Assembly (NCBI GenBank): GCA_022702935.2
Contig: JAKIML020000080.1
Location: forward strand, 1-64,000
Source of the DNA: Bacillota bacterium
GTDB lineage: Bacteria; Bacillota; Clostridia; DSM-8532
DNA: 64,000 bases
Reading direction: 5' to 3'
In this document: positions 1 through 64,000 of the stretch, piece by piece
Layout: the number at the start of each line of letters is the position of its first letter
Position numbering within the stretch: position 1 is the first letter of the stretch
Program-made: the position numbers and the translations under genes
Notes under the pieces: model-generated
The model's database searches: none
The model's input: only the letters and a program-made list of their open reading frames with translations
What the model was told of the DNA's origin: nothing

Positions 1-77
1 GTTGGAGCACTGAATTCTTTAATCTTCCCGTACCCCAACATTTATTATAGAACCTGTTTTATGCAAAAGTTTGCTCC

Positions 78-106
78 TTGTAGGGTGTCATAAATCCCTG
101 TATAAT
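78..106 (+). promoter_or_regulatory. sigma-A promoter of the VTC-DUF4956-CotH operon
   Basis: A -35 hexamer TTGTAG (78-83) and a consensus -10 TATAAT (101-106) are separated by 17 nt. A purine-rich ribosome-binding site follows at about 132-141. This is the only good promoter seen ahead of the three-gene operon. Bases 1-77 hold no recognisable gene. Confidence 0.7.
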
Positions 107-147
107 GAGTATATGCAATCGTTTGCATCAAGAGAGGGGGAAGTAAA

Positions 148-804
148 ATCGACGGAATTCTAAGATACGAGCTGAAATTTCTTTTGTCGCCGCTTGAGGC
201 CGAAATCCTTCAGCAAAAGATCAAGCATCTTCTGCCCTTCGATCCCATGGGCGATAACGGCAGGTATACCATCGATTCTCTGTATTTTGATGATGTCCAC
301 AGCACCTATCTCAACGAAAAGCTGGATGGTGCGGAAAAAGCGCCTAAATTCAGGATAAGAGCCTACAATAAGAACTATGAAAGGCTCAAGCTGGAGAGAA
401 AACAAAAGAAAGGGGATCTGGTTTATAAAAAGAGCCTTGCCATTTCGCTTGAGGACTATGAAGCTTTTCTCAAGCAACCCCTCGCCTTTGGTCAGCATTT
501 TCCCGAGCTCTACACCAACCGGCTCCTGCCTAGGGTGGTGGTGAGCTACGAACGGACAGCCTTTGTCTATGAGCCGGGGAATGTAAGAATCACCTTGGAC
601 CGACATCTTCAAACCAGCCTCACCCATAACCCCGAGCTGATGGGGACCTTTGCCCGACGACAGGTTTTTGACCAAGAGTCTGTTATTTTTGAAGTAAAGT
701 ACACCGGATTTTTGCCATCCCATTTAAAGGGCGTTATCAATGAAGCCCAGCACAAGCAGAGTATTTCGAAATATGTGCTATGCCGGCTGGCTAGCCTTAC
801 ATAG
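148..804 (+). CDS. VTC-domain protein (polyphosphate polymerase family)
   Basis: This protein of about 218 aa carries a VTC domain, the catalytic tunnel of the yeast vacuolar transporter chaperone that makes polyphosphate from ATP. Family-typical elements are the basic RYELKF strand near the N-terminus, RIRAYN, LKLERKQKKGD, VVVSYERTAF, VRITLDRHL and a late FEVKYTG strand. The start is odd. The RYELKF strand lies upstream of the first canonical start (TTG at 184), the frame is open from 109, and no ATG, GTG or TTG occurs before 184. A strong RBS (132-141) sits 7 nt before an ATC at 148, used here as the likely start; ATT at 157 is the alternative. The downstream DUF4956 and CotH genes are common VTC partners. 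The family call is firm; the start and the substrate are inferred. Confidence 0.8.
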   Translation: MDGILRYELKFLLSPLEAEILQQKIKHLLPFDPMGDNGRYTIDSLYFDDVHSTYLNEKLDGAEKAPKFRIRAYNKNYERLKLERKQKKGDLVYKKSLAISLEDYEAFLKQPLAFGQHFPELYTNRLLPRVVVSYERTAFVYEPGNVRITLDRHLQTSLTHNPELMGTFARRQVFDQESVIFEVKYTGFLPSHLKGVINEAQHKQSISKYVLCRLASLT

Positions 805-814
805 GAGGATTATT

Positions 815-1504
815 ATGGATAAAGCTTTTACCTTTCAGGATATCTTCAGCAAGAACTTCTTAAAGTCCTACGAATTTGAAGGGGTCACCTTGAATCAGGT
901 ACTCATAGCCCTGCTCTTTGCCTTTCTGGCAGGCATGTTCATCTACCTGATCTACCGTGTATCCAACAACACAGCCATGTACGTCAACAGTTTTGGCATA
1001 GCGTTGGTAGCCCTGACCATGATAACATCCCTGGTCATCATGACCATCACCTCCAATGTGATTTTATCGTTGGGTATGGTGGGCGCCTTAAGTATTGTCC
1101 GCTTCAGAACGGCGGTTAAAGAAGCCATCGATATTGTTTACATGTTCTGGGCCATCGCCACGGGTATTGCTGTAGGGGCTGGCTTCTATTTCATTGCCTC
1201 AGTCAGCGTCCTTGTTATTGGGGGTTTGCTCTTTGCCATGAGCAAGATCACCATTCGAGAAAGTGCCTTTGTACTGGCGGTGAGCACCACCGGCCAGGTC
1301 TCGCAAAAGGTTTTGGAGGACATTCTGAAGGCAGAGGTCAAGAAATACCTTTTCAAGGCCAAAACCACCCATGCGGGGGGCGCCGAATATACCTACGAGG
1401 TTCGCTTAAGAAACAACACAGCTGATTTTACCGAGAATCTCTCAAAGGTTCCTGGAGTGGCAGGGGTGTCCCTGGTTGGCTTTAAGTCGCAAAACACCCT
1501 GTAA
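815..1504 (+). CDS. DUF4956 domain-containing membrane protein
   Basis: This 229-aa protein has several hydrophobic segments in its first two thirds (about residues 24-48, 55-80 and 105-150) and then a soluble C-terminal domain. The central motif SIVRFRTAVKE is typical of DUF4956. The start is ATG 815, preceded by AGGAGGA at 803-809; a longer reading from 740 would run back through the preceding gene. It lies 10 nt after the VTC gene and 10 nt before cotH. DUF4956 proteins often accompany VTC and CotH genes, but their molecular role is not established. Membrane location is inferred from hydrophobicity. Confidence 0.85.
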   Translation: MDKAFTFQDIFSKNFLKSYEFEGVTLNQVLIALLFAFLAGMFIYLIYRVSNNTAMYVNSFGIALVALTMITSLVIMTITSNVILSLGMVGALSIVRFRTAVKEAIDIVYMFWAIATGIAVGAGFYFIASVSVLVIGGLLFAMSKITIRESAFVLAVSTTGQVSQKVLEDILKAEVKKYLFKAKTTHAGGAEYTYEVRLRNNTADFTENLSKVPGVAGVSLVGFKSQNTL

Positions 1505-1514
1505 GGAGTTGGGT

Positions 1515-2984
1515 ATGAAGCGTTTATTAGCACTTCTCGTCCTGGCCTGTCTGCTTGTGGGTTTGACCCTTGCAGCGCCCATGCTTTCAGGGACTGGAGC
1601 CCGGGCGGTTTCCGGTATTAACGCCAAAGATCCTTCAAAAGCCGGAGCTTCCCTAATTTATGTGGATTCCAAGGATTTTTTCAGGCTTTTCAGAGATGAT
1701 ACCGTAAAGATACTGACCATCAGCATCAGCCCCGAGGAATGGCAGGGCATGCTTCAGGATATGGCCAGGATGAGGCCCATCGACGATCGTATGCGAACGG
1801 GCAATTATCGCAGAGCCACCCTTACCTATGAGGATAAGGACGGCAAGATCACCCTGGAGAATGTGGGCATCCGGACGAAAGGCAATACCAGCAGAATTCT
1901 GCCCCAGGATGGACAGGGCTATCACCGTGCCCATTTTAAGATTAAATTCAACGAGACCTTTGATTATGAGGAGGACAGCCAGGCCTACAGAGAGCTGTCC
2001 CAGCGCTCCTTCATGACTTTGGATGCCCTGATCCTTAAGGCCAATATGTGGAATGATCCCTCCTTTGTTCATGAGAAATATGCCTATGATCTTATGCGAG
2101 AGGCAGGGCTTAAGGTGCCCCAAATCTCAATGACCAAGGTTATATTCAAGATAGGGGACAAGACGGTGGACTATGGGGTATATTCCATGGTTGAGCCCAT
2201 TGACAAGAGCTTTTTGGAAAAGCGCTATACCAACGCCCAGGGCAATCTGTACAAGAGCCTCTGGCAGAATTTCGGGCCGGCCACTCTTGAACCCATTACC
2301 CAGTCCAAGGCTGTGGGCATCAAGGACTGGACAAAGAACTACCGCCCGTCCTATGATCTTAAGACCAATAAGGATAATGCCGATCATACGGTTCTGCTCA
2401 CCTTTATAGAGAAGCTCAACAGCCTTGATGGGGAGGAACTGAAGGCCTACCTGGAAGAGACCTTTGAGGTGGACACCTTCCTTAAGTTCATGGCCCTGAA
2501 TATGCTTTTGGGCATGCCTGACGACTACTGGGCCATGGGAAATAATTATTACCTTTACTTTAATCCTCAGGGTAAGCTTGAGTTCCTTCCCTATGACTAT
2601 GATCAATGCCTGGGCTCGGGATGGGACGGCAATCTTCCCAGAGGGCTTGTGAGCATAGCCACCGCCAATATTCTCAAGTGGAATAACAGTGCGGCCATAT
2701 TGTCCGGGCAGCCCTCCTCCAGACCTCTGGTGGAAAAGATACTTTCGTTTGATGACTATAAAGATCGGTATCTTAAGTATCTGAAAGACTTCTCCATGGC
2801 CCAGGACAGCCCGTTCTCCTATAGTCGCTTTATGGCGCTGTATGAATCGGTGGAGGCGCTCTACGGCCCCCTTATGAAGAACGATACAATGGAGAGCAGC
2901 ACCATGACCCTGTCCAACGAAGAATGGTACTTTGAGACCAAGCTGAGAAGTGTTGAAAGCCAGCTTGCGCAGTTAGGCTATTAA
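1515..2984 (+). CDS. cotH: CotH-family kinase, exported
   Basis: This 489-aa protein starts with a signal peptide or membrane anchor (MKRLLALLVLACLL). The body is a CotH domain: a TKGNTS strand, the block KANMWNDPSFVHEKYAYDL followed by REAGL, and the active-site block FLPYDYDQCLG. CotH proteins are atypical protein kinases that phosphorylate spore-coat proteins in Bacillus, and also occur in polyphosphate-linked operons outside sporulation. The start is ATG 1515 with AAGGAG at 1503-1508; an in-frame ATG at 1476 lies inside the DUF4956 gene. The export signal and operon place it at the cell surface. Whether it acts on the spore coat or with polyphosphate is not decidable here. Confidence 0.85.
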   Translation: MKRLLALLVLACLLVGLTLAAPMLSGTGARAVSGINAKDPSKAGASLIYVDSKDFFRLFRDDTVKILTISISPEEWQGMLQDMARMRPIDDRMRTGNYRRATLTYEDKDGKITLENVGIRTKGNTSRILPQDGQGYHRAHFKIKFNETFDYEEDSQAYRELSQRSFMTLDALILKANMWNDPSFVHEKYAYDLMREAGLKVPQISMTKVIFKIGDKTVDYGVYSMVEPIDKSFLEKRYTNAQGNLYKSLWQNFGPATLEPITQSKAVGIKDWTKNYRPSYDLKTNKDNADHTVLLTFIEKLNSLDGEELKAYLEETFEVDTFLKFMALNMLLGMPDDYWAMGNNYYLYFNPQGKLEFLPYDYDQCLGSGWDGNLPRGLVSIATANILKWNNSAAILSGQPSSRPLVEKILSFDDYKDRYLKYLKDFSMAQDSPFSYSRFMALYESVEALYGPLMKNDTMESSTMTLSNEEWYFETKLRSVESQLAQLGY

Positions 2985-3029
2985 GGTTTTGTCTCTTTTT
3001 GTGCATAGCTCCCGTATCGCCTGTGTAAT

Positions 3030-3055
3030 TATGGTAGTCAGTACCCATATTTTTT
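3030..3055 (+). terminator. probable terminator after cotH
   Basis: Arms TATGGTA (3030-3036) and TACCCATA (3042-3049) pair with one bulged C and a 5-nt loop, followed by six T. It is a weak stem but well placed between cotH and uppS. Confidence 0.45.
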
Positions 3056-3119
3056 GATATGATTATTTAGGTATGTGGAATGAATCCATACTTTAAGCAG
3101 GGTTACGGGAGTTTTTAGC

Positions 3120-3851
3120 ATGTTTTTTAAGAAAAAAGTTGAGTTGGATATGAGCAATATTCCCAGGCACATTGCCATTATCATGGACGGCAATGGCCGC
3201 TGGGCTCAAAAGCGCGGTCTTTCCAGAACCATGGGCCACCGGGAAGGCTCACGTACCCTTAAGAAAATCGTAGAGGCTTGCTATAATCTCGGGGTCAAAT
3301 ACCTTACCGTGTATGCCTTTTCAACCGAGAACTGGTCCAGACCCAAGCAGGAAGTGGACGACCTGATGAACCTGATTCTGGAATACCTGTTGAATGCGGA
3401 AAAGGAGCTTAAAGGGAAGAATGTCCGTATCCGTGTTATTGGGGACAGAAAAAGGCTCCCTGAGCGGATTCAGAAAGAAATCGAACGGGTTGAGAGCAAC
3501 ACGCGCCATATCCAGGGCTTGGACTTTGTTATTGCCCTCAATTACGGAGGACGTCAGGAAATCATTGATGCCGTTTCCTGCTTGGTTGAGGATGTGAAAG
3601 CGGGGAAGCTGTGCGAGGTCAATGAACAGGCCATTGCCGAAAGGCTCTACACCCATGAAATCCCCGATCCCGATCTTTTGATTCGGACCAGCGGGGAGAT
3701 GCGTCTGAGCAATTTTCTGCTCTGGCAATGCTGTTATACCGAATTTTACTTCAGCAAGGCCCTGTGGCCCGATTTTGATGAGGCTTGCTTAAGGGAAGCC
3801 ATATTGTCATACCAAGGCCGGCAGAGACGCTTTGGAGGTGTAAAATGTTAA
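3120..3851 (+). CDS. uppS: isoprenyl transferase (undecaprenyl diphosphate synthase)
   Basis: This 243-aa cis-prenyltransferase elongates farnesyl diphosphate with isopentenyl diphosphate to the C55 lipid carrier of cell-wall synthesis. The catalytic block is IAIIMDGNGRWAQKRG. YAFSTENWSRP and the C-terminal RTSGEMRLSNFLLWQ are also family signatures. The start is ATG 3120, 9 nt after ACGGGAG; an internal ATG at 3150 is less likely. The stop overlaps the cdsA start by 7 nt, so translation is probably coupled. It heads the cluster uppS-cdsA-dxr-rseP-ispG. The frr and pyrH genes that usually precede it are absent; the polyphosphate operon takes their place. Confidence 0.95.
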   Translation: MFFKKKVELDMSNIPRHIAIIMDGNGRWAQKRGLSRTMGHREGSRTLKKIVEACYNLGVKYLTVYAFSTENWSRPKQEVDDLMNLILEYLLNAEKELKGKNVRIRVIGDRKRLPERIQKEIERVESNTRHIQGLDFVIALNYGGRQEIIDAVSCLVEDVKAGKLCEVNEQAIAERLYTHEIPDPDLLIRTSGEMRLSNFLLWQCCYTEFYFSKALWPDFDEACLREAILSYQGRQRRFGGVKC

Positions 3852-4702
3852 CCCGTATCATTAGCGGTATCATTGGAGCCGCTGTTTTAATTGGTGTTTT
3901 GCTGCTCCCGCCATATGTTTTGGCTGTGGTGGTTGCGGCTGCCGCGATTATAGGCTTGTTTGAGTTTGCCCAGGCCATGAAGCACAAGGAAATTCATATT
4001 GACCTTGTGGTCAGTGCCATTGCCGCAGTGGCCATTGTTGGAAAGGCTTATGGCTCCACTCTTTCCAGGGAGTTGTTCCCGGTGCTGTCCCATGTATTTG
4101 CCAATGTGCTGGACCTGCAATATCTCAACGCGCTGTTGTATATCATCATTGTCTATTTCTTTTGCCGGATCATCTTTGAAAAAGGCCGGTTCCGTATGGA
4201 GGACATGGCCTACACCTTATTGGGAATTTTGTATATTCCGTTTCTTTTGGCCTTTATTGTTTCAACCCGTAATCTGAACAGGGGATTCGAGTTTGTCTGG
4301 CTCATCTTCATAGGCGCCATGATGACCGATATCTTTGCCTATTTTTCAGGGGTTTTTCTGGGCAAGACCAAGATCATCCCCCATATCAGTCCCAAGAAGA
4401 CCGTTGAAGGCTCCATTGGCGGTGCGCTGGGGTGCATGCTCATCATGATTCTTTACGGCGCCCTGGTCATCAACCGCGCTGGTGTGGAGCCGGTGTCCCT
4501 GGTGCACTTTGCCATTCTGGGACTCTTATGCGGCATAGTCTCCCAGCTTGGCGACTGGGCTGCATCGGCCATAAAACGCAATACGGGTATCAAGGATTAT
4601 GGCAATCTCATTCCCGGACACGGAGGCATTATGGACAGAGCCGACAGTGTTCTCTTCGTAGCCCCGTTAATCTATATCTATGTGAGCTTATTTATGTGCT
4701 AG
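3845..4702 (+). CDS. cdsA: phosphatidate cytidylyltransferase
   Basis: This 285-aa integral membrane enzyme makes CDP-diacylglycerol from phosphatidate and CTP, the precursor of phospholipids. The family signature lies near the C-terminus: SAIKR, then KDYGNLIPGHGG and MDRAD, with the conserved acidic and glycine residues. Most of the rest is hydrophobic. The start is ATG 3845, with GGAGGTG at 3835-3841, inside the end of uppS. It is 13 nt from dxr. Confidence 0.95.
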   Translation: MLTRIISGIIGAAVLIGVLLLPPYVLAVVVAAAAIIGLFEFAQAMKHKEIHIDLVVSAIAAVAIVGKAYGSTLSRELFPVLSHVFANVLDLQYLNALLYIIIVYFFCRIIFEKGRFRMEDMAYTLLGILYIPFLLAFIVSTRNLNRGFEFVWLIFIGAMMTDIFAYFSGVFLGKTKIIPHISPKKTVEGSIGGALGCMLIMILYGALVINRAGVEPVSLVHFAILGLLCGIVSQLGDWAASAIKRNTGIKDYGNLIPGHGGIMDRADSVLFVAPLIYIYVSLFMC

Positions 4703-4715
4703 AAAGGAAGTCAAT

Positions 4716-5870
4716 ATGGTTAAAGGGCTTACCATCCTGGGTTCGACGGGCTCCATTGGCGTACAGGCCCTCCAGGTGTGTGAAAACCTTCAAATAGACG
4801 TTGTATCCCTCATTGCCCACAGTAATGTCCGGCTCATGGCAGAGCAAATCCGTAAATATCGACCCAAAGTGGCAGCGCTCTACGACGAAAAGGCCGCCGA
4901 GGAATTGATGCTGCTTGTCCCTGACCATGATACAAAGATTTTGAAAGGCTTGCCGGGGGTTTTAGAGGCAGTGGTGCATCCCGATGCCGATACGGTGCTG
5001 ACCTCAGTGGTGGGCATTGCGGGACTCCTGCCCACCATGACCGCTATTGAGGCAGGAAAGCATATTGCCCTGTCCAACAAGGAAACCCTGGTTACTGCTG
5101 GGGCGCTGGTTATGGAAGCAGCAAAGCGGAAAGGCGTTCGTCTTCTGCCTGTGGACAGCGAGCATTCGGCCATCTTTCAGAGCTTGGCCGGAAACAGGCA
5201 TGAGGATATTTCAAAGATCATTCTCACCGCTTCGGGCGGCCCCTTCAGAGGATATTCCCTGGAGCAGCTTCAGAGGGTTACTGTGGAGCAGGCCCTGAAT
5301 CATCCCAATTGGTCCATGGGCAGCAAGATTACCATTGATTCAGCCACCATGATGAACAAGGGGCTGGAAGTTATTGAGGCAATGTGGCTCTTTGACGTTC
5401 CACCCGAAAGCATTGAGGTGGTGGTGCATCCTCAGAGCATCATTCACTCCATGGTAGAATACAGGGATGGTTCGATCATGGCGCAATTGGGAGCACCCGA
5501 TATGCGCATTCCCATTCAGCTTGCGCTGACCTGGCCCGAGCGCCATGCCAATCCCTTCAGAAAGATAAGCTTTTCCGAGATTTCCTGCCTGACCTTCGAG
5601 AAGCCGGATCTTAAGACCTTTAGGGCCTTAAAACTGGCTTTTGAGGCTGCCAAGGTGGGGGGAACCCTGCCCTGTGCCATGAACGCAGCCAATGAGGTGG
5701 CCGTTGATCTGTTCTTAAAGGGGCGGATTTCATTCCTGCAGATTGCAGAGCTTATAGAACGGGTTATGGATATGCATATTGTGAATAGTAAGCCTGTACT
5801 CAACGATATAATAGATACTGACCGGACCTCGCGTGAATTGGCCCGGAGCATATTGCATGGGGGGTTCTAA
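4716..5870 (+). CDS. dxr: 1-deoxy-D-xylulose 5-phosphate reductoisomerase
   Basis: This 384-aa cytoplasmic enzyme is the second step of the MEP isoprenoid pathway (DXP plus NADPH to MEP). It shows the NADPH-binding GSTGSIGVQAL at the N-terminus, the metal-binding VDSEHSAIFQ block, and the GSKITIDSATMMNKGLE signature. Length matches the family. AGAAAGGAAG precedes ATG 4716. Its stop is directly followed by the rseP start at 5871, and ispG of the same pathway is two genes on. Confidence 0.96.
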   Translation: MVKGLTILGSTGSIGVQALQVCENLQIDVVSLIAHSNVRLMAEQIRKYRPKVAALYDEKAAEELMLLVPDHDTKILKGLPGVLEAVVHPDADTVLTSVVGIAGLLPTMTAIEAGKHIALSNKETLVTAGALVMEAAKRKGVRLLPVDSEHSAIFQSLAGNRHEDISKIILTASGGPFRGYSLEQLQRVTVEQALNHPNWSMGSKITIDSATMMNKGLEVIEAMWLFDVPPESIEVVVHPQSIIHSMVEYRDGSIMAQLGAPDMRIPIQLALTWPERHANPFRKISFSEISCLTFEKPDLKTFRALKLAFEAAKVGGTLPCAMNAANEVAVDLFLKGRISFLQIAELIERVMDMHIVNSKPVLNDIIDTDRTSRELARSILHGGF

Positions 5871-7169
5871 ATGAGTGTTGTTATTGCTTTGATTGCACTG
5901 AGCGTACTGATTTTCGTTCACGAATTGGGACATTTTCTGGCCGCCAAGGCCGTTGGTATAAAGGTTATCGAATTTGCCCTGTTTATGGGGCCCAAGCTCC
6001 TCTCCTTCACCAAGGGTGAAACCACCTATTCTCTCAGACTCATTCCCATGGGAGGATTCTGCAAGATGGAGGGGGAGGATGAAGACTCGGACGATGAACG
6101 CGCCTTTTCCAGGAAATCGGTGGGTCAGCGGGCTCTGGTCATAGCCGCCGGGCCTGCCATGAACATCCTGACAGCGTTCCTTTTTGCCATGGTTTTCCTT
6201 TCAGCCAAGGGATTTGATACCAAAACCATTACAGAGCTTTCCAATACCTCGCCCCTTAAGGCTGTGGGCGTTGAAGTGGGGGATCAGTTGCTGTCCTATG
6301 ATGGAAAGAAAATCTTTGATCCCAGCCTGGACATCAATACCTTTTTGTATGGGGAAGACGGCACAGAGAAGGAGATCACCTTCTTTGATGTCAGCGAGAA
6401 TAAAAAGGTGACCAAGGTCATTACTCCCGGTAAAACCCCTGCCAGAGTGCGGCTGGGCTTTACCGCCAAATTGGTCAATAAGGAGGCCACCAATATAATC
6501 GATATGATTGAGGTGGATTCGCCCCTGGAAAAGGCGGGCATCAAGCGGGGAGACCGAGTCATTCAGCTTGACGACACCCCTGTGACCAGCACCGCCGATA
6601 TTCAGAAATATCTCAACCAGACCCGGGTTGACAAATTGGCTCCCTTAACGGTGGTGGTGGAGCGCAACGGCAAGACCCTGACCTTTAATAATGTGGTGCC
6701 TTTTATCGATTTCAACTATGACCTGGGCTTTAAATTTGAGTATAGAGAAAAGGGCAGCATCCTTGAGGTGGCCAGGGCCTCCGTCGATTACTGCATATCC
6801 ACTATGCGGAGCGTCATTATATCCATTGGCTGGCTGTTTAACGGTACTGTATCGGTCAAGGAAATGTCGGGACCCGTTGGCATCATCGGTGCTGTGGGCA
6901 GTGTGGTGGAGAGCCAGGAATCTGCAAATGTTATATTCCTCAATCTGATTTACTTCTGCTCCTTTATCAGCATCAACCTGGGGGTCATGAATCTGATCCC
7001 GTTTCCGGCGCTGGATGGGAGCATGCTGCTGTTCCTGCTTATCGAAAAAATACGGGGAAAACCGCTTCCTCAGGAGAAGCTGGGCATGATCTCCATGATC
7101 GGCTTTATTCTGTTGATTTGCGTCCTTATTTTTACACTCTTCAACGATATTCCAAGATGGCTCATGTAA
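5871..7169 (+). CDS. rseP: site-2 zinc metalloprotease RseP/RasP
   Basis: This 432-aa membrane metalloprotease carries HELGHFLAAKAVG near the N-terminus (zinc ligands) and the third-ligand region NLIPFPALDG near the C-terminus. Between them two PDZ-like repeats can be seen (SPLKAVGVEVGDQLLS and SPLEKAGIKRGDRVIQ), giving a tandem-PDZ arrangement as in E. coli RseP. The role is intramembrane cleavage of anti-sigma factors and signal-peptide remnants. The ATG touches the dxr stop, so coupling is likely. Confidence 0.95.
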   Translation: MSVVIALIALSVLIFVHELGHFLAAKAVGIKVIEFALFMGPKLLSFTKGETTYSLRLIPMGGFCKMEGEDEDSDDERAFSRKSVGQRALVIAAGPAMNILTAFLFAMVFLSAKGFDTKTITELSNTSPLKAVGVEVGDQLLSYDGKKIFDPSLDINTFLYGEDGTEKEITFFDVSENKKVTKVITPGKTPARVRLGFTAKLVNKEATNIIDMIEVDSPLEKAGIKRGDRVIQLDDTPVTSTADIQKYLNQTRVDKLAPLTVVVERNGKTLTFNNVVPFIDFNYDLGFKFEYREKGSILEVARASVDYCISTMRSVIISIGWLFNGTVSVKEMSGPVGIIGAVGSVVESQESANVIFLNLIYFCSFISINLGVMNLIPFPALDGSMLLFLLIEKIRGKPLPQEKLGMISMIGFILLICVLIFTLFNDIPRWLM

Positions 7170-7195
7170 ACCAAGGATTTTGAGGTAGGTTAGCT

Positions 7196-8257
7196 GTGGA
7201 AACAGGAATCCAAAGAAGAAAAACCCGAAAAGTCAGGGTGGGGGATCTCTATATTGGTGGAGATGCCCCTATTACCATACAATCCATGACCAATACCAAA
7301 ACCAGTGATGTTGAGGCCACTGTCCGGCAGATCCGCGCCCTGGAAGAGGCGGGCTGTGATATTGTCCGCGTGGCCGTTCCCGATATGGAGGCCGCCGAGG
7401 CCATTGCCCGGATTAAGCAAAGCATTCATATTCCCCTTGTGGCCGACATTCATTTTGATTATCGGCTGGCCCTGAAGGCCATGGACGGTGGAGCGGACAA
7501 GATCCGCATCAATCCGGGCAATATTGGTTCGAAGGACAGGGTTAAGGAAGTGGTGGACAAAGCCAGGGAGAAGGGTATTGCCCTGAGAATCGGTGTCAAC
7601 AGCGGGTCTTTGGAAAAGGAGCTGCTGAACAAGTACGGCCGAGTTACGGCCCAGGCCTTGGTGGAAAGCGCCCTTGGTCATGTGCGCATTCTGGAGGAGC
7701 TGAACTTTTTTGATACGGTCATCTCCATTAAATCCTCGGATGTTGTTATGGCGCTGGAGGCCCATCGCCTGTTGGCTGAAAAGACCGATTATCCCCTGCA
7801 CATCGGCATAACCGAGGCGGGCACCATTTACCGGGGCACTATTAAGTCAGCGGTAGGCATTGGTGCCATGCTTTTATCGGGTATTGGCGATACGGTGCGG
7901 GTTTCCCTGACAGGGGATCCGGTGGAGGAGATCAAGGCGGCCAAGGAAATCCTTCGGGCCTGCGGCCTGTATCAAAAGGGCGTGGTGTTTGTCTCCTGTC
8001 CCACCTGCGGGCGCACCCAGATTGATCTCATCGGCATTGCCGAGAAGGTTGAAGCAGCGCTGGCCGATTGTGACAAGCCCATCAAGGTGGCCGTCATGGG
8101 CTGTGTGGTCAATGGCCCCGGTGAAGCACGCGAGGCCGATATTGGCATTGCAGGGGGCAAGGACTCGGCCGTCATCTTCAAAAAGGGCGAGATTCTGCGC
8201 AAGGTCAAAGAATCAGAGATTGTTGATGCCTTGCTGGAGGAGATCAAACGGATGTAA
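7196..8257 (+). CDS. ispG: 4-hydroxy-3-methylbut-2-enyl diphosphate synthase
   Basis: This 353-aa Fe-S enzyme reduces MEcPP to HMBPP in the MEP pathway. It has the TIM-barrel opening with [12 protein letters not shown], then the cluster-binding [11 protein letters not shown] and the third-cysteine block [11 protein letters not shown]. The start is GTG 7196 with GAGGTAGGT at 7182-7190. It is the last gene of the operon; its final 14 nt overlap the convergent asparagine-synthetase-like gene. No terminator is visible in the overlap. Confidence 0.96.
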
Positions 8258-10064
8258 TCCCGTTAAGCCGCATAAAGTGATCCAACTGAATCATCCACCC
8301 AAAGAGCTGTGCCCGTGTGGAATAGGGCCGATGGATATCATTCTGCTTCATCATGCTTTCCAGCGTTTTAAGATTCAGAAGATTCTTGATGGGAGAACCG
8401 GGATCCAATACCTTTTCACTGAGAATATTCTTAATTTTGGCCTCATATTCAGGGTCCTGGGATCTTGGAAAGGGGCTTTTTTTGCGTTCCAGAATGTCCG
8501 AGGGAAGATAGCCGCGCATGGCCTCTCTGAGAAGGCCCCTATCCATGTTGTTCAGGCGCTTTATCTCCTGGGGGATGTTCCAGAAGTACTCCACCAGCCG
8601 CACATCACAGAAAGGAACCCGGGTTTCAAGGCCAAAGGCCATGCCCATTCTGTCAAGACGCTCCAGGAGACAGGGAAGGTTCCAATAGAGACTGAACCAT
8701 TGGGCTTCGGTTTCCTTTTTCAAGCGTTGGGTATCTGAGGTAAACTTAAGGTACTCGGCCAGGGCCTCAGCATAGCATTTCTCAATAAACTCATAGGGTT
8801 TTATCACATCTATCAGATCGCTCTTAAACACCGATATCTTTTCGGCCACATTGGAAGCCCAGGGCAGCCTTTTCTTCCCCGAGGCGAAATACTCGGAGGA
8901 GCGGATGTTGGCGCCGAACACCTCATCGGAACAGTCCCCGGTCAGGACAATGCCAAAGTCCTTGCGAATCTCGCGGCACAGAAGCAGAAGTGAGCTGTCA
9001 TACTCGGGCATGCCCGGAATACCCCTGGCTTCGGTGGCATCCAAAAGGGCTTCCACCAAATCATTAGAGGACAGAATGATATAGTGATGGCGCGTACCCG
9101 TTCTTCGACACACCCAGCGCACCCAGGGCGTGTCACTGTCCCCGCTGAGGGTTCTATGGCGTATATAGCGATTATTTCTTTCAAAATCCACCGACCAGGT
9201 GTTATAGACACTGCAGTACAAATCCTGAGGATAATCGGTGACAATAGCCGTTATCAGACTGGAATAGAGTCCGCCCGACAAAAGACCGCATAATGGGATA
9301 TGGGATTTCATCTGACGCCTGACCGATTGAATCACCAATTCCCGGACGGTTTCCAGGGTCTTGGACAGATCGTCCTCATGCTCCTGCTTTTCAATTCTCC
9401 AATAACGAACACTTTTCAGCCCTTCAGACGAATAACGCACGAAATGGCCCGGCCTTACCTGATGAATACCCTTGATGACGGTGCTTCCGGGAGTGTGGCG
9501 CGGACTTAGACATATAAGCTCGGAAAGCCCCTCCAGATCCATGCTTGTCTCAAATAGAGGGTGGGAAGTGATACCCTGAATTTCAGATGCGAAAAGGAGG
9601 GTTCGGCCCTTAAGGGCATAGAACAGCGGCTTAACGCCAAGCTGATCCCGGGCCAGTATCAGGGTTTGCTCCTCCACATTCCAAAGGGCAAAGGCAAAGA
9701 TCCCATTGAACTTATTAAGAAAGCCGTCCTTCCACAGGGAATAGGCGTAGATGAAAATCTCGGGGCAGGTGGTACATTTAAAGCCCCGAGCTTCAATCTG
9801 GGCGCGGAGCTCTTCCTCGTTGTAGAGCACGCCGTCCAGAGTCAGAACATAGGTCCTTCCATCGACACATAATTGTGTTACTGTGGCACTGTCATGCTTG
9901 GGGCTGATCCATCCTACACGTTTTAACAAAACACTACGGGAAGAAAGAAAATGTCCGGCACCATTTGCCCCCCTTGAACGGATGGCGTCGGACATGGCAC
10001 ATATGTTAACGCTTTGCAGCGGAAGGTCCTCTGAGGGATTAACCATACCGGCTATTCCGGACAT
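8244..10064 (-). CDS. asparagine synthetase (AsnB) homologue with altered active sites
   Basis: This 606-aa protein has the AsnB architecture: an N-terminal class II glutaminase-like domain and a C-terminal ATP-pyrophosphatase synthetase domain. Key positions deviate. The catalytic Cys2 is Ser (start [10 protein letters not shown], codon TCC). The usual RGPD, NGEIYN and SDTE motifs read RGAN, DGVLYN and TCPE. The PPi-loop SGGLDSS reads SGGLYSS (Tyr267, codon TAT). [13 protein letters not shown] resembles the usual SGDGADELFGG. ATG 10064 was chosen because GGAGTG sits about 7 nt upstream; an in-frame extension to 10106 lacks such a site. It is a single gene convergent with ispG. It may be an ammonia-using or repurposed amidotransferase, or inactive; canonical asparagine synthesis is doubtful. 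Confidence 0.8.
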
Positions 10065-10205
10065 AAGTAACACTCCAATAGTTGAATACACTGATATTCT
10101 ATTCAAAGCACCGACAGGGTGTTACGGGAAATCTGAATGCGTGAAACCCCATGTACAAAAGGGTTACGGAAAACACGACATCTTTTTTTCGGGCTATAAC
10201 TTGAT

Positions 10206-10238
10206 TTGACACAAAAAACATGGAGCGGCTTTTATAAT
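10206..10238 (+). promoter_or_regulatory. spoIIG-type promoter (Spo0A-activated, long spacer)
   Basis: A perfect -35 TTGACA (10206-10211) and a perfect -10 TATAAT (10233-10238) are separated by 21 nt. The Bacillus subtilis spoIIG promoter, also sigma-A, is known for a 22-bp spacer and needs Spo0A~P. TTTGACA (10205-10211) differs by one base from the 0A box TTCGACA and overlaps the -35. It lies about 140 nt before spoIIGA. Spo0A control is inferred. Confidence 0.65.
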
Positions 10239-10248
10239 AGGCATAGGT

Positions 10249-10272
10249 GAAAGGGCTTTATAAGCCCTTTTG
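10249..10272 (+). other. hairpin in the spoIIGA leader
   Basis: The palindrome AAAGGGCTT / AAGCCCTTT lies 10-15 nt downstream of the presumed transcription start, followed by only a few T. It could be a weak attenuator or 5' stabiliser of the spoIIG transcript, or a terminator for readthrough. No function can be assigned. Confidence 0.4.
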
Positions 10273-10380
10273 AAGCCTCGGCAGACAATCCTGAAATTTA
10301 TTGGCACCAGCTAACATAAATTTGAGGTTTATTCCATATATGTTTAATTGGAACTTTTAAATACGAGGGGAGACTTTAAA

Positions 10381-11283
10381 GTGATAATTTATGCAGACCT
10401 TTTGTTCTTTGAAAACCTGCTTGCCAACTGCTTTATTATTAAACTGGCCAGTCTGCTCTCGGGCTGTAGTCTAAAAGTTTTCAAAACCATACTCGCGGCC
10501 TCTGCCGGGGCCCTATATGCCGTATTCGCGGTCATCAAGCCCGATTCGGTAATCCTGGCCTCACCCCTGACCAAGATTGCCTTTTCAGCCCTGATGGCCC
10601 TGATAGCCTTTAAGATAAGAAGTATGCCTGAGTTTTTGAGACGATGGGGCATGATGCTCTTGGCGGCCTTTGTCTTGGCCGGATGTACATTCGCTCTTTC
10701 TACCGTCATGGACGGCGGAGTGATCTCCTATGGCGGCTTGATGTACATTAGCCCACAGGGGACCCTTAAGGCCTTTTTATTCTCGGCCGGTTTATGCATT
10801 GTCCTGGTAAGACCCATAGGGCGCATCCTTTCGGGAAAGGCCATTCGGGAAGGCTCCATTGTACCAGTGCATTTGAGGATCGGCGAAAAATCGGTCAGGT
10901 TCAATGCCCTGATTGATACGGGCAATTCCCTTATCGATCCCTTAACGGGCTATCCGGTTATGGTGGTGGAGGCAGATTCGGTCAGGGATATTTTGCCGCC
11001 CGAAGTCTACTCCTCGGTGAAGTCCAATAATATCGGTCTCTGCACCCAATTGGGCGGGCGGGATGATCAGGGATGGCACAAGCGTGTTCATCTGATACCC
11101 TTTAAATCCATTGGCAAGGAGAATGGCATGCTGACCGGTTTTCGCCCTGATCAGCTCCATGTGATTAAGGAAGGGGCCCTCAAAGAAATCAATGATGTGG
11201 TTGTTGGGGTTTGTGGCATAAAGCTGTCCAACAGCTCGAAATATTCAGCATTACTTGGACCTGCCATGTTAACAAAAATCTAG
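10381..11283 (+). CDS. spoIIGA: sporulation sigma-E processing peptidase SpoIIGA
   Basis: This 300-aa protein has about five hydrophobic helices in its first half and a soluble aspartic-protease domain in the second. The catalytic motif IDTGNSLIDPLTG has Asp at about residue 179, near the known Bacillus position. SpoIIGA sits in the septal membrane and cleaves pro-sigma-E after a signal from SpoIIR. The start is GTG 10381 with AGGGGAGA at 10366-10374. sigE follows 69 nt later, the usual pairing. Confidence 0.92.
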   Translation: MIIYADLLFFENLLANCFIIKLASLLSGCSLKVFKTILAASAGALYAVFAVIKPDSVILASPLTKIAFSALMALIAFKIRSMPEFLRRWGMMLLAAFVLAGCTFALSTVMDGGVISYGGLMYISPQGTLKAFLFSAGLCIVLVRPIGRILSGKAIREGSIVPVHLRIGEKSVRFNALIDTGNSLIDPLTGYPVMVVEADSVRDILPPEVYSSVKSNNIGLCTQLGGRDDQGWHKRVHLIPFKSIGKENGMLTGFRPDQLHVIKEGALKEINDVVVGVCGIKLSNSSKYSALLGPAMLTKI

Positions 11284-11352
11284 CTTCATGGCTTGGCTGG
11301 CTTAAGCAGGACGATAAAGCCTGCATTAAGCCAAGAGGAAGGAGAAGGTATC

Positions 11353-12063
11353 ATGTTTGAAAAGGTTTTCGGATTCATCATTAACCTGGTGAAAAGTCCT
11401 GATATGGAACACAATGAGATTTTCTATATCGGAGGCAATGACATTCTTCCTCCGCCCCTGCAGGCTGAGGAGGAGGCCACCCTGCTGGATAACCTGGAGC
11501 GGGGGGATTTGGCCGTCAAGCGCATACTTATCGAAAGAAATTTAAGACTGGTGGTTTATATCGCCCGGAAATTCGAGAACACGGGAGTGGATATTGAGGA
11601 CTTAACCTCCATCGGCACCATTGGTCTTATCAAGGCCATTAACACCTACAATCCAGGGCGGAATATCAAGCTGGCCACCTATGCCTCCCGATGCATTGAG
11701 AATGAAATACTCATGTATCTGAGAAAGAACAGCCGGGCCAGAAGCGAGGTGTCCTTTGAGGAGCCCCTCAATGTGGATTGGGATGGCAACGAGCTTTTGC
11801 TTTCCGATATCCTGGGAACTGACAGCGATATCATTCAGAGAAACCTTGAGGAGGAGACCGACAAAAAACTGCTGGTCAGCGCCATGAACAAGCTGAGCGG
11901 CCGGGAGAAGCGCATTATGGAGCTTCGATTTGGGCTCAATAATCATCTGGAGAAAACCCAGAAGGAAGTGGCCGACATGCTGGGCATTTCCCAATCCTAC
12001 ATATCACGGCTGGAAAAGCGAATTTTGGGCCGCCTGAAAAGGGAAATATGCAGAATGCTGTAA
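11353..12063 (+). CDS. sigE: RNA polymerase sporulation sigma factor SigE (pro-form)
   Basis: This 236-aa sigma-70 family factor is specific for early mother-cell transcription. The N-terminal pro-segment of about 24 residues is followed by [13 protein letters not shown], which aligns with the cleavage-site region of B. subtilis pro-sigma-E. Region 2 contains [13 protein letters not shown] and region 4 the helix-turn-helix [21 protein letters not shown]. The start is ATG 11353 with a strong GAGGAAGGAGAAGG. Processing is by SpoIIGA upstream. sigG is not next but 8.9 kb away. Confidence 0.95.
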
Positions 12064-12109
12064 GGCAGGGGCACAGATATAAAGCAATGATGATTACAAG
12101 TCCACAGTC

Positions 12110-12137
12110 AAAAGCCTTTGATTGGGGGCTTTTTGTT
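12110..12137 (+). terminator. terminator after sigE
   Basis: Arms AAAAGCC (12110-12116) and GGCTTTT (12127-12133) form a stem that ends in a T-rich tail. Confidence 0.65.
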
Positions 12138-12190
12138 TGCCTGATGGCGCTTATGAAGGCCCTATAGCGGGAATACTTATCCATGCAGTC

Positions 12191-12219
12191 TTGAAAACAC
12201 TGGGGCATAAGTTTATAAT
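12191..12219 (+). promoter_or_regulatory. sigma-A promoter of the polysaccharide locus
   Basis: TTGAAA (12191-12196), a 17-nt spacer and TATAAT (12214-12219) lie 47 nt before the DUF4330 gene. It shows that this locus has its own vegetative promoter, separate from spoIIG. Confidence 0.7.
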
Positions 12220-12265
12220 AAACTAGAATTGCGCTAAACAAATGTTAAATAAAGGAGCTTAACTC

Positions 12266-12760
12266 ATGATAGTTGATGAAAAAGGAAGATTATTTAAGAA
12301 GATTAATCTGCTTGATTTACTCATAGTGTTGATCCTCATTGGTATTGGTGTTGTGGTTTTTTATAAGATGAACAACTCAAAAGTCATCAGTCCCTTTGCA
12401 CAGAAGGATAAGATTGAGACTGTAATCTTCCTGGAAGAGGTTCTGGGCGGAGCTGCTGACAGTATTATTGTTGGCGAACCCGTTCGAGACAGAGCTTCGG
12501 GTGCCCTTATCGGTTATGTTACAAATTATGAAAAGGGTCCCAGTGTCAACTTTGCCACCAGTTCAGATGGTCAGCTTGTTAAGACCACAAAAGAAGGCTA
12601 TAATTCAGTCCGTGTAACCATTGTGGGAACGGGTGTCTATTCTGATTCCCGTGTGGTTTTCGACAATAATGATTACTATATCAATAAGCAGTTCGAGTTC
12701 CTGGTTGGAAACACCTATCTGTACGCTAAAATCGAAAGTATGACCAAGGTTGAGGAGTAA
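12266..12760 (+). CDS. DUF4330 domain-containing protein, single-pass membrane
   Basis: This 164-aa protein opens with the family-typical VDEKGRLFKKINLLDLLIV, in which one membrane helix (about residues 15-34) follows a short cytoplasmic lead. The remaining 130 residues are an extracytoplasmic domain of unknown role. AAAGGAG precedes ATG 12266. It is the first gene of the polysaccharide operon, 5 nt before the Wzy-like gene. DUF4330 genes often sit next to polymer-assembly genes, so a helper role in export or polymerisation is likely but unproven. Confidence 0.8.
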   Translation: MIVDEKGRLFKKINLLDLLIVLILIGIGVVVFYKMNNSKVISPFAQKDKIETVIFLEEVLGGAADSIIVGEPVRDRASGALIGYVTNYEKGPSVNFATSSDGQLVKTTKEGYNSVRVTIVGTGVYSDSRVVFDNNDYYINKQFEFLVGNTYLYAKIESMTKVEE

Positions 12761-12765
12761 TTGAT

Positions 12766-14322
12766 TTGTTCGAGACAAGCTTTTTTGTTAACGTTTTTAA
12801 TAAGGTTGCTCTGTTTATCTCAGTGGTATTTAAAAACAGCCTGATAGGTAGTGCTTGGCAGGCTTTGAAAAAAGTCTTTCAAAAGCTTGCACAAACAAGT
12901 TTTTTCGTCAAACTGGCCAAGCTCCAGTTCAGCAAGTACTCCTTTAATGAAAACAGCCTGCTCTACCGTTGGATGGACAGGCTGATTAATTTCCTTCCAT
13001 GGCTGTTAAAAAAGCTATACGTGAGATTTGAGGCTGCGTTCAAGAACAGCGTTTTGTTCAGAATTGTCGCGTTTTTTGCCCGCAATCTTTCAGCCCTCAT
13101 CGCCTTGTTTATGCTGGTCGTTTTTGTCGTACCGCACAAGACCTCGTTCATTTCGTGGAACAATATGCACACGGCCTATGCGGTCATTCTCTTCTTTATC
13201 CTGTTTATGATTAAAGCCATGATTGAAGAGGACACCCGTATCCAGGTGAAGGCCGTCAATGTATTCTTTTATATCTTTGTCATCATGGTGATTTATGGGC
13301 TGGTGACCTCCTTTAGCTTCAGCCTGAGCCTTCGCTTCTTGGTCTTCCATTTTACCTGTTTTATGCTTGTTTTGATGATGGTCAGCGCTATCAAAACCAA
13401 GGAGGAGCTGACCACTTTTATCGAACTGGTCCTGGTAGGTGCTACCCTCTGCGGTCTCTATGGCCTGTACCAGGCTGTGAAGGGTGTTCCCGTTGATGTT
13501 TCACAGATAGACATTTCCCAGAACGCAGGCGCTCCTGGCAGAATCTATTCAACCTTTGAGAATCCCAATAACTTTGCACAGGTTATGACCATGATGATTC
13601 CCTTCTATGTGGGGGTTATTTTTGGCGCCAAGGGCATTAAGAAGAAGATCATCTTTGTGCTGGCAGCCCTGCCGCCCGTTTTATCCTTGCTTCTGACACT
13701 GTCCCGGACAAGCTGGATTGGGCTGGCGGTTGCAGCCTTTGTTTTCCTTCTGCTCACCCATCCCAAGGTCATTCCCTGGCTCATTGTCTGCGGGGTACTG
13801 CTTCTTCCCGTTATGCCCAGTTATATCATCACGCGTATTGGAACCATCTTTAAGATGAATGATTCCTCCATCACATACCGCTTTAAGATTTTCAAAACCA
13901 TGTGGCCAGTGATAGAGGATTACAGCATTACCGGAATAGGCCTGGGCAATAATATCGTGAGCCAGATTACCAATAACTATCCTATTTACACCGATTACAA
14001 CAAGGTGCCTGTACACTGCCATAATCTCTACCTGCAGGTTTGGGCTGAGATGGGGATTGTGGGCTTAACATCCCTTCTTATGTTCATTGCCGCGACCATT
14101 AAGTCATGTATAGGCAAAGTACGCCGCCTTGGCGAGGACCTGCAGATGAAATATTTCCTGGCATCAGGCGTTGCATCCATCAGTGGGATACTGGTTACTG
14201 CCCTGGGTGAATATATTTGGTTCTATCCCAGAAACATGCTGGTTTTCTGGATGATAGTGGGATTGATGATAGTGGGGCTTAACCTCGCCAGGAACGCCCG
14301 CCATGGGGAGGTCATGGAGTGA
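12766..14322 (+). CDS. O-antigen ligase / Wzy-type polysaccharide polymerase
   Basis: This 518-aa polytopic membrane protein belongs to the Wzy_C/O-antigen ligase superfamily. Diagnostic segments are the loop LTLSRTSWIGLA, GIGLGNN, and VHCHNLYLQVWAEMGIVGL. Such proteins polymerise or transfer lipid-linked repeat units outside the membrane. About 110 residues before the first clear helix bundle form an unusual N-terminal extension rich in Phe, Lys and amphipathic stretches, with FKNS occurring twice. The start is TTG 12766 with TGAGGAG 8-10 nt upstream. Its stop overlaps the flippase start (GTGA). In a Gram-positive it probably builds an exopolysaccharide or wall glycan. Confidence 0.85.
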   Translation: MFETSFFVNVFNKVALFISVVFKNSLIGSAWQALKKVFQKLAQTSFFVKLAKLQFSKYSFNENSLLYRWMDRLINFLPWLLKKLYVRFEAAFKNSVLFRIVAFFARNLSALIALFMLVVFVVPHKTSFISWNNMHTAYAVILFFILFMIKAMIEEDTRIQVKAVNVFFYIFVIMVIYGLVTSFSFSLSLRFLVFHFTCFMLVLMMVSAIKTKEELTTFIELVLVGATLCGLYGLYQAVKGVPVDVSQIDISQNAGAPGRIYSTFENPNNFAQVMTMMIPFYVGVIFGAKGIKKKIIFVLAALPPVLSLLLTLSRTSWIGLAVAAFVFLLLTHPKVIPWLIVCGVLLLPVMPSYIITRIGTIFKMNDSSITYRFKIFKTMWPVIEDYSITGIGLGNNIVSQITNNYPIYTDYNKVPVHCHNLYLQVWAEMGIVGLTSLLMFIAATIKSCIGKVRRLGEDLQMKYFLASGVASISGILVTALGEYIWFYPRNMLVFWMIVGLMIVGLNLARNARHGEVME

Positions 14323-15830
14323 GAACCAAGACATCGCTGTATAACACGGCCTGCGCCATGCTCCTCCAGGTGGTTAACCTGGTGGTGAATCTCATTCTTC
14401 CCCGGGTCATTGTGGATGTTTATGGCTCAGCCGTCAATGGTCTGGTATCATCGATCCGTCAGTTCATCGGTTATTTGAGCATTGTAGAGGCCGGCCTTGC
14501 AGGTGCGGCCGTTTATGCCCTTTATAAGCCCCTGGCTGACAAGAACCATGATAAGATTAATGGCATCCTTTCAGCCTCCAATCGTTTCTACAATATTTCG
14601 GGCTTTATCTTTTCAGCGCTGGTTTTAGTGTCCACCTTTATCTATCCCATGTTTGTCTCAGGACAGGGTGTGGATACCCTGACCATTGCTCTTCTGGTGG
14701 TCATCATTGGTGCTTCGGGAGCCTTTGAGTTCTTTGCCATCGGCAAGTACAAGGTTCTTCTGACGGCCGATCAGCGAAGCTATGTGATTTCCCTGATCAA
14801 TGCCATAGCCATCACCATCAATTCGGTGGTCATTCTTGTTATGGCCAAGCTCGCCTTTGATATCGTGCTGGTGCAATTTGTGGCCATGCTGAGCTTTCTT
14901 TTGCGCTCCTTGCTCTATATCCTCTACTGCCGCAGGCGCTATACCTTCATTAATTATAAGACCGAGCCCGACAACAAAGCGCTGGATAAACGCTGGGATT
15001 CTCTGATACTTCAGATTCTGGGCGTGGTGCAGGTGGGCACCCCGGTCATTGTGACCTCCTTCTTCTGCGGTCTTAATGAGACCAGCGTCTACACCATTTA
15101 CAATATGGTTTTCGCCAGTGTGCTGGCCCTTCTTTCCACCTTTAACAACGGTTTGAGTGCCGCTTTTGGCGACCTTTTGGTCAGAAATGAGCTGGGCACT
15201 CTGCAAAAGGCCTACAAACAATATGAGTTTTTGTATTACGGCTTATTGGGCTGGGGCTATGCCTGCGCGGCCATCCTCATCATGCCCTTTATCAATATCT
15301 ATACAGCCACCTTTACCGATGCCAACTACATCAGGCCTGAAATCGCCTGGCTGTTTGTTGCGGTGGGCGTGCTTTACAATGCCAAGACGCCCCAGGGTAT
15401 GCTGGTCATTTCAGCAGGCCATTATAAAGAAACCAAGCCCCAAACCCTTATCCAGGCCCTTATTAATATTGTGGCTTCGGTGGCCCTGGCCCCTTTCCTG
15501 GGCATGGCCGGTGTGCTTTTGGGCTCGGTTCTGTCAAATCTGTACCGTGTCATTGATCTTGTTGTCTACATACCCAAACAGGTGACAAAGCTTCCAATCC
15601 GTATGACCGTCTTTCGGATCATCCGCATGTTCCTGTTATTCGGAGTTTCGGTGGCCCCCTTTGTGTTCCTGATATCCATTAATGTCACAGGTTATATGGG
15701 GTGGCTGCTCTGGGCCATCATTTCGGGGGGCTGGGCATTCATGGTATTTGCTATAGGCAATATCCTGTGCGAGCTTCGTACCACTAAAGAGATATTCGAA
15801 AGATTGCGTTGGATGATAAAAAAGGCATGA
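14319..15830 (+). CDS. polysaccharide flippase (Wzx/MATE-like)
   Basis: This 503-aa protein is hydrophobic along nearly all of its length with 12-14 likely helices, and begins with the typical MOP-superfamily pattern (RVIVDVYGSAVNGLVSSI, then GLAGAAVYALYKPL). The expected job is to flip undecaprenyl-PP-linked repeat units across the membrane for the polymerase just upstream. The GTG start overlaps the upstream stop by 4 nt, giving tight coupling. The polymerase-flippase pair defines a Wzx/Wzy-dependent pathway. Confidence 0.85.
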   Translation: MRTKTSLYNTACAMLLQVVNLVVNLILPRVIVDVYGSAVNGLVSSIRQFIGYLSIVEAGLAGAAVYALYKPLADKNHDKINGILSASNRFYNISGFIFSALVLVSTFIYPMFVSGQGVDTLTIALLVVIIGASGAFEFFAIGKYKVLLTADQRSYVISLINAIAITINSVVILVMAKLAFDIVLVQFVAMLSFLLRSLLYILYCRRRYTFINYKTEPDNKALDKRWDSLILQILGVVQVGTPVIVTSFFCGLNETSVYTIYNMVFASVLALLSTFNNGLSAAFGDLLVRNELGTLQKAYKQYEFLYYGLLGWGYACAAILIMPFINIYTATFTDANYIRPEIAWLFVAVGVLYNAKTPQGMLVISAGHYKETKPQTLIQALINIVASVALAPFLGMAGVLLGSVLSNLYRVIDLVVYIPKQVTKLPIRMTVFRIIRMFLLFGVSVAPFVFLISINVTGYMGWLLWAIISGGWAFMVFAIGNILCELRTTKEIFERLRWMIKKA

Positions 15831-15851
15831 CTGCTTCATGGAGGTTCCTTT

Positions 15852-16997
15852 ATGTCGGAGAAAAAAGCGGGTATCATCACCTTTCACTATGCCCATCATT
15901 ATGGCGCTCAGCTTCAGGCCTATGCCCTCATGCGGGCCGTGGAGAAGCTGGGTACACCCTGTGAGATCATTCATTATGTCCGGCCCGATACCCTGGAGGG
16001 CAATCGCCTTTTTAAGCGGGGATTATCGCCATATGCCCAGCTTTCAAACCTTCACACACTGCTCCACTACAAGGCTTTTAAAAGACGCTATGACCGATTC
16101 CAGGCGTTTGCGCACCAACGCATGCACCTGAGTGAACGGTTCTATGCAAGTGCCCAGGAGCTTTTTGAAAACCCGCCATGTTATACGGCATATCTCACAG
16201 GCAGCGATCAGGTCTGGAATCCGTTAATCTATAAAGAAAAGACCTATGACCCGGCATTCTTTCTTGGGTTCGCTAATAAAGGCCGAAGAATTGCCTATGC
16301 GCCCAGCTTTGGCATTGCCGAGATACCCGAACACTTAAAAGCACCCCTGGTTAAGTACCTGGAGGGTATGGACGATTTGTCGGTGCGGGAACGCCAGGGC
16401 GAGGCCATTATTCAGGCGCTGACAGGCCGAAAAGCCCTGACAGTGCTGGATCCCACCCTGCTCTTAACCGGTGAGGAATGGGGAGAGGCCGCGGTCTCAC
16501 CCAAACGGGATAAACCCTATATGCTCTGCTATTTCGTGTCCGACTCCACTCCCTTTGAGCCCTATATCAAGGCCATCTCCCAGAAGCTGGGGCTTGATGT
16601 GGTATATCTTGCCGGTGCGAGAAAAGGCATCCCCGGATATGCTAAAATAGTTTATGATGCCGGTCCCTGTGAGTTCCTCGGCGAGTTTAAAGATGCGGCC
16701 TTTGTATGCACCAACTCCTTCCACGGCACTGTTTTCTCAGTGAATAATAAGAAGGGTTTTATCAGCTTTGCGGCAGGATCGGAGAAGAAAACTGTCAATT
16801 CAAGGCTGTACAGCATCTTGGAGCTTTTAGATATCAAGGAACGCCTGGTGGTGGTGGACAAGGCTAAGAGTCCTTCTGCCATTGAACATCCGGCACTCGA
16901 TAGGATTGATTATGACAAGGTTTCGGCCCTTCTTGAAAAGGAGCGGGAAAAATCCCTGACCTATTTAAAAGAGGCGCTGGATAAACAGGACGGTTAA
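15852..16997 (+). CDS. polysaccharide pyruvyl transferase family protein
   Basis: This 381-aa protein has the WcaK/CsaB-family layout: an N-terminal GIITFHYAHHYGAQLQAYAL, the central LTGSDQVWNP, then RIAYAPSFG, LSVRERQG and the C-terminal FVCTNSFHGTVFS. Family members transfer a pyruvyl ketal from phosphoenolpyruvate to sugars of surface polymers. ATG 15852 has GGAGG 10 nt upstream. Members of this family are repeatedly seen beside FrhB-type Fe-S proteins, as here. Confidence 0.85.
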   Translation: MSEKKAGIITFHYAHHYGAQLQAYALMRAVEKLGTPCEIIHYVRPDTLEGNRLFKRGLSPYAQLSNLHTLLHYKAFKRRYDRFQAFAHQRMHLSERFYASAQELFENPPCYTAYLTGSDQVWNPLIYKEKTYDPAFFLGFANKGRRIAYAPSFGIAEIPEHLKAPLVKYLEGMDDLSVRERQGEAIIQALTGRKALTVLDPTLLLTGEEWGEAAVSPKRDKPYMLCYFVSDSTPFEPYIKAISQKLGLDVVYLAGARKGIPGYAKIVYDAGPCEFLGEFKDAAFVCTNSFHGTVFSVNNKKGFISFAAGSEKKTVNSRLYSILELLDIKERLVVVDKAKSPSAIEHPALDRIDYDKVSALLEKEREKSLTYLKEALDKQDG

Positions 16998-17030
16998 CGA
17001 ATGGCCCCATAGGGGATCAGGAGGATGAGT

Positions 17031-18206
17031 ATGCCCGTTTTATGTGAAGAAAGGCTATGTACAGGCTGTGGAGCCTGTGAGAATAAATGTCCCTTCCATG
17101 CTATTACCATGGTTGAAAATGCCGAAGGTTTTTTAACACCCTCGGTGAATCAGGAGCGTTGTAAGGAATGCGGGCTTTGTGAGAAGGCCTGTCCCATTTT
17201 AAAGGATCCGGCATTCCCAAAGCTTTCTGAGCCGGGGGTTTATGCCTGCTGGAGCCATGACAGAGAGATCCGCGAGCTAAGCTCCTCGGGTGGTGTCTTT
17301 TCGCTGATTGCCCGGGAAGTGCTCAAAGAGGGCGGGGTGGTCTTTGGCGCAGCCTTTGATGAGGACTTCGGGGTTCACCATACGTACATAGAAAGTTATG
17401 AGGATATTGACAGCCTCAGGCGCTCCAAGTATGTCCAGAGCAGAACAGGGGACAGCTATAAAGCTGCTGAAGGTTTTCTTAAGGCAGGGCGAAAGGTGCT
17501 CTATGTGGGAACGCCCTGCCAGGTGGCCGGTCTTATTGGTTATCTGGGCAAGCCCTATGAACTGTTGACTACCTGTAATTTTGTCTGCTATGGGGTACCC
17601 TCTCCCAAGGTATGGCGCAATTACCTGTCCTACAGAACCGCCAATAAGAAGCTTAAAGCCCTTTCCTTCAGAGATAAGAAGAACAGCGGCTGGAAACAGT
17701 ATACCCTTCGCATGGACTATGAGGACGGCACAAGCTATGTTAAGAAAGCCAATGATGATGCCTATTTCATTGGATTCGGACGCAGTCTGTTCAGCCGTCT
17801 CTGCTGCTTTGACTGCCGTTTCAGATATTCCAATACCAAGGCCGATATCACCCTGGCCGATTTTTGGGGTATTGAGAAGCTTCAGGGCATCGAGATCAAG
17901 GAAGACCAGGGGGTTTCACTGGTACTGACCAATACACCTCAAGGTGAAGCTTGGATTCAAAGGATCTCTGAGAGGATGTTTATCCAGAAGCGAACCTTTG
18001 AGGAGGCCGCCAGCAGCAATCCCAAGCTTGTCAGCTCAGCCAAGCAGCCTTCCAACAGGGCTAAATTCTTTAAGGATCTCAATGACCAGGTGGATTTTGA
18101 TAGGCTGGTTAAGCGCTATATGAGCAATACAGGGCTCAAATCCGAGATTAAGAAGCTGATAAAAGGCATTCTGGGGGAAGAAACCCTTAAAAAGCTGATG
18201 GGCTAA
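17031..18206 (+). CDS. ferredoxin-FrhB fusion (F420 hydrogenase/dehydrogenase beta-like), copy A
   Basis: This 391-aa protein has two 4Fe-4S motifs at the N-terminus (CTGCGACENKCP and CKECGLCEKACP), then the FrhB N- and C-terminal domains. The latter contain SSSGGVFS, RRSKYVQS, GTPCQVAGL and CYGVPSPKV, plus further cysteines in CCFDCRFRYSN. FrhB domains bind FAD and move electrons between ferredoxin-like clusters and a hydride carrier. Here the partner is a polysaccharide locus, so a glycan redox step is plausible but unknown. ATG 17031 is preferred because AGGAGG (17019-17024) gives 6-nt spacing; the ATG at 17025 abuts it. Confidence 0.85.
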   Translation: MPVLCEERLCTGCGACENKCPFHAITMVENAEGFLTPSVNQERCKECGLCEKACPILKDPAFPKLSEPGVYACWSHDREIRELSSSGGVFSLIAREVLKEGGVVFGAAFDEDFGVHHTYIESYEDIDSLRRSKYVQSRTGDSYKAAEGFLKAGRKVLYVGTPCQVAGLIGYLGKPYELLTTCNFVCYGVPSPKVWRNYLSYRTANKKLKALSFRDKKNSGWKQYTLRMDYEDGTSYVKKANDDAYFIGFGRSLFSRLCCFDCRFRYSNTKADITLADFWGIEKLQGIEIKEDQGVSLVLTNTPQGEAWIQRISERMFIQKRTFEEAASSNPKLVSSAKQPSNRAKFFKDLNDQVDFDRLVKRYMSNTGLKSEIKKLIKGILGEETLKKLMG

Positions 18207-18277
18207 GCCCCTTTGTGCATAAAATCAAAGCACACTGCAAAGACTGTTCTCATCCCATACCCATGGAGGAGAGCGGA

Positions 18278-19459
18278 ATGCTTTGCGAACAGGCCCTTTG
18301 CACGGGCTGCCGTGCGTGCGAGAATAAATGTCCCACCAGGGCCCTCACCATGAAGGAAGATGGAGAGGGCTTTTTACGTCCCTTTCTGGATACCTCCCGC
18401 TGTACCCAATGCGGGTTGTGCAGGTCCACCTGTCCCGTACTGAATACGCCAGCCCAGGCCCCTTCACAGAGGGAGCCGGGGACCTATGCCTGCTGGAGTC
18501 TGGATGAGACCATACGGGAAAGAAGCTCATCGGGCGGGGTCTTTTCCTTGCTGGCCAAAGAGGTGCTCAAGGACGGGGGAGTGGTATTCGGGGCCTCCTT
18601 TGACGAGGATCTGAGGGTTCGCCATACCTATATTGAAGACTTTGAGCAAATCGATGGGCTTCGACGCTCCAAGTATGTTCAGAGTGATACCGGTGACTGT
18701 TATCTGCAGGTGGAAAACTTTTTGAAAGCGGGACGCCCGGTGCTTTTTGTAGGCGCACCCTGCCAGGTGGCGGGGCTGAATGCTTATTTGGGAAAACCCT
18801 ATGAAAATCTTCTGACCCTGAGCTTTATTTGCTACGGCGTTCCCTCGCCCAAGGTCTTTGAGACCTATATCCGCTACCGGGAGGATAAGCATAAGGCCAG
18901 GGCAGCAAGACTTTCCTTCCGGGAAAAGCAGGGCTCGGGCTGGTCTAACTGCGCCATGTGTATTGAATTTGAGGATGGTACGAAACTCCGGCATCCTTTA
19001 AAGCAGGATCCCTACTTCGTGGGCTTTGGCAGACATCTGTTTACCCGCCCTTCCTGCTTTGAGTGCCATTTTCGTTATCCCAATATCTTCTCGGATATGA
19101 CCCTGGGGGATTTTTGGGGGGCCGACAAATTGGAGGGACTCAAGGCCAATGACGACAAAGGGGTGTCCCTGGTTCTGACCCATACCCCAAAGGGGGAGGA
19201 AGGCTTAAAAAGGATTGCGCCCCATCTCTTCATCCAGAGAAGGAGCTTTGAGGAGGCCCTGAAATATAACCCCAGGCTTAAGTCATCCTCAGCATGCCCG
19301 CGCAACCGATCACGATTCTTTGAGGAATTTGCCCAGGACACTGATTTTGAGCGGCTTATCCGCCGCTATATGACCAATACGGGCTGGAAGGCCGGGCTGA
19401 AAAAAACAATAAAAGCCCTTCTGGGCGAAGGGCTTATTCACAAGCTTCGAAGAGGATAA
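18278..19459 (+). CDS. ferredoxin-FrhB fusion, tandem paralogue copy B
   Basis: This 393-aa protein is colinear with copy A and clearly paralogous, sharing CTGCRACENKCP, CTQCGLCRSTCP, SSSGGVFSL, LRRSKYVQS, PCQVAGL, ICYGVPSPKV, DFWGADKLEG and the tail RRYMTNTGWKAG. All eight ferredoxin cysteines are kept. The start is ATG 18278, 6-8 nt after GGAGGAG; a GTG at 18215 would add 21 residues without a matching site. Two diverged copies suggest different partners or a heteromeric enzyme. The substrate is unknown. Confidence 0.85.
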   Translation: MLCEQALCTGCRACENKCPTRALTMKEDGEGFLRPFLDTSRCTQCGLCRSTCPVLNTPAQAPSQREPGTYACWSLDETIRERSSSGGVFSLLAKEVLKDGGVVFGASFDEDLRVRHTYIEDFEQIDGLRRSKYVQSDTGDCYLQVENFLKAGRPVLFVGAPCQVAGLNAYLGKPYENLLTLSFICYGVPSPKVFETYIRYREDKHKARAARLSFREKQGSGWSNCAMCIEFEDGTKLRHPLKQDPYFVGFGRHLFTRPSCFECHFRYPNIFSDMTLGDFWGADKLEGLKANDDKGVSLVLTHTPKGEEGLKRIAPHLFIQRRSFEEALKYNPRLKSSSACPRNRSRFFEEFAQDTDFERLIRRYMTNTGWKAGLKKTIKALLGEGLIHKLRRG

Positions 19460-19506
19460 AATTCAAGAACGGCGAATATGCAAAGCGCAAGATTGAGCAT
19501 GAACAA

Positions 19507-19532
19507 CTTCCTGCGCCGAGGACCGCAGGAAG
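19507..19532. terminator. hairpin between convergent genes
   Basis: A perfect 9-bp inverted repeat (CTTCCTGCG / CGCAGGAAG, 8-nt loop) lies between the FrhB copy B gene and the convergent GT4 gene. It could block transcription from both sides, but neither side has a T-run, so intrinsic termination is uncertain. Confidence 0.4.
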
Positions 19533-19566
19533 ATTAGAACATCGTCGTTAATAAAGTCCAGCTAAT

Positions 19567-20658
19567 CTATTTCTCCGCGGTATAGACCCCATAGGTTGCT
19601 TCGGCCACCTTGTGAATATTGAATCTGTTCTCCACGGCTCGGTAGGCCTTTTCTCTCAGCTCATCCAGCCGGGAGCGATCCTCCATAAGCACTTTAATGG
19701 TCTGAGCGGTGCTTGTGGGGTTGTTATACTCCACCAAAACCCCGCACTGGGTTTCCTCGTTGATAATGTCCCTGTTGCCGCCCATATCGGTGGCCACCAC
19801 CGGCAGACCACTGGCCAGGGCTTCTACGATGAGAAAGCTCAAGGCCTCATGCTCCGAGGCGTTAAAATAGAGGTCGCTGCCATTGAAGAGATTCTTTATA
19901 TCAGGTCTGAAGCCTATGAACACAATATCCGAGGTAAGATTCAAATCCTCAACCTTCTTTTTGGTCTGCTCAAGCAGAGGACCGTCTCCCGCAAGGATAC
20001 ATTTAAAGGGGATGGAGGTCATGGATTTTAAAGCCTTCATGGTATCCACCAGATAGGCGTGCCCCTTATCATGGGCAAATCGGGAGGCACAGAGGATGAC
20101 AAAGGTCCCATCGTCGATGCCCAGCTCCTTGCGCAGGGTGGAGGGCTCTTGCTTCCTCCAGCCCTCGGGATCCACCCCATTGAAGATCACCTTGATAATT
20201 GACCCCTTGTTACCGTTTTTGATGAGCATGTCCTTGCCTTTATTGCATACGGCAATGATCCGGAACTGGAGCCGGGTCATAATCCGATTAAAGAAACGGA
20301 TGGAACGGGGATTTTCCATGATAAAGTGGTTGGTGTAGACCACCCTGACCTTGGGATTAAAGAGCCTGGACAACAGGGCAATATAATTCTCCCTGAGATA
20401 ATGGGTGTGAATCAGATCAATGTGATATTCCTTGCAAAGCTTACTGAGCTTGAGGGCTGCGGCCAGGTCAAAGGGGTGCTTCATGGCTATTCTGAAGGTT
20501 TTAATCCCCTTGGCCTCCAGAGTCTCTCTGAGCAGGCCGTCTTCATTATAGGCAAAAAAGGCGTTGATTTTAGCCGGACACAATTCCTCAATCAGTGTTT
20601 GGACATATCTTTCGGTTCCGGCTTTTCCGGCGTGATTCAACAGGTAGAGTATGTTCAT
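19567..20658 (-). CDS. glycosyltransferase family 4
   Basis: This 363-aa GT-B enzyme shows the GT4 pattern: an N-terminal LLNHAGKAGTERYVQTL, the acceptor-side HTHYLRENY, the linker VIFNGVDPEGW, and the donor-site segment SEHEALSFLIVEALASGLPVVATDMGG with the EX7E glutamates. Such enzymes transfer sugars from nucleotide-sugar donors onto lipid-linked glycans in the cytoplasm. GGGAGA precedes the start. It is read toward the polysaccharide operon on the opposite strand and is separate from its transcript, but probably serves the same polymer. Confidence 0.85.
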   Translation of the reverse strand: MNILYLLNHAGKAGTERYVQTLIEELCPAKINAFFAYNEDGLLRETLEAKGIKTFRIAMKHPFDLAAALKLSKLCKEYHIDLIHTHYLRENYIALLSRLFNPKVRVVYTNHFIMENPRSIRFFNRIMTRLQFRIIAVCNKGKDMLIKNGNKGSIIKVIFNGVDPEGWRKQEPSTLRKELGIDDGTFVILCASRFAHDKGHAYLVDTMKALKSMTSIPFKCILAGDGPLLEQTKKKVEDLNLTSDIVFIGFRPDIKNLFNGSDLYFNASEHEALSFLIVEALASGLPVVATDMGGNRDIINEETQCGVLVEYNNPTSTAQTIKVLMEDRSRLDELREKAYRAVENRFNIHKVAEATYGVYTAEK

Positions 20659-20848
20659 AGCTCGTCTCCCGGTTATCTTCCAATTATCATTTTAAACCAA
20701 ATCCCTGAATTAATTCATTATCATGATATAGCAAATCCTTTGAAAATGAAAGCTATGGAAGAAAAATGGAAGATATTTCAAAGTCTGCTTCTGATGGCTG
20801 AAATCCGCTTGTCAAGGCCTTTTTAAAATATTTCTCTCCGAAAACTCA

Positions 20849-20877
20849 GAATAAAACATACCCGCCGGGACAACAAT
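20849..20877 (+). promoter_or_regulatory. candidate sigma-F promoter of sigG
   Basis: GAATA (20849-20853) and GGACAACAAT (20868-20877), 14 nt apart, resemble the forespore consensus (-35 about GyATA, -10 about GGnnAnAnT). sigG is transcribed by sigma-F in Bacillus. The element lies about 50 nt before the coding start. Confidence 0.45.
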
Positions 20878-20925
20878 GTTATCTGTACCAACCAGATGAC
20901 GGCAAAGAGAGGTGTGTTGATTTTG

Positions 20926-21693
20926 ATGAACAAGGTTGAGATTTGCGGTGTCAATACATCACGATTACCATTGCTCTCCAGCAGCAAAATGGACGAGCTG
21001 TTCAAGAAGATCAAGGCCGGTGACAAGAGTGCTCGGGAGGAGTTCATACAAGGCAATCTCAGACTGGTATTAAGCGTCATCCAGAGATTTGGCAACCGGG
21101 GAGAGAATGCGGATGACCTTTTCCAGGTCGGGTGCATAGGCCTCATCAAGGCCATAGATAATTTCGACGTCACTCAGAACGTCAAGTTTTCCACCTATGC
21201 CGTACCCATGATTATCGGTGAAATCAGACGCTATTTAAGAGACAATAACCCTATTCGGGTGAGTCGTTCGCTGAAGGATACGGCCTACAAAGCCCTCCAG
21301 GCTCGGGATAAGCTGATCAGCAAGGAGTCCCGGGAGCCCAATGTCACTGATATAGCCAAGGAGCTGGGGATCAGCAAGGAAGATGTCGTCATGGCTCTGG
21401 ATGCGATACAGGAACCCATATCCCTCTTTGAATCGGTATACCATGATGGCGGGGACGCCATCTATGTCATGGATCAGGTTAAGGATGACAAAAACAGCGA
21501 TGAGAAATGGCTGGAGAGTATCTCCATCAATGAGGCCATGAGCAAGCTCAGTGAAAGAGAAAAACGGATTGTGGATTTACGATTTTTCCAGGGAAGAACA
21601 CAGATGGAGGTGGCCGAGGAGATCGGCATTTCCCAGGCCCAGGTGTCTCGCCTGGAGAAATCGGCTTTAAAGCATATGCAAAAATACGTTTGA
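20926..21693 (+). CDS. sigG: RNA polymerase sporulation sigma factor SigG
   Basis: This 255-aa late forespore sigma factor begins MNKVEICGVNTSRLPLL, almost identical in pattern to B. subtilis SigG. Region 2 has DDLFQVGCIGLIKAIDNFD and VKFSTYAVPMIIGEIRRYLR; region 4 ends with EVAEEIGISQAQVSRLEKSAL. ATG 20926 fits the homology; the RBS AGAGAGG (20906-20912) is 13 nt away, so the in-frame TTG codons at 20917 or 20923 could also be used. It has its own upstream signals and terminator, consistent with its separation from spoIIGA-sigE. Confidence 0.93.
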   Translation: MNKVEICGVNTSRLPLLSSSKMDELFKKIKAGDKSAREEFIQGNLRLVLSVIQRFGNRGENADDLFQVGCIGLIKAIDNFDVTQNVKFSTYAVPMIIGEIRRYLRDNNPIRVSRSLKDTAYKALQARDKLISKESREPNVTDIAKELGISKEDVVMALDAIQEPISLFESVYHDGGDAIYVMDQVKDDKNSDEKWLESISINEAMSKLSEREKRIVDLRFFQGRTQMEVAEEIGISQAQVSRLEKSALKHMQKYV

Positions 21694-21694
21694 G

Positions 21695-21722
21695 AGAAGC
21701 AAGAGAACCTTGCTTCTTTTTT
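21695..21722 (+). terminator. terminator after sigG
   Basis: A 9-bp stem (AGAAGCAAG / CTTGCTTCT) with a 5-nt loop is followed by six T. Confidence 0.85.
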
Positions 21723-21871
21723 ATGTTACTGTTTTTTTTAAGTTAGCAATGCAGTCTTTTACCCAATATTGAGTTAAGCGTTTCACAAATTACTAGAAAT
21801 AGAAAGGTATTTGTAATAAAATACCGATAGATAGAATGATAAACTAAATGAAGGTACGGAGGATAAAGCTC

Positions 21872-22324
21872 ATGAAATGTCCTTATTGCTCATTTCAAGA
21901 AGATAAGGTAATCGACTCAAGACCGACTGACGAAGGGGCGACAATAAGGAGAAGGCGAGAATGCTTAAACTGCCATAAGCGTTACACCACTTATGAGAAA
22001 GTAGAGAGCCTCCCCATTATGGTTGTGAAAAAGGATGGTTCCAGACAACCCTATGACAGGGAGAAGGTTCGCAAGGGCATCTTAAGAGCTTGTGAAAAGC
22101 GTTCCATATCCATCGATCAGATTGAAAATGTTTTGGATTCCATTGAGGCACAAATCAGCAATTCCCTTGAAAGAGAAGTGACCAGCTCCATGATTGGTGA
22201 AATGGTCATGGATAAATTAAGGGAGCTGGATGAGGTGGCATATGTGCGCTTTGCCTCGGTCTACAGACAATTTAAGGACATCAATACCTTTATGAACGAA
22301 TTAAAGCTCTTACTGGATAAATAG
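21872..22324 (+). CDS. nrdR: transcriptional repressor NrdR
   Basis: This 150-aa protein has the family length. It carries an N-terminal zinc ribbon (CPYC, then [12 protein letters not shown]) and an ATP-cone domain ([20 protein letters not shown]). NrdR senses ATP/dATP and represses ribonucleotide reductase genes. ATG 21872 with ACGGAGGA 8 nt upstream was chosen over an in-frame ATG at 21848. It is followed 13 nt later by the DegS-like kinase, so the repressor is cotranscribed with a two-component system. No nrd gene lies in the window. Confidence 0.95.
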
Positions 22325-22337
22325 GTGGAGGTTGCCC

Positions 22338-23501
22338 TTGGCTAATTTAGGCATAAAGCGCATTAATGATATAATCAAAAGCACCCTGCGTGTCATTGAG
22401 CAAAGCAGAGGGGCTATTTTTGAGATTGCAGAGAATGCCCGCAAGGAAGTGGCCAACCTTAAGGTCGAGCTGCAAAAGTTCAAGTATGATGTTCAGGTAA
22501 TCATGCAGGAGTGTGAAATGCTGGAGGTCAAGGTGGCGAAAAGCCGTATGAAGCTGGCCGCCATTAACAAGGACTTTCAGCGTTATGCTGAGGAAGAGAT
22601 GAGGGCAGCCTACCAGGAGACCAATGACTTAATGGTTCAACTGGCAGTTGCGCGTGAGCGGGAGAAGCAAACCATTATCCGTCGCAACGATGTGGAACAG
22701 CGGCTTAAGAATGCCCTGGAAACAGTGGCAAAAGCCGAAAAGCTGGTGGCCCAGGTGGGAACGGTGTTCAGCTATCTCTCAGGGGATCTGCAAAAGCTGG
22801 ATGTGCATCTTGAGGATGCCGAAAGCAAAAGGCTGTTGGCCATACGCATTATCAAGGCTCAGGAGGATGAGCGAAGAAGAATCGCAAGAGATATGCATGA
22901 CGGGCCTGCTCAGGCCATGAGCAATGTGGTCCTTAAGGCTGAGATCTGCGAGAGAATGGCCACGGTGGATATAGATATGGCTATTGCTGAGCTTAAAGAG
23001 CTTAAAGAGGTGGTCAGATCCTGTCTTAAGGAAGTCAGGCGCATCATCTACGACCTTAGGCCCATGTCCATTGACGACCTGGGGTTGGTGCCAACCCTGA
23101 CAAAGTATATCGAGAGCTTCAAACAACAGAATAATCTTCGTGTAGAATTACGAATCAGGGGTGATGAACCCCAGATCAAGGATAGCAATATCATTCTGAC
23201 CGTGTTTAGAGTGGTACAGGAGAGTCTTAACAATATTCGCAAGCATGCTGAGGCCACATCAGTCAGTCTTCAGTTGGAGGCCATCGACGGTAATCTCACC
23301 ATGAGAATTAAAGATGACGGTATAGGCTTTGATCCATCGCAGCTTTTCGACACCGCCATTGACGGTAGTGGATTTGGCATTTTGGGTATGAAGGAGAGAG
23401 TTGAGCTCATGGAGGGCTCTTTCCATATCGACTCAAGCATTGGATCAGGGACCACCGTAAGGGTGCAACTACCCTATGAACTTCGAGGGGGAAATGTATG
23501 A
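22338..23501 (+). CDS. degS: DegS-like sensor histidine kinase
   Basis: This 387-aa soluble kinase has no membrane segment. Residues 10-180 form a long coiled coil typical of the DegS sensor. The HisKA_3 dimerisation box with the phospho-His (RRIARDMHDGPAQAMSN) follows, then an HATPase_c domain (ESLNNIRKHAEATSV, DDGIGFD, GFGILGMKERVE). TTG 22338 is preferred because GGAGG (22327-22331) gives 6-nt spacing; TTG 22332 abuts the site. The stop overlaps the DegU start (ATGA). In Bacillus DegS/DegU controls exoenzymes, motility and biofilm. Confidence 0.9.
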   Translation: MANLGIKRINDIIKSTLRVIEQSRGAIFEIAENARKEVANLKVELQKFKYDVQVIMQECEMLEVKVAKSRMKLAAINKDFQRYAEEEMRAAYQETNDLMVQLAVAREREKQTIIRRNDVEQRLKNALETVAKAEKLVAQVGTVFSYLSGDLQKLDVHLEDAESKRLLAIRIIKAQEDERRRIARDMHDGPAQAMSNVVLKAEICERMATVDIDMAIAELKELKEVVRSCLKEVRRIIYDLRPMSIDDLGLVPTLTKYIESFKQQNNLRVELRIRGDEPQIKDSNIILTVFRVVQESLNNIRKHAEATSVSLQLEAIDGNLTMRIKDDGIGFDPSQLFDTAIDGSGFGILGMKERVELMEGSFHIDSSIGSGTTVRVQLPYELRGGNV

Positions 23502-24145
23502 TACATGCTATCAAGGTTATGATCGCAGAAGATCATTCCATGATCAGAGAAGGACTCAAGCAGCTCCTGGAGCTGGAACACGATATTCGTGTAATTGCAG
23601 GCTTTGCCGATGGAAAGACTGCCGTGGATCATTACTTGGAGGTCCAACCCGATGTGGTGATATTGGACATCAATATGCCCGTGCTCAACGGACTTGAGGC
23701 CTTGGAGCAGATAAAAGCCCTGGATTGCAACGCCAGGGTGATTATGCTCACCATCCATCAGGATCGGCATTACCTGTTAAAGGCTCTGGAGCTGGGCGCC
23801 ATGGGGTATATTCTGAAGGATGCGGAGGCAGCAGTTCTCGTGGATGCCGTCCGAAGCGTACATATCGGTCAAACCTATATTCAGCCCAGTATGGCCAGTG
23901 AACTGGTCAATGAATATAAACGGATTAAGAACGGAACAGAAGCGCATCAGAAGCTTCTTACTGACAGAGAGGTCGAGGTGCTCAAGCTTCTGTCCAGGGG
24001 CATGCTCAACAAGGAGATCGCCAATGTTCTATATATCAGTGAAAAGACTGTAAAGAACCACATTTCAAGTATTTTCCGCAAGCTTGGTGTTCAGGACAGA
24101 ACCCAGGCGGCTGTTTATGCCATCAAGAATAAGATCGTGGAGTAG
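23498..24145 (+). CDS. degU: DegU-like NarL/LuxR-family response regulator
   Basis: This 215-aa protein has a receiver domain with acidic pocket AEDH and phospho-acceptor Asp57 (VVILDINMP), then a LuxR-type HTH (LTDREVEVLKLLSRG and ISEKTVKNHISSIFRKLGV). It overlaps degS by 4 nt and is its cognate regulator. Pairing and order are those of Bacillus degSU. Confidence 0.9.
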   Translation: MIHAIKVMIAEDHSMIREGLKQLLELEHDIRVIAGFADGKTAVDHYLEVQPDVVILDINMPVLNGLEALEQIKALDCNARVIMLTIHQDRHYLLKALELGAMGYILKDAEAAVLVDAVRSVHIGQTYIQPSMASELVNEYKRIKNGTEAHQKLLTDREVEVLKLLSRGMLNKEIANVLYISEKTVKNHISSIFRKLGVQDRTQAAVYAIKNKIVE

Positions 24146-24200
24146 AGCATACACCAGGGATAGACTTAATGATGCGTCCATGGGCAGTTAGGGGTCAATC

Positions 24201-25397
24201 ATGTTACGAATCATAAAAAGAGTATTGCAAGGGTTTTTGGCTTTACTTGTTCTAGCCCTGTTGGCTGCGGCCATCATTTTAGCCACCCAGGTGGATCTCT
24301 CCAATTCAAAGGAACTGGATGCATTTATCCAAGGAAAGATGAATAAGGCTGAGATTCCGGGCTTATCCATGGCCATTATCCGGGATGGAGAATTGGTTGA
24401 AGTAAAAGGCTACGGCTATTTTGACAAGGATAAACGCCAGCCTGTGACCCAAGATACGCTGTTTCAAATCGCCTCGGTTTCCAAGACCATTACGGCCACG
24501 GCTGTCATGCAGCTTGTGGAAAAGGGCTTACTGGATCTGGATGAGGATATTAACCAGTACCTGCCCTTTCCGGTCCGCCATCCCCAATATCCCCATATCC
24601 CCATCACTGTCAGAATGCTGTTGACCCACACCTCGGGCATCGCCAACAACTGGGAGGTTTATAACAGCTTTTATACCATTGATTCAGGCGGGGGAGATTC
24701 GCCCATATCATTAGAGCAATTTGTCAAAGGCTTTTTGCTGCCAGGCGGACAATGGTATGACGCCAGGAAGAACTTCGTCCCGGGAGAGCCGGGAACGGTC
24801 TATAATTACAGCAATCCTGGGTTTGCGCTCCTGGGCTATTTGGTGGAGCAGGTTGCTCAGATCCCCTTTGACCAATACTGTGAAAAGAATATCTTTGAAC
24901 CCCTTGAAATGGACCATGCGGCCTGGCTTTTAAAGGATGTGGATTTGTCAATGCTGGCCGTGCCCCATGATGAGAAGAATCAGCCGCTGCCCCATTATTC
25001 CTTTGCATCCTATCCTGATGGGGCGCTGAAGGTCAGCATCAAGGAATATGCCCATTTCATTCATGCAATTCTCAATGATGGACAATATAAGAACAAAACC
25101 ATCCTAAAGCCCGCCACCCTGGACGAGATGTTCCGTCCCCAGGCTAAGGCTGGAAAAGTGGCGCTGATGTGGGATTATGGCATTCTCGAGGACTTTTATA
25201 TGAAGGGGCTTTCAGAGAAGAAACTGGCAGGTCACACTGGTGCCGATCCGGGTATCTTTACCCTGGTTCTGCTTCACCGGGACAGCAAAAACGGCCTGAT
25301 CCTTTTTAGCAACAAGGAACTGAGCCTGAACACAAAAACACTGAACACCTACTTCATGGTTCGAAGGCTTATCGGAGAAGCCGGTCTCATAAAATAA
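24201..25397 (+). CDS. serine hydrolase, beta-lactamase class C/PBP4* family
   Basis: This 398-aa protein has an N-terminal membrane anchor (about residues 9-29) and an extracellular beta-lactamase-type domain. The catalytic SxxK is in FQIASVSKTITA, the second motif is YNYSN, and a late HTGADPG replaces KTG. LLTHTSGI is also a family landmark. Substrates could be peptidoglycan peptides, D-amino peptides or esters; the sequence does not decide. The RBS before ATG 24201 is poor (TAGGGG). No operon partner is obvious, though it follows degU by 55 nt. Confidence 0.8.
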   Translation: MLRIIKRVLQGFLALLVLALLAAAIILATQVDLSNSKELDAFIQGKMNKAEIPGLSMAIIRDGELVEVKGYGYFDKDKRQPVTQDTLFQIASVSKTITATAVMQLVEKGLLDLDEDINQYLPFPVRHPQYPHIPITVRMLLTHTSGIANNWEVYNSFYTIDSGGGDSPISLEQFVKGFLLPGGQWYDARKNFVPGEPGTVYNYSNPGFALLGYLVEQVAQIPFDQYCEKNIFEPLEMDHAAWLLKDVDLSMLAVPHDEKNQPLPHYSFASYPDGALKVSIKEYAHFIHAILNDGQYKNKTILKPATLDEMFRPQAKAGKVALMWDYGILEDFYMKGLSEKKLAGHTGADPGIFTLVLLHRDSKNGLILFSNKELSLNTKTLNTYFMVRRLIGEAGLIK

Positions 25398-25401
25398 CCG
25401 A

Positions 25402-25430
25402 GAATCAAAATCCTTTAGGATGGGCAAAGT
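25402..25430 (+). promoter_or_regulatory. possible forespore (sigma-G/F) promoter of uvsE
   Basis: GAATC (25402-25406), 15 nt, then GGGCAAAGT (25422-25430) resembles the forespore sigma pattern with mismatches. In Bacillus the uvsE homologue is forespore-expressed, which is the main reason to note it. Confidence 0.3.
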
Positions 25431-25471
25431 AAGGTCACGGCAAAAAAGCGGTTATCAGGATTAATGGCGTG

Positions 25472-26440
25472 ATGGTTATGACTTTCAGGCTGGGCTATGT
25501 GGCCATGAACCTTCATTTGGAAGATTGCTCACCCTCGGGGACGGTGACCTTTTACCATCTGAATAAGATGGAGGAGAAGGCCAGGCTGATAAAGCTGAGG
25601 CAGGTTACCAAAAAGAATCTGGAAAATACCCTGCGAATATTAAAGTACAATAAAGCTATGGAGATCAAGGTCTATCGCCTGACCTCCAAGCTGGTTCCCC
25701 TGGCAACCCATCCGGCATTGAAGAACTGGGACTATGCCAGCGACTTTGAGCACGAATTCAAGGCCATTGGGGACTTTATCAAGGAAAATGATTTCAGGGT
25801 CAGTGCCCATCCCGATCACTTCACCCTTCTCAACGCGCCGGACCCCAGGATCCTTGAGGCCTCGATCCGGGATCTTAACTATCATGTCAGAATCTTTGAG
25901 GCCATGGGACTTGCCCAAGACCGATACAAGCTGGTTCTTCATGTGGGCGGGCTTTATAAGAATAAGGCAGAGTCCATGAAAAGGTTTATGGAGAACTTCC
26001 TGAACCTCGAGGCATCCATTCGCAAGCGCATCATCCTCGAAAACGATGATAAATCCTATACGGCACAGGATGTACTCACCCTTTGCAGGTCGCTTAAAAT
26101 ACCCATGGTGATTGACATTCATCATTTTCAGTGCATTAATGACGGGGAAGATTTAAGCCAGGTTCTTCCCGCGGCCTTTGACACCTGGACGCGAGAGGAC
26201 TTTCCACCCAAGGTTCATTTTTCCTCACCCAAGAGCGAAAAGGCATTCAGAAGTCATGCCGACCTCATTGATGTATCAGCCTTTTTGGTTTTTTTGAAGG
26301 TGGCCCGGGAAACCGGAAAAGATTTCGATGTGATGCTGGAGGCCAAGAGCAAGAACCAGGCGCTTATTCATTTGTCCGATGCCCTGTCCCGCCAGGATTT
26401 TCTGGAACGTGTCAATCTGGGAGAGTTTCGATTTAAATAA
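25472..26440 (+). CDS. uvsE: UV DNA damage endonuclease UvsE/UvdE
   Basis: This protein of about 322 aa has the UvdE TIM-barrel pattern: RLGYVAMN at the N-terminus, FRVSAHPDHFTLLN, KLVLHVGGLYKNK, ILENDDKSYT, VIDIHHFQC and HFSSPKS. These supply the His, Glu and Asp ligands of a three-metal site. The enzyme nicks 5' to pyrimidine dimers and 6-4 photoproducts, a light-independent repair route used by spores. The start may be GTG 25469 or ATG 25472; AGGA at 25457-25460 allows either. Confidence 0.88.
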   Translation: MVMTFRLGYVAMNLHLEDCSPSGTVTFYHLNKMEEKARLIKLRQVTKKNLENTLRILKYNKAMEIKVYRLTSKLVPLATHPALKNWDYASDFEHEFKAIGDFIKENDFRVSAHPDHFTLLNAPDPRILEASIRDLNYHVRIFEAMGLAQDRYKLVLHVGGLYKNKAESMKRFMENFLNLEASIRKRIILENDDKSYTAQDVLTLCRSLKIPMVIDIHHFQCINDGEDLSQVLPAAFDTWTREDFPPKVHFSSPKSEKAFRSHADLIDVSAFLVFLKVARETGKDFDVMLEAKSKNQALIHLSDALSRQDFLERVNLGEFRFK

Positions 26441-26532
26441 GACTTCCATATTAGGTTGGGCATAGCCAAAGCCAAATGGTGAAACATTAAGAAGGTGTTG
26501 TCCACAGACCATTAACCTAAGGAGGAGTACCC

Positions 26533-27081
26533 ATGAAATGCATTGAGCTTATGAAGGAGGAGCATCAGAATATCCTGCGGATGCTGGCTGTTATTCGAAA
26601 GAAATGCTATGCCATACTCAAAGGCGAGCCGATCAATGTTGAGGATTTCTATAAAATCATTGATTTTGTAAAAAACTATGCCGATCGTCATCACCACGGC
26701 AAGGAAGAGAATATGCTGTTTAACCGGATGATACTGGAGCTGGGGGAGACGGCAGAAAAGCTGGTTAAGCACGGCATGCTGGTCGAGCACGATACGGGCA
26801 GGCTCTATATTCAGGACCTGGAGGAGGCCTTAAAACGTGTGGAAGCGGGAGAGGACGAGGCACGCGTGGACGTAGTTGCCAATGCCATCGCCTATACCCA
26901 GCTGATGAAGCGGCATATCGAAAAGGAGGATAAGGTGGTGTATACGTATGCTGAAAAGAACATGCAGAATGCCACCCTGGATGCCATAAACAGCGAGTGC
27001 GAGGCCTATGAGCGAAGCGAGACGGCTCGCCAAGCCAAGGAGAAGTACATTCCTCTCCTGGAGGAGCTGGAAAGTCAATAA
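26533..27081 (+). CDS. hemerythrin domain-containing protein
   Basis: This 182-aa four-helix-bundle protein carries the di-iron ligand pattern: MKEEHQNILRML, ADRHHHGKEENMLF, VEHDTGRLYI and KRHIEKEDKVVYTYAE. Such proteins bind O2 or NO and help anaerobes sense or survive oxygen. AAGGAGGAG lies 6-8 nt before ATG 26533. A 7-nt sequence at 26451-26457 (TTAGGTT) is complementary to AACCTAA (26514-26520), which abuts the RBS. Confidence 0.87.
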   Translation: MKCIELMKEEHQNILRMLAVIRKKCYAILKGEPINVEDFYKIIDFVKNYADRHHHGKEENMLFNRMILELGETAEKLVKHGMLVEHDTGRLYIQDLEEALKRVEAGEDEARVDVVANAIAYTQLMKRHIEKEDKVVYTYAEKNMQNATLDAINSECEAYERSETARQAKEKYIPLLEELESQ

Positions 27082-27111
27082 GGCAAGGCCCCCAATCATA
27101 ATGCAAAGAAA

Positions 27112-27141
27112 AAAAGCTTGGTGATGAATGCCCAAGCTTTT
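27112..27141. terminator. bidirectional terminator, hemerythrin / zinc ribbon
   Basis: A perfect 10-bp stem (AAAAGCTTGG / CCAAGCTTTT) with a 10-nt loop lies between the two convergent genes; it has A/T-rich tails on both sides. Confidence 0.8.
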
Positions 27142-27160
27142 ATCTTTTTGGATGCCAGGT

Positions 27161-27379
27161 TTAATGGCAGCAGCCTGCGCCACAGCGATGGGCTTGGGGA
27201 CAGGAAACGGCCTCACACCCTTTGGATTTAACCACATAGTTGACGGTTTTAAATACAGCCTCCAGATCGTTGCAGCCGCAGCTTGGACAAAGAATCTCAC
27301 GGTTTTCACGCTGTGCAATGGAGGCCTTGATATTAAAGGTTTCCCCGCATTTCTTACAGCTCAAATCATAGAAAGGCAT
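27161..27379 (-). CDS. FmdB-type zinc ribbon protein
   Basis: This 72-aa protein starts MPFYDLSCKKCGETFNIK and contains a second cysteine pair (CPSCGC), giving the FmdB/CxxC zinc-ribbon fold, then a Cys/His-rich tail. The start is the ATG at 27379 with GAGGTGAC about 8 nt upstream; a GTG at 27391 lies inside that site. The family is sometimes called a regulator, but the role is not established. Confidence 0.8.
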   Translation of the reverse strand: MPFYDLSCKKCGETFNIKASIAQRENREILCPSCGCNDLEAVFKTVNYVVKSKGCEAVSCPQAHRCGAGCCH

Positions 27380-27482
27380 GGAACTTGTCACCTCAATCGT
27401 ATATCATAAGTACAAGACTAATTGATGGTACTATTATAGCAAACAATGACCGTAAATCAAAAGCCTGCAGAAGAAAGGATAG

Positions 27483-28664
27483 ATGACCTCCATGAAACCC
27501 TTTAGCTTTTCCGCCGTGCCCAAATCCTTTTTTGGTGAAGGATGCCTTTTAAAAATTATTGATATCCTGAAGCAGGAGGGAAAGCCTCAGAAGGTTCTCC
27601 TTATAACAGGGCAAAGCTCCTTTATAAGCTCGGTCAATTATACCCAATTGATGGAGGGCTTAGGCCAGGCCGGCCATCAGGTGGTTGAGGCTCGGGTGGC
27701 CCATGAGCCCTCTCCCGAATTGGTGGATGATATCACAAACACGACCAGGAGCGAAAACGCAGGCCTGGTGATAGCCGTAGGCGGCGGAAGTGTCCTGGAT
27801 ACGGGCAAAGCCGTTTCAGCCATGGTCCCGGTTGAGGGCTCGGTGGTGGATTATTTGGAGGGTGTGGGCACCAAGTTGCACAGTGGGATAAAGGTTCCCT
27901 TTATTGCTGTTCCCACTACCTCGGGCACCGGTAGCGAGGCCACCAAGAATGCGGTATTAAGCAGAATTGGTGAGAAGGGCTTTAAAAAGTCCCTGCGCCA
28001 TGATCGCTTCATTCCCGACTATGCCTTGCTGGATCCTTTATTAAGCCTTCATTGTCCGGCTTTGGTGACAGCCGCCAGCGGCATGGATGCACTTAATCAG
28101 CTTCTGGAAGGATATATGTCGGAAAAGGGGAACCCCCTGACCGAGGATTTGGCACTGTCGGGAATCCAGAGAATCCTTATGTCCCTGGAGCGGCTTTGCC
28201 TGGAGGAACCTCAGAACAAGGATTTAAGAGGACAAATGGCCTATGCGGCCTATCTGTCAGGCCTTGTGCTGGCCAATGCCGGATTGGGCTATGTTCATGG
28301 CTTTGCGGGAGTCATTGGGGGATTCATTGAAATACCCCATGGCGTTGTATGCGGCAAGCTCAATGGGGTCTTGTTTGAGGCTGTAGCACGCCGGGTGCTG
28401 CAGGATCCGCAAAGCGAGGCCTACCGAAAGCTTTTGAAGCTCAGCCAGATGGCTGTCCCCCATGAAACGAAGGCAGGGGTACAGGTTGATGCCCTTATTG
28501 AGAGACTTTACCGTATGGAGGAAGTGCTTAATCTGCCGTCCTTCTCATCCTATGGTGCTGACGAAGCACTTCTTAAAAAGGCTGTTTCTATGACTTCGCG
28601 CAAGGAGTGTCCCGTATCCCTTGAGGAAGAGACCCTTGTCGATTTGGTCTTGAGTAAATTATAG
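27483..28664 (+). CDS. iron-containing alcohol dehydrogenase family protein
   Basis: This 393-aa protein has an NAD(P)-binding half with the loop VGGGSVLDTGKA (about residues 99-110), the PTTSGTGSEATKNAV segment, and a helical metal-binding half. Three usual ligands are visible: Asp202 (GMDAL), His272 (YVHGFAG) and His286 (IPHG). The fourth, normally a His four residues after Asp202, is Gln206, as in some divergent subfamilies, so a different metal or substrate is possible. Reading from ATG 27483 fits AAAGGA spacing; ATG 27492 is the alternative. It is an isolated gene. Confidence 0.85.
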   Translation: MTSMKPFSFSAVPKSFFGEGCLLKIIDILKQEGKPQKVLLITGQSSFISSVNYTQLMEGLGQAGHQVVEARVAHEPSPELVDDITNTTRSENAGLVIAVGGGSVLDTGKAVSAMVPVEGSVVDYLEGVGTKLHSGIKVPFIAVPTTSGTGSEATKNAVLSRIGEKGFKKSLRHDRFIPDYALLDPLLSLHCPALVTAASGMDALNQLLEGYMSEKGNPLTEDLALSGIQRILMSLERLCLEEPQNKDLRGQMAYAAYLSGLVLANAGLGYVHGFAGVIGGFIEIPHGVVCGKLNGVLFEAVARRVLQDPQSEAYRKLLKLSQMAVPHETKAGVQVDALIERLYRMEEVLNLPSFSSYGADEALLKKAVSMTSRKECPVSLEEETLVDLVLSKL

Positions 28665-28673
28665 GGCAGAACT

Positions 28674-28715
28674 TTCGACAAATTCTTTGTCGTCCATGCA
28701 AAAGTATGATAAAAT
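28674..28715 (+). promoter_or_regulatory. Spo0A-box-like dyad and promoter before the SpoIIE-like phosphatase gene
   Basis: TTTCGACAAA (28673-28682) matches the reversed 0A box closely, with TTCGACA exact. A facing copy TTTGTCG (28686-28692) makes a 7-bp dyad with a 3-nt gap. The second arm overlaps a -35 TTGTCG (28687-28692) that lies 17 nt before TAAAAT (28710-28715). This layout fits a Spo0A-controlled promoter. A weak terminator of the preceding gene is an alternative, but no T-run follows. Confidence 0.5.
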
Positions 28716-28802
28716 AATACCAGTTTCGATAGACCCAAATAAAGCCGATATATATACTAAAGATTCTTAACGCACTATAAGATAAATAGCCGGAGGATGG
28801 AA

Positions 28803-30479
28803 ATGAATCTTACCGACTTTAAGAAATCTCAATCTGCTTTCAAAGGCCTACTCGTTGCTCAGCTTATCATTACTGCGCTTCTCTTTTTGGGTCTTAACTA
28901 TTTGGTTGGTTCCAGGGAACCCTTGTCGGAGACTTCTCTTAAAGTCAATACTTCCATCTATATCATTGTTATCTTTTTCTCGTCGCTGCTTTCCTGGTCC
29001 ATCTTTGTTCTGGCTTATTATGCCTATCCCCAGGTTCGTGACAAGAGTTACCTAGTTACCGGATTTATCTTTTTTACTGCGGGTCTTTTAGATGGCGCCG
29101 TATTGGTGAATATGTTCATGTTCACATTGTTTGGCGATTCTGTGAAAAGTCAGCCCATTCTCTCATGGTATATCTCTCAGATATTCGCCGTGAGCGGCTT
29201 TGCCTTCTTCATTCTGTTCCATAGAAAATCCGATATGGCCGTCCGGAGGCTGTATCCTTCCATAGCCGGGATTCTGGCTGCTGTGTTGGGCGCAGTGGTA
29301 AGTGCCGTATTTCCTGTTGAGGGTGTGCTGTTCATCCAAGATAAGGGCCTGACCTTGACAGGATTATTAGTCCTGCTGTTCTTTAGCATAATCTGCGCCC
29401 TGCTGATGATTTTATTGATTGGCAAGTTCATAAGGACCAAGGACGTGGTTTATAAAATTCTGTCCTTTGCTGTTTTGATAATGATTTTCAGCCATATTAC
29501 CATGTTGAGCATTCAAAAGACCCATGACAACTATCATCTTTTAAGCCGCATCTATCAGTTGCTTGCTTATGTGCTTTTATTCAACGTATTCTATGTTCAG
29601 ACCGTCAAGAGACCCTATCAGCAGCTTTCCAGCGCTCAGGATCAGCTCAATGGCTATTTGGCCGAGTTGGATGTCCTGGTGGACAAACGAACCACCGAGC
29701 TTCGGAGCATCAATGAAAAGCTGGTGGCTGATCAGGAAATTGCGCGAAGCATGCAGATGTCCATGCTTCCTTCAACCCTTCCCCATAACGAATATGTCCG
29801 CTTTTCATCAGGGTATGTGCCCGCCGATAATTTAAGCGGTGACTTTTATAATGTCTTTCCTATTGATGATGTGCAGTTTGGCATCTGTATCGGAGATGTT
29901 TCGGGCCATGGCGTATCTGCGGCCATGCTCTCCATATTCACCTTCCAAAAGATGCAAACCCTGATGGAAGAAACCGGGGGGGACGGTATGGCCATTCCCT
30001 CCATGGTGCTCAAGCATATTTATGAATCCTTCAACTCGGGCAATTTCAGTGAGGATATGTATATCGTCATGCTTTACGGTGTCTTCAATACACAGACCGG
30101 CATCTTCTCCTATGCCTCGGGCGGTTTGAATACCACACCCTTAAGGATTCGCCCTGACGGGTCTATTCAGGAGCTGGATAACGGTGGGTATGCCATATGC
30201 AAGCTGGGTGATTTACTGAAGCCCAAGTTCGTCAATCATCAGGTGCTTCTGTTCCCGGGCGATAAGCTGCTGCTTTATACCGACGGCCTTGTGGATGCCC
30301 GCAATGCATCGGATGAGCCCTACTCCATCCAGAGGCTCAAGGACATGATGCGCCATCACTATAAATGGGGCGTGGAACACCTTACCGACGCTTTAATCAA
30401 GGATGTCCGCAATTATACTGAAAACAAGCTCAAGGATGATATTACCGTCGTAGCCTTTGATGTGCTGCCACCTTTCTGA
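28803..30479 (+). CDS. membrane PP2C-type phosphatase, SpoIIE/RsbU family
   Basis: This 558-aa protein has about seven to eight membrane helices in residues 15-270, a coiled-coil linker, then a SpoIIE-type PP2C domain. The domain shows EIARSMQMSMLP, the metal-binding NLSGDFYNVF and GDVSGHGVSAAM, and the C-terminal LYTDGLVDARN and DDITVVAFD. Such phosphatases dephosphorylate anti-anti-sigma factors. It is shorter than SpoIIE (about 800 aa) and lacks an obvious FtsZ-interaction region, so it may be a RsbU/RsbP-like regulator. ATG 28803 gives 6-nt spacing to GGAGG; ATG 28797 abuts it. Confidence 0.85.
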   Translation: MNLTDFKKSQSAFKGLLVAQLIITALLFLGLNYLVGSREPLSETSLKVNTSIYIIVIFFSSLLSWSIFVLAYYAYPQVRDKSYLVTGFIFFTAGLLDGAVLVNMFMFTLFGDSVKSQPILSWYISQIFAVSGFAFFILFHRKSDMAVRRLYPSIAGILAAVLGAVVSAVFPVEGVLFIQDKGLTLTGLLVLLFFSIICALLMILLIGKFIRTKDVVYKILSFAVLIMIFSHITMLSIQKTHDNYHLLSRIYQLLAYVLLFNVFYVQTVKRPYQQLSSAQDQLNGYLAELDVLVDKRTTELRSINEKLVADQEIARSMQMSMLPSTLPHNEYVRFSSGYVPADNLSGDFYNVFPIDDVQFGICIGDVSGHGVSAAMLSIFTFQKMQTLMEETGGDGMAIPSMVLKHIYESFNSGNFSEDMYIVMLYGVFNTQTGIFSYASGGLNTTPLRIRPDGSIQELDNGGYAICKLGDLLKPKFVNHQVLLFPGDKLLLYTDGLVDARNASDEPYSIQRLKDMMRHHYKWGVEHLTDALIKDVRNYTENKLKDDITVVAFDVLPPF

Positions 30480-30480
30480 A

Positions 30481-30580
30481 CCATACCTTTTGTTCTGGTG
30501 AATGAAGCAGTGAGAATAGACATTGCATCCAATATATGCTAAAATGAGGGCGTCATTCACCAAGAACATACAGGGTATGG
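30481..30580. repeat. imperfect inverted repeat flanking a promoter
   Basis: Left arm 30481-30505 and right arm 30553-30580 share CCATACC/GGTATGG, TGTTCT/AGAACA and GGTGAATGA/TCATTCACC, 22 paired positions with small internal loops. The 47-nt centre carries TAGACA (30517-30522), a 17-nt spacer and an extended -10 TGCTAAAAT (30537-30545). The right arm runs up to the RBS of the PrsW-like gene. Confidence 0.65.
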
Positions 30581-30590
30581 AGGAAAAAGA

Positions 30591-32021
30591 ATGGAAACAA
30601 AAAACTCAAAAACAAAATTGGGGTTGTGGCTATCGACCTTTATTTCAATTGGCGGACTGCTTCTTATCGTTCTCATTGCAGCCATTATTGAAAAGGCCTT
30701 AAATCCTGATCTTAACAGAACACTTCTCACCATCATCTCCGTAATTATCGCCATCATCCCGCCGCTTCTCTGGTTATCCATATTCTACAGACAGGATCGA
30801 TTAAACCCCGAACCAAAGAGCTTTGTGTTCAAGACCATGCTGCTTGGTGCATTGATCCAGCAGGCTCTCTATGCTCCGCTGGTCTCCTATCTTTTCCCCA
30901 GCGCATCGGGTCTGTCCACGCAAGCGGCTGACTACTACTTTACCATTGTCCTTATGGGTATGATTCAGGAGGGTATCAAGCTTCTGGCCGTAAGGTACAG
31001 CATTTATCCCAGCAAAGAGTTTGACGAGAAGATTGACGGTATTATTTATGGTTCGGCCATGGGCTTAGGCTTTGCCGCCATGACCAGCATCCGGCATATT
31101 TTAACCTCGGGTGGGGCTATGTTGTCCAATGTCACCGCCCTGGTGGTTATTGAAACCTTTGCAAACGCCAGCATCACCGGCTTAAGCTGCTATATTCTGG
31201 GCGTTTCCAAGCATGATAAGTTTAAGTTCCACAGACTGCCGCTGGCCTTGCTTCTGGCCACCGGTCTCAATGCCTTGACGCAAATTCTCCTTGATATGGT
31301 TACCCGTAGAGGGTTCAAGGTGAACTATATACTTGGTCTGATACCTGCCGCACTGGTGGCTATTGTGGTCTTTACTGTCCTGGTTATTATCTCTTCAAGA
31401 AGCGAAAAAGAGGGTCAGGTTGCCACCCAAACTCTGGACGCCAAGAAAGCCATTGTGGGCATTCTGCCGGTTTGGGGTCTGGTGGTTTTGGCCATGGTTC
31501 TGGGCTATGTGGTTGGACATACCCAGCAAAAGCCTGCCGAGTTCAAGGTGGATAATGCCATCAGCATCCAATATCCTGCCCATTGGATTCAGTATCAGGA
31601 CGACCAAAGCCTGTTTAAAGCCGGGGATATGTTAAATCGCAGCGGCCAGGACTTTGTCAGGGTGCAGAAGGTGCCCTTGAGCAATCTGATGGTGGCGCAG
31701 GCTGCTTCTGAGGAGGAAACCCTCCAGAATGCTGTAGCGGCCTGGTCCATAAAGGCGGGTATGAATTATCGGTTCTATCAGGCCGAGACCAGTTATTATT
31801 TATCTACTAAGGGAAAAGAAACCTATGTAATAGACTATGTTTACATTGGCAATTCCACCAAGTCGGGGGATACTCTGAAGCCTGCCATTGGTTATGGCCG
31901 GGATGTATTGAGCATTCATGGGGATGAGCTCTATATCATCACCCTTTCGGCCAGCTATGATCAGTACATATCAGACAAGAGTGTTCTTTCCAAGGTTAAC
32001 TATGGTTTCGTAAACAATTGA
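30591..32021 (+). CDS. PrsW family intramembrane protease-like protein
   Basis: This 476-aa protein has eight or more hydrophobic helices in residues 1-320 and a soluble C-terminal domain of about 150 residues. PrsW landmarks are FYRQDRLNPEPK, IQEGIKLLAVR and DGIIYGSAMGLGFA. The first Glu of the usual EExxK motif is Gln here. PrsW-type proteases cut anti-sigma factors in the membrane. The extra C-terminal domain (KPAEFKVDNAISIQYPAHW onward) is not normally part of PrsW and may face outside as a sensor. It is followed closely by an exported HtrA-like protease, suggesting a joint envelope-stress role. Confidence 0.78.
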   Translation: METKNSKTKLGLWLSTFISIGGLLLIVLIAAIIEKALNPDLNRTLLTIISVIIAIIPPLLWLSIFYRQDRLNPEPKSFVFKTMLLGALIQQALYAPLVSYLFPSASGLSTQAADYYFTIVLMGMIQEGIKLLAVRYSIYPSKEFDEKIDGIIYGSAMGLGFAAMTSIRHILTSGGAMLSNVTALVVIETFANASITGLSCYILGVSKHDKFKFHRLPLALLLATGLNALTQILLDMVTRRGFKVNYILGLIPAALVAIVVFTVLVIISSRSEKEGQVATQTLDAKKAIVGILPVWGLVVLAMVLGYVVGHTQQKPAEFKVDNAISIQYPAHWIQYQDDQSLFKAGDMLNRSGQDFVRVQKVPLSNLMVAQAASEEETLQNAVAAWSIKAGMNYRFYQAETSYYLSTKGKETYVIDYVYIGNSTKSGDTLKPAIGYGRDVLSIHGDELYIITLSASYDQYISDKSVLSKVNYGFVNN

Positions 32022-32053
32022 CGGCTTATGTGAATAGATAGGAGTGTTGAGCG

Positions 32054-33487
32054 ATGTTGAAACAAAGAAAAGTGATCCAAGCTTCCCTGTTGGCCGTCAT
32101 AATGGCGATGGCAATGCTTCTTACCTCCTGCTCAGGCAGGAAGGAGGATGAGAATCCGCCCACAGCGCCCGTATTGACGGTTTCAAAAGTGAGTCATAAT
32201 CAGGTTGAATTGGCCTGGAGCGAGAGCTATGACGATGAAGGCGTTGATTTCTACAGGCTTTATCGGGATAATGAGGCTCTCGCCAAGACCGGTGGCACCG
32301 AGTACGTAGACAAGGATGTTACCCCGGGTATCGAATATGAGTATTATGTGGTGGCCTATGATGAGGCCGGAAACCGTTCCTCCAAGAGCGTCAAGCAGAG
32401 AGTGAAGGTCCCCGATGAAACCAAGGAACCCGTCACTCCCGAAGATCCCGGTCAAAAACAGGGTAGCATCAATATACAGAAGCTATCCCAATCCACCGTC
32501 AAGCTCTATACTCTTGACGATGATCTCAACGTGGTAGCAATGGGCTCAGGAACCATTATCAATCAGGATGGTTACATACTGACCAACTACCACTGCGTGG
32601 GCTCTAATCGCGGCCTCTATAACAGCGAGGGTTATGTGGCTATCGCCATCACCGACAATATCAAAAAGAATATTCAGCCCCAGTACATTGCTCAGTACAG
32701 AAGCGGTGTTGAGGAGTTGGATCTGGCTGTGGTCAAGATCGTTGCCGATCTTAACTGGAACAAGGTTTCGGCGGCCGACTTAAAGCTTGTTCCCATAAAG
32801 ATGACCGATTCCGATACGGTGGAATTGGGGGATGAAATCAACATCCTGGGCTATCCCGGCGCAGGCGGTGAGACCATTACCTTTACTGCCGGAAGGGTAT
32901 CGGGCTTCCTGGATGAAGATGGGGACTCGGAGATAGACTGGATCAAGACCGATGCTATGGTCAATCACGGAAACAGCGGCGGAACTGCTGTCAATTCCCG
33001 AGGTGAAATGATTGGTGTTCCGACGGCCAAGTATGTGGGCCAGGACAATGATATGATGTTCTTCCTCAAGCCCGTGAATCAGGCCATAGCCGTCATCGAA
33101 AGCGCATTGGCCACGGGTGATAAACCTGACCTGCCCAAGCCTTCTCAGCCGTCCTATCCTTCCGAGGACGAGCTGGTGACCATCTTCGCCAACATCGTTG
33201 ATGCGCTTACAGGAAAGCCCATTGAGAACGCCATTTTTGCAGTTCTTAAAGAAGGGGTAACCATTGAAGAATTCCTCAGCAATCCTCAGGACAGCATGGT
33301 CATTGCCTATGGCGAATCCGACAGCGAAGGCTTAATTGTTGTCTTTGATGTGCCCAAGGGCGGCACCTATTCGGTAGTTATAGGTGCTGAGGGTTATGAA
33401 CCCATCCTGGAGGATGATGCTCTGGAGATTCCCTATGACCTCGATTGGTACTTAGACCTTGGCGATATCTATCTTGAAAGCTATTAA
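32054..33487 (+). CDS. exported trypsin-like (HtrA-type) lipoprotein protease
   Basis: This 477-aa lipoprotein has lipobox Cys26 (LLTSCSG). Domains in order: a fibronectin type III-like domain (about residues 35-120), a linker, a trypsin-like domain, and a C-terminal prealbumin/carboxypeptidase-regulatory-like domain. The catalytic triad is visible: His180 (TNYHCVG), Asp223 (ELDLAVV) and Ser308 (NHGNSGG). There is no PDZ domain, so it differs from classic HtrA/DegP. It lies 32 nt after the PrsW-like gene and is probably cotranscribed; a strong terminator follows. Confidence 0.86.
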   Translation: MLKQRKVIQASLLAVIMAMAMLLTSCSGRKEDENPPTAPVLTVSKVSHNQVELAWSESYDDEGVDFYRLYRDNEALAKTGGTEYVDKDVTPGIEYEYYVVAYDEAGNRSSKSVKQRVKVPDETKEPVTPEDPGQKQGSINIQKLSQSTVKLYTLDDDLNVVAMGSGTIINQDGYILTNYHCVGSNRGLYNSEGYVAIAITDNIKKNIQPQYIAQYRSGVEELDLAVVKIVADLNWNKVSAADLKLVPIKMTDSDTVELGDEINILGYPGAGGETITFTAGRVSGFLDEDGDSEIDWIKTDAMVNHGNSGGTAVNSRGEMIGVPTAKYVGQDNDMMFFLKPVNQAIAVIESALATGDKPDLPKPSQPSYPSEDELVTIFANIVDALTGKPIENAIFAVLKEGVTIEEFLSNPQDSMVIAYGESDSEGLIVVFDVPKGGTYSVVIGAEGYEPILEDDALEIPYDLDWYLDLGDIYLESY

Positions 33488-33503
33488 TTCTGACATAAGC
33501 ATC

Positions 33504-33540
33504 AAAGCCCGTTTCATGGAAATATGAGGCGGGCTTTTTT
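33504..33540 (+). terminator. terminator after the HtrA-like gene
   Basis: Stem AAAGCCCG / CGGGCTTT with an 18-nt loop and a run of T. Confidence 0.8.
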
Positions 33541-33553
33541 ATACATTTAAAAC

Positions 33554-33669
33554 TTTACAAGAAGTCAGAGTGGTGCTAAAATATTAATGCTAAATTTGAT
33601 ACCTGAAAACCAAGGGCATGCGTTTCAAGTCAAAAGGGGCTTGCTCATTGCGTTTGATGATGGTATAAT
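33554..33669 (+). promoter_or_regulatory. two tandem promoters of tRNA-Val
   Basis: P1: TTTACA (33554-33559), 17 nt, extended -10 TGCTAAAAT (-10 at 33577-33582). P2: TTGCTC (33641-33646), 17 nt, extended -10 TGGTATAAT (-10 at 33664-33669), with a predicted start about 8 nt before the tRNA. Both have TGn extensions. Confidence 0.6.
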
Positions 33670-33682
33670 AATAGCGTAACAT

Positions 33683-33758
33683 GGGCGATTAACTCAATTG
33701 GCAGAGTGTCACTTTGACGTAGTGAAGGTTAGGGATTCGAGTTCCTTATCGCCCACCA
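33683..33758 (+). tRNA. tRNA-Val (anticodon GAC), atypical
   Basis: A full cloverleaf can be drawn: perfect 7-bp acceptor stem (GGGCGAT / ATCGCCC), D stem ACTC/GAGT with GG in the loop, anticodon stem TCACT/AGTGA with loop TTGACGT, a 5-nt variable loop, T stem AGGGA/TCCTT with loop TTCGAGT, discriminator A and encoded CCA. The anticodon at 33716-33718 is GAC. Odd points are A10-U25, G37, a G-U pair at 50-64, and A53-U61 in place of the nearly invariant G53-C61. It may be a divergent minor valine tRNA or a decaying one. Confidence 0.85.
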
Positions 33759-33760
33759 AA

Positions 33761-33790
33761 AAAAGAGAGGTTTTAAGCCTCTCTTTTTTG
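33761..33790 (+). terminator. terminator after tRNA-Val
   Basis: A stem of about 10 bp (AAAAGAGAGG / CCTCTCTTTT) with a 7-nt loop and six T directly follows the tRNA CCA. Confidence 0.85.
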
Positions 33791-33838
33791 CGTTTTGACA
33801 TAATTTGAGGGACTATGACAGAACATTAACATATCACC

Positions 33839-33866
33839 TTGCTTTTTTATCCTTTTCCTTTATAAT
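33839..33866 (+). promoter_or_regulatory. sigma-A promoter of guaA
   Basis: TTGCTT (33839-33844), 16 nt, TATAAT (33861-33866), followed by a leader of about 35 nt. This leaves no room for a purine riboswitch. Confidence 0.55.
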
Positions 33867-33909
33867 TTACTTATGAAATTTCAAGCGCAGTCGAAAGGTG
33901 GAATGGATT

Positions 33910-35445
33910 TTGAATCATGAGTTGGTCCTCGTGCTGGACTTTGGAGGCCAATACAATCAACTGATTGCCCGAAGAGTCAGGGAAGCCAATGTCTATTGCG
34001 AGGTGCTTCCTTATAATGTTTCCATAGAACGTATTAAAGAGAAAAATCCAAAGGGCATCATCTTTACAGGCGGCCCCGCCTCAGTTCTTGACGAAAATGC
34101 GCCCAAGTGTGTTGAAGAGGTCTTCCGGCTCGGCATTCCCGTTCTGGGTATTTGCTATGGCATGCAGTTGATGAGTGTCATGCTGGGGGGTGAAGTCACC
34201 CGGGCCAATAACCGCGAGTACGGAAAAGTGAATATTACACTGGATGTGGCCAGTGACTTGTTCTCAGGAATTGAGAAGGAGACAAGCTGCTGGATGAGCC
34301 ATACCTATCATGTCAGCAAGCTGCCCCAGGGCTTTACAGGTATCGCCAGTTCAGAAAACTGTCCCATCTCAGCCATGGCCGATGTCAACAGGAAATTCTA
34401 TGCCGTTCAATTCCACCCCGAGGTTGTGCATACGCCCAGAGGCAAGGAAGTGCTCCACAACTTCCTGTATAAAATCTGCGGTGTGAAGGGCGACTGGCAG
34501 ATGAGCTCCTTTGTGGAGGAATCAGTTAATGCCATCCGTCAGAAGGTGGGGGACAGAAAGGTGCTCTGTGCCTTATCCGGAGGCGTGGATTCCTCGGTGG
34601 CTGCGGCCTTGGTTCACCGCGCCGTAGGGGATCAGCTCACCTGTATCTTTGTGGATCACGGTCTTTTAAGAAAAAATGAAGCCGATCAGGTTGAAGCCGT
34701 ATTCAAAAAGCAGTTCAATGTAAACCTTATCCGCGTTGACGCCGAAAAACGCTTCCTGGACAGACTGAAGGGCGTCTGTGAGCCTGAAGCCAAGCGTAAG
34801 ATTATTGGTGAAGAGTTTATTCGTGTCTTTGAAGAGGAAGCCAGAAAGATTGGCCATGTGGACTTCCTGGTGCAGGGTACCATCTATCCCGACGTTATTG
34901 AAAGCGGCACCGGGGATGCAGCAGTCATCAAGAGCCACCACAATGTAGGCGGTCTGCCCGATTGTGTAGACTTTGAAGAGATCATTGAGCCCTTGAGAAA
35001 TCTCTTTAAGGATGAGGTCAGAAAGGCAGGCCTGGAGCTTAAACTCCCTGAGGATCTGGTGTGGCGCCAGCCCTTCCCGGGACCGGGTCTTGCCATCAGG
35101 GTTATTGGGGATATTACCAAGGAGAAACTGGATATCCTGCGTGAAACCGATTATATCTTCCGGGACGAGGTGGCTAAGGCCGGACTTGCCCGAGAGATTA
35201 ACCAATACTTTACCGTGCTGACCAATATGAGAAGCGTGGGCGTTATGGGGGATGAAAGAACCTACGATTATACCCTGGCCCTTCGCGCCGTCACCACCAC
35301 CGACTTTATGACCGCTGACTGGGCCAGACTGCCCTATGATCTACTCGAGCGGGTATCCAACCGCATTGTCAACGAGGTAGGGCACATTAACCGCGTGGTG
35401 TACGACATCACCAGCAAGCCCCCGTCAACCATCGAGTGGGAGTAA
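33910..35445 (+). CDS. guaA: GMP synthase (glutamine-hydrolysing)
   Basis: This 511-aa enzyme converts XMP, ATP and glutamine to GMP. The N-terminal class I glutaminase has [17 protein letters not shown], the nucleophile region GICYGMQL and AVQFHPEV. The ATP-pyrophosphatase domain has [13 protein letters not shown], and the C-terminal dimerisation domain ends [14 protein letters not shown] 33910 is chosen because AGGTGG (33896-33901) lies 8 nt upstream and the reading then starts [14 protein letters not shown] 33898 lies in the site itself. It is monocistronic. Confidence 0.96.
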
Positions 35446-35518
35446 TCGTGCCAGCTTTGTGTGAGTTATATGGTTTTTCTTATCAAATAAGTTATTTAAA
35501 TTCTGGTTTTATATCAAT

Positions 35519-35536
35519 AGTTGGTGTAGAACATTA
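35519..35536 (+). repeat. 18-bp direct repeat, left copy
   Basis: AGTTGGTGTAGAACATTA, identical to 36249-36266. The two copies bracket the guaA terminator and the GNAT gene. Confidence 0.8.
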
Positions 35537-35554
35537 AACTGAGGTTAACGTTTG

Positions 35555-35599
35555 GAGAGTCAGTCGTCAATAGGCGATTGACTCTCTGTTTGTATTTTT
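35555..35599 (+). terminator. terminator downstream of guaA
   Basis: A long stem GAGAGTCA / TGACTCTC, extended inward by TCG/CGA, is followed by a T-rich tail. Confidence 0.75.
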
Positions 35600-35723
35600 A
35601 GAGAAAAAATCAAGAAGGCAAAACATTGAAATGATAAAATACATTTGTTTTAAGACATTATGGAGTGCTTCGGATGGACTATTACGAACCCATTCAGAGG
35701 GTTTTTGATCGGGAGGAGATTTT

Positions 35724-36221
35724 ATGAAGACATATCAGGATTTGATTTTTGAAGAAATAAGCGAAGAGGACATTAGCATACTTACCCCTATTATGAAACG
35801 TGCCTTTGACGAGGATGCTCGTATCCACCTTGGGAAAGAATGCGGAGGCCCTCCAGGCTATGATAACGGAGACTTTCTACGTAAATACGCCTTACATAAA
35901 GATTCTACCGCATTTAAAATTTCTATGAATGGAAGGGTTATTGGTGCAATTATCCTTTGGATTGACAATTCCACTAAACATAACTTCCTGGGCAATATTT
36001 TCATTGATGTTGACTTGCAAAACAAAGGGATCTGCAAAAGAGTCTGGGAGTTCGTAGAGCATGAATTCCCCGACACTAAGGTATGGAGAACAGAAACTCC
36101 GATTTTTTCTCACAGAAATCATAACTTCTATGTTAATAAATGCGGCTTTCATATTATCAAGATTGAGAATCCAAAGGATTTGATAAATGGCAACTTTATC
36201 TTTGAAAAAGTCATGTTATAG
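35724..36221 (+). CDS. GNAT family N-acetyltransferase
   Basis: This 165-aa protein has the GNAT core: a central strand (SMNGRVIGAIILWI), an acetyl-CoA region around GNIFIDVDLQNKGICKRVWEFVE (the usual Q/RxxGxG/A reads QNKGIC), and a C-terminal FYVNKCGFHIIK strand. GGGAGGAG lies just before ATG 35724. The substrate is unknown. The gene looks more AT-rich than its neighbours and is flanked by 18-bp direct repeats, suggesting recent acquisition. Confidence 0.8.
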   Translation: MKTYQDLIFEEISEEDISILTPIMKRAFDEDARIHLGKECGGPPGYDNGDFLRKYALHKDSTAFKISMNGRVIGAIILWIDNSTKHNFLGNIFIDVDLQNKGICKRVWEFVEHEFPDTKVWRTETPIFSHRNHNFYVNKCGFHIIKIENPKDLINGNFIFEKVML

Positions 36222-36248
36222 CTTTCGGGAAAATAGGTTTGATGTCAA

Positions 36249-36266
36249 AGTTGGTGTAGAACATTA
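36249..36266 (+). repeat. 18-bp direct repeat, right copy
   Basis: Exact copy of 35519-35536, 28 nt after the GNAT stop. Confidence 0.8.
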
Positions 36267-36358
36267 CGGTTCTTTGGGTAGTCTTAATCAAGAGGAAGAA
36301 GGGTGAAGTACGGTAGAGCTTTAGAATACTGAAAAAAGCCAACTCTACTGCTGTTCGG

Positions 36359-36387
36359 TTGTGAAAAAACGCCCCATCCGATAGAAT
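36359..36387 (+). promoter_or_regulatory. promoter of the XRE-membrane regulator
   Basis: TTGTGA (36359-36364), 17 nt, TAGAAT (36382-36387), about 20 nt before the coding start. Confidence 0.5.
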
Positions 36388-36407
36388 GGAAGCGAGGTGA
36401 AATAACT

Positions 36408-37160
36408 ATGTTTGAGATTGACAAGCAAAAATTTGGAACCTTTGTTGCCGAGCTTCGGAAAGAAAAGGGCTATACACAAAAGGACCTGGCCCAGCGTCTT
36501 TTTATCTCGGATAAGGCCATCAGCAAATGGGAGACTGGCGCCAGTATTCCCGATACGGCCCTTTTAATCCCTCTGGCCGACCTATTGGGGGTATCGGTCA
36601 CCGAGCTATTGATGTGCCAGCGCATGGACAAGGGCAGCCTGGATGCCGGACAGGTAGAGAGCCTGGTAAAAACCGCCATAACCTACTCGGAAGAGGATCA
36701 AACAAGGGCTTATCAGCAAAAAAGCCAATGGGGCATTATCTATACTATCGCCTTTATTGTGTGCTGTATCGAGATGTTACTGACCTATAGCAAGGGTTAT
36801 ATGTCAGCCTCTATGCCAACCATTGTTCTGTTGGGTGCCATCTTTGGCGCATATTTCTGCTTTTTTGCCAAGTCGAAGCTTCCCACCTATTATGACGAGA
36901 ATCGCATCAATGCCTATAGTGATGGTGTTTTCCGCATGAATGTCCCAGGGGTGTATTTCAATAACAGCAATTGGCCCCATCTCCTCAATGTGGGGAGAAT
37001 ATGGTCGGTGGCTTCCATGGTGGTCTATCCGGCGTTTTATTTTGCAATGGCCTTCTTCATCCCTGAGATATGGCGTTTTGCAGAGCTTGGCCTGTCATTG
37101 ATCCTGTGTCTTGGCGGGTTATTCATCCCCTTCTATATTGTCGGAAGAAAATATGGCTGA
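36408..37160 (+). CDS. XRE-family regulator with C-terminal membrane domain
   Basis: This 250-aa protein has an N-terminal Cro/CI helix-turn-helix (LRKEKGYTQKDLAQRLFISD, then KAISKWETG) and four hydrophobic segments after about residue 105, arranged in two pairs. Such proteins are common in Clostridia and probably sense envelope or peptide signals. AGCGAGGTG precedes ATG 36408. It is monocistronic, with a promoter and terminator of its own. Confidence 0.8.
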   Translation: MFEIDKQKFGTFVAELRKEKGYTQKDLAQRLFISDKAISKWETGASIPDTALLIPLADLLGVSVTELLMCQRMDKGSLDAGQVESLVKTAITYSEEDQTRAYQQKSQWGIIYTIAFIVCCIEMLLTYSKGYMSASMPTIVLLGAIFGAYFCFFAKSKLPTYYDENRINAYSDGVFRMNVPGVYFNNSNWPHLLNVGRIWSVASMVVYPAFYFAMAFFIPEIWRFAELGLSLILCLGGLFIPFYIVGRKYG

Positions 37161-37190
37161 GGAGCTTTACTAAGACCAATACCTGCTTGA

Positions 37191-37245
37191 TAGGATAGGC
37201 TCACCTCCTGTAAACAGATTGCAGCGAGGCTGAGCCTATTTTTAA
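37191..37245 (+). terminator. terminator after the XRE-membrane regulator
   Basis: Arms ATAGGCTCA / TGAGCCTAT with a long loop, followed by TTTTT. Confidence 0.65.
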
Positions 37246-37276
37246 GTGCAAAACGTATCCTTCCATTGTCCAAGTG

Positions 37277-37305
37277 TTGACGGGGAAGGAATTTCTTGCT
37301 ATAAT
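37277..37305 (+). promoter_or_regulatory. promoter of the sdpR-sdpI operon
   Basis: TTGACG (37277-37282), a 17-nt spacer and TATAAT (37300-37305) form a near-consensus sigma-A promoter. Confidence 0.75.
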
Positions 37306-37329
37306 ACATTTAACAATTAGGTTAAATGT
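37306..37329. promoter_or_regulatory. operator, 9-bp perfect inverted repeat
   Basis: ACATTTAAC (37306-37314) and GTTAAATGT (37321-37329) with 6 nt between them begin one base after the -10. This is a typical ArsR/SmtB-family autorepressor site and covers the transcription start. Confidence 0.7.
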
Positions 37330-37347
37330 TAAATGAGGTGATGGAGC

Positions 37348-37611
37348 ATGGGTCTGCAACATACATTAAGAGCCCTTGCCGATCCTATTCGCCGCGAGAT
37401 ACTCAATCTTCTGAAGGCAGGCAGAATGTCTGCCGGTGAGATTACCGACCATTTCGATGTGACGGCGGCATCCATATCCCGACATCTTTCAGTTCTCAAA
37501 GAGGCGGACCTTATTCGGGATAATCGAGAGGGCAAGTTTATCTTCTATGAACTCAACACTTCGGTGTTGGAGGAAATTATGCTCTGGATTAGTGATTTGA
37601 AAGGAGAATGA
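37348..37611 (+). CDS. sdpR: ArsR-family autorepressor, SdpR-like
   Basis: This 87-aa winged-helix protein reads LQHTLRALADPIRREILNLL at the N-terminus, has recognition helix TAASISRHLSVLKEADLI, and wing EGKFIFYELN. It lacks ArsR metal-binding cysteines, as does Bacillus SdpR, the partner of SdpI. It is 4 nt from the SdpI-like gene and has an obvious operator at its own promoter. Confidence 0.85.
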   Translation: MGLQHTLRALADPIRREILNLLKAGRMSAGEITDHFDVTAASISRHLSVLKEADLIRDNREGKFIFYELNTSVLEEIMLWISDLKGE

Positions 37612-37615
37612 AGCA

Positions 37616-38716
37616 ATGATTAAGAAAAATATGAATAAAATCATACTATCCTCTGCCATTGTCCTGTTCCCCATCATCATAGGCTTGTTGTTATGGAACA
37701 AGCTGCCTGAGCAGATTGCGACGCACTGGGGAGCAAACGGGGTGGCAGATGGCTGGAGCAGCAAGGCTTATGCCGTATTTGCGCTGCCCTGCTTCATTTT
37801 GATCGCCCACTTGTTTTGCGTCTTTGTATGCTTTTCCGATCCTAAGGTCAAGGACCAGGGGCGCAAAGTCTTGTGGCTGGTTCTGGGGCTTTGTCCTGCC
37901 GTTTCAATACTGTGCAGCGCCTTTGTTTACATCACTGCACTAGATATTAAAATCCCTATTGAAAAGATTGTACCTGCATCCCTGGGTCTGTTGTTCGCCG
38001 TATTGGGCAATTACCTTCCCAAATGCAAGCAAAGCTACACCATTGGCTTCAAGCTGCCCTGGACATTGAGCAATGAGGAGAACTGGAACAAGACCCATCG
38101 GTTAGCCGGAAAGCTATGGGTAATTGGCGGCCTCATACTTATGTCGCTCATTTTGCTTCCCAAAAGCCTCATTGTTATCATCATTCCTTTGACGTTTACG
38201 ATCATGATCCTGGTCCCGCTCTTTTACTCCTATGCCCTGTATCAAAGGCAGACCAAACATGACGGAGACGGGAGAATACAACCACCGTCCGGAAGCAGCA
38301 TGAGCAAATGGAATTCACTGATTATTACGCTCTCTGTAATCTTTGGGATAATGCTGTGTATCGGCGTGGGTGTGCTGCTTTTTTCCGGGGATATTAGTGT
38401 GCAATATGGGGACAGTTCCTTCACCATCAAGGCCACCTACTGGAGTGATTTGGAGGTAGACTATAATGCCATTGAGAACATCGAGTTTCGGCAGACCAAT
38501 GATGCCGGCCAAAGAACCAACGGCTTTGGAAGCAGCAGACTCCTTATGGGGACCTTCCGCAACGACGAGTTTGGTACCTATACCCGTTATTCCTATACAA
38601 AATGTCCGTCAGCCGTGGTTATGACGGTCAGCGGAAAGACGCTTGTCTTAAGCGGTGCGGATGATGACAGCACACAGGCTATTTATCATGAATTGCTGAG
38701 CCGTATTAAGCAGTAA
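37616..38716 (+). CDS. SdpI-family membrane protein with C-terminal PH-like domain
   Basis: This 366-aa protein begins with DUF1648 (LWNKLPEQIATHWGANGVAD) followed by an SdpI module (IGFKLPWTLSNEENWNKTH), the core of the Bacillus SDP toxin-immunity and signal protein. After the helices, about residues 255-366 form a soluble bacterial PH-like domain (SDLEVDYNAIENIEFRQ, VVMTVSGKTLVLSG). Standard SdpI is about 207 aa, so this is an extended version. In Bacillus, SdpI sequesters SdpR when SdpC toxin is bound. No sdpC-like gene is present nearby. Confidence 0.83.
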   Translation: MIKKNMNKIILSSAIVLFPIIIGLLLWNKLPEQIATHWGANGVADGWSSKAYAVFALPCFILIAHLFCVFVCFSDPKVKDQGRKVLWLVLGLCPAVSILCSAFVYITALDIKIPIEKIVPASLGLLFAVLGNYLPKCKQSYTIGFKLPWTLSNEENWNKTHRLAGKLWVIGGLILMSLILLPKSLIVIIIPLTFTIMILVPLFYSYALYQRQTKHDGDGRIQPPSGSSMSKWNSLIITLSVIFGIMLCIGVGVLLFSGDISVQYGDSSFTIKATYWSDLEVDYNAIENIEFRQTNDAGQRTNGFGSSRLLMGTFRNDEFGTYTRYSYTKCPSAVVMTVSGKTLVLSGADDDSTQAIYHELLSRIKQ

Positions 38717-38725
38717 AATAAGTAA

Positions 38726-38763
38726 ATGCCCGGAGCCCTAAAAGTCTGGTATCCGGGTATTAT
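38726..38763. terminator. bidirectional terminator, SdpI / XRE regulator
   Basis: A 10-bp stem (AATGCCCGGA / TCCGGGTATT, one G-U pair) lies between convergent genes with A/T-rich tails on both sides. Confidence 0.7.
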
Positions 38764-38784
38764 TTTATGCGTACAATGCATGGA

Positions 38785-39342
38785 CTATTTTTTCAGTCTG
38801 GGCTGGCCGAACAGGCCCACAAACTCAACCTGGGCATAATATTTCAGGGTGTAGGAGCCTTCGCCTTTATGGATGGCTTGAGTAATCTCTGAAATCTCCT
38901 GTTCTATGGCATCCTTGGCTTCATACCAACCCAGAATGGAGGAATGCTCGCCCCAAAAGGTGACTTTGTCAATGCCCAGGAGAATATACCTGGGCTCGTT
39001 TTTCCCGGGAGCAAGGATTTTTGAGGCCTTGACTGCATGGCATATGACCACGCTATCGCCGTTATAGGTTGAAATGGCGATTTTGCCGCTTGGTACATAG
39101 ACAGCGGCTTTTTGCTCCTTTGACATCTTCTCGGCATGGTCGGGCTGGGCATCCAGAAGCAGGTAATCCAGCGACACATTCAATTCCTTTGCCAGGATGA
39201 GCAGTTTTTCGGTCTCGGGATAACCTATCCCTGACTCCCATTTGGATATGGCCTGCCTTGATACATTGAGCAGTTCAGCTAACTGCTCCTGTGTGATGCT
39301 TCGTTCTTTTCTTATCATTTTAAGATTGTCCGAAAAACCCAT
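38785..39342 (-). CDS. XRE-family transcriptional regulator
   Basis: This 185-aa protein has an N-terminal HTH (ERSITQEQLAELLNVSRQ, then AISKWESGIGYPETEKLL) and a C-terminal domain of about 110 residues with no recognised family, containing GKIAISTYNGDSVVICHA and ILLGIDKVTFWGE. The start at 39342 follows GAGGTG by 4 nt; a GTG at 39354 lies inside the site. The intergenic region upstream holds several palindromes that may be its operators. Confidence 0.8.
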   Translation of the reverse strand: MGFSDNLKMIRKERSITQEQLAELLNVSRQAISKWESGIGYPETEKLLILAKELNVSLDYLLLDAQPDHAEKMSKEQKAAVYVPSGKIAISTYNGDSVVICHAVKASKILAPGKNEPRYILLGIDKVTFWGEHSSILGWYEAKDAIEQEISEITQAIHKGEGSYTLKYYAQVEFVGLFGQPRLKK

Positions 39343-39361
39343 TGTACACCTCACAAGCTAT

Positions 39362-39435
39362 TGATACCCAATAGATATCATTTTTGCTTCTGCCATGCCA
39401 CCAACCTGAGGTTGAATAACGCAACTTTAGGTTGC
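39362..39435. promoter_or_regulatory. cluster of three palindromes upstream of the XRE regulator
   Basis: TGATA / TATCA (39362-39380), CAACC tga GGTTG (39402-39414) and GCAAC tttag GTTGC (39421-39435). The last two share the half-site AGGTTG. They lie within 20-95 nt of the regulator start and are likely operators, by position only. Confidence 0.5.
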
Positions 39436-39629
39436 ATAAGCCCTCTTTAACCTCTATCATACCATAACCCGATTCAATAGAAGATAATTGACCGATAAAT
39501 AGTGTTAATATTCTCCGATACCAAAAGTAGACGCTTTGTCTCCTGGTTTTGCGCCAAGGAGAGCGTATATCGGTTGGCAAATAGGAATGAGTCTCGGCCT
39601 GACATGAGCAGAAGGGGGAGAACAGTCTC

Positions 39630-39669
39630 TTGACACAGGCTAGACTACTGTTATAGTCTATTGATAGAC
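39630..39669 (+). promoter_or_regulatory. promoter with overlapping palindrome before the DUF4362 lipoprotein
   Basis: TTGACA (39630-39635), 16 nt, TATAGT (39652-39657). A 14-bp palindrome GTCTAT TG ATAGAC (39656-39669) starts within the -10 and covers the start point, as expected for a repressed promoter. The rest of 39436-39629 shows no gene or clear structure. Confidence 0.6.
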
Positions 39670-39727
39670 GATAGCAATAGTCTGGCTGAATTATATGCCG
39701 GACATCCGTCTGGAGGAGGATATCCCT

Positions 39728-40330
39728 ATGAAGAAGTTATATCTGTTCATCCTCATGTTCATCCTGTTGACAGCCTGTATGGGCTGTACCCGGAAAGCCA
39801 TGGACAATGCCCCCCTGCCCAGATATGTGCCCTATGCTGAAATACCGGATGATTATAGCCTGGAGGATGCCAAAAAAGACGGCTGTGTGGTCTTTGAAAA
39901 TCTTAGTCTGACCTCGGGGGAAGAGCATTGGCAAAATTTCATCGCAAAGACCCAAAAGGGTGAAGCTGCGCGCATTCGCCTGGTCAATTACTATTCTCTG
40001 GAGGCACGAAAGGAACAAGTCACACCTGAACACTATGAAGAAATTAAGGATCAGTATCCTGTGCTGTATGTGACCGACTTATCCTATGATGGCAGGAGGT
40101 ATTCCACCTATTCTGTCATAGAGGGAAAGGAATACCAGGAAACCTGGCCCTATTTGAATCATTATACCGGAGAAGCCAGGCCAGGAGCGGCGTTTTCAAG
40201 ATACGACTGCTATATCCTCGTCAAGGATAAGGATGTGACCTATGAAGCGCTGGAAAGAGCTTTGTTAAGCAGTCATACCAAGGATTTTATTGCACATGAT
40301 CGCATTTATATAAACTTCATCAAGGATTGA
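39728..40330 (+). CDS. DUF4362-like lipoprotein
   Basis: This 200-aa exported lipoprotein has signal peptide MKKLYLFILMFILLTAC and a lipid-attachment Cys at 17. The mature part matches the DUF4362 pattern (DYSLEDAKKDGCVVFEN, then ARIRLVNYYS and LSYDGRRYSTYS). Function is unknown. The start is ATG 39728 with a strong GGAGGAGG; an earlier ATG at 39695 would spoil the signal peptide. It is divergent from the XRE regulator and may be its target. Confidence 0.75.
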   Translation: MKKLYLFILMFILLTACMGCTRKAMDNAPLPRYVPYAEIPDDYSLEDAKKDGCVVFENLSLTSGEEHWQNFIAKTQKGEAARIRLVNYYSLEARKEQVTPEHYEEIKDQYPVLYVTDLSYDGRRYSTYSVIEGKEYQETWPYLNHYTGEARPGAAFSRYDCYILVKDKDVTYEALERALLSSHTKDFIAHDRIYINFIKD

Positions 40331-40523
40331 ATCTGTTCAGGGATGACTTTTAAATCGGAAAAAAATCGTTTATAATGAGTGGGCGAAAACTTTGCTTTAT
40401 TAATGGTATTGTTTTGGGTTTCTAATGGAACTCTAATTAATCCAAAAGGAGCACCTAATGATTGACGTTTACAATGGGGAATGTAAACTTGATGAAGATA
40501 TGAGTCGGAGGTGCTTAAATACT

Positions 40524-41033
40524 ATGAATATTCAAATGATTGATGAGTTCAGAAGAAGAACCAATGCCAGTTATGATGAAGCAAAGTATTACCTGGATAA
40601 ATATAACGGGGATTTACTGGAGGCCATCATAGCCTATGAAAGAGCCCATACCCGCAATCAGGCTTATTCGTCCGAGAATACGAGACAGCATTACAGTAAT
40701 AAGGAGTACCGGAACTATGACCAAAGCAGATATCAGGCCTATAGAGCTTCACAGAACCATTACGGCTTTGGCAGAGGCTTAATGCGGGTTCTTCAAAAGC
40801 TTATTGATACAAAGGTTGTTATTTCCGATAAAGACCATAGAACCTTTAATATTCCGGTGCTTATACCCATGCTTCTGGTCCCTGCATGGCATATTATCTT
40901 TACAGCAGCCGTTATTATGTATTTCATGGGCTACAGGTTCTCTATTCAAAATATCCCGGATGAGAACATGAATGTGGAATCCTTTGTAGGCAAAGTAAAA
41001 GACAAGGTGAGAGATAATACCAGAAGCTTCTAA
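40524..41033 (+). CDS. UBA-like/DUF4342 protein, copy 1
   Basis: This 169-aa protein begins MNIQMIDEFRRRTNASYDEA, a UBA-like helical bundle found in EF-Ts/NAC-type proteins, followed by a polar Tyr/Arg/Asn-rich linker and a C-terminal hydrophobic DUF4342 segment (FNIPVLIPMLLVPAWHIIF). It is a tail-membrane protein of unknown role. Two starts are credible: ATG 40458 (AAGGAG 6 nt upstream) and ATG 40524 (GGAGGTG 10 nt upstream); the second aligns with the start of its paralogue downstream. Confidence 0.7.
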   Translation: MNIQMIDEFRRRTNASYDEAKYYLDKYNGDLLEAIIAYERAHTRNQAYSSENTRQHYSNKEYRNYDQSRYQAYRASQNHYGFGRGLMRVLQKLIDTKVVISDKDHRTFNIPVLIPMLLVPAWHIIFTAAVIMYFMGYRFSIQNIPDENMNVESFVGKVKDKVRDNTRSF

Positions 41034-41059
41034 GGGTCCAAAAGACGGAGGTGTCAAAC

Positions 41060-41647
41060 ATGGTAACCATAGAACAGATTGATGAATTCAGAAAGCGCAC
41101 CCATTCCAGCTATGAAGACGCCAAGTTTTTTTTGGAGCGAAACAATGGTGATATCCTGGATGCCATAATAGATTTTGAGCGGACCAAGTCAGGGAGATGT
41201 GCGGGCGGACCTCGTGGAAGATATTATGACAATTCGGGAAGACGATTCTCGGATATTATTCAAAAGGGCTTTGATACCCGTATTTTTATTGAGGACAAGA
41301 ATGCCCCCCTGTTTTCCATTCCTGTAATCTTTTTATTCTTCTTCATCCCATTCTGGGTGTTTGCCGCCCTGGGGTTCCTGTTTCTGGCCCTGCTGGGGTA
41401 TAAATTCAGCATCAGGGATGTAAAAAGTCAGAGTGTGAATGTGGACTCGGTCTTCAACAGCATTCATGAGAAGATGAAGGAAAACACCCAAACCAGGAAG
41501 CCGCCTCAGCCTTATCAGCAAAGACCGGCACAGGAAAGCAAAGCCCAGTATCCTGTAGTGTCCGACTTGACGCCTCCTGACCGTGTTCAAAAGCCCGGTG
41601 AGGATCCCAATAAGGATGAGGGCTACAAGGAATATACCATTGAATAA
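41060..41647 (+). CDS. UBA-like/DUF4342 protein, copy 2
   Basis: This 195-aa paralogue of the preceding gene reads MVTIEQIDEFRKRTHSSYEDAK at the N-terminus and carries a hydrophobic segment FSIPVIFLFFFIPFWVFAAL, then a Pro/Gln-rich tail. GGAGGTG lies 6 nt before ATG 41060. Gene order (26 nt apart) indicates cotranscription. The following two-component system begins 72 nt later, so a link to envelope signalling is possible. Confidence 0.72.
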   Translation: MVTIEQIDEFRKRTHSSYEDAKFFLERNNGDILDAIIDFERTKSGRCAGGPRGRYYDNSGRRFSDIIQKGFDTRIFIEDKNAPLFSIPVIFLFFFIPFWVFAALGFLFLALLGYKFSIRDVKSQSVNVDSVFNSIHEKMKENTQTRKPPQPYQQRPAQESKAQYPVVSDLTPPDRVQKPGEDPNKDEGYKEYTIE

Positions 41648-41719
41648 TAAATGACGGGGGACTTTAGTACCCCCTATTTCATTCTATCGTGTTTAGTGCA
41701 GTATGCCGGAGGGGTGGAA

Positions 41720-42409
41720 ATGGCTGAACGTATTTTGGTTGTGGAGGACGAAAGCAAGATTGCTCGTTTCTTGGAGCTGGAGCTCAAGCATGAGGGATAC
41801 GAGGTGGAAATTGCCTCCGATGGGCGAAGCGGCTTGGAGAGAGCCCAGAAGGGGGATATTGATCTTTTGATACTGGATCTCATGCTTCCGCTTATGAGTG
41901 GTATTGAGGTCTGCAGGCGGGTCAGGAAGTTTTCTGACATGCCCATTATCATGCTTACAGCCAAGGATGACATCTCCGACAAGGTGACGGGGTTGGACAG
42001 CGGAGCCGATGACTATGTAACCAAGCCCTTTGCCATAGAGGAGCTTTTGGCACGGATACGGGTCGCTCTGAAAAGGAAATCGGTGACCAAGAAGGACAGT
42101 TCCGATGAGCAGATTGTGGTAGGAAAGCTGGTGCTTTCCAAAATGCAGCATAAGGTCACCTACGATGGGGAAGAAATCCCACTTTCCAAGAAGGAATATG
42201 ATCTTTTGCTCTATCTGATGGAGAACAGAGGCATTGTTCTGGACAGAGAAAAGCTTATTGAGAATGTATGGGGCTATGACTTCATTGGCGATACCAACGT
42301 GACCGATGTTTACATCCGATATCTGCGCAGCAAGATTGATCAGCGTTATGGTGTCAACTATATAAAAACCATCCGCGGAGTGGGGTATATCTTTGAAAAT
42401 CAAGGATAG
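41720..42409 (+). CDS. OmpR-family response regulator
   Basis: This 229-aa protein has a receiver domain (ILVVEDE, phospho-acceptor Asp53 in LILDLMLP, TAKDD, Lys in VTKPF) and a winged-helix DNA-binding domain (NVTDVYIRYLRSKID, IRGVGYIFE). ATG 41720 follows a purine-rich GGAGGGG site; an upstream in-frame ATG at 41651 is poorly placed. It overlaps the kinase gene by 17 nt. The closest pattern is ArlR/CssR-type envelope regulators. Confidence 0.9.
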   Translation: MAERILVVEDESKIARFLELELKHEGYEVEIASDGRSGLERAQKGDIDLLILDLMLPLMSGIEVCRRVRKFSDMPIIMLTAKDDISDKVTGLDSGADDYVTKPFAIEELLARIRVALKRKSVTKKDSSDEQIVVGKLVLSKMQHKVTYDGEEIPLSKKEYDLLLYLMENRGIVLDREKLIENVWGYDFIGDTNVTDVYIRYLRSKIDQRYGVNYIKTIRGVGYIFENQG

Positions 42410-43961
42410 AGCAAAGAGTTTCATAGCAGGAAGCAAGGCAAGAACCCAAGGCGGGGCTGCCAAGGTCCAAAAGACCGCTACCCCCAAGCCGGATGGAAAG
42501 GCCAACAACGCTCAAGCCAGGTCGTCTGAGGTACGAAAGCCGGTCCAGGAAAACAAGAGCGAGTCCAGGGCAGCCTCAACAGCAGGCAAAACCCCGGTTC
42601 CGCAGCACTCATCCCTGGTATCCCGCATAAGCACCTTCTATACCAAGATGTTTGCATCCTGGCTTTCTACGGCTCTTATCGTCATTTTTGGACTGGTCAT
42701 TGCCTTTAATATTCTATATCTGGTTTTTGATTTTAAATCGGTTCTGGATGGTGTGGCTCAGCCTGAAACTGTCCAGAGTTTTGTTGACCATGTAAATCAC
42801 CTTCAGGATGCGCCCGTGGTCCTAGTGGATGACAAGGGCGAAACAATCGCATCTTCCATGGAACAGGAAATACTATCCACCCCGGGAACAGGCGTGGTGG
42901 ACTTTTCTGTCATAAACAGACGGGTCTTTTTAACCCATGGCAGGCACTATTGGGTTGAGGGGACCCAATTTACAATGGTGATTTATCATGACATCACCTT
43001 TATGCTCCTGGAGGTTGTAGTGATTGGTGCGGCAGCCATCCTGCTCTTTTTGGTCAGCCTGCTCACCATTTATGTGCGTGGCAGCTACCTGACCCGCAAG
43101 GCCTTTGGTGTGTTGGATGAACTGATTATCAAGGCCAACAACATTTCCTCCCAAAATCTTAACCTTCGGCTTAATGTCAGTGACTCAGCCGATGAGGTTA
43201 TAGATTTTGCGGTCACCTTTAATAGAATGATGGATCGCATTGAAAGGGCCTATGAGAAGCAGAACCAGTTTGTGTCGGATGCCTCCCATGAGCTTCGGAC
43301 ACCCATTGCCGTCATTCAGGGCTATGCCCGGATGCTGGAGCGCTGGGGCAAGGATGACAAGGAGATTCTCCAGGAATCCATAGAGGCCATCAACAAAGAA
43401 TCAAAGAATATGCAGGACCTGGTGGACAAGCTGCTCTTTATTGCGCGGAATGACAAGGACACCCTGGTTTTGGTCAAGAAACAGTTTGATATGAGCGAGC
43501 TGATTCAGGAGCTGGTTCGGGATACCCTCATGCTGGAAACCCGGCACGAGATCAAAAGCATTATCCGGCCCGATGTAAAGGTCTATGGGGACAGGGACAG
43601 AATCAAACAGACCCTGAGAATCTTTGTGGACAATGCTATTAAATACACCGAGCCCGGCGGCACCATAACGCTTAAGCTGGATGTGGAGGACAACCAGGCG
43701 GTGGCCGTGGTTTCCGATACGGGAATAGGGATTCCTGAGAAGGATCTTTCCAATATCTTCGACCGCTTTTATCGTGTGGATACAGCCCGGGAAAGGAATA
43801 AGGGGGGGCATGGCCTGGGCCTTTCCATTGCACGGATTATCGTCCTGCGTCACGGCGGCCGCATCAAGGTGGCCAGCAAGGTGGGGGAAGGGACACGATT
43901 CAGTATCTTTCTTCCCATGGAACAGCCCAAGGAGAATGCAGAGGAAAACCAGGAGGCATGA
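42393..43961 (+). CDS. sensor histidine kinase, HAMP-containing
   Basis: This 522-aa kinase has an unusually long, low-complexity cytoplasmic lead of about 85 residues (rich in Lys, Ala, Ser, Gln). Two membrane helices (about 88-112 and 202-228) flank an extracellular sensor, then come HAMP, HisKA with phospho-His299 (SDASHELRTPIAVIQGYARM) and HATPase (DNAIKYTEPGG, DTGIGIPEKD, GHGLGLSIAR). The start is TTG 42393, inside the end of the regulator gene. The lead would be absent in most ArlS/CssS-type kinases. Confidence 0.87.
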   Translation: MKIKDRAKSFIAGSKARTQGGAAKVQKTATPKPDGKANNAQARSSEVRKPVQENKSESRAASTAGKTPVPQHSSLVSRISTFYTKMFASWLSTALIVIFGLVIAFNILYLVFDFKSVLDGVAQPETVQSFVDHVNHLQDAPVVLVDDKGETIASSMEQEILSTPGTGVVDFSVINRRVFLTHGRHYWVEGTQFTMVIYHDITFMLLEVVVIGAAAILLFLVSLLTIYVRGSYLTRKAFGVLDELIIKANNISSQNLNLRLNVSDSADEVIDFAVTFNRMMDRIERAYEKQNQFVSDASHELRTPIAVIQGYARMLERWGKDDKEILQESIEAINKESKNMQDLVDKLLFIARNDKDTLVLVKKQFDMSELIQELVRDTLMLETRHEIKSIIRPDVKVYGDRDRIKQTLRIFVDNAIKYTEPGGTITLKLDVEDNQAVAVVSDTGIGIPEKDLSNIFDRFYRVDTARERNKGGHGLGLSIARIIVLRHGGRIKVASKVGEGTRFSIFLPMEQPKENAEENQEA

Positions 43962-43979
43962 GTTCATTTCCGCATTCAA

Positions 43980-44008
43980 TTGAAATAGCAAGGGAATAAT
44001 GGTAAGAT
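43980..44008 (+). promoter_or_regulatory. promoter of the TPR-protein gene
   Basis: TTGAAA (43980-43985), 17 nt, TAAGAT (44003-44008), about 30 nt before the coding start. Confidence 0.5.
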
Positions 44009-44040
44009 AATTCATATATTTGCATTAGGAGAAATGATTC

Positions 44041-44958
44041 ATGACTAATTCTTTAGGCTCCTTGATTCGCTTTATTCTGCCATTGGCGCTGGTTTATCTG
44101 ATCTATAACTCGTTTGGTGCCGTTGCTGCGCTTTTAGCGCTTATTGTATTTATATTGTCCAGCTTAATCCTGAACCGGGGCATGATGCTTCAGAATCAGG
44201 CCAGCAAGAAATATCAAAAGGGTGATTTTGAAGGCGCCCTTAACGATCTGAAGGCTGCCGTAGCCAAGGATCCTAAGAATGCGAAGATTCGGAGTACCTA
44301 TGCCTTCCTTCTGCTCAAGCTGGGATACCATGACGAAGCTGGCGTGCAGTTGGAGGAAGCCTTTAAGACAGCTCCGGAAGCAGACAAGAATTCCATGAAG
44401 GTGACCAAAGCCTTAATTCTCTGGAAGCAGGGAAAGCTGGACGAGGCCATAGACTTGCTTACCGAGCTGATTAAAGATTACGAGACCACCAATGTCTATG
44501 CCACCCTGGGATTTCTTCTCATTGAAAAAGGCGATCTTGAAAGAGCCCTTGAGTTCAACCTCCAGGCCAAGGATTATAACAGCAGCAGTCCCATCATTCT
44601 GGATAATCTGGGAACCACCTATTTCCTGCTGGGCGAGGTGGACAAGGCCCTGGAAACCCATGAAGAGGCCATGAAGTGCAAACCCAATTTCCCCGAGGCG
44701 TTCTATAACTATGCCCGGGTTCTTGAAAAAACAGGGGATATCGAGAAGGCACTGTATATGACACGGCATGCCCTCACCTTACGCTTCTGGAACACCAGCA
44801 CGGTGACCAAAGAAGAGGTAGAGGCCTATATGAAGACCCTGGAAGAGAAGGAACAGGCATTTCAGGCCGAGCTGGCCGAGAAGAAGAAACTGGCCAGAGA
44901 AGCTGCCGTATCTCAGGATGACGCGCAGGAAGAACCCGTCAATACACAGGATGAATAG
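44041..44958 (+). CDS. membrane-anchored TPR protein
   Basis: This 305-aa protein has two hydrophobic N-terminal segments (about 8-22 and 26-42) and then five to six tetratricopeptide repeats, for example ASKKYQKGDFEGALNDLKAA and LGTTYFLLGEVDKALETHEE. It ends in a charged Glu/Lys/Ala tail. TPR proteins are scaffolds; the partner is unknown. AGGAGAAAT precedes ATG 44041. It is followed 26 nt later by the methionine-gamma-lyase-like gene. Confidence 0.8.
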   Translation: MTNSLGSLIRFILPLALVYLIYNSFGAVAALLALIVFILSSLILNRGMMLQNQASKKYQKGDFEGALNDLKAAVAKDPKNAKIRSTYAFLLLKLGYHDEAGVQLEEAFKTAPEADKNSMKVTKALILWKQGKLDEAIDLLTELIKDYETTNVYATLGFLLIEKGDLERALEFNLQAKDYNSSSPIILDNLGTTYFLLGEVDKALETHEEAMKCKPNFPEAFYNYARVLEKTGDIEKALYMTRHALTLRFWNTSTVTKEEVEAYMKTLEEKEQAFQAELAEKKKLAREAAVSQDDAQEEPVNTQDE

Positions 44959-44984
44959 CACATTTACATACTAAAGAGGTTGAA

Positions 44985-46283
44985 ATGAGTAACAAGAGCG
45001 AATATTACTACGAATTCGGTATTGATCCCCAGATTATTAATTTTGCCAAAGAAGCTGAAGAAGCTGTGAAAAGCAGCTTTTCCCATATTGATGCCATTAA
45101 GGAGCAAAATCAGCTCAAGGTCATCCGTGCCATGCAGCTTGAAAAGGTCAGCGATACGCATTTTTCGGGAACAACCGGGTATGGCTATAACGACAGGGGC
45201 CGGGAAATTCTTGATGCGGTATATGCCCATGCCTTCAAAGCTGAGGATGCCCTTGTTCGTCACAGTATCACTTGTGGCTCTCACGCATTGGCCCTCTGTC
45301 TTTATGGCGTTTTGCGGCCAGGTGACGAGCTGCTTTCCATTACCGGCAAGCCCTATGATACCCTGGATGAAGTCATTGGCCTCAGAGGCCAGCCGGGTGC
45401 AGGCTCCCTGAAGGAATACGGAGTCTCCTACCACCAGGTTGAACTGACCCAGGAAGGCTTGTTGGATCTTGAAGCCATTGAAAAGGCCATCAATCCTAAG
45501 ACAAAACTGATTTTCATTCAACGCTCCAGGGGCTATGCCTGGAGACCTGCATTAACCATTGCTGAAATTGAGCGGGTGGTGGCGTATGTCAAACGCCTGA
45601 AACCCGATGTTTGGGTCATGGTGGATAACTGCTATGGTGAATTTGTTGAGGAAAGGGAACCCACCGAGGTTGGCGTAGACCTGATGGCGGGCTCATTGAT
45701 AAAAAACCCCGGCGGCGGCTTGGTGCCTTCGGGTGGTTATATTGCCGGTCGCAAGGATCTGGTGGAGCTGGTCTCCTACCGGATGACCCTGCCCGGTCTT
45801 GGCCGGGAGGTAGGAGCCACCCTGGGTCAAAATCGTCTGCTGTTCCAGGGCTTCTTTATGGCGCCCCATGTGGTTGCCGAAAGTCTCAAGGGTGCCGTGT
45901 TCACGGCACAGCTTATGCGTTCTCTCGGATTTGAAACCTATCCGGGTCCCTTTGACCCCAGGTGCGATCTTATACAAGCCATTAAGTTTAACCGGGAAGA
46001 TGCCGTCATTGCTTTCTGTCAGGGCATCCAGGAGGGGTCGCCGGTGGATTCCTTTGTAAAGCCCGAACCCTGGGATATGCCCGGCTATGATTCTCCCGTC
46101 ATCATGGCGGCAGGAGCCTTTATTCAGGGATCTTCCATTGAACTGAGCGCTGATGCGCCCATCAGACCGCCCTATACGGCCTATATGCAGGGTGGCCTGG
46201 TTTACGAGCATGTGAAGCTGGGTGCCATGTGTGCTGTTCAAAAGCTTGTCCGGCAGGGCATTGTCAGCCTGCCTGTCAAATAA
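44985..46283 (+). CDS. methionine gamma-lyase family protein (aluminium-resistance type), PLP enzyme
   Basis: This 432-aa fold-type I PLP protein belongs to the family annotated as aluminium resistance/methionine gamma-lyase-like. Landmarks are FSGTTGYGYNDRGREILD, SGSHALA-like HSITCGSHALAL, WVMVDNCYGEFVE, and the presumed PLP-Lys region AGSLIKNPGGGLVPSGGYIAG. Many Clostridia and Bacilli encode it near glnR or cell-division genes; the physiological substrate is uncertain. AAGAGG precedes ATG 44985. HlyD-like and yggS genes follow on the same strand. Confidence 0.85.
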   Translation: MSNKSEYYYEFGIDPQIINFAKEAEEAVKSSFSHIDAIKEQNQLKVIRAMQLEKVSDTHFSGTTGYGYNDRGREILDAVYAHAFKAEDALVRHSITCGSHALALCLYGVLRPGDELLSITGKPYDTLDEVIGLRGQPGAGSLKEYGVSYHQVELTQEGLLDLEAIEKAINPKTKLIFIQRSRGYAWRPALTIAEIERVVAYVKRLKPDVWVMVDNCYGEFVEEREPTEVGVDLMAGSLIKNPGGGLVPSGGYIAGRKDLVELVSYRMTLPGLGREVGATLGQNRLLFQGFFMAPHVVAESLKGAVFTAQLMRSLGFETYPGPFDPRCDLIQAIKFNREDAVIAFCQGIQEGSPVDSFVKPEPWDMPGYDSPVIMAAGAFIQGSSIELSADAPIRPPYTAYMQGGLVYEHVKLGAMCAVQKLVRQGIVSLPVK

Positions 46284-46300
46284 ACCTGTGGAGGGTTTGT

Positions 46301-47620
46301 ATGGCAAATGAGTTGGAAGAAAGACTAAGGATAAAGAGAGCCCGCAGAAACCGAAGACGCTTTTTCAGTCTTTTAGGTTTTCTTCTTCTGCTCATCTATG
46401 TTCCTGCACTCTGGAACTGGCTTTTTTCCAAAAACCATGAGATTGGGGTCATCAAGACTGCAACCCTTGAGATCAAGGTGCCGGTCAATGCTCTGTTTAT
46501 TCGTAACGAAAAACTCCTTCTTTCCCCGGAAAAGGGTATTATCCTGCCCAATGTTCAATACGGTGAACGGGTGGCCAGGGGTGGTGTGGTAGCCTCCTAT
46601 GTCCGGGCTGATATGAAGGCCATCAATGACAGCTATAAACAGATGGAAATAGAGATTCTTAAAAGGGTTGTGGCCAAGTTCGATCAAGCCGTAGGCATCG
46701 AACGGGAGCTTTGGGAAGATGCCATAGAGGCTCAGATGGATAAGCTCACAGCCATGGGAAATGCCAGGGACTTAAGTGATGCCGAGTCCATCAGGGCGGC
46801 CATTGACAATGTTCTCGAGGCAAAGGCCAGATACATGCTGGACAGCGGCATGGAATTTACCAATGAGAAGAAAGAATTGGAGCGCTTAAGAAGCAGCATC
46901 GAGCAATCGGTTACCAACATCAGGGCTGATTTTTCGGCCGTTGTATCCTATACTGTTGATGGCTATGAAGAATCACTGACCCCAGAAACCATGAACCAGA
47001 TCACTCTTGAGAAGATCAATGAGATCATGGAAAAAGGCAAGGTTCCCGATAAGAGAATTACGCCGCCGGAGATTGCCGGTAAGGAGGGTGAGCCCTTCGG
47101 CAAGCTGGTGATGAACGATGTAGCCTGGATTGCATTAAGCGTTCCCGAACAGCAGGGAAGGCAGATTGCGGTTCTTAAGGACAAGGCCGCGCTTCAAGGC
47201 AAGGAACTGACCCTGGAGCTTGAGGTGGAGGGGGTCAGCGACTACATTCCCGTTACCGTAGAGACCATTGGGCAAGCCCAGGACGGCAACATGATGGTTA
47301 CTGTCAGGATGGACAAGTACATCGAGAAGACCATGGACTACCGCGCCAGCAAGGGAAACCTTGTTATTCAGAGCATTACCGGGATGAAGGTGCCCATAAG
47401 AAGCTTATTCAATATCAATTCGGTGGACGACACAGCCGATATTGCTATTGTATATATGAACAAGGCCGTGTTCAGACGAGTCAAGATTGTCGGCCGCCAG
47501 GACTCCTATGCCATCATCGAGAATGTGGACCCCACCAAGACGACTGAGAATGTAAACATCTTTGATATATACCTGGTCAATCCCAATAATATTGTAGAAG
47601 GACAGGTGATTGAAAAATGA
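46301..47620 (+). CDS. HlyD-like membrane-anchored protein
   Basis: This 439-aa protein has a positively charged lead, one membrane helix (about residues 24-41) and an extracellular part with a split lipoyl-like/beta-barrel pattern around a helical hairpin (about 110-215). This resembles membrane-fusion (HlyD) proteins, but no ABC exporter is encoded nearby. The ATG at 46301 follows GAGGG; an earlier in-frame ATG lies within the lyase gene. It overlaps yggS by 4 nt. Its fixed place before yggS-sepF suggests an envelope or division-related role, inferred from context only. Confidence 0.72.
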   Translation: MANELEERLRIKRARRNRRRFFSLLGFLLLLIYVPALWNWLFSKNHEIGVIKTATLEIKVPVNALFIRNEKLLLSPEKGIILPNVQYGERVARGGVVASYVRADMKAINDSYKQMEIEILKRVVAKFDQAVGIERELWEDAIEAQMDKLTAMGNARDLSDAESIRAAIDNVLEAKARYMLDSGMEFTNEKKELERLRSSIEQSVTNIRADFSAVVSYTVDGYEESLTPETMNQITLEKINEIMEKGKVPDKRITPPEIAGKEGEPFGKLVMNDVAWIALSVPEQQGRQIAVLKDKAALQGKELTLELEVEGVSDYIPVTVETIGQAQDGNMMVTVRMDKYIEKTMDYRASKGNLVIQSITGMKVPIRSLFNINSVDDTADIAIVYMNKAVFRRVKIVGRQDSYAIIENVDPTKTTENVNIFDIYLVNPNNIVEGQVIEK

Positions 47621-48324
47621 GCGGGAGCCATTTGGAAAGCCTCCAAAAGTCCTACGACGCAATCAGGCAGGAAATCAGAGAAAGGGCTTTGAAAGCCAAT
47701 CGGAAGCCCGAGGATATTTTGCTTGTGGGTGTGACAAAAACCGTTGACGTCCCCGTCATGCAGGCGGCTTATGATTTAGGAATAACCCATTTTGCCGAAA
47801 ACAGGGTTCAGGAATATCTTAGAAAGGCCGATATACTCAATAGGGACTGTTGCTGGCATTTTATAGGAAGACTTCAGACCAATAAAGTGAAATATCTGGA
47901 TCAGCGTATTAAGCTAATTCATTCGCTGGACAGGATGGAGCTGGCCCAGGCCCTTGACAACAGAGGAAAGGCCATTAACTACCGTTTCCCGGTGTTGGTG
48001 CAGGTGAATGTGGCCGGTGAAAGCACAAAGGCAGGAATTTCACCTGAAGCGCTGAAAAATTTTTTGATTACACTGTCAAAAATGGGTAATATTCATGTAA
48101 AGGGTTTAATGACCATAGCGCCCTATACCGAGGATCCCGAGGATGTACGCTATGTTTTTCGGGAATTACGAAAACTATTAGTTGACATAATGAGGGAAAG
48201 GGTAGAAAATATCAATATGGATGAACTCTCCATGGGCATGAGCAATGACTATGCCATTGCCGTGGAAGAGGGGGCAACCATTGTAAGGATAGGCAGCAGC
48301 CTATTCGGAGAGAGAGTTTATTGA
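47617..48324 (+). CDS. yggS: PLP homeostasis protein YggS/YlmE (PLPBP)
   Basis: This 235-aa TIM-barrel protein binds PLP through the Lys in LLVGVTKTVD and shows WHFIGRLQTNK, HSLDRMELA, VLVQVNVAGESTKAG, GLMTIAPY and SMGMSNDYAIAVEEGATIVRIGSS. It buffers free PLP and affects amino-acid metabolism. The ATG overlaps the stop of the HlyD-like gene. In Bacillus it is ylmE, directly before sepF (ylmF), as here. Confidence 0.93.
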   Translation: MSGSHLESLQKSYDAIRQEIRERALKANRKPEDILLVGVTKTVDVPVMQAAYDLGITHFAENRVQEYLRKADILNRDCCWHFIGRLQTNKVKYLDQRIKLIHSLDRMELAQALDNRGKAINYRFPVLVQVNVAGESTKAGISPEALKNFLITLSKMGNIHVKGLMTIAPYTEDPEDVRYVFRELRKLLVDIMRERVENINMDELSMGMSNDYAIAVEEGATIVRIGSSLFGERVY

Positions 48325-48372
48325 GCCGTAAGGCTTGTGATATTTTACCAATGAAAACTGGAGGAAAATACT

Positions 48373-48825
48373 ATGGCTAAATTATTTGAGAAGGTTCTTG
48401 ACTTTGTTGGCTGGGAGTCCAGTGCTGAGGAAGAAGAGGAGTTCTACGAAGAGGAAGTGGAAAGCACGGCCTCGAAGAATGACCGCTTTGCATCTCAGAG
48501 AAAGAATCCCCAGGGCAAAGTTCTTAGCATGAATAACAACAATAATCTTAAGGTTGTTATTCAATCACCTCAAAACATTCTTGAAGCCCGTGAGCTCTGT
48601 GATCATTTAAAGGCTAACAAGCCCGTCATCATGAATGTGGAAGGCGTGGATACTCCCCTTGCACAGAGAATGGTTGACTTTTTAAGTGGTGCAGTTTATT
48701 GCTTGGACGGTGACATTCAAAAGATTTCAACAGGTATTTTCCTTGCAACCCCTGCCAGTATCGAAATCACCGGCGACCTTAAGGATGAAATGAGAAATAA
48801 GGGAGTTTTTTCCTGGGTTAAGTAA
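48373..48825 (+). CDS. sepF: cell division protein SepF
   Basis: This 150-aa protein has an amphipathic N-terminal helix (LFEKVLDFVGWE) for membrane binding, an acidic linker, and the SepF core (VVIQSPQNILEARELCDHLKA, MVDFLSGAVYCLDGDIQKI). SepF tethers FtsZ to the membrane and bundles it. GGAGGAAAA precedes ATG 48373. Gene order yggS-sepF-yggT-divIVA is the conserved Firmicute arrangement. Confidence 0.94.
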   Translation: MAKLFEKVLDFVGWESSAEEEEEFYEEEVESTASKNDRFASQRKNPQGKVLSMNNNNNLKVVIQSPQNILEARELCDHLKANKPVIMNVEGVDTPLAQRMVDFLSGAVYCLDGDIQKISTGIFLATPASIEITGDLKDEMRNKGVFSWVK

Positions 48826-48828
48826 GCC

Positions 48829-49098
48829 ATGGGGACACAGGCATGCATCATTGCTCTTAGAGCTGTCATCCGTGTGATGCAGTGTGTTGTCATACTGAGG
48901 ATAGCTTGTGAGTTTATGGTCATAAAAAGGGACCTTAAGCCCTTTCAGTTTTTAGTGGCAATATCCGAACCGCTTTTTGAACCCATTCGTAAAGTCCTGA
49001 CAAAACAGACGAAGGATAAAAAAATGAGATTTGATATCTCGCCTTTCGTTGTTTTGGTATTACTCAATATTGTTCATTCCATATTGAAGAGATTCTGA
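48829..49098 (+). CDS. yggT: YggT family membrane protein
   Basis: This 89-aa protein has two hydrophobic segments and the YggT signature around AISEPLFEPIRKVL and DISPFVVLVLLNIV. It corresponds to ylmG of Bacillus, of uncertain role in division or envelope integrity. It begins 3 nt after the sepF stop. Confidence 0.88.
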   Translation: MGTQACIIALRAVIRVMQCVVILRIACEFMVIKRDLKPFQFLVAISEPLFEPIRKVLTKQTKDKKMRFDISPFVVLVLLNIVHSILKRF

Positions 49099-49144
49099 TG
49101 TTTGTTGATTTTAATTGTGCTTTTGTTGATGGGGGGTGCGGCGT

Positions 49145-49618
49145 GTGAACTTTATGCCTAACGATCTCCAGAACATCGTTTTTAAAAAAGGTTTGGTAGG
49201 CTATAATGCTTATCAGGTCGAGGATGTCCTGCAAAAGGTTGTGGAGGATCTCGCGGAGCTTATTCGTGATAATACCAAGCTTAAGGAAAAGCTGACCGAC
49301 GAACAGGATAAGCTCAAGTACTATAAAAGTATTGAGAACCAGTTGCAAAACAGTCTGATTATTGCTCAGCAGACCAGTGAAGAGATTGTGGCCAATGCGC
49401 GTAAAAATGCTGAGAATATTGTTAAGGAAGCGGAGCTTCAGGCCAATCAGATCATCGAGGAAGCCAACCGGGGCGTTCTGGGAATCCGCTTTGAATATGA
49501 AAGGCTGAAACGGGAGGTTGAGGCGTATCGGGCCAAGATTGAAAGCATTATTCAATCCCAGCTCAAGTCGCTTCAGACCCTGAATGAGCATGACAATATG
49601 GATTCCAAGGCCGTTTGA
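49145..49618 (+). CDS. divIVA: DivIVA domain-containing protein
   Basis: This 157-aa protein has the N-terminal membrane-curvature motif (NDLQNIVFKKGLVGYNAYQV) followed by a long coiled coil. DivIVA marks cell poles and septa and recruits division and sporulation factors. The start is GTG 49145 with a G-rich site about 8 nt upstream; GTG 49136 and ATG 49154 are alternatives. Confidence 0.9.
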   Translation: MNFMPNDLQNIVFKKGLVGYNAYQVEDVLQKVVEDLAELIRDNTKLKEKLTDEQDKLKYYKSIENQLQNSLIIAQQTSEEIVANARKNAENIVKEAELQANQIIEEANRGVLGIRFEYERLKREVEAYRAKIESIIQSQLKSLQTLNEHDNMDSKAV

Positions 49619-49676
49619 TGTTGGAGCAAAACCCGGTTTTAAAGGGAAAAAGACGTTAAATATTGATGAAATAGAA

Positions 49677-49703
49677 TTAGCACTCTCGACAGGAGAGTGC
49701 TAA
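49677..49703. promoter_or_regulatory. CIRCE operator (HrcA site)
   Basis: A perfect CIRCE element: TTAGCACTC (49677-49685), 9 nt, GAGTGCTAA (49695-49703). This indicates control of htpG by the heat-shock repressor HrcA. It sits 8 nt upstream of the presumed -35 of htpG rather than downstream of it. Confidence 0.92.
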
Positions 49704-49711
49704 TGTTTTCC

Positions 49712-49740
49712 TTGACATTCTCTGACCTTATGATTATGAT
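49712..49740 (+). promoter_or_regulatory. sigma-A promoter of htpG-queA
   Basis: TTGACA (49712-49717), 17 nt, TATGAT (49735-49740), 33 nt before the htpG start. Confidence 0.75.
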
Positions 49741-49773
49741 ATATCGATAGAAAAGTCAAGTAGGAGGTTCACC

Positions 49774-51633
49774 ATGATTAATGAGAAAGGTAATATCTCG
49801 ATTCATACTGAGAATATTTTTCCCATTATTAAGAAATGGCTTTACTCAGAAAAGGATATTTTCCTTCGAGAACTCATATCCAATGCCTCTGATGCAATCA
49901 GCAAGCTGAAAAAGCTGGCCGATATTGGTGAAGCAAAGCTCGGTGAGGACTATAAGCCGCGCATAGAGGTCGGCGTCAATAAAGAAAAAGGGACCATTGC
50001 CATAACCGATAACGGTATCGGTATGACCGACGAAGAGGTCAAGAAATACATCAATCAAATCGCATTTTCCGGGGCCAAGGACTTTATTGAAAAATACAAG
50101 GACAAGACCGATGATCAGCAGATTATCGGACATTTTGGCCTTGGCTTCTATTCTTCCTTTATGGTCAGTTCCAAGGTGACCATTGACACCCTGTCCTACC
50201 GTGAAGGGGAGAAGGCCGTACGCTGGGAAAGCACCGGCGATACCGAGTACACCATGGAGGAATCATCAAAGACCACCATGGGAACCACTGTCACCCTGAC
50301 CCTTGCAGAGGATTCCAAGGAGTTCCTGGATGTTTGGAAGGTCAGGGAGATTGTTAAGAAGTATTTTGCCTTCCTGCAATATGAGATCTATATTGTGGAT
50401 GAAAACGCCAAGAAGGACGATAAGAAGGAAGCCGAGGAGAAGCCCATCAACAATACTCAGCCGCTGTGGCTGAAGAATCCCAGGGACTGCACCGATGAAG
50501 AGTACAAGAGCTTCTATCATGAGGTGTTCACCGATTTCAATGATCCCCTGTTCTGGATTCACATCAATATGGACTATCCCTTTAACATGAAGGGCATTAT
50601 CTATTTCCCCAAGCTCAAGCACGAGTTTGAGACCATGGAGGGGAAGATCAAGCTCTACTATAACCAGGTCTTTGTGGCTGACAATATCAAAGAGGTTATT
50701 CCTGAGTTCCTCATGCTCTTAAAGGGCTGTCTGGACTGCCCCGATCTGCCCCTGAATGTTTCCAGAAGCTTCTTGCAAAATGAAGGGTATGTGGAGAAGA
50801 TCTCGGCCCATATCACCAAAAAGGTGGCAGACAAACTGCAGCTTCTGTTTAAGAAGGACCGCGAGAACTATGAAAAATACTGGGAGGATATCAATCCCTT
50901 CGTCAAATACGGCTGCATGCGTGAGCACAAGTTCTACGAGAAGGTTAAGGATATTCTTATCTTCAAAACCATCAATGACAAGTTCGTCACCCTGTCCCAG
51001 TACCTTGAGGACAATAAGTCCGACGACAAGAAAGTCTATTATGTCAATGATGAAAAGCAGCAGGCTCAGTATATTCGCATGTTCAAGGAACACAATATGG
51101 ATGCCGTTATTCTCAGCACCTTGATTGACAGTCATTTCATCAGCTTTATGGAGGCTGAGAACAAGGACGTGAAGTTCCTGCGCGTAGATGCGGATATCAA
51201 TAGTGTGATGAAGTCCGAGGACACCAGGGAAGAGGATAAGAAGGCCCTCTTGGAAAAGCTCCAGACCATCTTTAAGGAAGCCACCGGGAATGATAAGCTA
51301 AAGGTTGAGGTAGAAGCGTTAAAGAGTGAATCCACACCGGCCATCATCCTTTTGTCGGAGCAATCACGCCGGTTTATGGAAATGAGCCGCAGCTTTGGCG
51401 GTAACTTCAATGCCGATCTCTTCCCCAAGGAGGAGACCTTGATGCTCAACAGCAATAACCCGCTGATTAAGCGGATAGTGGATCTCTATGGGGAGGATAA
51501 TAGGAAAGAGGATGTGATTCTTGCCGCAAGCCATGTCTATGATCTTGCCCTTCTGAATCACAGACAGCTTGAACCTGCCACCATGGAGAAGTTTATTGAG
51601 CGCAGCAATACATTATTAATGAGGTTATTATGA
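49774..51633 (+). CDS. htpG: molecular chaperone HtpG (Hsp90)
   Basis: This 619-aa Hsp90 has the N-terminal GHKL ATPase ([39 protein letters not shown]), a charged linker near 220-235, the middle domain with NVSRSFLQ, and a C-terminal dimerisation domain. It folds and stabilises client proteins during stress. AGGAGG precedes ATG 49774. The gene overlaps queA by 4 nt. CIRCE control differs from B. subtilis, where htpG is outside the HrcA regulon. Confidence 0.96.
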
Positions 51634-52655
51634 ATCTGAAGGACTTTTGGTATGACCTTCCCGAGCGTCTCATCGCGCAGAGTCCCCTTGAAAAAAGGGA
51701 TATGTCGCGGCTGCTGGTGCTTCACAGAGACTCGGGGACTCTGGAACACAGGCATTTTAAGGATCTTCCCGAGTATCTTGAGGCCGGGGATTGTCTGGTT
51801 ATCAACAATACCCGCGTTATGCCTGCAAGGCTTCTGGGAGAGAAGGAAAACAGCGGCGGGAAAATAGAGTTTGTTTTACTTAAGCGATTGGATGCCGATA
51901 TTTGGGAGGTCATCCTGAAGCCCGGACGGAAAGCCAAGGTTGGAAGCCGCTTCGTCTTTGGCAATGGCCTTTTGAAGGCAGAGATTCTTGAAATTGGCGA
52001 AGAGGGCAACCGTATCGTTAAATTTTACTATGACGGCGTTTTTGAAACCATTCTGGATCAGGTGGGCATAATGCCCCTGCCACCCTATATTCATGCCACC
52101 CTTGAGGATCGGGAACGCTATCAGACCGTATACTCCAAAATCAATGGCTCGGCGGCAGCCCCTACCGCCGGCCTTCATTTCACCCCTGAACTCTTTCAGG
52201 CCCTGAGAGACAAGGGGGTTCAGGTGGCCGAAGTGACGCTCCATGTGGGGCTGGGCACATTCAGGCCAGTAAAAACCGAGAACATCCTTGAGCATCACAT
52301 GCATAAGGAGGAATATGAGCTCAATGCAGAGGCCTGCAGGCTCATCAACCAGGCCAAGGCAGCGGGAAAACGCGTTATAGCCGTGGGCACCACCAGCGTC
52401 CGCGTGCTGGAAACCTCCTCCACTGAGGAGCACCAGTGCATTCCGGGCCATGGGGATACTGACATTTTTATTTATCCGGGTTATTCCTTTAAAATGGTGG
52501 ATGCCCTTATCACCAATTTCCATCTTCCCGAATCCACCCTGATTATGCTGGTCAGTGCTTTTGCAGGAAGGGAAAAGGTTCTTGAAGCTTATCAGGAAGC
52601 TATTTCAAAGGAATACCGCTTCTTCAGCTTTGGGGATGCCATGCTGATTCTCTGA
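51630..52655 (+). CDS. queA: S-adenosylmethionine:tRNA ribosyltransferase-isomerase
   Basis: This 341-aa enzyme transfers the ribosyl part of SAM to preQ1 at tRNA position 34, forming epoxyqueuosine. Landmarks are [47 protein letters not shown] and TSVRVLE. The ATG overlaps the htpG stop (ATGA); no preQ1 riboswitch is present. Coupling to htpG would place queuosine synthesis under heat-shock control. Confidence 0.95.
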
Positions 52656-52703
52656 GAGTTTGCGCACCGCTTGTTTTCTAATCCAATTCTAATTCCAGTC
52701 CCA

Positions 52704-52731
52704 TTGTTTTATCATACACACAGCGTATAAT
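52704..52731 (+). promoter_or_regulatory. promoter of the LiaF-like gene
   Basis: TTGTTT (52704-52709), 16 nt, TATAAT (52726-52731), 33 nt before ATG 52764. Confidence 0.5.
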
Positions 52732-52763
52732 ACCCAGTAGATAACAAACGGAGGCGGTAAACT

Positions 52764-53453
52764 ATGAGAAACACTTCGAAGTATATACTCGGAGCGATTT
52801 TGGTCATCATCGGAATTTTAATGATTTTTGGCAACAGCGGCATATTTGATTTATCATGGATTGTTGGTGTAACATGGCCCATGATCATCATTGCCATAGC
52901 CTTTTTCTTCTTCCTTGCCTACTTTGCCAGAAGGCCCTACGGTACGGGTTTTTTAGTTCCCGGAGGCATTTTCCTGACATTGGGTATAACCTTCATGCTC
53001 GGTGAGCTTTTCTCCTACGGATGGGTTTGGCCTGGGTTTATCATGGCTCCCGCTGTCGGGCTGCTGTTTCTCTATCTCTTTGGCAACAGAAGTCCCGGCT
53101 TGCTTGTGCCCGTAGGTATCCTCATGACCATTGCAGGAACCTGTCTGTTCGGTCAGGTCTTTAATGCCTGGGATATTGCATGGCCCGGATTTGTATTGTC
53201 CCCTGCAGTCGGTTTATTCCTGCTTTACCTGACCAATGGACGTCAACCCGGCCTATTGGTGCCCATCTTCATTCTCACTGCCATATCCATGCTCTTCTTC
53301 TCACTTTTCTGTATGGAGCGGTTTGCTGGAGTGTTGAAATATATCTTCGGCGGTGTGTTTGTGCTGGTGGGACTTGGTACCATTATGAGGAAACCCGCAC
53401 CAAAGGACTACTATAACAGACATGATGATTACGGTGGCTATTCCGGCCACTAA
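52764..53453 (+). CDS. multi-pass membrane protein, LiaI/LiaF-like (DUF5668)
   Basis: This 229-aa protein is made of repeated hairpins of hydrophobic helices, each following a WP or WPG motif (VTWPMIII, WVWPGFIM, IAWPGFVL), with PGLLVP or GFLVPGG loops between them: an internal threefold repeat. The charged C-terminus ends in Tyr/His/Gly residues. It resembles LiaI/LiaF-type and DUF5668 proteins linked to envelope stress. GGAGG precedes ATG 52764. It is a single gene with its own terminator. Confidence 0.7.
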   Translation: MRNTSKYILGAILVIIGILMIFGNSGIFDLSWIVGVTWPMIIIAIAFFFFLAYFARRPYGTGFLVPGGIFLTLGITFMLGELFSYGWVWPGFIMAPAVGLLFLYLFGNRSPGLLVPVGILMTIAGTCLFGQVFNAWDIAWPGFVLSPAVGLFLLYLTNGRQPGLLVPIFILTAISMLFFSLFCMERFAGVLKYIFGGVFVLVGLGTIMRKPAPKDYYNRHDDYGGYSGH

Positions 53454-53470
53454 TCATCAGTTCATTATAA

Positions 53471-53510
53471 AGGGAGCTGTCTCAGATCTAAACTCTGAGG
53501 CAGCTCTTTT
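53471..53510 (+). terminator. terminator after the LiaF-like gene
   Basis: A long stem (GAGCTGTCTCAG / CTGAGGCAGCTC) with a short loop is followed by TTTT. Bases 53511-53687 hold no gene or structure that could be recognised. Confidence 0.85.
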
Positions 53511-53687
53511 GTCAATGCCGGAAACATAAATACAGGTCAAGCAGATCCATCAAATACAAAGAGAAATCTGCATCCAATGAAACGTTCTCTCAGGGTTAAG
53601 AAAAAAGGGAAACATCACCACATGTTATAATGCACAAAACGAAATGGTAAAGAGTCAAAGTTTTATTTATTTTCACCGAATTAAGTC

Positions 53688-53716
53688 TTGACAGGTGAAA
53701 CAATAAGGACTAAAAT
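53688..53716 (+). promoter_or_regulatory. promoter of the ROK/ABC catabolic operon
   Basis: TTGACA (53688-53693), 17 nt, TAAAAT (53711-53716), a near-consensus sigma-A promoter. Confidence 0.8.
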
Positions 53717-53726
53717 GAAGTTAAGG

Positions 53727-53751
53727 TTAGTAAGTAAAACGAACGAACTAA
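53727..53751. promoter_or_regulatory. ROK-repressor operator candidate
   Basis: A 25-bp imperfect dyad with outer arms TTAGT / ACTAA and inner GT / AC pairs lies just after the -10. The half-site resembles the XylR-type ROK operator of Firmicutes (TTAGTTTGTT and its complement). A ROK repressor is encoded at the far end of the island. Confidence 0.55.
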
Positions 53752-53770
53752 GAAAGGATGTAAGAAATAT

Positions 53771-54655
53771 ATGCCGACTAGTATTGGTTTAGATATTGGG
53801 GGTACGAATATTTCTGCTGTCATCTGTGATGACCGGGGCAACATCATCTACTCCTGTACTAGAAAAAGTGATTATTATGGGGATCAGTACCTGAAGAACA
53901 TTGAGGATATCATAGAGCAACTGCTAAAAGAAAGTCAAACCGATATTTGCGGCATTGGCATTGGCGTACCCGGGACTGTAGACAGCAGCACTGGAACGGT
54001 TATAGCATGCCCGGCCTTTAAATGGAAGAACCTGGGACTCCAAGCGCATATAGAAGAAAAGTTTGGCTTAAGAGCTTTTATTGAGAATGACGTTAATGTA
54101 TGGACTTTGGCCGAAAAATACCTGGGTGCCGCCAAAGCCTGTGATGATTTTGTGATGGTAACCATCGGAACAGGCATTGGATGCGGATTATTCCTGGGGG
54201 GCAAGCTCTATCGGGGCCACAGCCATAAAGCCGGTGAAATAGGTTATCTGCCTTTAGCCCTGGAAGCATACAAGGAAACCTACCACGAGAATAATTTCGG
54301 ATTTTTTGAAAGTAAGGCCTCGGCTTCTGCGGCCAGCCGTATTTACCGTGAGCTTACCCAGCGAAATGTAGACTGCAAGGAAATTTTTCTGCTTGCCAAG
54401 CAAGGGGATGAAACAGCTCAAAAAGTGGTGGATGATGTGTATAAATACTTAGGATTGGGGCTAAGTGCGCTGTTCTGCATTCTTAATCCTCAGGTGGTTG
54501 TAATTGGCGGCGGAATGGCCGAGGAAGGAACTGTATTCCTGAATGAAGTAACCCGGAATATCAAAGGATTAATACCTTTGGATGTTAATTTGACCCTAAC
54601 ACAGACAAAAAAATATGGAGGAGCTGTTGGAAGCGCTCTGAGTATTTTTTTATAA
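53771..54655 (+). CDS. ROK family sugar kinase (glucokinase-like)
   Basis: This 294-aa protein has the ATP loop GLDIGGTNISAVI, the sugar-binding IGVPGTVD and catalytic Asp107 (IENDVNVW), plus TIGTGIGCGLF. It has no N-terminal HTH, so it is a kinase. The zinc site of most ROK kinases is absent: GHxxGExGH reads GHSHKAGEIGY and the CxCGxxGCxE motif is replaced by NNFGFFESKAS. It probably phosphorylates the imported sugar or a released hexose. AAAGGA precedes ATG 53771. Confidence 0.83.
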   Translation: MPTSIGLDIGGTNISAVICDDRGNIIYSCTRKSDYYGDQYLKNIEDIIEQLLKESQTDICGIGIGVPGTVDSSTGTVIACPAFKWKNLGLQAHIEEKFGLRAFIENDVNVWTLAEKYLGAAKACDDFVMVTIGTGIGCGLFLGGKLYRGHSHKAGEIGYLPLALEAYKETYHENNFGFFESKASASAASRIYRELTQRNVDCKEIFLLAKQGDETAQKVVDDVYKYLGLGLSALFCILNPQVVVIGGGMAEEGTVFLNEVTRNIKGLIPLDVNLTLTQTKKYGGAVGSALSIFL

Positions 54656-54815
54656 GCATGATAGTAAGGAATCTAAACAAACCAACAAGCACCAGGAAGA
54701 ATTACCTAGAAGCAAATGAAAGGGGGAATGATGTTTGACTGTTGGTGGTTTAGATAATTTCTAAGAATTAAGCGGAGAATGTTATTAGAAAAACGCTAAC
54801 AACAGGGAGGATACT

Positions 54816-56147
54816 ATGAAAAAGAAAATTTTATCTTTGATTCTGGTTGGTTTAATGGTAGTTTCTCTTTTAGCCGCATGCGGAAACAATGGAGGAACTC
54901 AGCAACCGTCAGGCAACACGCCTGGTAACTCCTCAGCACCCTCGACATCTGATGAAAAGGTAACCATTGAATATTGGCAGTATTTCTACGAATCCAAAGT
55001 AAATCTTATGGATGAACTCATTGCTGATTTCCAGCAGAAGAATCCCAATATTACAGTGGTTCAGAAGCACTTCCCATACGACTCTTATCAGCAGAAGGTT
55101 GCCGCTGCCATTTCAGCAGGAACCGGACCCGACATTATCAACCTGTATTACGGCTGGGTGCCTAAGTATGTGAAATCAGGAACCTTGCAGGAATTACCGG
55201 CATCCTCTTTCTCAGCAGAAATGATCGAGAAAACCTTTGCCCCCATGGTTGAGGTTAACAAGATTGATGGCAAGTACTACACCATTCCTACCGCCGTTCG
55301 TACATTGGGACTTTTCTGGAACAAGGATATCTTTGCTGCTAATGGCTTAGATCCTGAAAAGCCGCCTAAGACCCTTGAAGAACTGGTTGAGTACGCAAAG
55401 CTCCTGACCAAGTATGACGCTAATGGAAACCTCGAAATTGAAGGTCTTACCTTCCAGCCCTCCGGTCAATTGCATGCATGGTTCCGTCCTGTTCTTCTCA
55501 AGCAGTTCGGACAGGAGCCCATCAGCGCGGACAAGAGAACAGTACAATGGAATGCTTCTGAAGGCGGTTATAAGGCCTTTGAATTCCTTGTAAATCTGGC
55601 CAAGGTTGATAAAGTCGGTGAAAAGGACTTCTATACCGATGACGCTACAGCATTTATCAGTGGTAAAGCAGCACTGCACATTGACGGTTCATATCGCTTG
55701 GGTTCCTTAAAGAGCCAGGCTCCCGATCTGAACTATGGCGTTACCGTTCTGCCTTCCTACAATGGTGTTGAAACCTCCTTTGGTTCCTTCTGGACCAACG
55801 GTATCACCACCAATGCAACAGGTGCAAAATACGATGCAGCCGTTAAGTTCCTCGAGTACCTGACCTCGGTTGAAACCATGAAGACATGGACCGAGAAGAT
55901 CGGCGAAATTGGTGCAAAGAATGAGATTGCCAACGATCCCGAGTTGCTCAAGGATGAAAAGCTGGCTCCGTTTATCGAACAGTTGCCCATTGCCGACTCT
56001 TACTTCTATGTTGACGAAGACGCTGACAGAAAAGCATTGATGGATGCTATCGACAAGGTACTCTTAAACGATGTTGATCCCAGGCAGGCACTGGATGAGG
56101 CCGTTAAGTCCGTACAGTCTATTCTGGACGATTACTGGAAGAATTAA
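54816..56147 (+). CDS. carbohydrate ABC transporter, substrate-binding lipoprotein
   Basis: This 443-aa protein has signal peptide and lipobox VSLLAACGNN (Cys at about 22), a Ser/Pro/Gly-rich linker, then a type-1 family solute-binding fold (VTIEYWQYFYESKVNLMDEL, GTGPDIINLYYGW, FYTDDATAFISGKAALHIDG). It captures a sugar or sugar derivative outside the cell. GGGAGG precedes ATG 54816. No ATPase is encoded in the island, so a shared MsmX-type ATPase encoded elsewhere is expected. Confidence 0.87.
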   Translation: MKKKILSLILVGLMVVSLLAACGNNGGTQQPSGNTPGNSSAPSTSDEKVTIEYWQYFYESKVNLMDELIADFQQKNPNITVVQKHFPYDSYQQKVAAAISAGTGPDIINLYYGWVPKYVKSGTLQELPASSFSAEMIEKTFAPMVEVNKIDGKYYTIPTAVRTLGLFWNKDIFAANGLDPEKPPKTLEELVEYAKLLTKYDANGNLEIEGLTFQPSGQLHAWFRPVLLKQFGQEPISADKRTVQWNASEGGYKAFEFLVNLAKVDKVGEKDFYTDDATAFISGKAALHIDGSYRLGSLKSQAPDLNYGVTVLPSYNGVETSFGSFWTNGITTNATGAKYDAAVKFLEYLTSVETMKTWTEKIGEIGAKNEIANDPELLKDEKLAPFIEQLPIADSYFYVDEDADRKALMDAIDKVLLNDVDPRQALDEAVKSVQSILDDYWKN

Positions 56148-56197
56148 TAAAGCCAACGGGGTAAATAGTAGATCAGGACATAAAGAAATGGTGAGAC

Positions 56198-56231
56198 TGC
56201 GCGATGTGTCCTTTAAAAGGCACATCGCGCA
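56198..56231 (+). other. long hairpin between binding protein and permease genes
   Basis: An 11-bp perfect stem (TGCGCGATGTG / CACATCGCGCA) continues past one bulged T into CCTT/AAGG. No T-run follows. It probably protects the 5' mRNA section so that the binding protein is made in excess, as in malE-malF. Confidence 0.6.
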
Positions 56232-56279
56232 CCTCAACCAGAGATTAAATCCATGGACTTAGGTTAGGGGAGGGGCACT

Positions 56280-57185
56280 ATGAAGCCGAAGCTATCAATT
56301 AAGGGAAGACAGTCCATGTGGGCCTATATATTCATTACATTGCCTATACTGTTCTTCATATGTATCAGAATATTGCCCACTTTGTACGCTTTCAACGTGA
56401 GCTTGCATAAATGGGATCTGCTTTCCAAAAACAAACCCTTTGTATTTCTGGATAACTTTAAGGAACTGTTTCAGGATGAGGTGTTTTGGGCGGCATTAAA
56501 GAATACAGGAAAGTACATCCTGTTTGCTGTACCCATTGGGCTTATACTCAGCCTGGGCATCGCACTCTTGCTCAATAGCATCACCAAAGGTGCGTCATTC
56601 TATAGAATGGTTGTATTTATCCCTTATGTGACATCTGTCGTGGCCGTATCGTGGGTATGGCGCTGGATGTTCATGAAACAGGGAGGCTTGATCAATAACA
56701 TTCTGAACTTTGTTGGAATTGCGAAACAGCCTTTTCTGGACAGTACATCACAAGCTATCTATGTGGTAATTTCCAATGTCATATGGCAGGCCTTAGGGTT
56801 CTATACCATCATATTCCTTGCAGGCATTAAGCAAATACCTCAGACCTATTATGAGGCAGCCAAGATTGACGGAGCTTCATCATGGCAAAGATTTAAGAAT
56901 GTCACTATTCCGATGCTGAATCCCACCATCGTCTATCTGACGGTCATGGCGTCCATCCAAACCTTGCAGGTGTTCACACAGGTATTCAACATCACCTCGG
57001 GTGGACAGGGAATCGCCGGCGGTCCGCTGAACTCTACCATAAGCGTAGTTCTTTATATATACCAGCTTGCATTTGTCAACTACAAAATGGGCTATGCTAG
57101 TGCTGCAACAGTCATTTTGTTCCTTATAATCCTATGCATATCGCTGTTCCAAATGAAGGTTTTGGACAAGAAATATGATTACTAG
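56280..57185 (+). CDS. ABC transporter permease (MalF/UgpA type)
   Basis: This 301-aa membrane protein has six helices and the EAA loop YYEAAKIDGASSWQRFKNVTIP, which contacts the ATPase. It is the first permease of a heterodimeric sugar importer. GGGAGGGG precedes ATG 56280, and the second permease follows 33 nt later. Confidence 0.9.
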   Translation: MKPKLSIKGRQSMWAYIFITLPILFFICIRILPTLYAFNVSLHKWDLLSKNKPFVFLDNFKELFQDEVFWAALKNTGKYILFAVPIGLILSLGIALLLNSITKGASFYRMVVFIPYVTSVVAVSWVWRWMFMKQGGLINNILNFVGIAKQPFLDSTSQAIYVVISNVIWQALGFYTIIFLAGIKQIPQTYYEAAKIDGASSWQRFKNVTIPMLNPTIVYLTVMASIQTLQVFTQVFNITSGGQGIAGGPLNSTISVVLYIYQLAFVNYKMGYASAATVILFLIILCISLFQMKVLDKKYDY

Positions 57186-57218
57186 AATTCAGGGACATTT
57201 AAGAGAAGGGGGAGCAAT

Positions 57219-58031
57219 ATGCGTAGATCAACAAAAGTAATAGCTTATATCGTTCTAGCAGTTGTCGGATTCATTATGATATTCCCGTTCCTGTGGATGC
57301 TGTCCACTTCACTTAAGACGGGGGTGGATATCTACAGTCCGTCCATTATACCTAAAAAAATAACCTTTAATAATTATGTCAGGGTTATTGAAAACTCAAA
57401 CTTCCTGTTATGGTTCAAGAACAGCCTCGTGGTAGCAGTAATCACAACAGTATCGGTTCTTTTCTTTGATACCCTTGTGGGCTATTCTTTCGCCAAGTTG
57501 CCTTTTAAGGGAAAGACACCTTTGTTTATACTGATTTTGTCAACACTGATGATTCCTACCGAGATGCTCATCATTCCATGGTATATGATGTGCAACAGCT
57601 ATGGTTGGCTGAACAGCTATTGGTCATTGTTATTCCCGGGCCTCACATCAGCCTTTGGCATCTTCTTAATGAGGCAGTTCTTTATGGGGGTTCCTGACGA
57701 TGTGCTTGAAGCAGCAAGAATAGACGGCTTGAATGAGTTCGGCATCTTCCTTATTACTGCGGTGCCCATGGTAAAGCCGGCGTTGTCCGCATTGGGAATC
57801 TTCACATTCTTAGGAAACTGGAACGCGTTCTTATGGCCTGTTATCGCTGTGGATCAGCCCAATATCTATACCCTCCCCGTAGGCCTGGCCCTGTTCTCAG
57901 GCGAGTCCTATAACCAATGGGATCTGGTTATGGCGGCAGCCAGTCTGGCAACCATCCCTGTACTGATTGTATTCTTCTTCTTCCAGAAGCAGATTATTGA
58001 AGGTATTCACATGACGGGCCTGAAGGCATAA
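57219..58031 (+). CDS. ABC transporter permease (MalG/UgpE type)
   Basis: This 270-aa membrane protein has six helices and the EAA loop VLEAARIDGLNEFGIFLITAVP. The N-terminal pattern FPFLWMLSTSLKT is typical of the MalG half. AGAAGGGGGAG precedes ATG 57219. Confidence 0.9.
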   Translation: MRRSTKVIAYIVLAVVGFIMIFPFLWMLSTSLKTGVDIYSPSIIPKKITFNNYVRVIENSNFLLWFKNSLVVAVITTVSVLFFDTLVGYSFAKLPFKGKTPLFILILSTLMIPTEMLIIPWYMMCNSYGWLNSYWSLLFPGLTSAFGIFLMRQFFMGVPDDVLEAARIDGLNEFGIFLITAVPMVKPALSALGIFTFLGNWNAFLWPVIAVDQPNIYTLPVGLALFSGESYNQWDLVMAAASLATIPVLIVFFFFQKQIIEGIHMTGLKA

Positions 58032-58044
58032 GAAGGTGGAGAGA

Positions 58045-58983
58045 TTGGATTATAAAATCATTGATTCCCATGTTCACTTTGAGGTAAAGGGCTATGATAT
58101 TGTAGGTATCGAGAAGCGCTATGTTGAGCAATATGGTCGGGAGAAGTGGGCAAAGCTTCAGGCCATGAACCGCTATCAAAGTGAAAAATGGGCACAGGCG
58201 TGGGGGTTCCCCAAGCGGGAGCCTGCCCATGAGGATGTGAAAGCAACCTCGACACGCTGGCTGGAAGAGATGCAGAAGTATAATATCGATAGGCTGGTGT
58301 TTGTCACCGGCGGCAATAACGAGATTCTCAGCCAAATTGTTCAGGAGCATCCGGAGCATTTTGTCGGGTATGCGCACCATAATCCGTTTGAGGCCGATGC
58401 GGCAGAAAAGCTTAATTACGCCATCACAGAACAGGGACTTAAGGGCTATAAAATTATTGCCCCCGATTTGCCGGGGCCCATTGATGATGCTTCATTGGAG
58501 CCTGTCTGGAAGGTCGCTGAAAAGCATCAGATCCCCGTTCTGATACACTTTGGCATATTGGGCGCAGCAGGTGGGCTGGCCACCCATGTGAACATCAATC
58601 CTATGATCATCCATGATGTGGCAAGGGCTCATCCTGACATCGCCTTCATCATTCCGCATTTCGGCTGCGGACATCCGCAGGAGCTGCTGCGTCTGGCATG
58701 GGTCTGTCCCAATGTTTATGTGGATACGTCGGGCAGCAATCAATGGGTGCGCTGGATGCCCTATCCGCTTACGGTCAAGGATCTTTTCAGAAAGTATTAC
58801 GAAACCATAGGGCCGGAGCGCATTATCTTCGGTACCGACTCGGAGTGGTTCCCGCGCGGATTTGTCAGCCAGTACTATGATGCGCAGCGCAGGGATTGCG
58901 TGGAGCTGGGCATGAAGCCGGAAGAGATAAAACTCATCTTCAGAGACAATATGGCAAGATTGTTAAAGCTGGTGGAATCATGA
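58045..58983 (+). CDS. amidohydrolase family (amidohydrolase_2) enzyme
   Basis: This 312-aa TIM-barrel metal enzyme has ligand blocks DSHVHFEV at the N-terminus, IPVLIHFG, FIIPHFGCGHP and FGTDSEW. The family includes decarboxylases, hydratases and lactonases acting on carboxylated rings and sugars. TTG 58045 is chosen since AAGGTGGAG lies just upstream and GTG 58036 is inside that site. The stop overlaps the next start (ATGA). It probably acts early on the imported compound. Confidence 0.8.
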   Translation: MDYKIIDSHVHFEVKGYDIVGIEKRYVEQYGREKWAKLQAMNRYQSEKWAQAWGFPKREPAHEDVKATSTRWLEEMQKYNIDRLVFVTGGNNEILSQIVQEHPEHFVGYAHHNPFEADAAEKLNYAITEQGLKGYKIIAPDLPGPIDDASLEPVWKVAEKHQIPVLIHFGILGAAGGLATHVNINPMIIHDVARAHPDIAFIIPHFGCGHPQELLRLAWVCPNVYVDTSGSNQWVRWMPYPLTVKDLFRKYYETIGPERIIFGTDSEWFPRGFVSQYYDAQRRDCVELGMKPEEIKLIFRDNMARLLKLVES

Positions 58984-60242
58984 TGACTGAAAATATACGC
59001 AGTATCCTGGAAAACGAAATAAAGATGACCATGGGCTGTACTGATCCCGGTGCCATAGCTTTTGCAGCCGCGCAGGCAGCAGTGATTCTTGAGGGTGATT
59101 TAGAGCGCATCGATATTACTCTCAGCAAAAATATCTATAAAAATGCTGTGTTTGTGGGTATCCCAGGCGTCAAAAAGTCCGGTATTGAATATGCCGCTAT
59201 CCTGGGAGCCTTGGTAAAAAAGCCAGAGCTTAAGCTGGCTGTCCTCAGTGCGGTAAGCCCTGAATTGCTGGATGAGGCTCAGCCCTATTTTGAAAGCATC
59301 CCTGTAAAAGTGGTTTATTCGGAGATGGATGAACCCCTCTATATCAGTGTCACCTTAAGCAACGATCTTTGCCGTGTAACCGTTGTCATTAAAGGGGATT
59401 ATGATTGGATTTATCATATCGAAAAAAACAATGTGGTGGTCCATCATAACGAACCAAAAGGCATTATTGAAAAATATGCCTGCTCGGGTTTGAAATATAA
59501 AGAGCTGTTCGATGCTATTGTTGAAGAGCCGGTTGAGGATGAAAAGCTGTTAAACTATGAAGAGATCAATAAAAAAGCGGCCATGCACGACATATCGGAA
59601 GTGGCCCTGAACTATATTCAAAATATTGTCCGGCTTGAGTCCATTCCTGTACAGGAATTGTCCAATCTGGCGCGGCTCTATGTTTTAAACGCTTCGCGCA
59701 TGAGAATGTCAGGGGAGAGGTTTCCCATAGTGAGTGTGGCGGGAAGCGGTAATCTTGGCATTCTGAGCATGCTTGCCGTGTCGGCGGTATGTGATGCCTT
59801 AAGAAAGGAACCCTGTGAGAGAAAGACCGCCCTTTGCTTATCAGTGCTGACGGCCATTTATATAAAAAGTCACATGAAGCGTCTGACCGTCATGTGTGGT
59901 ACAGCGGTTGCCGGGGCTGCCGGCGCTGCAGCCGCAACAGCCTATTTGCTTGGCGGAGGCTTTGCGGAGGCTGAAAATGCCATCAACACCGTTTTGGGCA
60001 GTATCGGAGGCATGCTTTGTGACGGCGCCAAGGAAAGCTGTGCCCTGAAGGTCAGTTTTGCCGCTGAGTGCGGTGTCAATAGCGGTTGCATGGCTGCTGA
60101 TAAAACCGGCATAAAAACAGGAAGCGGCATTATTACTGACAATATCGATGAAAATATACGAAATATAGGTATTATCAATAATCTGGGCATGAAGGAAGCA
60201 GATGATATCATGCTGGAGATTCTGAGTGCGCAGAAGAAGTAG
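58980..60242 (+). CDS. L-cysteine desulfidase / serine dehydratase alpha-like protein (CyuA/UPF0597 family)
   Basis: This 420-aa protein has the Fe-S family signature: MGCTDPGAIAFAAAQA near the N-terminus, CGTAVAGAAGAAAATAYLLGG, and IGGMLCDGAKESCALK, giving the conserved cysteines of an Fe-S dehydratase. Family members release ammonia from L-cysteine or related amino acids, giving pyruvate. Two adjacent starts (58980, 58983) are possible; the first overlaps the amidohydrolase stop. Its place in a sugar-transport operon suggests it deaminates an amino-acid-like fragment of the substrate. Confidence 0.83.
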   Translation: MMTENIRSILENEIKMTMGCTDPGAIAFAAAQAAVILEGDLERIDITLSKNIYKNAVFVGIPGVKKSGIEYAAILGALVKKPELKLAVLSAVSPELLDEAQPYFESIPVKVVYSEMDEPLYISVTLSNDLCRVTVVIKGDYDWIYHIEKNNVVVHHNEPKGIIEKYACSGLKYKELFDAIVEEPVEDEKLLNYEEINKKAAMHDISEVALNYIQNIVRLESIPVQELSNLARLYVLNASRMRMSGERFPIVSVAGSGNLGILSMLAVSAVCDALRKEPCERKTALCLSVLTAIYIKSHMKRLTVMCGTAVAGAAGAAAATAYLLGGGFAEAENAINTVLGSIGGMLCDGAKESCALKVSFAAECGVNSGCMAADKTGIKTGSGIITDNIDENIRNIGIINNLGMKEADDIMLEILSAQKK

Positions 60243-60302
60243 AAGTTCTGTAAAAAATCCTATAAGATGTAATTGTATGAATTTTGGAGGAGTTTTGAAA
60301 GT

Positions 60303-61445
60303 ATGATAAAGGGAACCCCAGAATACATAAAGGTTATGAACAGGAACACAGTTCTTTCGCTCATTGTTAAGGAGAAATCCATTTCAAGAGCCATGATCTC
60401 CACACGCACCAATTTGAGCAAGTCAACGGTCTCATCCATTGTTGACGAGCTTTTGAGTGAGGATATTATCAGAGAACGTGGGGAAGGCCTTTCAACCAAG
60501 CTGGGCGGAAGAAAACCCATAGAGCTGGTATTCAATCCATCGGCCGGATGCATAGTGGGTATTGATATAGGTGCTACAAAAAGCATCGTGGTCATCTCCG
60601 ACCTGGCTGGCAAAATATTATCCGAAGAAATCGTCCAGAGAGATAAACGACATAGCAGCGAATTTCTGGATGAAATTATTAGAACCGCCAAGCAAATGGC
60701 TGCCAACCTTGGTGTAGAGGACAAGCTCATTGGGGTTGGTGTGGGTATTCCCGGTACCACGGACATTGACAGTGGTATTGCCAGATTTGTTCCGAAGCTT
60801 GACTGGGTTGACTATCCTATCCGTGATGTCCTCCAAAAAGAATTCGGCCTGGATGTTTTTATTGATAATGACGTCAATATGGCCGTATACGGCGAAAAGT
60901 GGCTCGGCGTAGGAAAAGCCTACAATAACTTCGTGTTCATATCCATTGGGGATGGTATCGGCAGCGGCATTATCATTGATAATAAAATATACCGGGGACA
61001 TAACTTTACTGCTGGTGAAGTCGGATACCTGGTGCTGTCCAAGGATGCCCTAAAAACCGAAAGATATACGCCCGACGCCTACGGCTATTTCGAATCCGTG
61101 GCCTCGGGAAGCGCCATAGAAAGAAAAATAGGAATAAGCTGCAAGGAGGTTTTCGAAAAGGCCTCCCGCAACGATCTTAAGTGTATAGAAGCAGTCAATG
61201 AAATGACCGAATACTTAAGCATGGGTATTGCCAATATCGTCAGCGTGCTCAGTCCCCAGGCTGTAATTATAGGCGGCGGCGTTTCAAAGGCAGGATTAGG
61301 GTTGCTTTTGTCAATCCGAAAAGAGGTGTCCAGACTCACGCCGATAAAATCTGAGATAGTTCTCTCTGAGCTCGGAGAAAATGCGGGTGTTATGGGGTGT
61401 GTGGGTTCAGTGTTGGCCAATAAATACGGAATCAGCTTTTATTAA
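60303..61445 (+). CDS. ROK family transcriptional regulator (NagC/XylR-like)
   Basis: This 380-aa protein has an N-terminal winged HTH (AMISTRTNLSKSTVSSIVDELL) then a ROK domain (GIDIGATKSIVV, GVGIPGTTDIDSG, DNDVNMAVYGEKWLGVGKAYN, SIGDGIGSGIII). The kinase-type catalytic Asp is kept. The zinc motif is missing in the same way as in the island's ROK kinase (GEVGY and DAYGYFESVAS). ATG 60303 has GGAGGAG 10 nt upstream; TTG 60273 would precede the site. It is expected to repress the operon from the dyad at 53727-53751. Confidence 0.85.
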   Translation: MIKGTPEYIKVMNRNTVLSLIVKEKSISRAMISTRTNLSKSTVSSIVDELLSEDIIRERGEGLSTKLGGRKPIELVFNPSAGCIVGIDIGATKSIVVISDLAGKILSEEIVQRDKRHSSEFLDEIIRTAKQMAANLGVEDKLIGVGVGIPGTTDIDSGIARFVPKLDWVDYPIRDVLQKEFGLDVFIDNDVNMAVYGEKWLGVGKAYNNFVFISIGDGIGSGIIIDNKIYRGHNFTAGEVGYLVLSKDALKTERYTPDAYGYFESVASGSAIERKIGISCKEVFEKASRNDLKCIEAVNEMTEYLSMGIANIVSVLSPQAVIIGGGVSKAGLGLLLSIRKEVSRLTPIKSEIVLSELGENAGVMGCVGSVLANKYGISFY

Positions 61446-61450
61446 GGAGG

Positions 61451-62965
61451 ATGACCATGTACTCGAGAGAATACGTTGAACAAATGGATGGCACAAAGTT
61501 TCCGGGAAAAACGTTTCAGGACTGTGTTCTCGCGCCCATATTCGATACCCAGAAGAACTATTATGCAAAGCCCTTCATACAAATCAGCAAGGCTCATGCC
61601 GTCATGCTCTATGAGCAGAAAATCATTACATTGGATGAAGCAAAGCAAATACTCTCAGGTCTGAAGCAGATTGATGCCATGGACATGGGGGACAGGCAAT
61701 ACGATCCCGCCTATGAGGATATGTTTTTCATGATTGAACATGAGCTGGAAAACCTTATTGGCAAGGATACAGCAGGAAGACTGCATATAGCCAGAAGCAG
61801 AAATGACATCGATATTTGTGAATTTCGTATGGTACTCAGAGAAAAGATTCTTGAGGTTATGGAGGCATTGAACATTTTCAGGCATGTGCTTCTATCCATG
61901 GCCCGGGAAAATATCGATACGGTAATGCCTGCATATACACACACTCAACCGGCACAGCCCACAACGCTGGCTCATTATATTCTGGCCTATCAGGATTCCC
62001 TGGAAAGGGATTTTGATCGACTTCTGCACCTGCTTCATACTATCAACAAGAGCCCTCTGGGCGCAGCAGCCATTACCACGACGGGCTTTCCCATCAACAG
62101 ACAGAGGACGGCCGAGCTTTTAGGCTTTGATGGGCTGGTGGAAAACTCCTATGACAGTATTGCAGGGTGCGATTATCTGACAGAATGCGCATCAGCGCTC
62201 ATGATAATGAATACCAGCCTTTCAAGGTTCATGAAGGATACGCTGGACTTTTGCACCAAGGAATTCAATGTGTTCTATTTATCCGATCCCTATGTTCAGG
62301 TCAGCAGTATTATGCCGCAAAAGCGAAATCCTTCTTCCCTTGAGCAGACCCGGCCCACAGTGAGCAAGGCCATCGCCGAGTCTAAGTGTGTTTTTGATAT
62401 CCTTCATAACACGCCCTTTGGGGATATTGTTGATACTGAGGAGCAGCTTCAGCCCCATTTGTACGATTCCATCAAATATACCATCAGGGCTTTAAAAATG
62501 CTGAGCTCTGTCTTTACAACCCTTACGGTCAATAAGGACATCCTTTTTGATAGAGCCCACGAAGGCTTTATTACTGCCACTGAACTGGCTGATATCCTGG
62601 TCAGGGAGAAGGGGCTGTCTTTCCGCCACAGTCATAAAATAACCAGCCAAATTGTAAAGTACATGATTAAGCATGGCAAAAAGGCCAAGGATATTACACC
62701 CCAGATTATTGCGGAAATCTCACAAGAGGTGCTGGGAAGGGCCATAGACCTTGATGCTTCCGAGATCGAAAAGGCCCTTGATCCGGTGAATTTTGTGCAC
62801 GTCAGAGCCATTACCGGAGGTCCTGCGCCTTCTGAGACACAGAGAATGCTGGACAACAGATTTATCAACCTTGAAAAGCATCAACAGCAGCATCAGGAGT
62901 ATATGGAACTCATAAAGGAAGCCGCTCAGAAATTAGAAAATGAGGTCAGTAGGATTATTGCATAG
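61451..62965 (+). CDS. argininosuccinate lyase-like enzyme (fumarase/aspartase superfamily)
   Basis: This 504-aa protein has all three superfamily regions: ARSRNDIDICEFRM, AYTHTQPAQPTTLAHY and the mobile loop VSSIMPQKRNPSS. True ArgH reads SRNDQVATD and THLQPAQPVTLGHH, so residues contacting arginine are changed. It is about 40 residues longer and lies in a sugar/amine catabolic island without argG. It probably cleaves a C-N bond of an N-substituted aspartate-like compound to release fumarate. AAGGAGG precedes ATG 61457; the GTG-like upstream codons add two residues. Confidence 0.78.
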   Translation: MTMYSREYVEQMDGTKFPGKTFQDCVLAPIFDTQKNYYAKPFIQISKAHAVMLYEQKIITLDEAKQILSGLKQIDAMDMGDRQYDPAYEDMFFMIEHELENLIGKDTAGRLHIARSRNDIDICEFRMVLREKILEVMEALNIFRHVLLSMARENIDTVMPAYTHTQPAQPTTLAHYILAYQDSLERDFDRLLHLLHTINKSPLGAAAITTTGFPINRQRTAELLGFDGLVENSYDSIAGCDYLTECASALMIMNTSLSRFMKDTLDFCTKEFNVFYLSDPYVQVSSIMPQKRNPSSLEQTRPTVSKAIAESKCVFDILHNTPFGDIVDTEEQLQPHLYDSIKYTIRALKMLSSVFTTLTVNKDILFDRAHEGFITATELADILVREKGLSFRHSHKITSQIVKYMIKHGKKAKDITPQIIAEISQEVLGRAIDLDASEIEKALDPVNFVHVRAITGGPAPSETQRMLDNRFINLEKHQQQHQEYMELIKEAAQKLENEVSRIIA

Positions 62966-62993
62966 AATTTTTCATCAGCCTCAAAAATGATAC

Positions 62994-63022
62994 TGGACAA
63001 CCCCCATAACCTGTGCTAAAAT
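62994..63022 (+). promoter_or_regulatory. promoter of the pyr leader
   Basis: TGGACA (62994-62999), 17 nt, extended -10 TGCTAAAAT (-10 at 63017-63022). The predicted start is near 63029, about 25 nt before the leader ORF. Confidence 0.65.
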
Positions 63023-63053
63023 ATCTGAGAAATTTAGCGTAAGGGGAAGGAAC

Positions 63054-63173
63054 ATGGCTTGCTTTTTGACTCAATGCAAATGCAAACCACTTGTGCCGCA
63101 CAATGGAAGCGGAGCGGCATTGCTATTCCCTTTCTCAATATCTTTATCAATGGAATTATTGTTTATAAAATAG
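63054..63173 (+). CDS. pyr leader peptide (pyrL-like), 39 aa
   Basis: This ORF starts at ATG 63054 after a strong site AAGGGGAAGGA, encodes MACFLTQCKCKPLVPHNGSG then AALLFPFSISLSMELLFIK, and stops with TAG at 63171-63173. The stop lies in the 5' arm of an intrinsic terminator, so a ribosome reaching it would block the hairpin. A 6-bp hairpin (TGCCGC 63094-63099 / GCGGCA 63114-63119) followed by a pyrimidine-rich stretch may act as an RNA-polymerase pause. This is the layout of the E. coli pyrBI attenuator, with its UTP-sensitive coupling of transcription and translation. Confidence 0.65.
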   Translation: MACFLTQCKCKPLVPHNGSGAALLFPFSISLSMELLFIK

Positions 63174-63199
63174 TAAGACATCGTCTTACTATTTTTTTT
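63168..63199 (+). terminator. pyrB attenuator (intrinsic terminator)
   Basis: A 12-bp stem AAATAGTAAGAC (63168-63179) / GTCTTACTATTT (63183-63194) with a 3-nt loop, then a run of eight T (63192-63199). It lies between the leader ORF and pyrB. A second stem (GCTTTCAAGCC 63210-63220 / GGTTGAAAGC 63232-63241, one bulge) follows before pyrB. Confidence 0.85.
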
Positions 63200-63285
63200 A
63201 TGCAAATTAGCTTTCAAGCCATTACGTAAAAGGTTGAAAGCAAGCTTACCAGGGACAGATAGAAACACAGAAAGGCGGATGGAAG

Positions 63286-64000
63286 ATGAAGCTACGCTCT
63301 AAGGACATTTTAGGGCTGGATCACCTGGAAACGGATGAAATCAATCTCATTCTGGAAACTGCGGCCGATATGAAAAAGATTGTGACCAGTCGGATGAAGA
63401 AGGTTAATTACCTGCAGGGAAAGACGGTCATAACACTTTTCTATGAGAATAGTACCCGTACCCGCGTTTCCTTTGAACTTGCGGCCAAATACATGGGAGC
63501 CCAGGCTGTCAATGTCTCAGTCTCCACCAGCAGTGTTGCAAAGGGAGAAACATTGATTGATACGGGCAAGACCTTGGACGTCATGGGATCGGATATCATC
63601 ATCATACGTCATAGCATGTCGGGTGCGCCCCACCTGCTGGCAAAGAACGTTGAGGCTTCGGTCATCAATGCGGGGGACGGCATGCATGAGCATCCCACCC
63701 AGGGGCTTTTGGACATGTTCACCATGCGTGAAACCTTCGGAGACCTTAGGGGCTTGAAGGTGGCCATCATCGGGGATATCTACCACAGCCGGGTGGCCAG
63801 AAGCAATATTATCGGCCTGACAAAAATGGGGGCCGAGGTGCGGATCAACGCGCCCTCCACCTTGATGCCGCCGGGGATTGAAACCCTGGGAGCCAGGATC
63901 TGTCCCTCAATAGAAGAAACCGTTGAAGACTGTGATGTGGTCATGGGCCTGCGCGTTCAGCTTGAGAGGCAGAAAAAGGCGTTGTTCCCATCAGCCTATG
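63286..64000 (+). CDS. pyrB: aspartate carbamoyltransferase catalytic subunit, 3' end outside the window
   Basis: The reading frame from ATG 63286 stays open to the window end (238 complete codons). It catalyses carbamoyl phosphate plus aspartate to carbamoyl aspartate in pyrimidine synthesis. Landmarks are the carbamoyl-phosphate loop [13 protein letters not shown] (residues 52-64), [29 protein letters not shown] and [16 protein letters not shown]. The ribosome-binding site is AAAGG with about 10-nt spacing; the ATG at 63279 is out of frame and soon stops. The attenuator upstream would control it. No PyrR-binding loop was recognised in the leader. Confidence 0.95.

Follow-up and report, generated by a model that had tools for sequence, protein, structure and literature searches.

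In UDP-N-acetylmuramate synthesis, MurA transfers an enolpyruvyl group from phosphoenolpyruvate (PEP), and a flavin-dependent reduction by MurB then yields a lactyl ether. Lactyl (1-carboxyethyl) ethers are also found in surface glycans: 4-O-[(R)-1-carboxyethyl]-D-glucose occurs in a Shigella dysenteriae O-antigen according to passages of PMC10609480, and an excerpt of PMC5723341 describes the O124 antigen as identical to a Shigella O antigen. Genes for glucolactilic acid are themselves not new, since a 2006 title in the reference list of PMC5643014 (Senchenkova 2006; E. coli O124, S. dysenteriae type 3 and S. boydii type 17) already reports two of them. Ketals of pyruvate, in turn, are formed by WcaK and CsaB-type polysaccharide pyruvyl transferases (PPTs), and CsaB is reported in excerpts of PMC6030368 to use PEP, to exchange the vinyl protons of PEP and to act on a lipid-linked sugar.

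The window, that is, the whole stretch of 64,000 nucleotides analysed here, contains a PPT followed by two proteins of the FrhB family. By profile, the latter belong to the same family as the F420-dependent proteins FrhB, FpoF and Fsr and as 7-hydroxymethyl chlorophyll a reductase (5dqr), which we take to be a plant FrhB relative that reduces a chlorophyll group. The electron donor of that reductase is ferredoxin. The window FrhBs differ from all of these in having neither chlorophyll nor F420, in an S-G-G motif and in their glycan neighbourhood. The window PPT shares PF04230 with CsaB and WcaK, and presumably also a PEP donor and a lipid-linked acceptor. However, these ketal formers belong to another subfamily, have no adjoining FrhB, and score at most 14 bits (CsaB-type) or give no match (WcaK) with a profile of FrhB-linked PPTs. 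The best explanation, which we hold at about even odds, is that PPT and FrhB are consecutive enzymes that add a lactic acid ether (1-carboxyethyl) group to a lipid-linked glycan sugar.

The island and its FrhB paralogues

The genes lie in an island bordered by core genes on both sides (Table 1), of which sigE is 84–91% identical within the genus. The DUF4330 gene, the first of the island, is kept with the system in a sister genus; the promoter-like site ahead of it is the top-scoring one of the region, where the total number of such sites is no higher than in shuffled sequences. The protein that the preliminary description had labelled a flippase matches no Pfam or NCBIfam model and stands as a polytopic membrane protein, with 64–67% identity to its sister-genus homologues (tblastn). 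The GT4 glycosyltransferase and its counterpart in the sister-genus system share 38–40% identity. The terminator-like stem is weak, because 14 such sites were found versus 10.8 in shuffles.

Table 1. Features of the island and of its borders in the window
Feature	Position	Strand	Basis and remarks
spoIIGA–sigE	10348..12063	+	Left island border, core genes; TIGR02854 over cut-off
Promoter-like site TTGAAA-17-TATAAT	12191..12219	+	11/12 match; 47 bases 5' of DUF4330 gene
DUF4330 membrane-anchored protein, 164 aa	12266..12760	+	PF14221 2.3e-21; one hydrophobic segment
O-antigen ligase/polymerase-like protein (Wzy_C)	12766..14322	+	PF04932 4.2e-23; 13 hydrophobic segments
Flippase-like polytopic membrane protein	14319..15830	+	10 hydrophobic segments
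PPT, FrhB-linked subfamily, 381 aa	15852..16997	+	PF04230 3.2e-28 and subfamily profile; proposed enolpyruvyl/pyruvyl transferase
FrhB1, 393 aa	17025..18206	+	Proposed reductase; two-cluster ferredoxin domain joined to the N and C domains of FrhB
FrhB2, 414 aa, GTG start	18215..19459	+	Tandem in-paralogue of FrhB1; invariant residues all kept
Terminator-like stem, 9 pairs	19507..19532	-	Between convergent FrhB2 and GT4 genes
GT4 glycosyltransferase	19567..20658	-	Conserved-island member; PF00534 2.7e-34
sigG–nrdR	20896..22324	+	Right island border, core genes; SigG family match, synteny

Two full-length ferredoxin–FrhB paralogues had been described beside one PPT, and all three reading frames are indeed intact and lie in a surface-glycan island. 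Both FrhBs carry Fer4 domains together with PF04422 and PF04432 (4.4e-18 and 5.5e-19 in FrhB1 and FrhB2, respectively; Pfam). The claim that both had kept the ferredoxin cysteines and the FrhB blocks also holds: in the two copies and 18 relatives alike, all eight N-terminal cysteines are invariant, and so are four within the FrhB part. With regard to ferredoxin-dependent reductases of the FrhB type (HCAR and BciB, with FAD plus [4Fe-4S] clusters), the observations are these invariant cluster cysteines and a match of the FrhB-family profile to 5dqr. The structure of FrhB1 predicted from the two sequences of the window had a mean pLDDT of 46.8, too low for a fold search.

FrhB1 and FrhB2 are 58% identical over 390 aa and are each other's best match (at most 50% to others), which identifies them as in-paralogues. 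In four genomes of the sister genus (L186, L188, L189 and L190), the equivalent island holds the same six-gene system with one FrhB, and the duplicate is therefore lineage-specific and not required. The earlier suggestion of two steps or a heteromer, drawn from the duplication, is not supported by this single FrhB. An obligate heteromer, or a pair catalysing two successive steps, is accordingly improbable, even if both copies are intact at their present divergence and genome G002 likewise has the order PPT-FrhB-FrhB, though with just 33–37% identity to the window FrhBs. The second FrhB is best explained as a lineage-specific duplicate serving dosage or a second acceptor, not as a required partner.

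The Pfam and RefSeq family names and the presence of PF04432 point instead to an F420-dependent oxidoreductase, or to a hydrogenase or formate dehydrogenase beta subunit. We rejected the F420 enzyme, and regard this whole reading as hardly credible: scores are far under the FpoF and FrhB cut-offs (42.3 bits with the NCBIfam FpoF model, whose curated cut-off is 475), and no CofD match over the cut-off was found in the 99.98% complete genome (best match, 22.1 bits versus 257.45). The genome holds only two PF04432 domains, and the initial observation that nothing else in the window suggested an F420 hydrogenase thus extends genome-wide; one partial match to the NiFe-hydrogenase family (PF00374, 70 of 508 positions) lies on another contig. 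Partner subunits of hydrogenase or formate dehydrogenase adjoin neither FrhB in the window. Relatives were likewise found in glycan loci rather than mainly with hydrogenase subunits, and hydrogenase families are absent from the 25 commonest of the 80 families in 117 immediate neighbours. Finally, S-G-G is present in 17/17 aligned glycan-locus FrhBs, where three solved F420-type sequences have D-G-G or N-G-G.

Coupling of FrhB to PPTs

The window PPT scores 99.9 bits with PF04230 (gathering score, 25.3) and matches no NCBIfam model. For a subfamily profile we used 13 PPTs of Clostridia whose genes lie near FrhB; the window PPT is among them, and all enteric sequences were left out. PPTs from E. 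coli nevertheless scored high with it (O69, 261; O124, 232; IAI1, 223 bits), as did a nitroreductase-linked PPT (229 bits).

The 32 family genomes hold 14 FrhB domains, 12 of which have a PF04230 match at most 2.3 kb away, as judged with two independent Pfam models. Across the class, the neighbour census covered 117 of 137 immediate neighbours and 80 families; the neighbourhood statistics proposed as a check place PF04230 at the top, with 27 of the 117. PPT and FrhB domains are fused in both orders (three PPT-FrhB and three FrhB-PPT), and the separate pairs are on one strand in 53 of 54 cases, with 30 of them at most 50 bases apart. These fusions, tight pairs and neighbour counts argue that the coupling is specific to PPT. 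The proposal of a redox step in glycan assembly is supported: the relatives lie in glycan loci, and the 25 commonest neighbour families include no hydrogenase family.

Among 245 genomes, 39 of the 44 with a subfamily PPT also have FrhB (Fisher p 2e-26; two FrhB rows under the cut-off, G130:C28 and G137:C372, were left out), but this test is partly circular because 13 of the 18 rows of the A3 profile come from those genomes and were chosen near FrhB. After removal of the 13 source genomes, FrhB was found in 26 of the 31 genomes with a subfamily PPT. Within the literature searched, no paper came up that treats pyruvyl transferases together with FrhB or with coenzyme F420 hydrogenase, and other wordings did not bring up an earlier statement of the idea either.

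Counterparts in enteric O-antigen clusters

An E. coli cluster labelled O124/O164 by RefSeq carries FrhB and a PPT, the latter intact in WEC and VL7S7 and split in TUM18780 and DETEC-C31. The galF-gnd locus of E. coli IAI1 likewise holds both genes. We take E. coli O124 to be the equivalent of S. dysenteriae type 3. The other genes of the galF-gnd stretch are wzx, wzy, four glycosyltransferase genes and glf, and because these have other roles, FrhB and PPT are left for the lactyl ether; this elimination assumes that four glycosyltransferases suffice. The cluster resembles the window in combining FrhB with a PPT of the same subfamily, and differs from it in being a Gram-negative O-antigen cluster whose FrhB is only remotely similar. 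Enteric FrhBs lack the second ferredoxin cluster motif ([4Fe-4S]) and score 37–68 bits with the Clostridia core profile (O124, 46.9), versus up to 41.3 for solved F420 enzymes. With FrhBs this remote and the second cluster lost, the analogy is less strong for FrhB than for PPT. The chemistry of the O69 and IAI1-type clusters was not found in our literature searches.

A possible route to lactyl ethers

The preliminary description had called the reaction undefined; this can now be improved upon, as the E. coli clusters point to conversion of a pyruvyl-derived group into a lactyl (1-carboxyethyl) ether. PPT would transfer an enolpyruvyl group from PEP to one hydroxyl, before closure of the ketal ring, or might alternatively make the ketal, to be opened afterwards. 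FrhB, as a flavin enzyme, would then reduce the enolpyruvyl-derived group to the lactyl ether, with electrons that would reach its flavin by way of two [4Fe-4S] clusters; their likeliest source is ferredoxin, as for 7-hydroxymethyl chlorophyll a reductase. The pair would thus work like MurA and MurB with unrelated proteins: the folds differ, MurB uses NADPH where FrhB has [4Fe-4S] clusters, and the acceptor is UDP-linked in the former pair and, as we assume, lipid-linked in the latter.

Alternatively, FrhB might act in a redox reaction on a keto-sugar or a polyprenyl carrier while PPT separately adds an ordinary pyruvate ketal, their adjacency reflecting mere common membership of surface-glycan loci. 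Such independent roles would suit the reduction of a chlorophyll group by the plant relatives (5dqr, matched by profile) and the unpaired genes. For 31 of 76 FrhBs, no PPT of the subfamily lies within 5 kb, although some of these FrhBs are at contig ends and some, such as L150 and L199, are accompanied by a PPT from a different subfamily; conversely, 19 of the 64 subfamily PPTs in 44 genomes of the class stand without FrhB at that distance. Both counts also weigh against the lactyl-ether route. The FrhB of the Alloyangia locus L061 has no recognised PPT within 8 kb on either side. We nevertheless judge this alternative unlikely, given the PPT-specific coupling, the separate subfamily of the WcaK and CsaB-type ketal formers, which have no FrhB alongside, and the pair left for the lactyl ether in the O124/O164-type cluster.

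If consecutive action of PPT and FrhB is correct, a reaction is assigned to a branch of FrhB previously without one, and the biosynthesis of lactyl-ether sugars becomes testable with two purified proteins. The label 'coenzyme F420 hydrogenase beta subunit', carried by many genes of F420-less bacteria, would be wrong, and the sequences of a large share of these genes would allow a lactyl ether to be predicted, just as pyruvate is now predicted from PPT genes. More tentatively, and with slightly less confidence than in the reaction itself, we suggest that the glycan-locus FrhBs of Clostridia, Bacteroidota and Proteobacteria without F420 serve as the reductase in a second MurA/MurB-type solution, which uses dedicated pyruvyl transferases to build lactyl-ether sugars on lipid-linked glycans and in which nitroreductase-type flavoproteins are exchangeable with FrhB.

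Klebsiella capsules offer a parallel. Excerpts of PMC4616057 list pyruvyltransferase genes in four pyruvate-free capsule types, K8, K22, K37 and K66, and K22 contains 4-O-[(S)-1-carboxyethyl]-glucuronic acid according to a cited title, with the same sugars in K37 (passages of PMC7246685). PMC4616057 also counts 'nitroreductase' (n=2) and 'coenzyme F420 hydrogenase' (n=1) genes. The proposed reaction, if true, would explain the PPT genes of K22 and K37. K66 presumably carries a lactyl ether as well. K8, which has a PPT and no pyruvate, counts against the proposal, as we know of no lactyl ether there. A profile seeded by a nitroreductase-family protein from E. coli plasmids found no nitroreductase near FrhB-free Clostridia PPTs in 15 loci. 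On the plasmids themselves (L219 and L220), the gene order is flippase-reductase-PPT, with a PPT of the same subfamily (229 bits), and the nitroreductase-family protein (PF00881) takes the place that FrhB has in L218; the two are apparently exchangeable reductases.

The glycan island and its two FrhB genes

A compact glycan island in the window (contig G000:C2) is bordered by spoIIGA-sigE and sigG-nrdR, and sporulation genes are present in the source genome (G000; completeness 99.98%), whose genes and named relatives point to the class Clostridia. Of the ten other genomes in the genus where sigE and sigG share a contig, nine have them spaced by only ~100–215 bases; the island was thus inserted at a core sporulation junction. 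The tenth genome, G001, carries a different 6.7 kb insert there, with TRAP/SSF transporter, AtuA, and GntR genes, giving two unlike inserts at this junction within the genus. The top-scoring promoter-like site of the region lies 47 bases upstream of the first island gene, with promoter-like sites overall not above shuffle frequency. Elsewhere in the window, genes for DUF4956 and CotH kinase are found together, and the combination recurs, accompanied by a polyphosphate polymerase gene, close to the FrhB locus of a Pseudobutyrivibrio plasmid (L057), either by coincidence or through linkage.

Positions of the features discussed (window coordinates unless a locus is named)
Feature	Position	Strand	Remark
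DUF4956 and CotH kinase genes	740-2984		
spoIIGA-sigE	10348-12063		island border
sigE-sigG junction	12063-20896		
DUF4330 gene	from 12266		first island gene
Wzy_C/O-antigen-ligase-like gene	from 12766		
Polytopic flippase-like protein gene	from 14319		
Polysaccharide pyruvyl transferase (PPT) gene	15852-16997	+	
Ferredoxin-FrhB gene, FrhB1	17025-18206	+	
Ferredoxin-FrhB gene, FrhB2	18215-19459	+	
GT4 glycosyltransferase gene	19567-20658	-	convergent to FrhB genes
sigG-nrdR	20896-22324		island border
G001 insert	L234:2698-9424		
Plasmid DUF4956/CotH kinase set	L057:1-2028		
Second G000 subfamily PPT	L238:6162-7283		contig G000:C13
PPT and FrhB fragments	L281:3234-6867		
GT2-PPT fusion	L275:3197-5227		

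FrhB1 and FrhB2 share 58% identity over 390 aa. The preliminary description took them for two full-length paralogues with all ferredoxin cysteines, and the alignment bears this out: the eight ferredoxin cysteines, as well as C165, C188, C261, and C264, are unchanged throughout 20 relatives, so both copies look functional. Its further reading of the duplication, as two steps or a heteromer, is not supported. An equivalent six-gene system, with a different gene order and one FrhB, was found in four sister-genus genomes (L186, L188, L189, and L190; a fifth locus, L194, was too short to judge), with identities to the island proteins of 64–65% (flippase-like), 53–55% (PPT), 45–50% (FrhB), 38–40% (GT4), 38–43% (DUF4330), and 40–42% (Wzy). 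Among the FrhBs compared, the two copies are each other's best match (58% vs at most 50%). The single FrhB of the sister-genus system and these mutual best matches indicate that the duplication is recent in this lineage and no requirement of the system.

Coupling of FrhB to pyruvyl transferases

Using two independent Pfam models in 32 family genomes, a PPT was detected within 2.3 kb of 12 of 14 FrhB domains, the two exceptions (G001 and G028) being close to contig ends. The neighborhood statistics called for by the preliminary description ranked PF04230 first among the 117 immediate FrhB neighbors in the class loci (27); polysaccharide flippases and glycosyltransferases came next, and the top 25 of 80 families included no hydrogenase. 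Six single genes carried both domains, three as PPT-FrhB and three as FrhB-PPT, so the fusion arose at least twice. Among 54 separate pairs <3 kb apart, drawn from the loci compared and partly non-independent, 53 were on the same strand and 30 lay within 50 bases. Pairing was also observed in Bacteroides finegoldii (two loci), Pseudobutyrivibrio xylanivorans, and Dinoroseobacter shibae, and with one gene intervening in Ruminococcus albus; no PPT was recognized near the FrhB of Alloyangia pacifica. The coupling is firm but has exceptions: no FrhB lay within 5 kb of 19 of the 64 PPTs of the FrhB-linked subfamily, and 31 of 76 FrhBs lacked a PPT of that subfamily over the same distance, some having a PPT of another subfamily instead (L150 and L199).

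Several loci depart from a simple pair. Four PPT-FrhB modules lie inside one 20 kb glycan region of L163 (G257:C10), whose contig has five FrhB matches, and adjoining short PPT and FrhB fragments in L281 are probably a decayed module. G000 itself has a second subfamily PPT (165 bits), in a Wzy-PPT-flippase-GT2 locus without FrhB. A GT2-PPT fusion predicted in L275 has no FrhB nearby, so some subfamily PPTs would act with a glycosyltransferase alone.

The PPT profile was built solely from 13 Clostridia PPTs near FrhB. It scored 261 bits for O69, 232 for O124, 229 for a nitroreductase-linked plasmid PPT, 223 for IAI1, and 211 for the enterobacterial locus L144, whereas among ketal formers CsaB-type proteins reached at most 14 bits and WcaK gave no match at E 10. 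Neither the PPT of D. shibae nor that of one B. finegoldii locus (L056) matched the profile, although both are paired with FrhB; more than one PPT branch therefore partners FrhB. The FrhB profile, with the ferredoxin part removed, scored 167–301 bits for Bacteroides, 37–75 for proteobacterial proteins, up to 41 for solved F420 enzymes, and 28 for 7-hydroxymethyl chlorophyll a reductase (5dqr), and the second cluster motif is lost in enteric and D. shibae FrhBs. The subfamily link between Clostridia and enteric proteins thus appears weaker for FrhB than for PPT.

A lactyl ether as the proposed product

The usual PPT product is a pyruvate ketal, which needs no reductase, and lactyl (1-carboxyethyl) ethers occur in several bacterial polysaccharides. 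Pairing of a PPT with a dedicated reductase therefore pointed to a reduced product, namely the lactyl ether. This idea was set as a test on Escherichia coli O124/O164 before the loci were viewed. Blastn with the FrhB genes of two Enterobacteriaceae (L144 and L145), a search that more diverged genes may escape, found full-length FrhB genes in 17 of 5426 E. coli genomes: eight in the IAI1-type galF-gnd cluster, three in O69, five in O124/O164, and one on a plasmid; a further plasmid held a partial gene. All four kinds of locus contained a PPT. The O124/O164-type cluster (a RefSeq label based on wzx and wzy) comprises wzx, FrhB, PPT, GT2, GT32, wzy, GT2, glf, and GT2, among which FrhB and PPT are the sole two genes without another role. 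The Shigella type matching O124 is presumably S. dysenteriae type 3. A Shigella dysenteriae O-antigen contains 4-O-[(R)-1-carboxyethyl]-D-glucose (PMC10609480). The O124 and O164 clusters are reported to be 98–99.9% identical (PMC4732683); a list of antigens identical to Shigella O antigens includes O124 and not O164 (PMC5723341). In four O124/O164-type loci (L217:13095-14230, L221, L222, and L223), FrhB is identical and the PPT is intact in two (WEC and VL7S7) and annotated as two pieces in two (TUM18780 and DETEC-C31), possibly the O124/O164 difference; such loci offer a natural test.

Pyruvyltransferase genes are reported in four Klebsiella capsule types without pyruvate, K8, K22, K37, and K66, in a survey of 1515 genes that lists two nitroreductases and one 'coenzyme F420 hydrogenase' (PMC4616057). 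4-O-[(S)-1-carboxyethyl]-D-glucuronic acid is a constituent of the K22 capsule, and the K37 sugars match those of K22 except for acetyl (PMC7246685). These data agree with the lactyl-ether reading, K8 apart. That type, to our knowledge, does not fit it. What lies between flippase and PPT differs among E. coli plasmids: FrhB in L218 and a nitroreductase-family protein in L219 and L220, which points to exchangeable reductases. The three are small IS-flanked loci of flippase, reductase, PPT, and GT2 with a broken wzc alongside, apparently mobile glycan-modifying modules.

The identity of FrhB1 and FrhB2 as F420 enzymes was rejected: the best CofD score in G000 was 22.1 bits (cut-off 257.45), and FrhB1 scored 42 bits against the FpoF model (cut-off 475). 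Elsewhere in G000, a different contig holds a single partial match to the NiFe-hydrogenase family. PF04432 is patchily distributed (11/32 family, 57/245 class, and 2/392 Enterobacteriaceae genomes), and all 17 aligned glycan-locus FrhBs share S-G-G, where three solved F420-type sequences have D-G-G or N-G-G. CsaB uses PEP as the donor and a lipid-linked sugar as the acceptor and exchanges the PEP vinyl protons (PMC6030368), which fits protonation of PEP followed by attack from a hydroxyl. If a PPT released its product at the enolpyruvyl ether stage, ahead of ketal closure by a second hydroxyl, this ether could be the substrate for a reduction like that by MurB, and FrhB, with its clusters and a presumed flavin, would fit the reductase role. 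Reductive opening of the ketal would be an alternative to the enolpyruvyl route. For the window locus, the lactyl ether is the best-supported reading, to which we give an even chance. It has probably been published before for two Shigella genes, as a 2006 title on Shigella boydii type 17 names two genes for glucolactilic acid (cited in PMC5643014); the literature searched yielded no prior statement for FrhB-family proteins in general.
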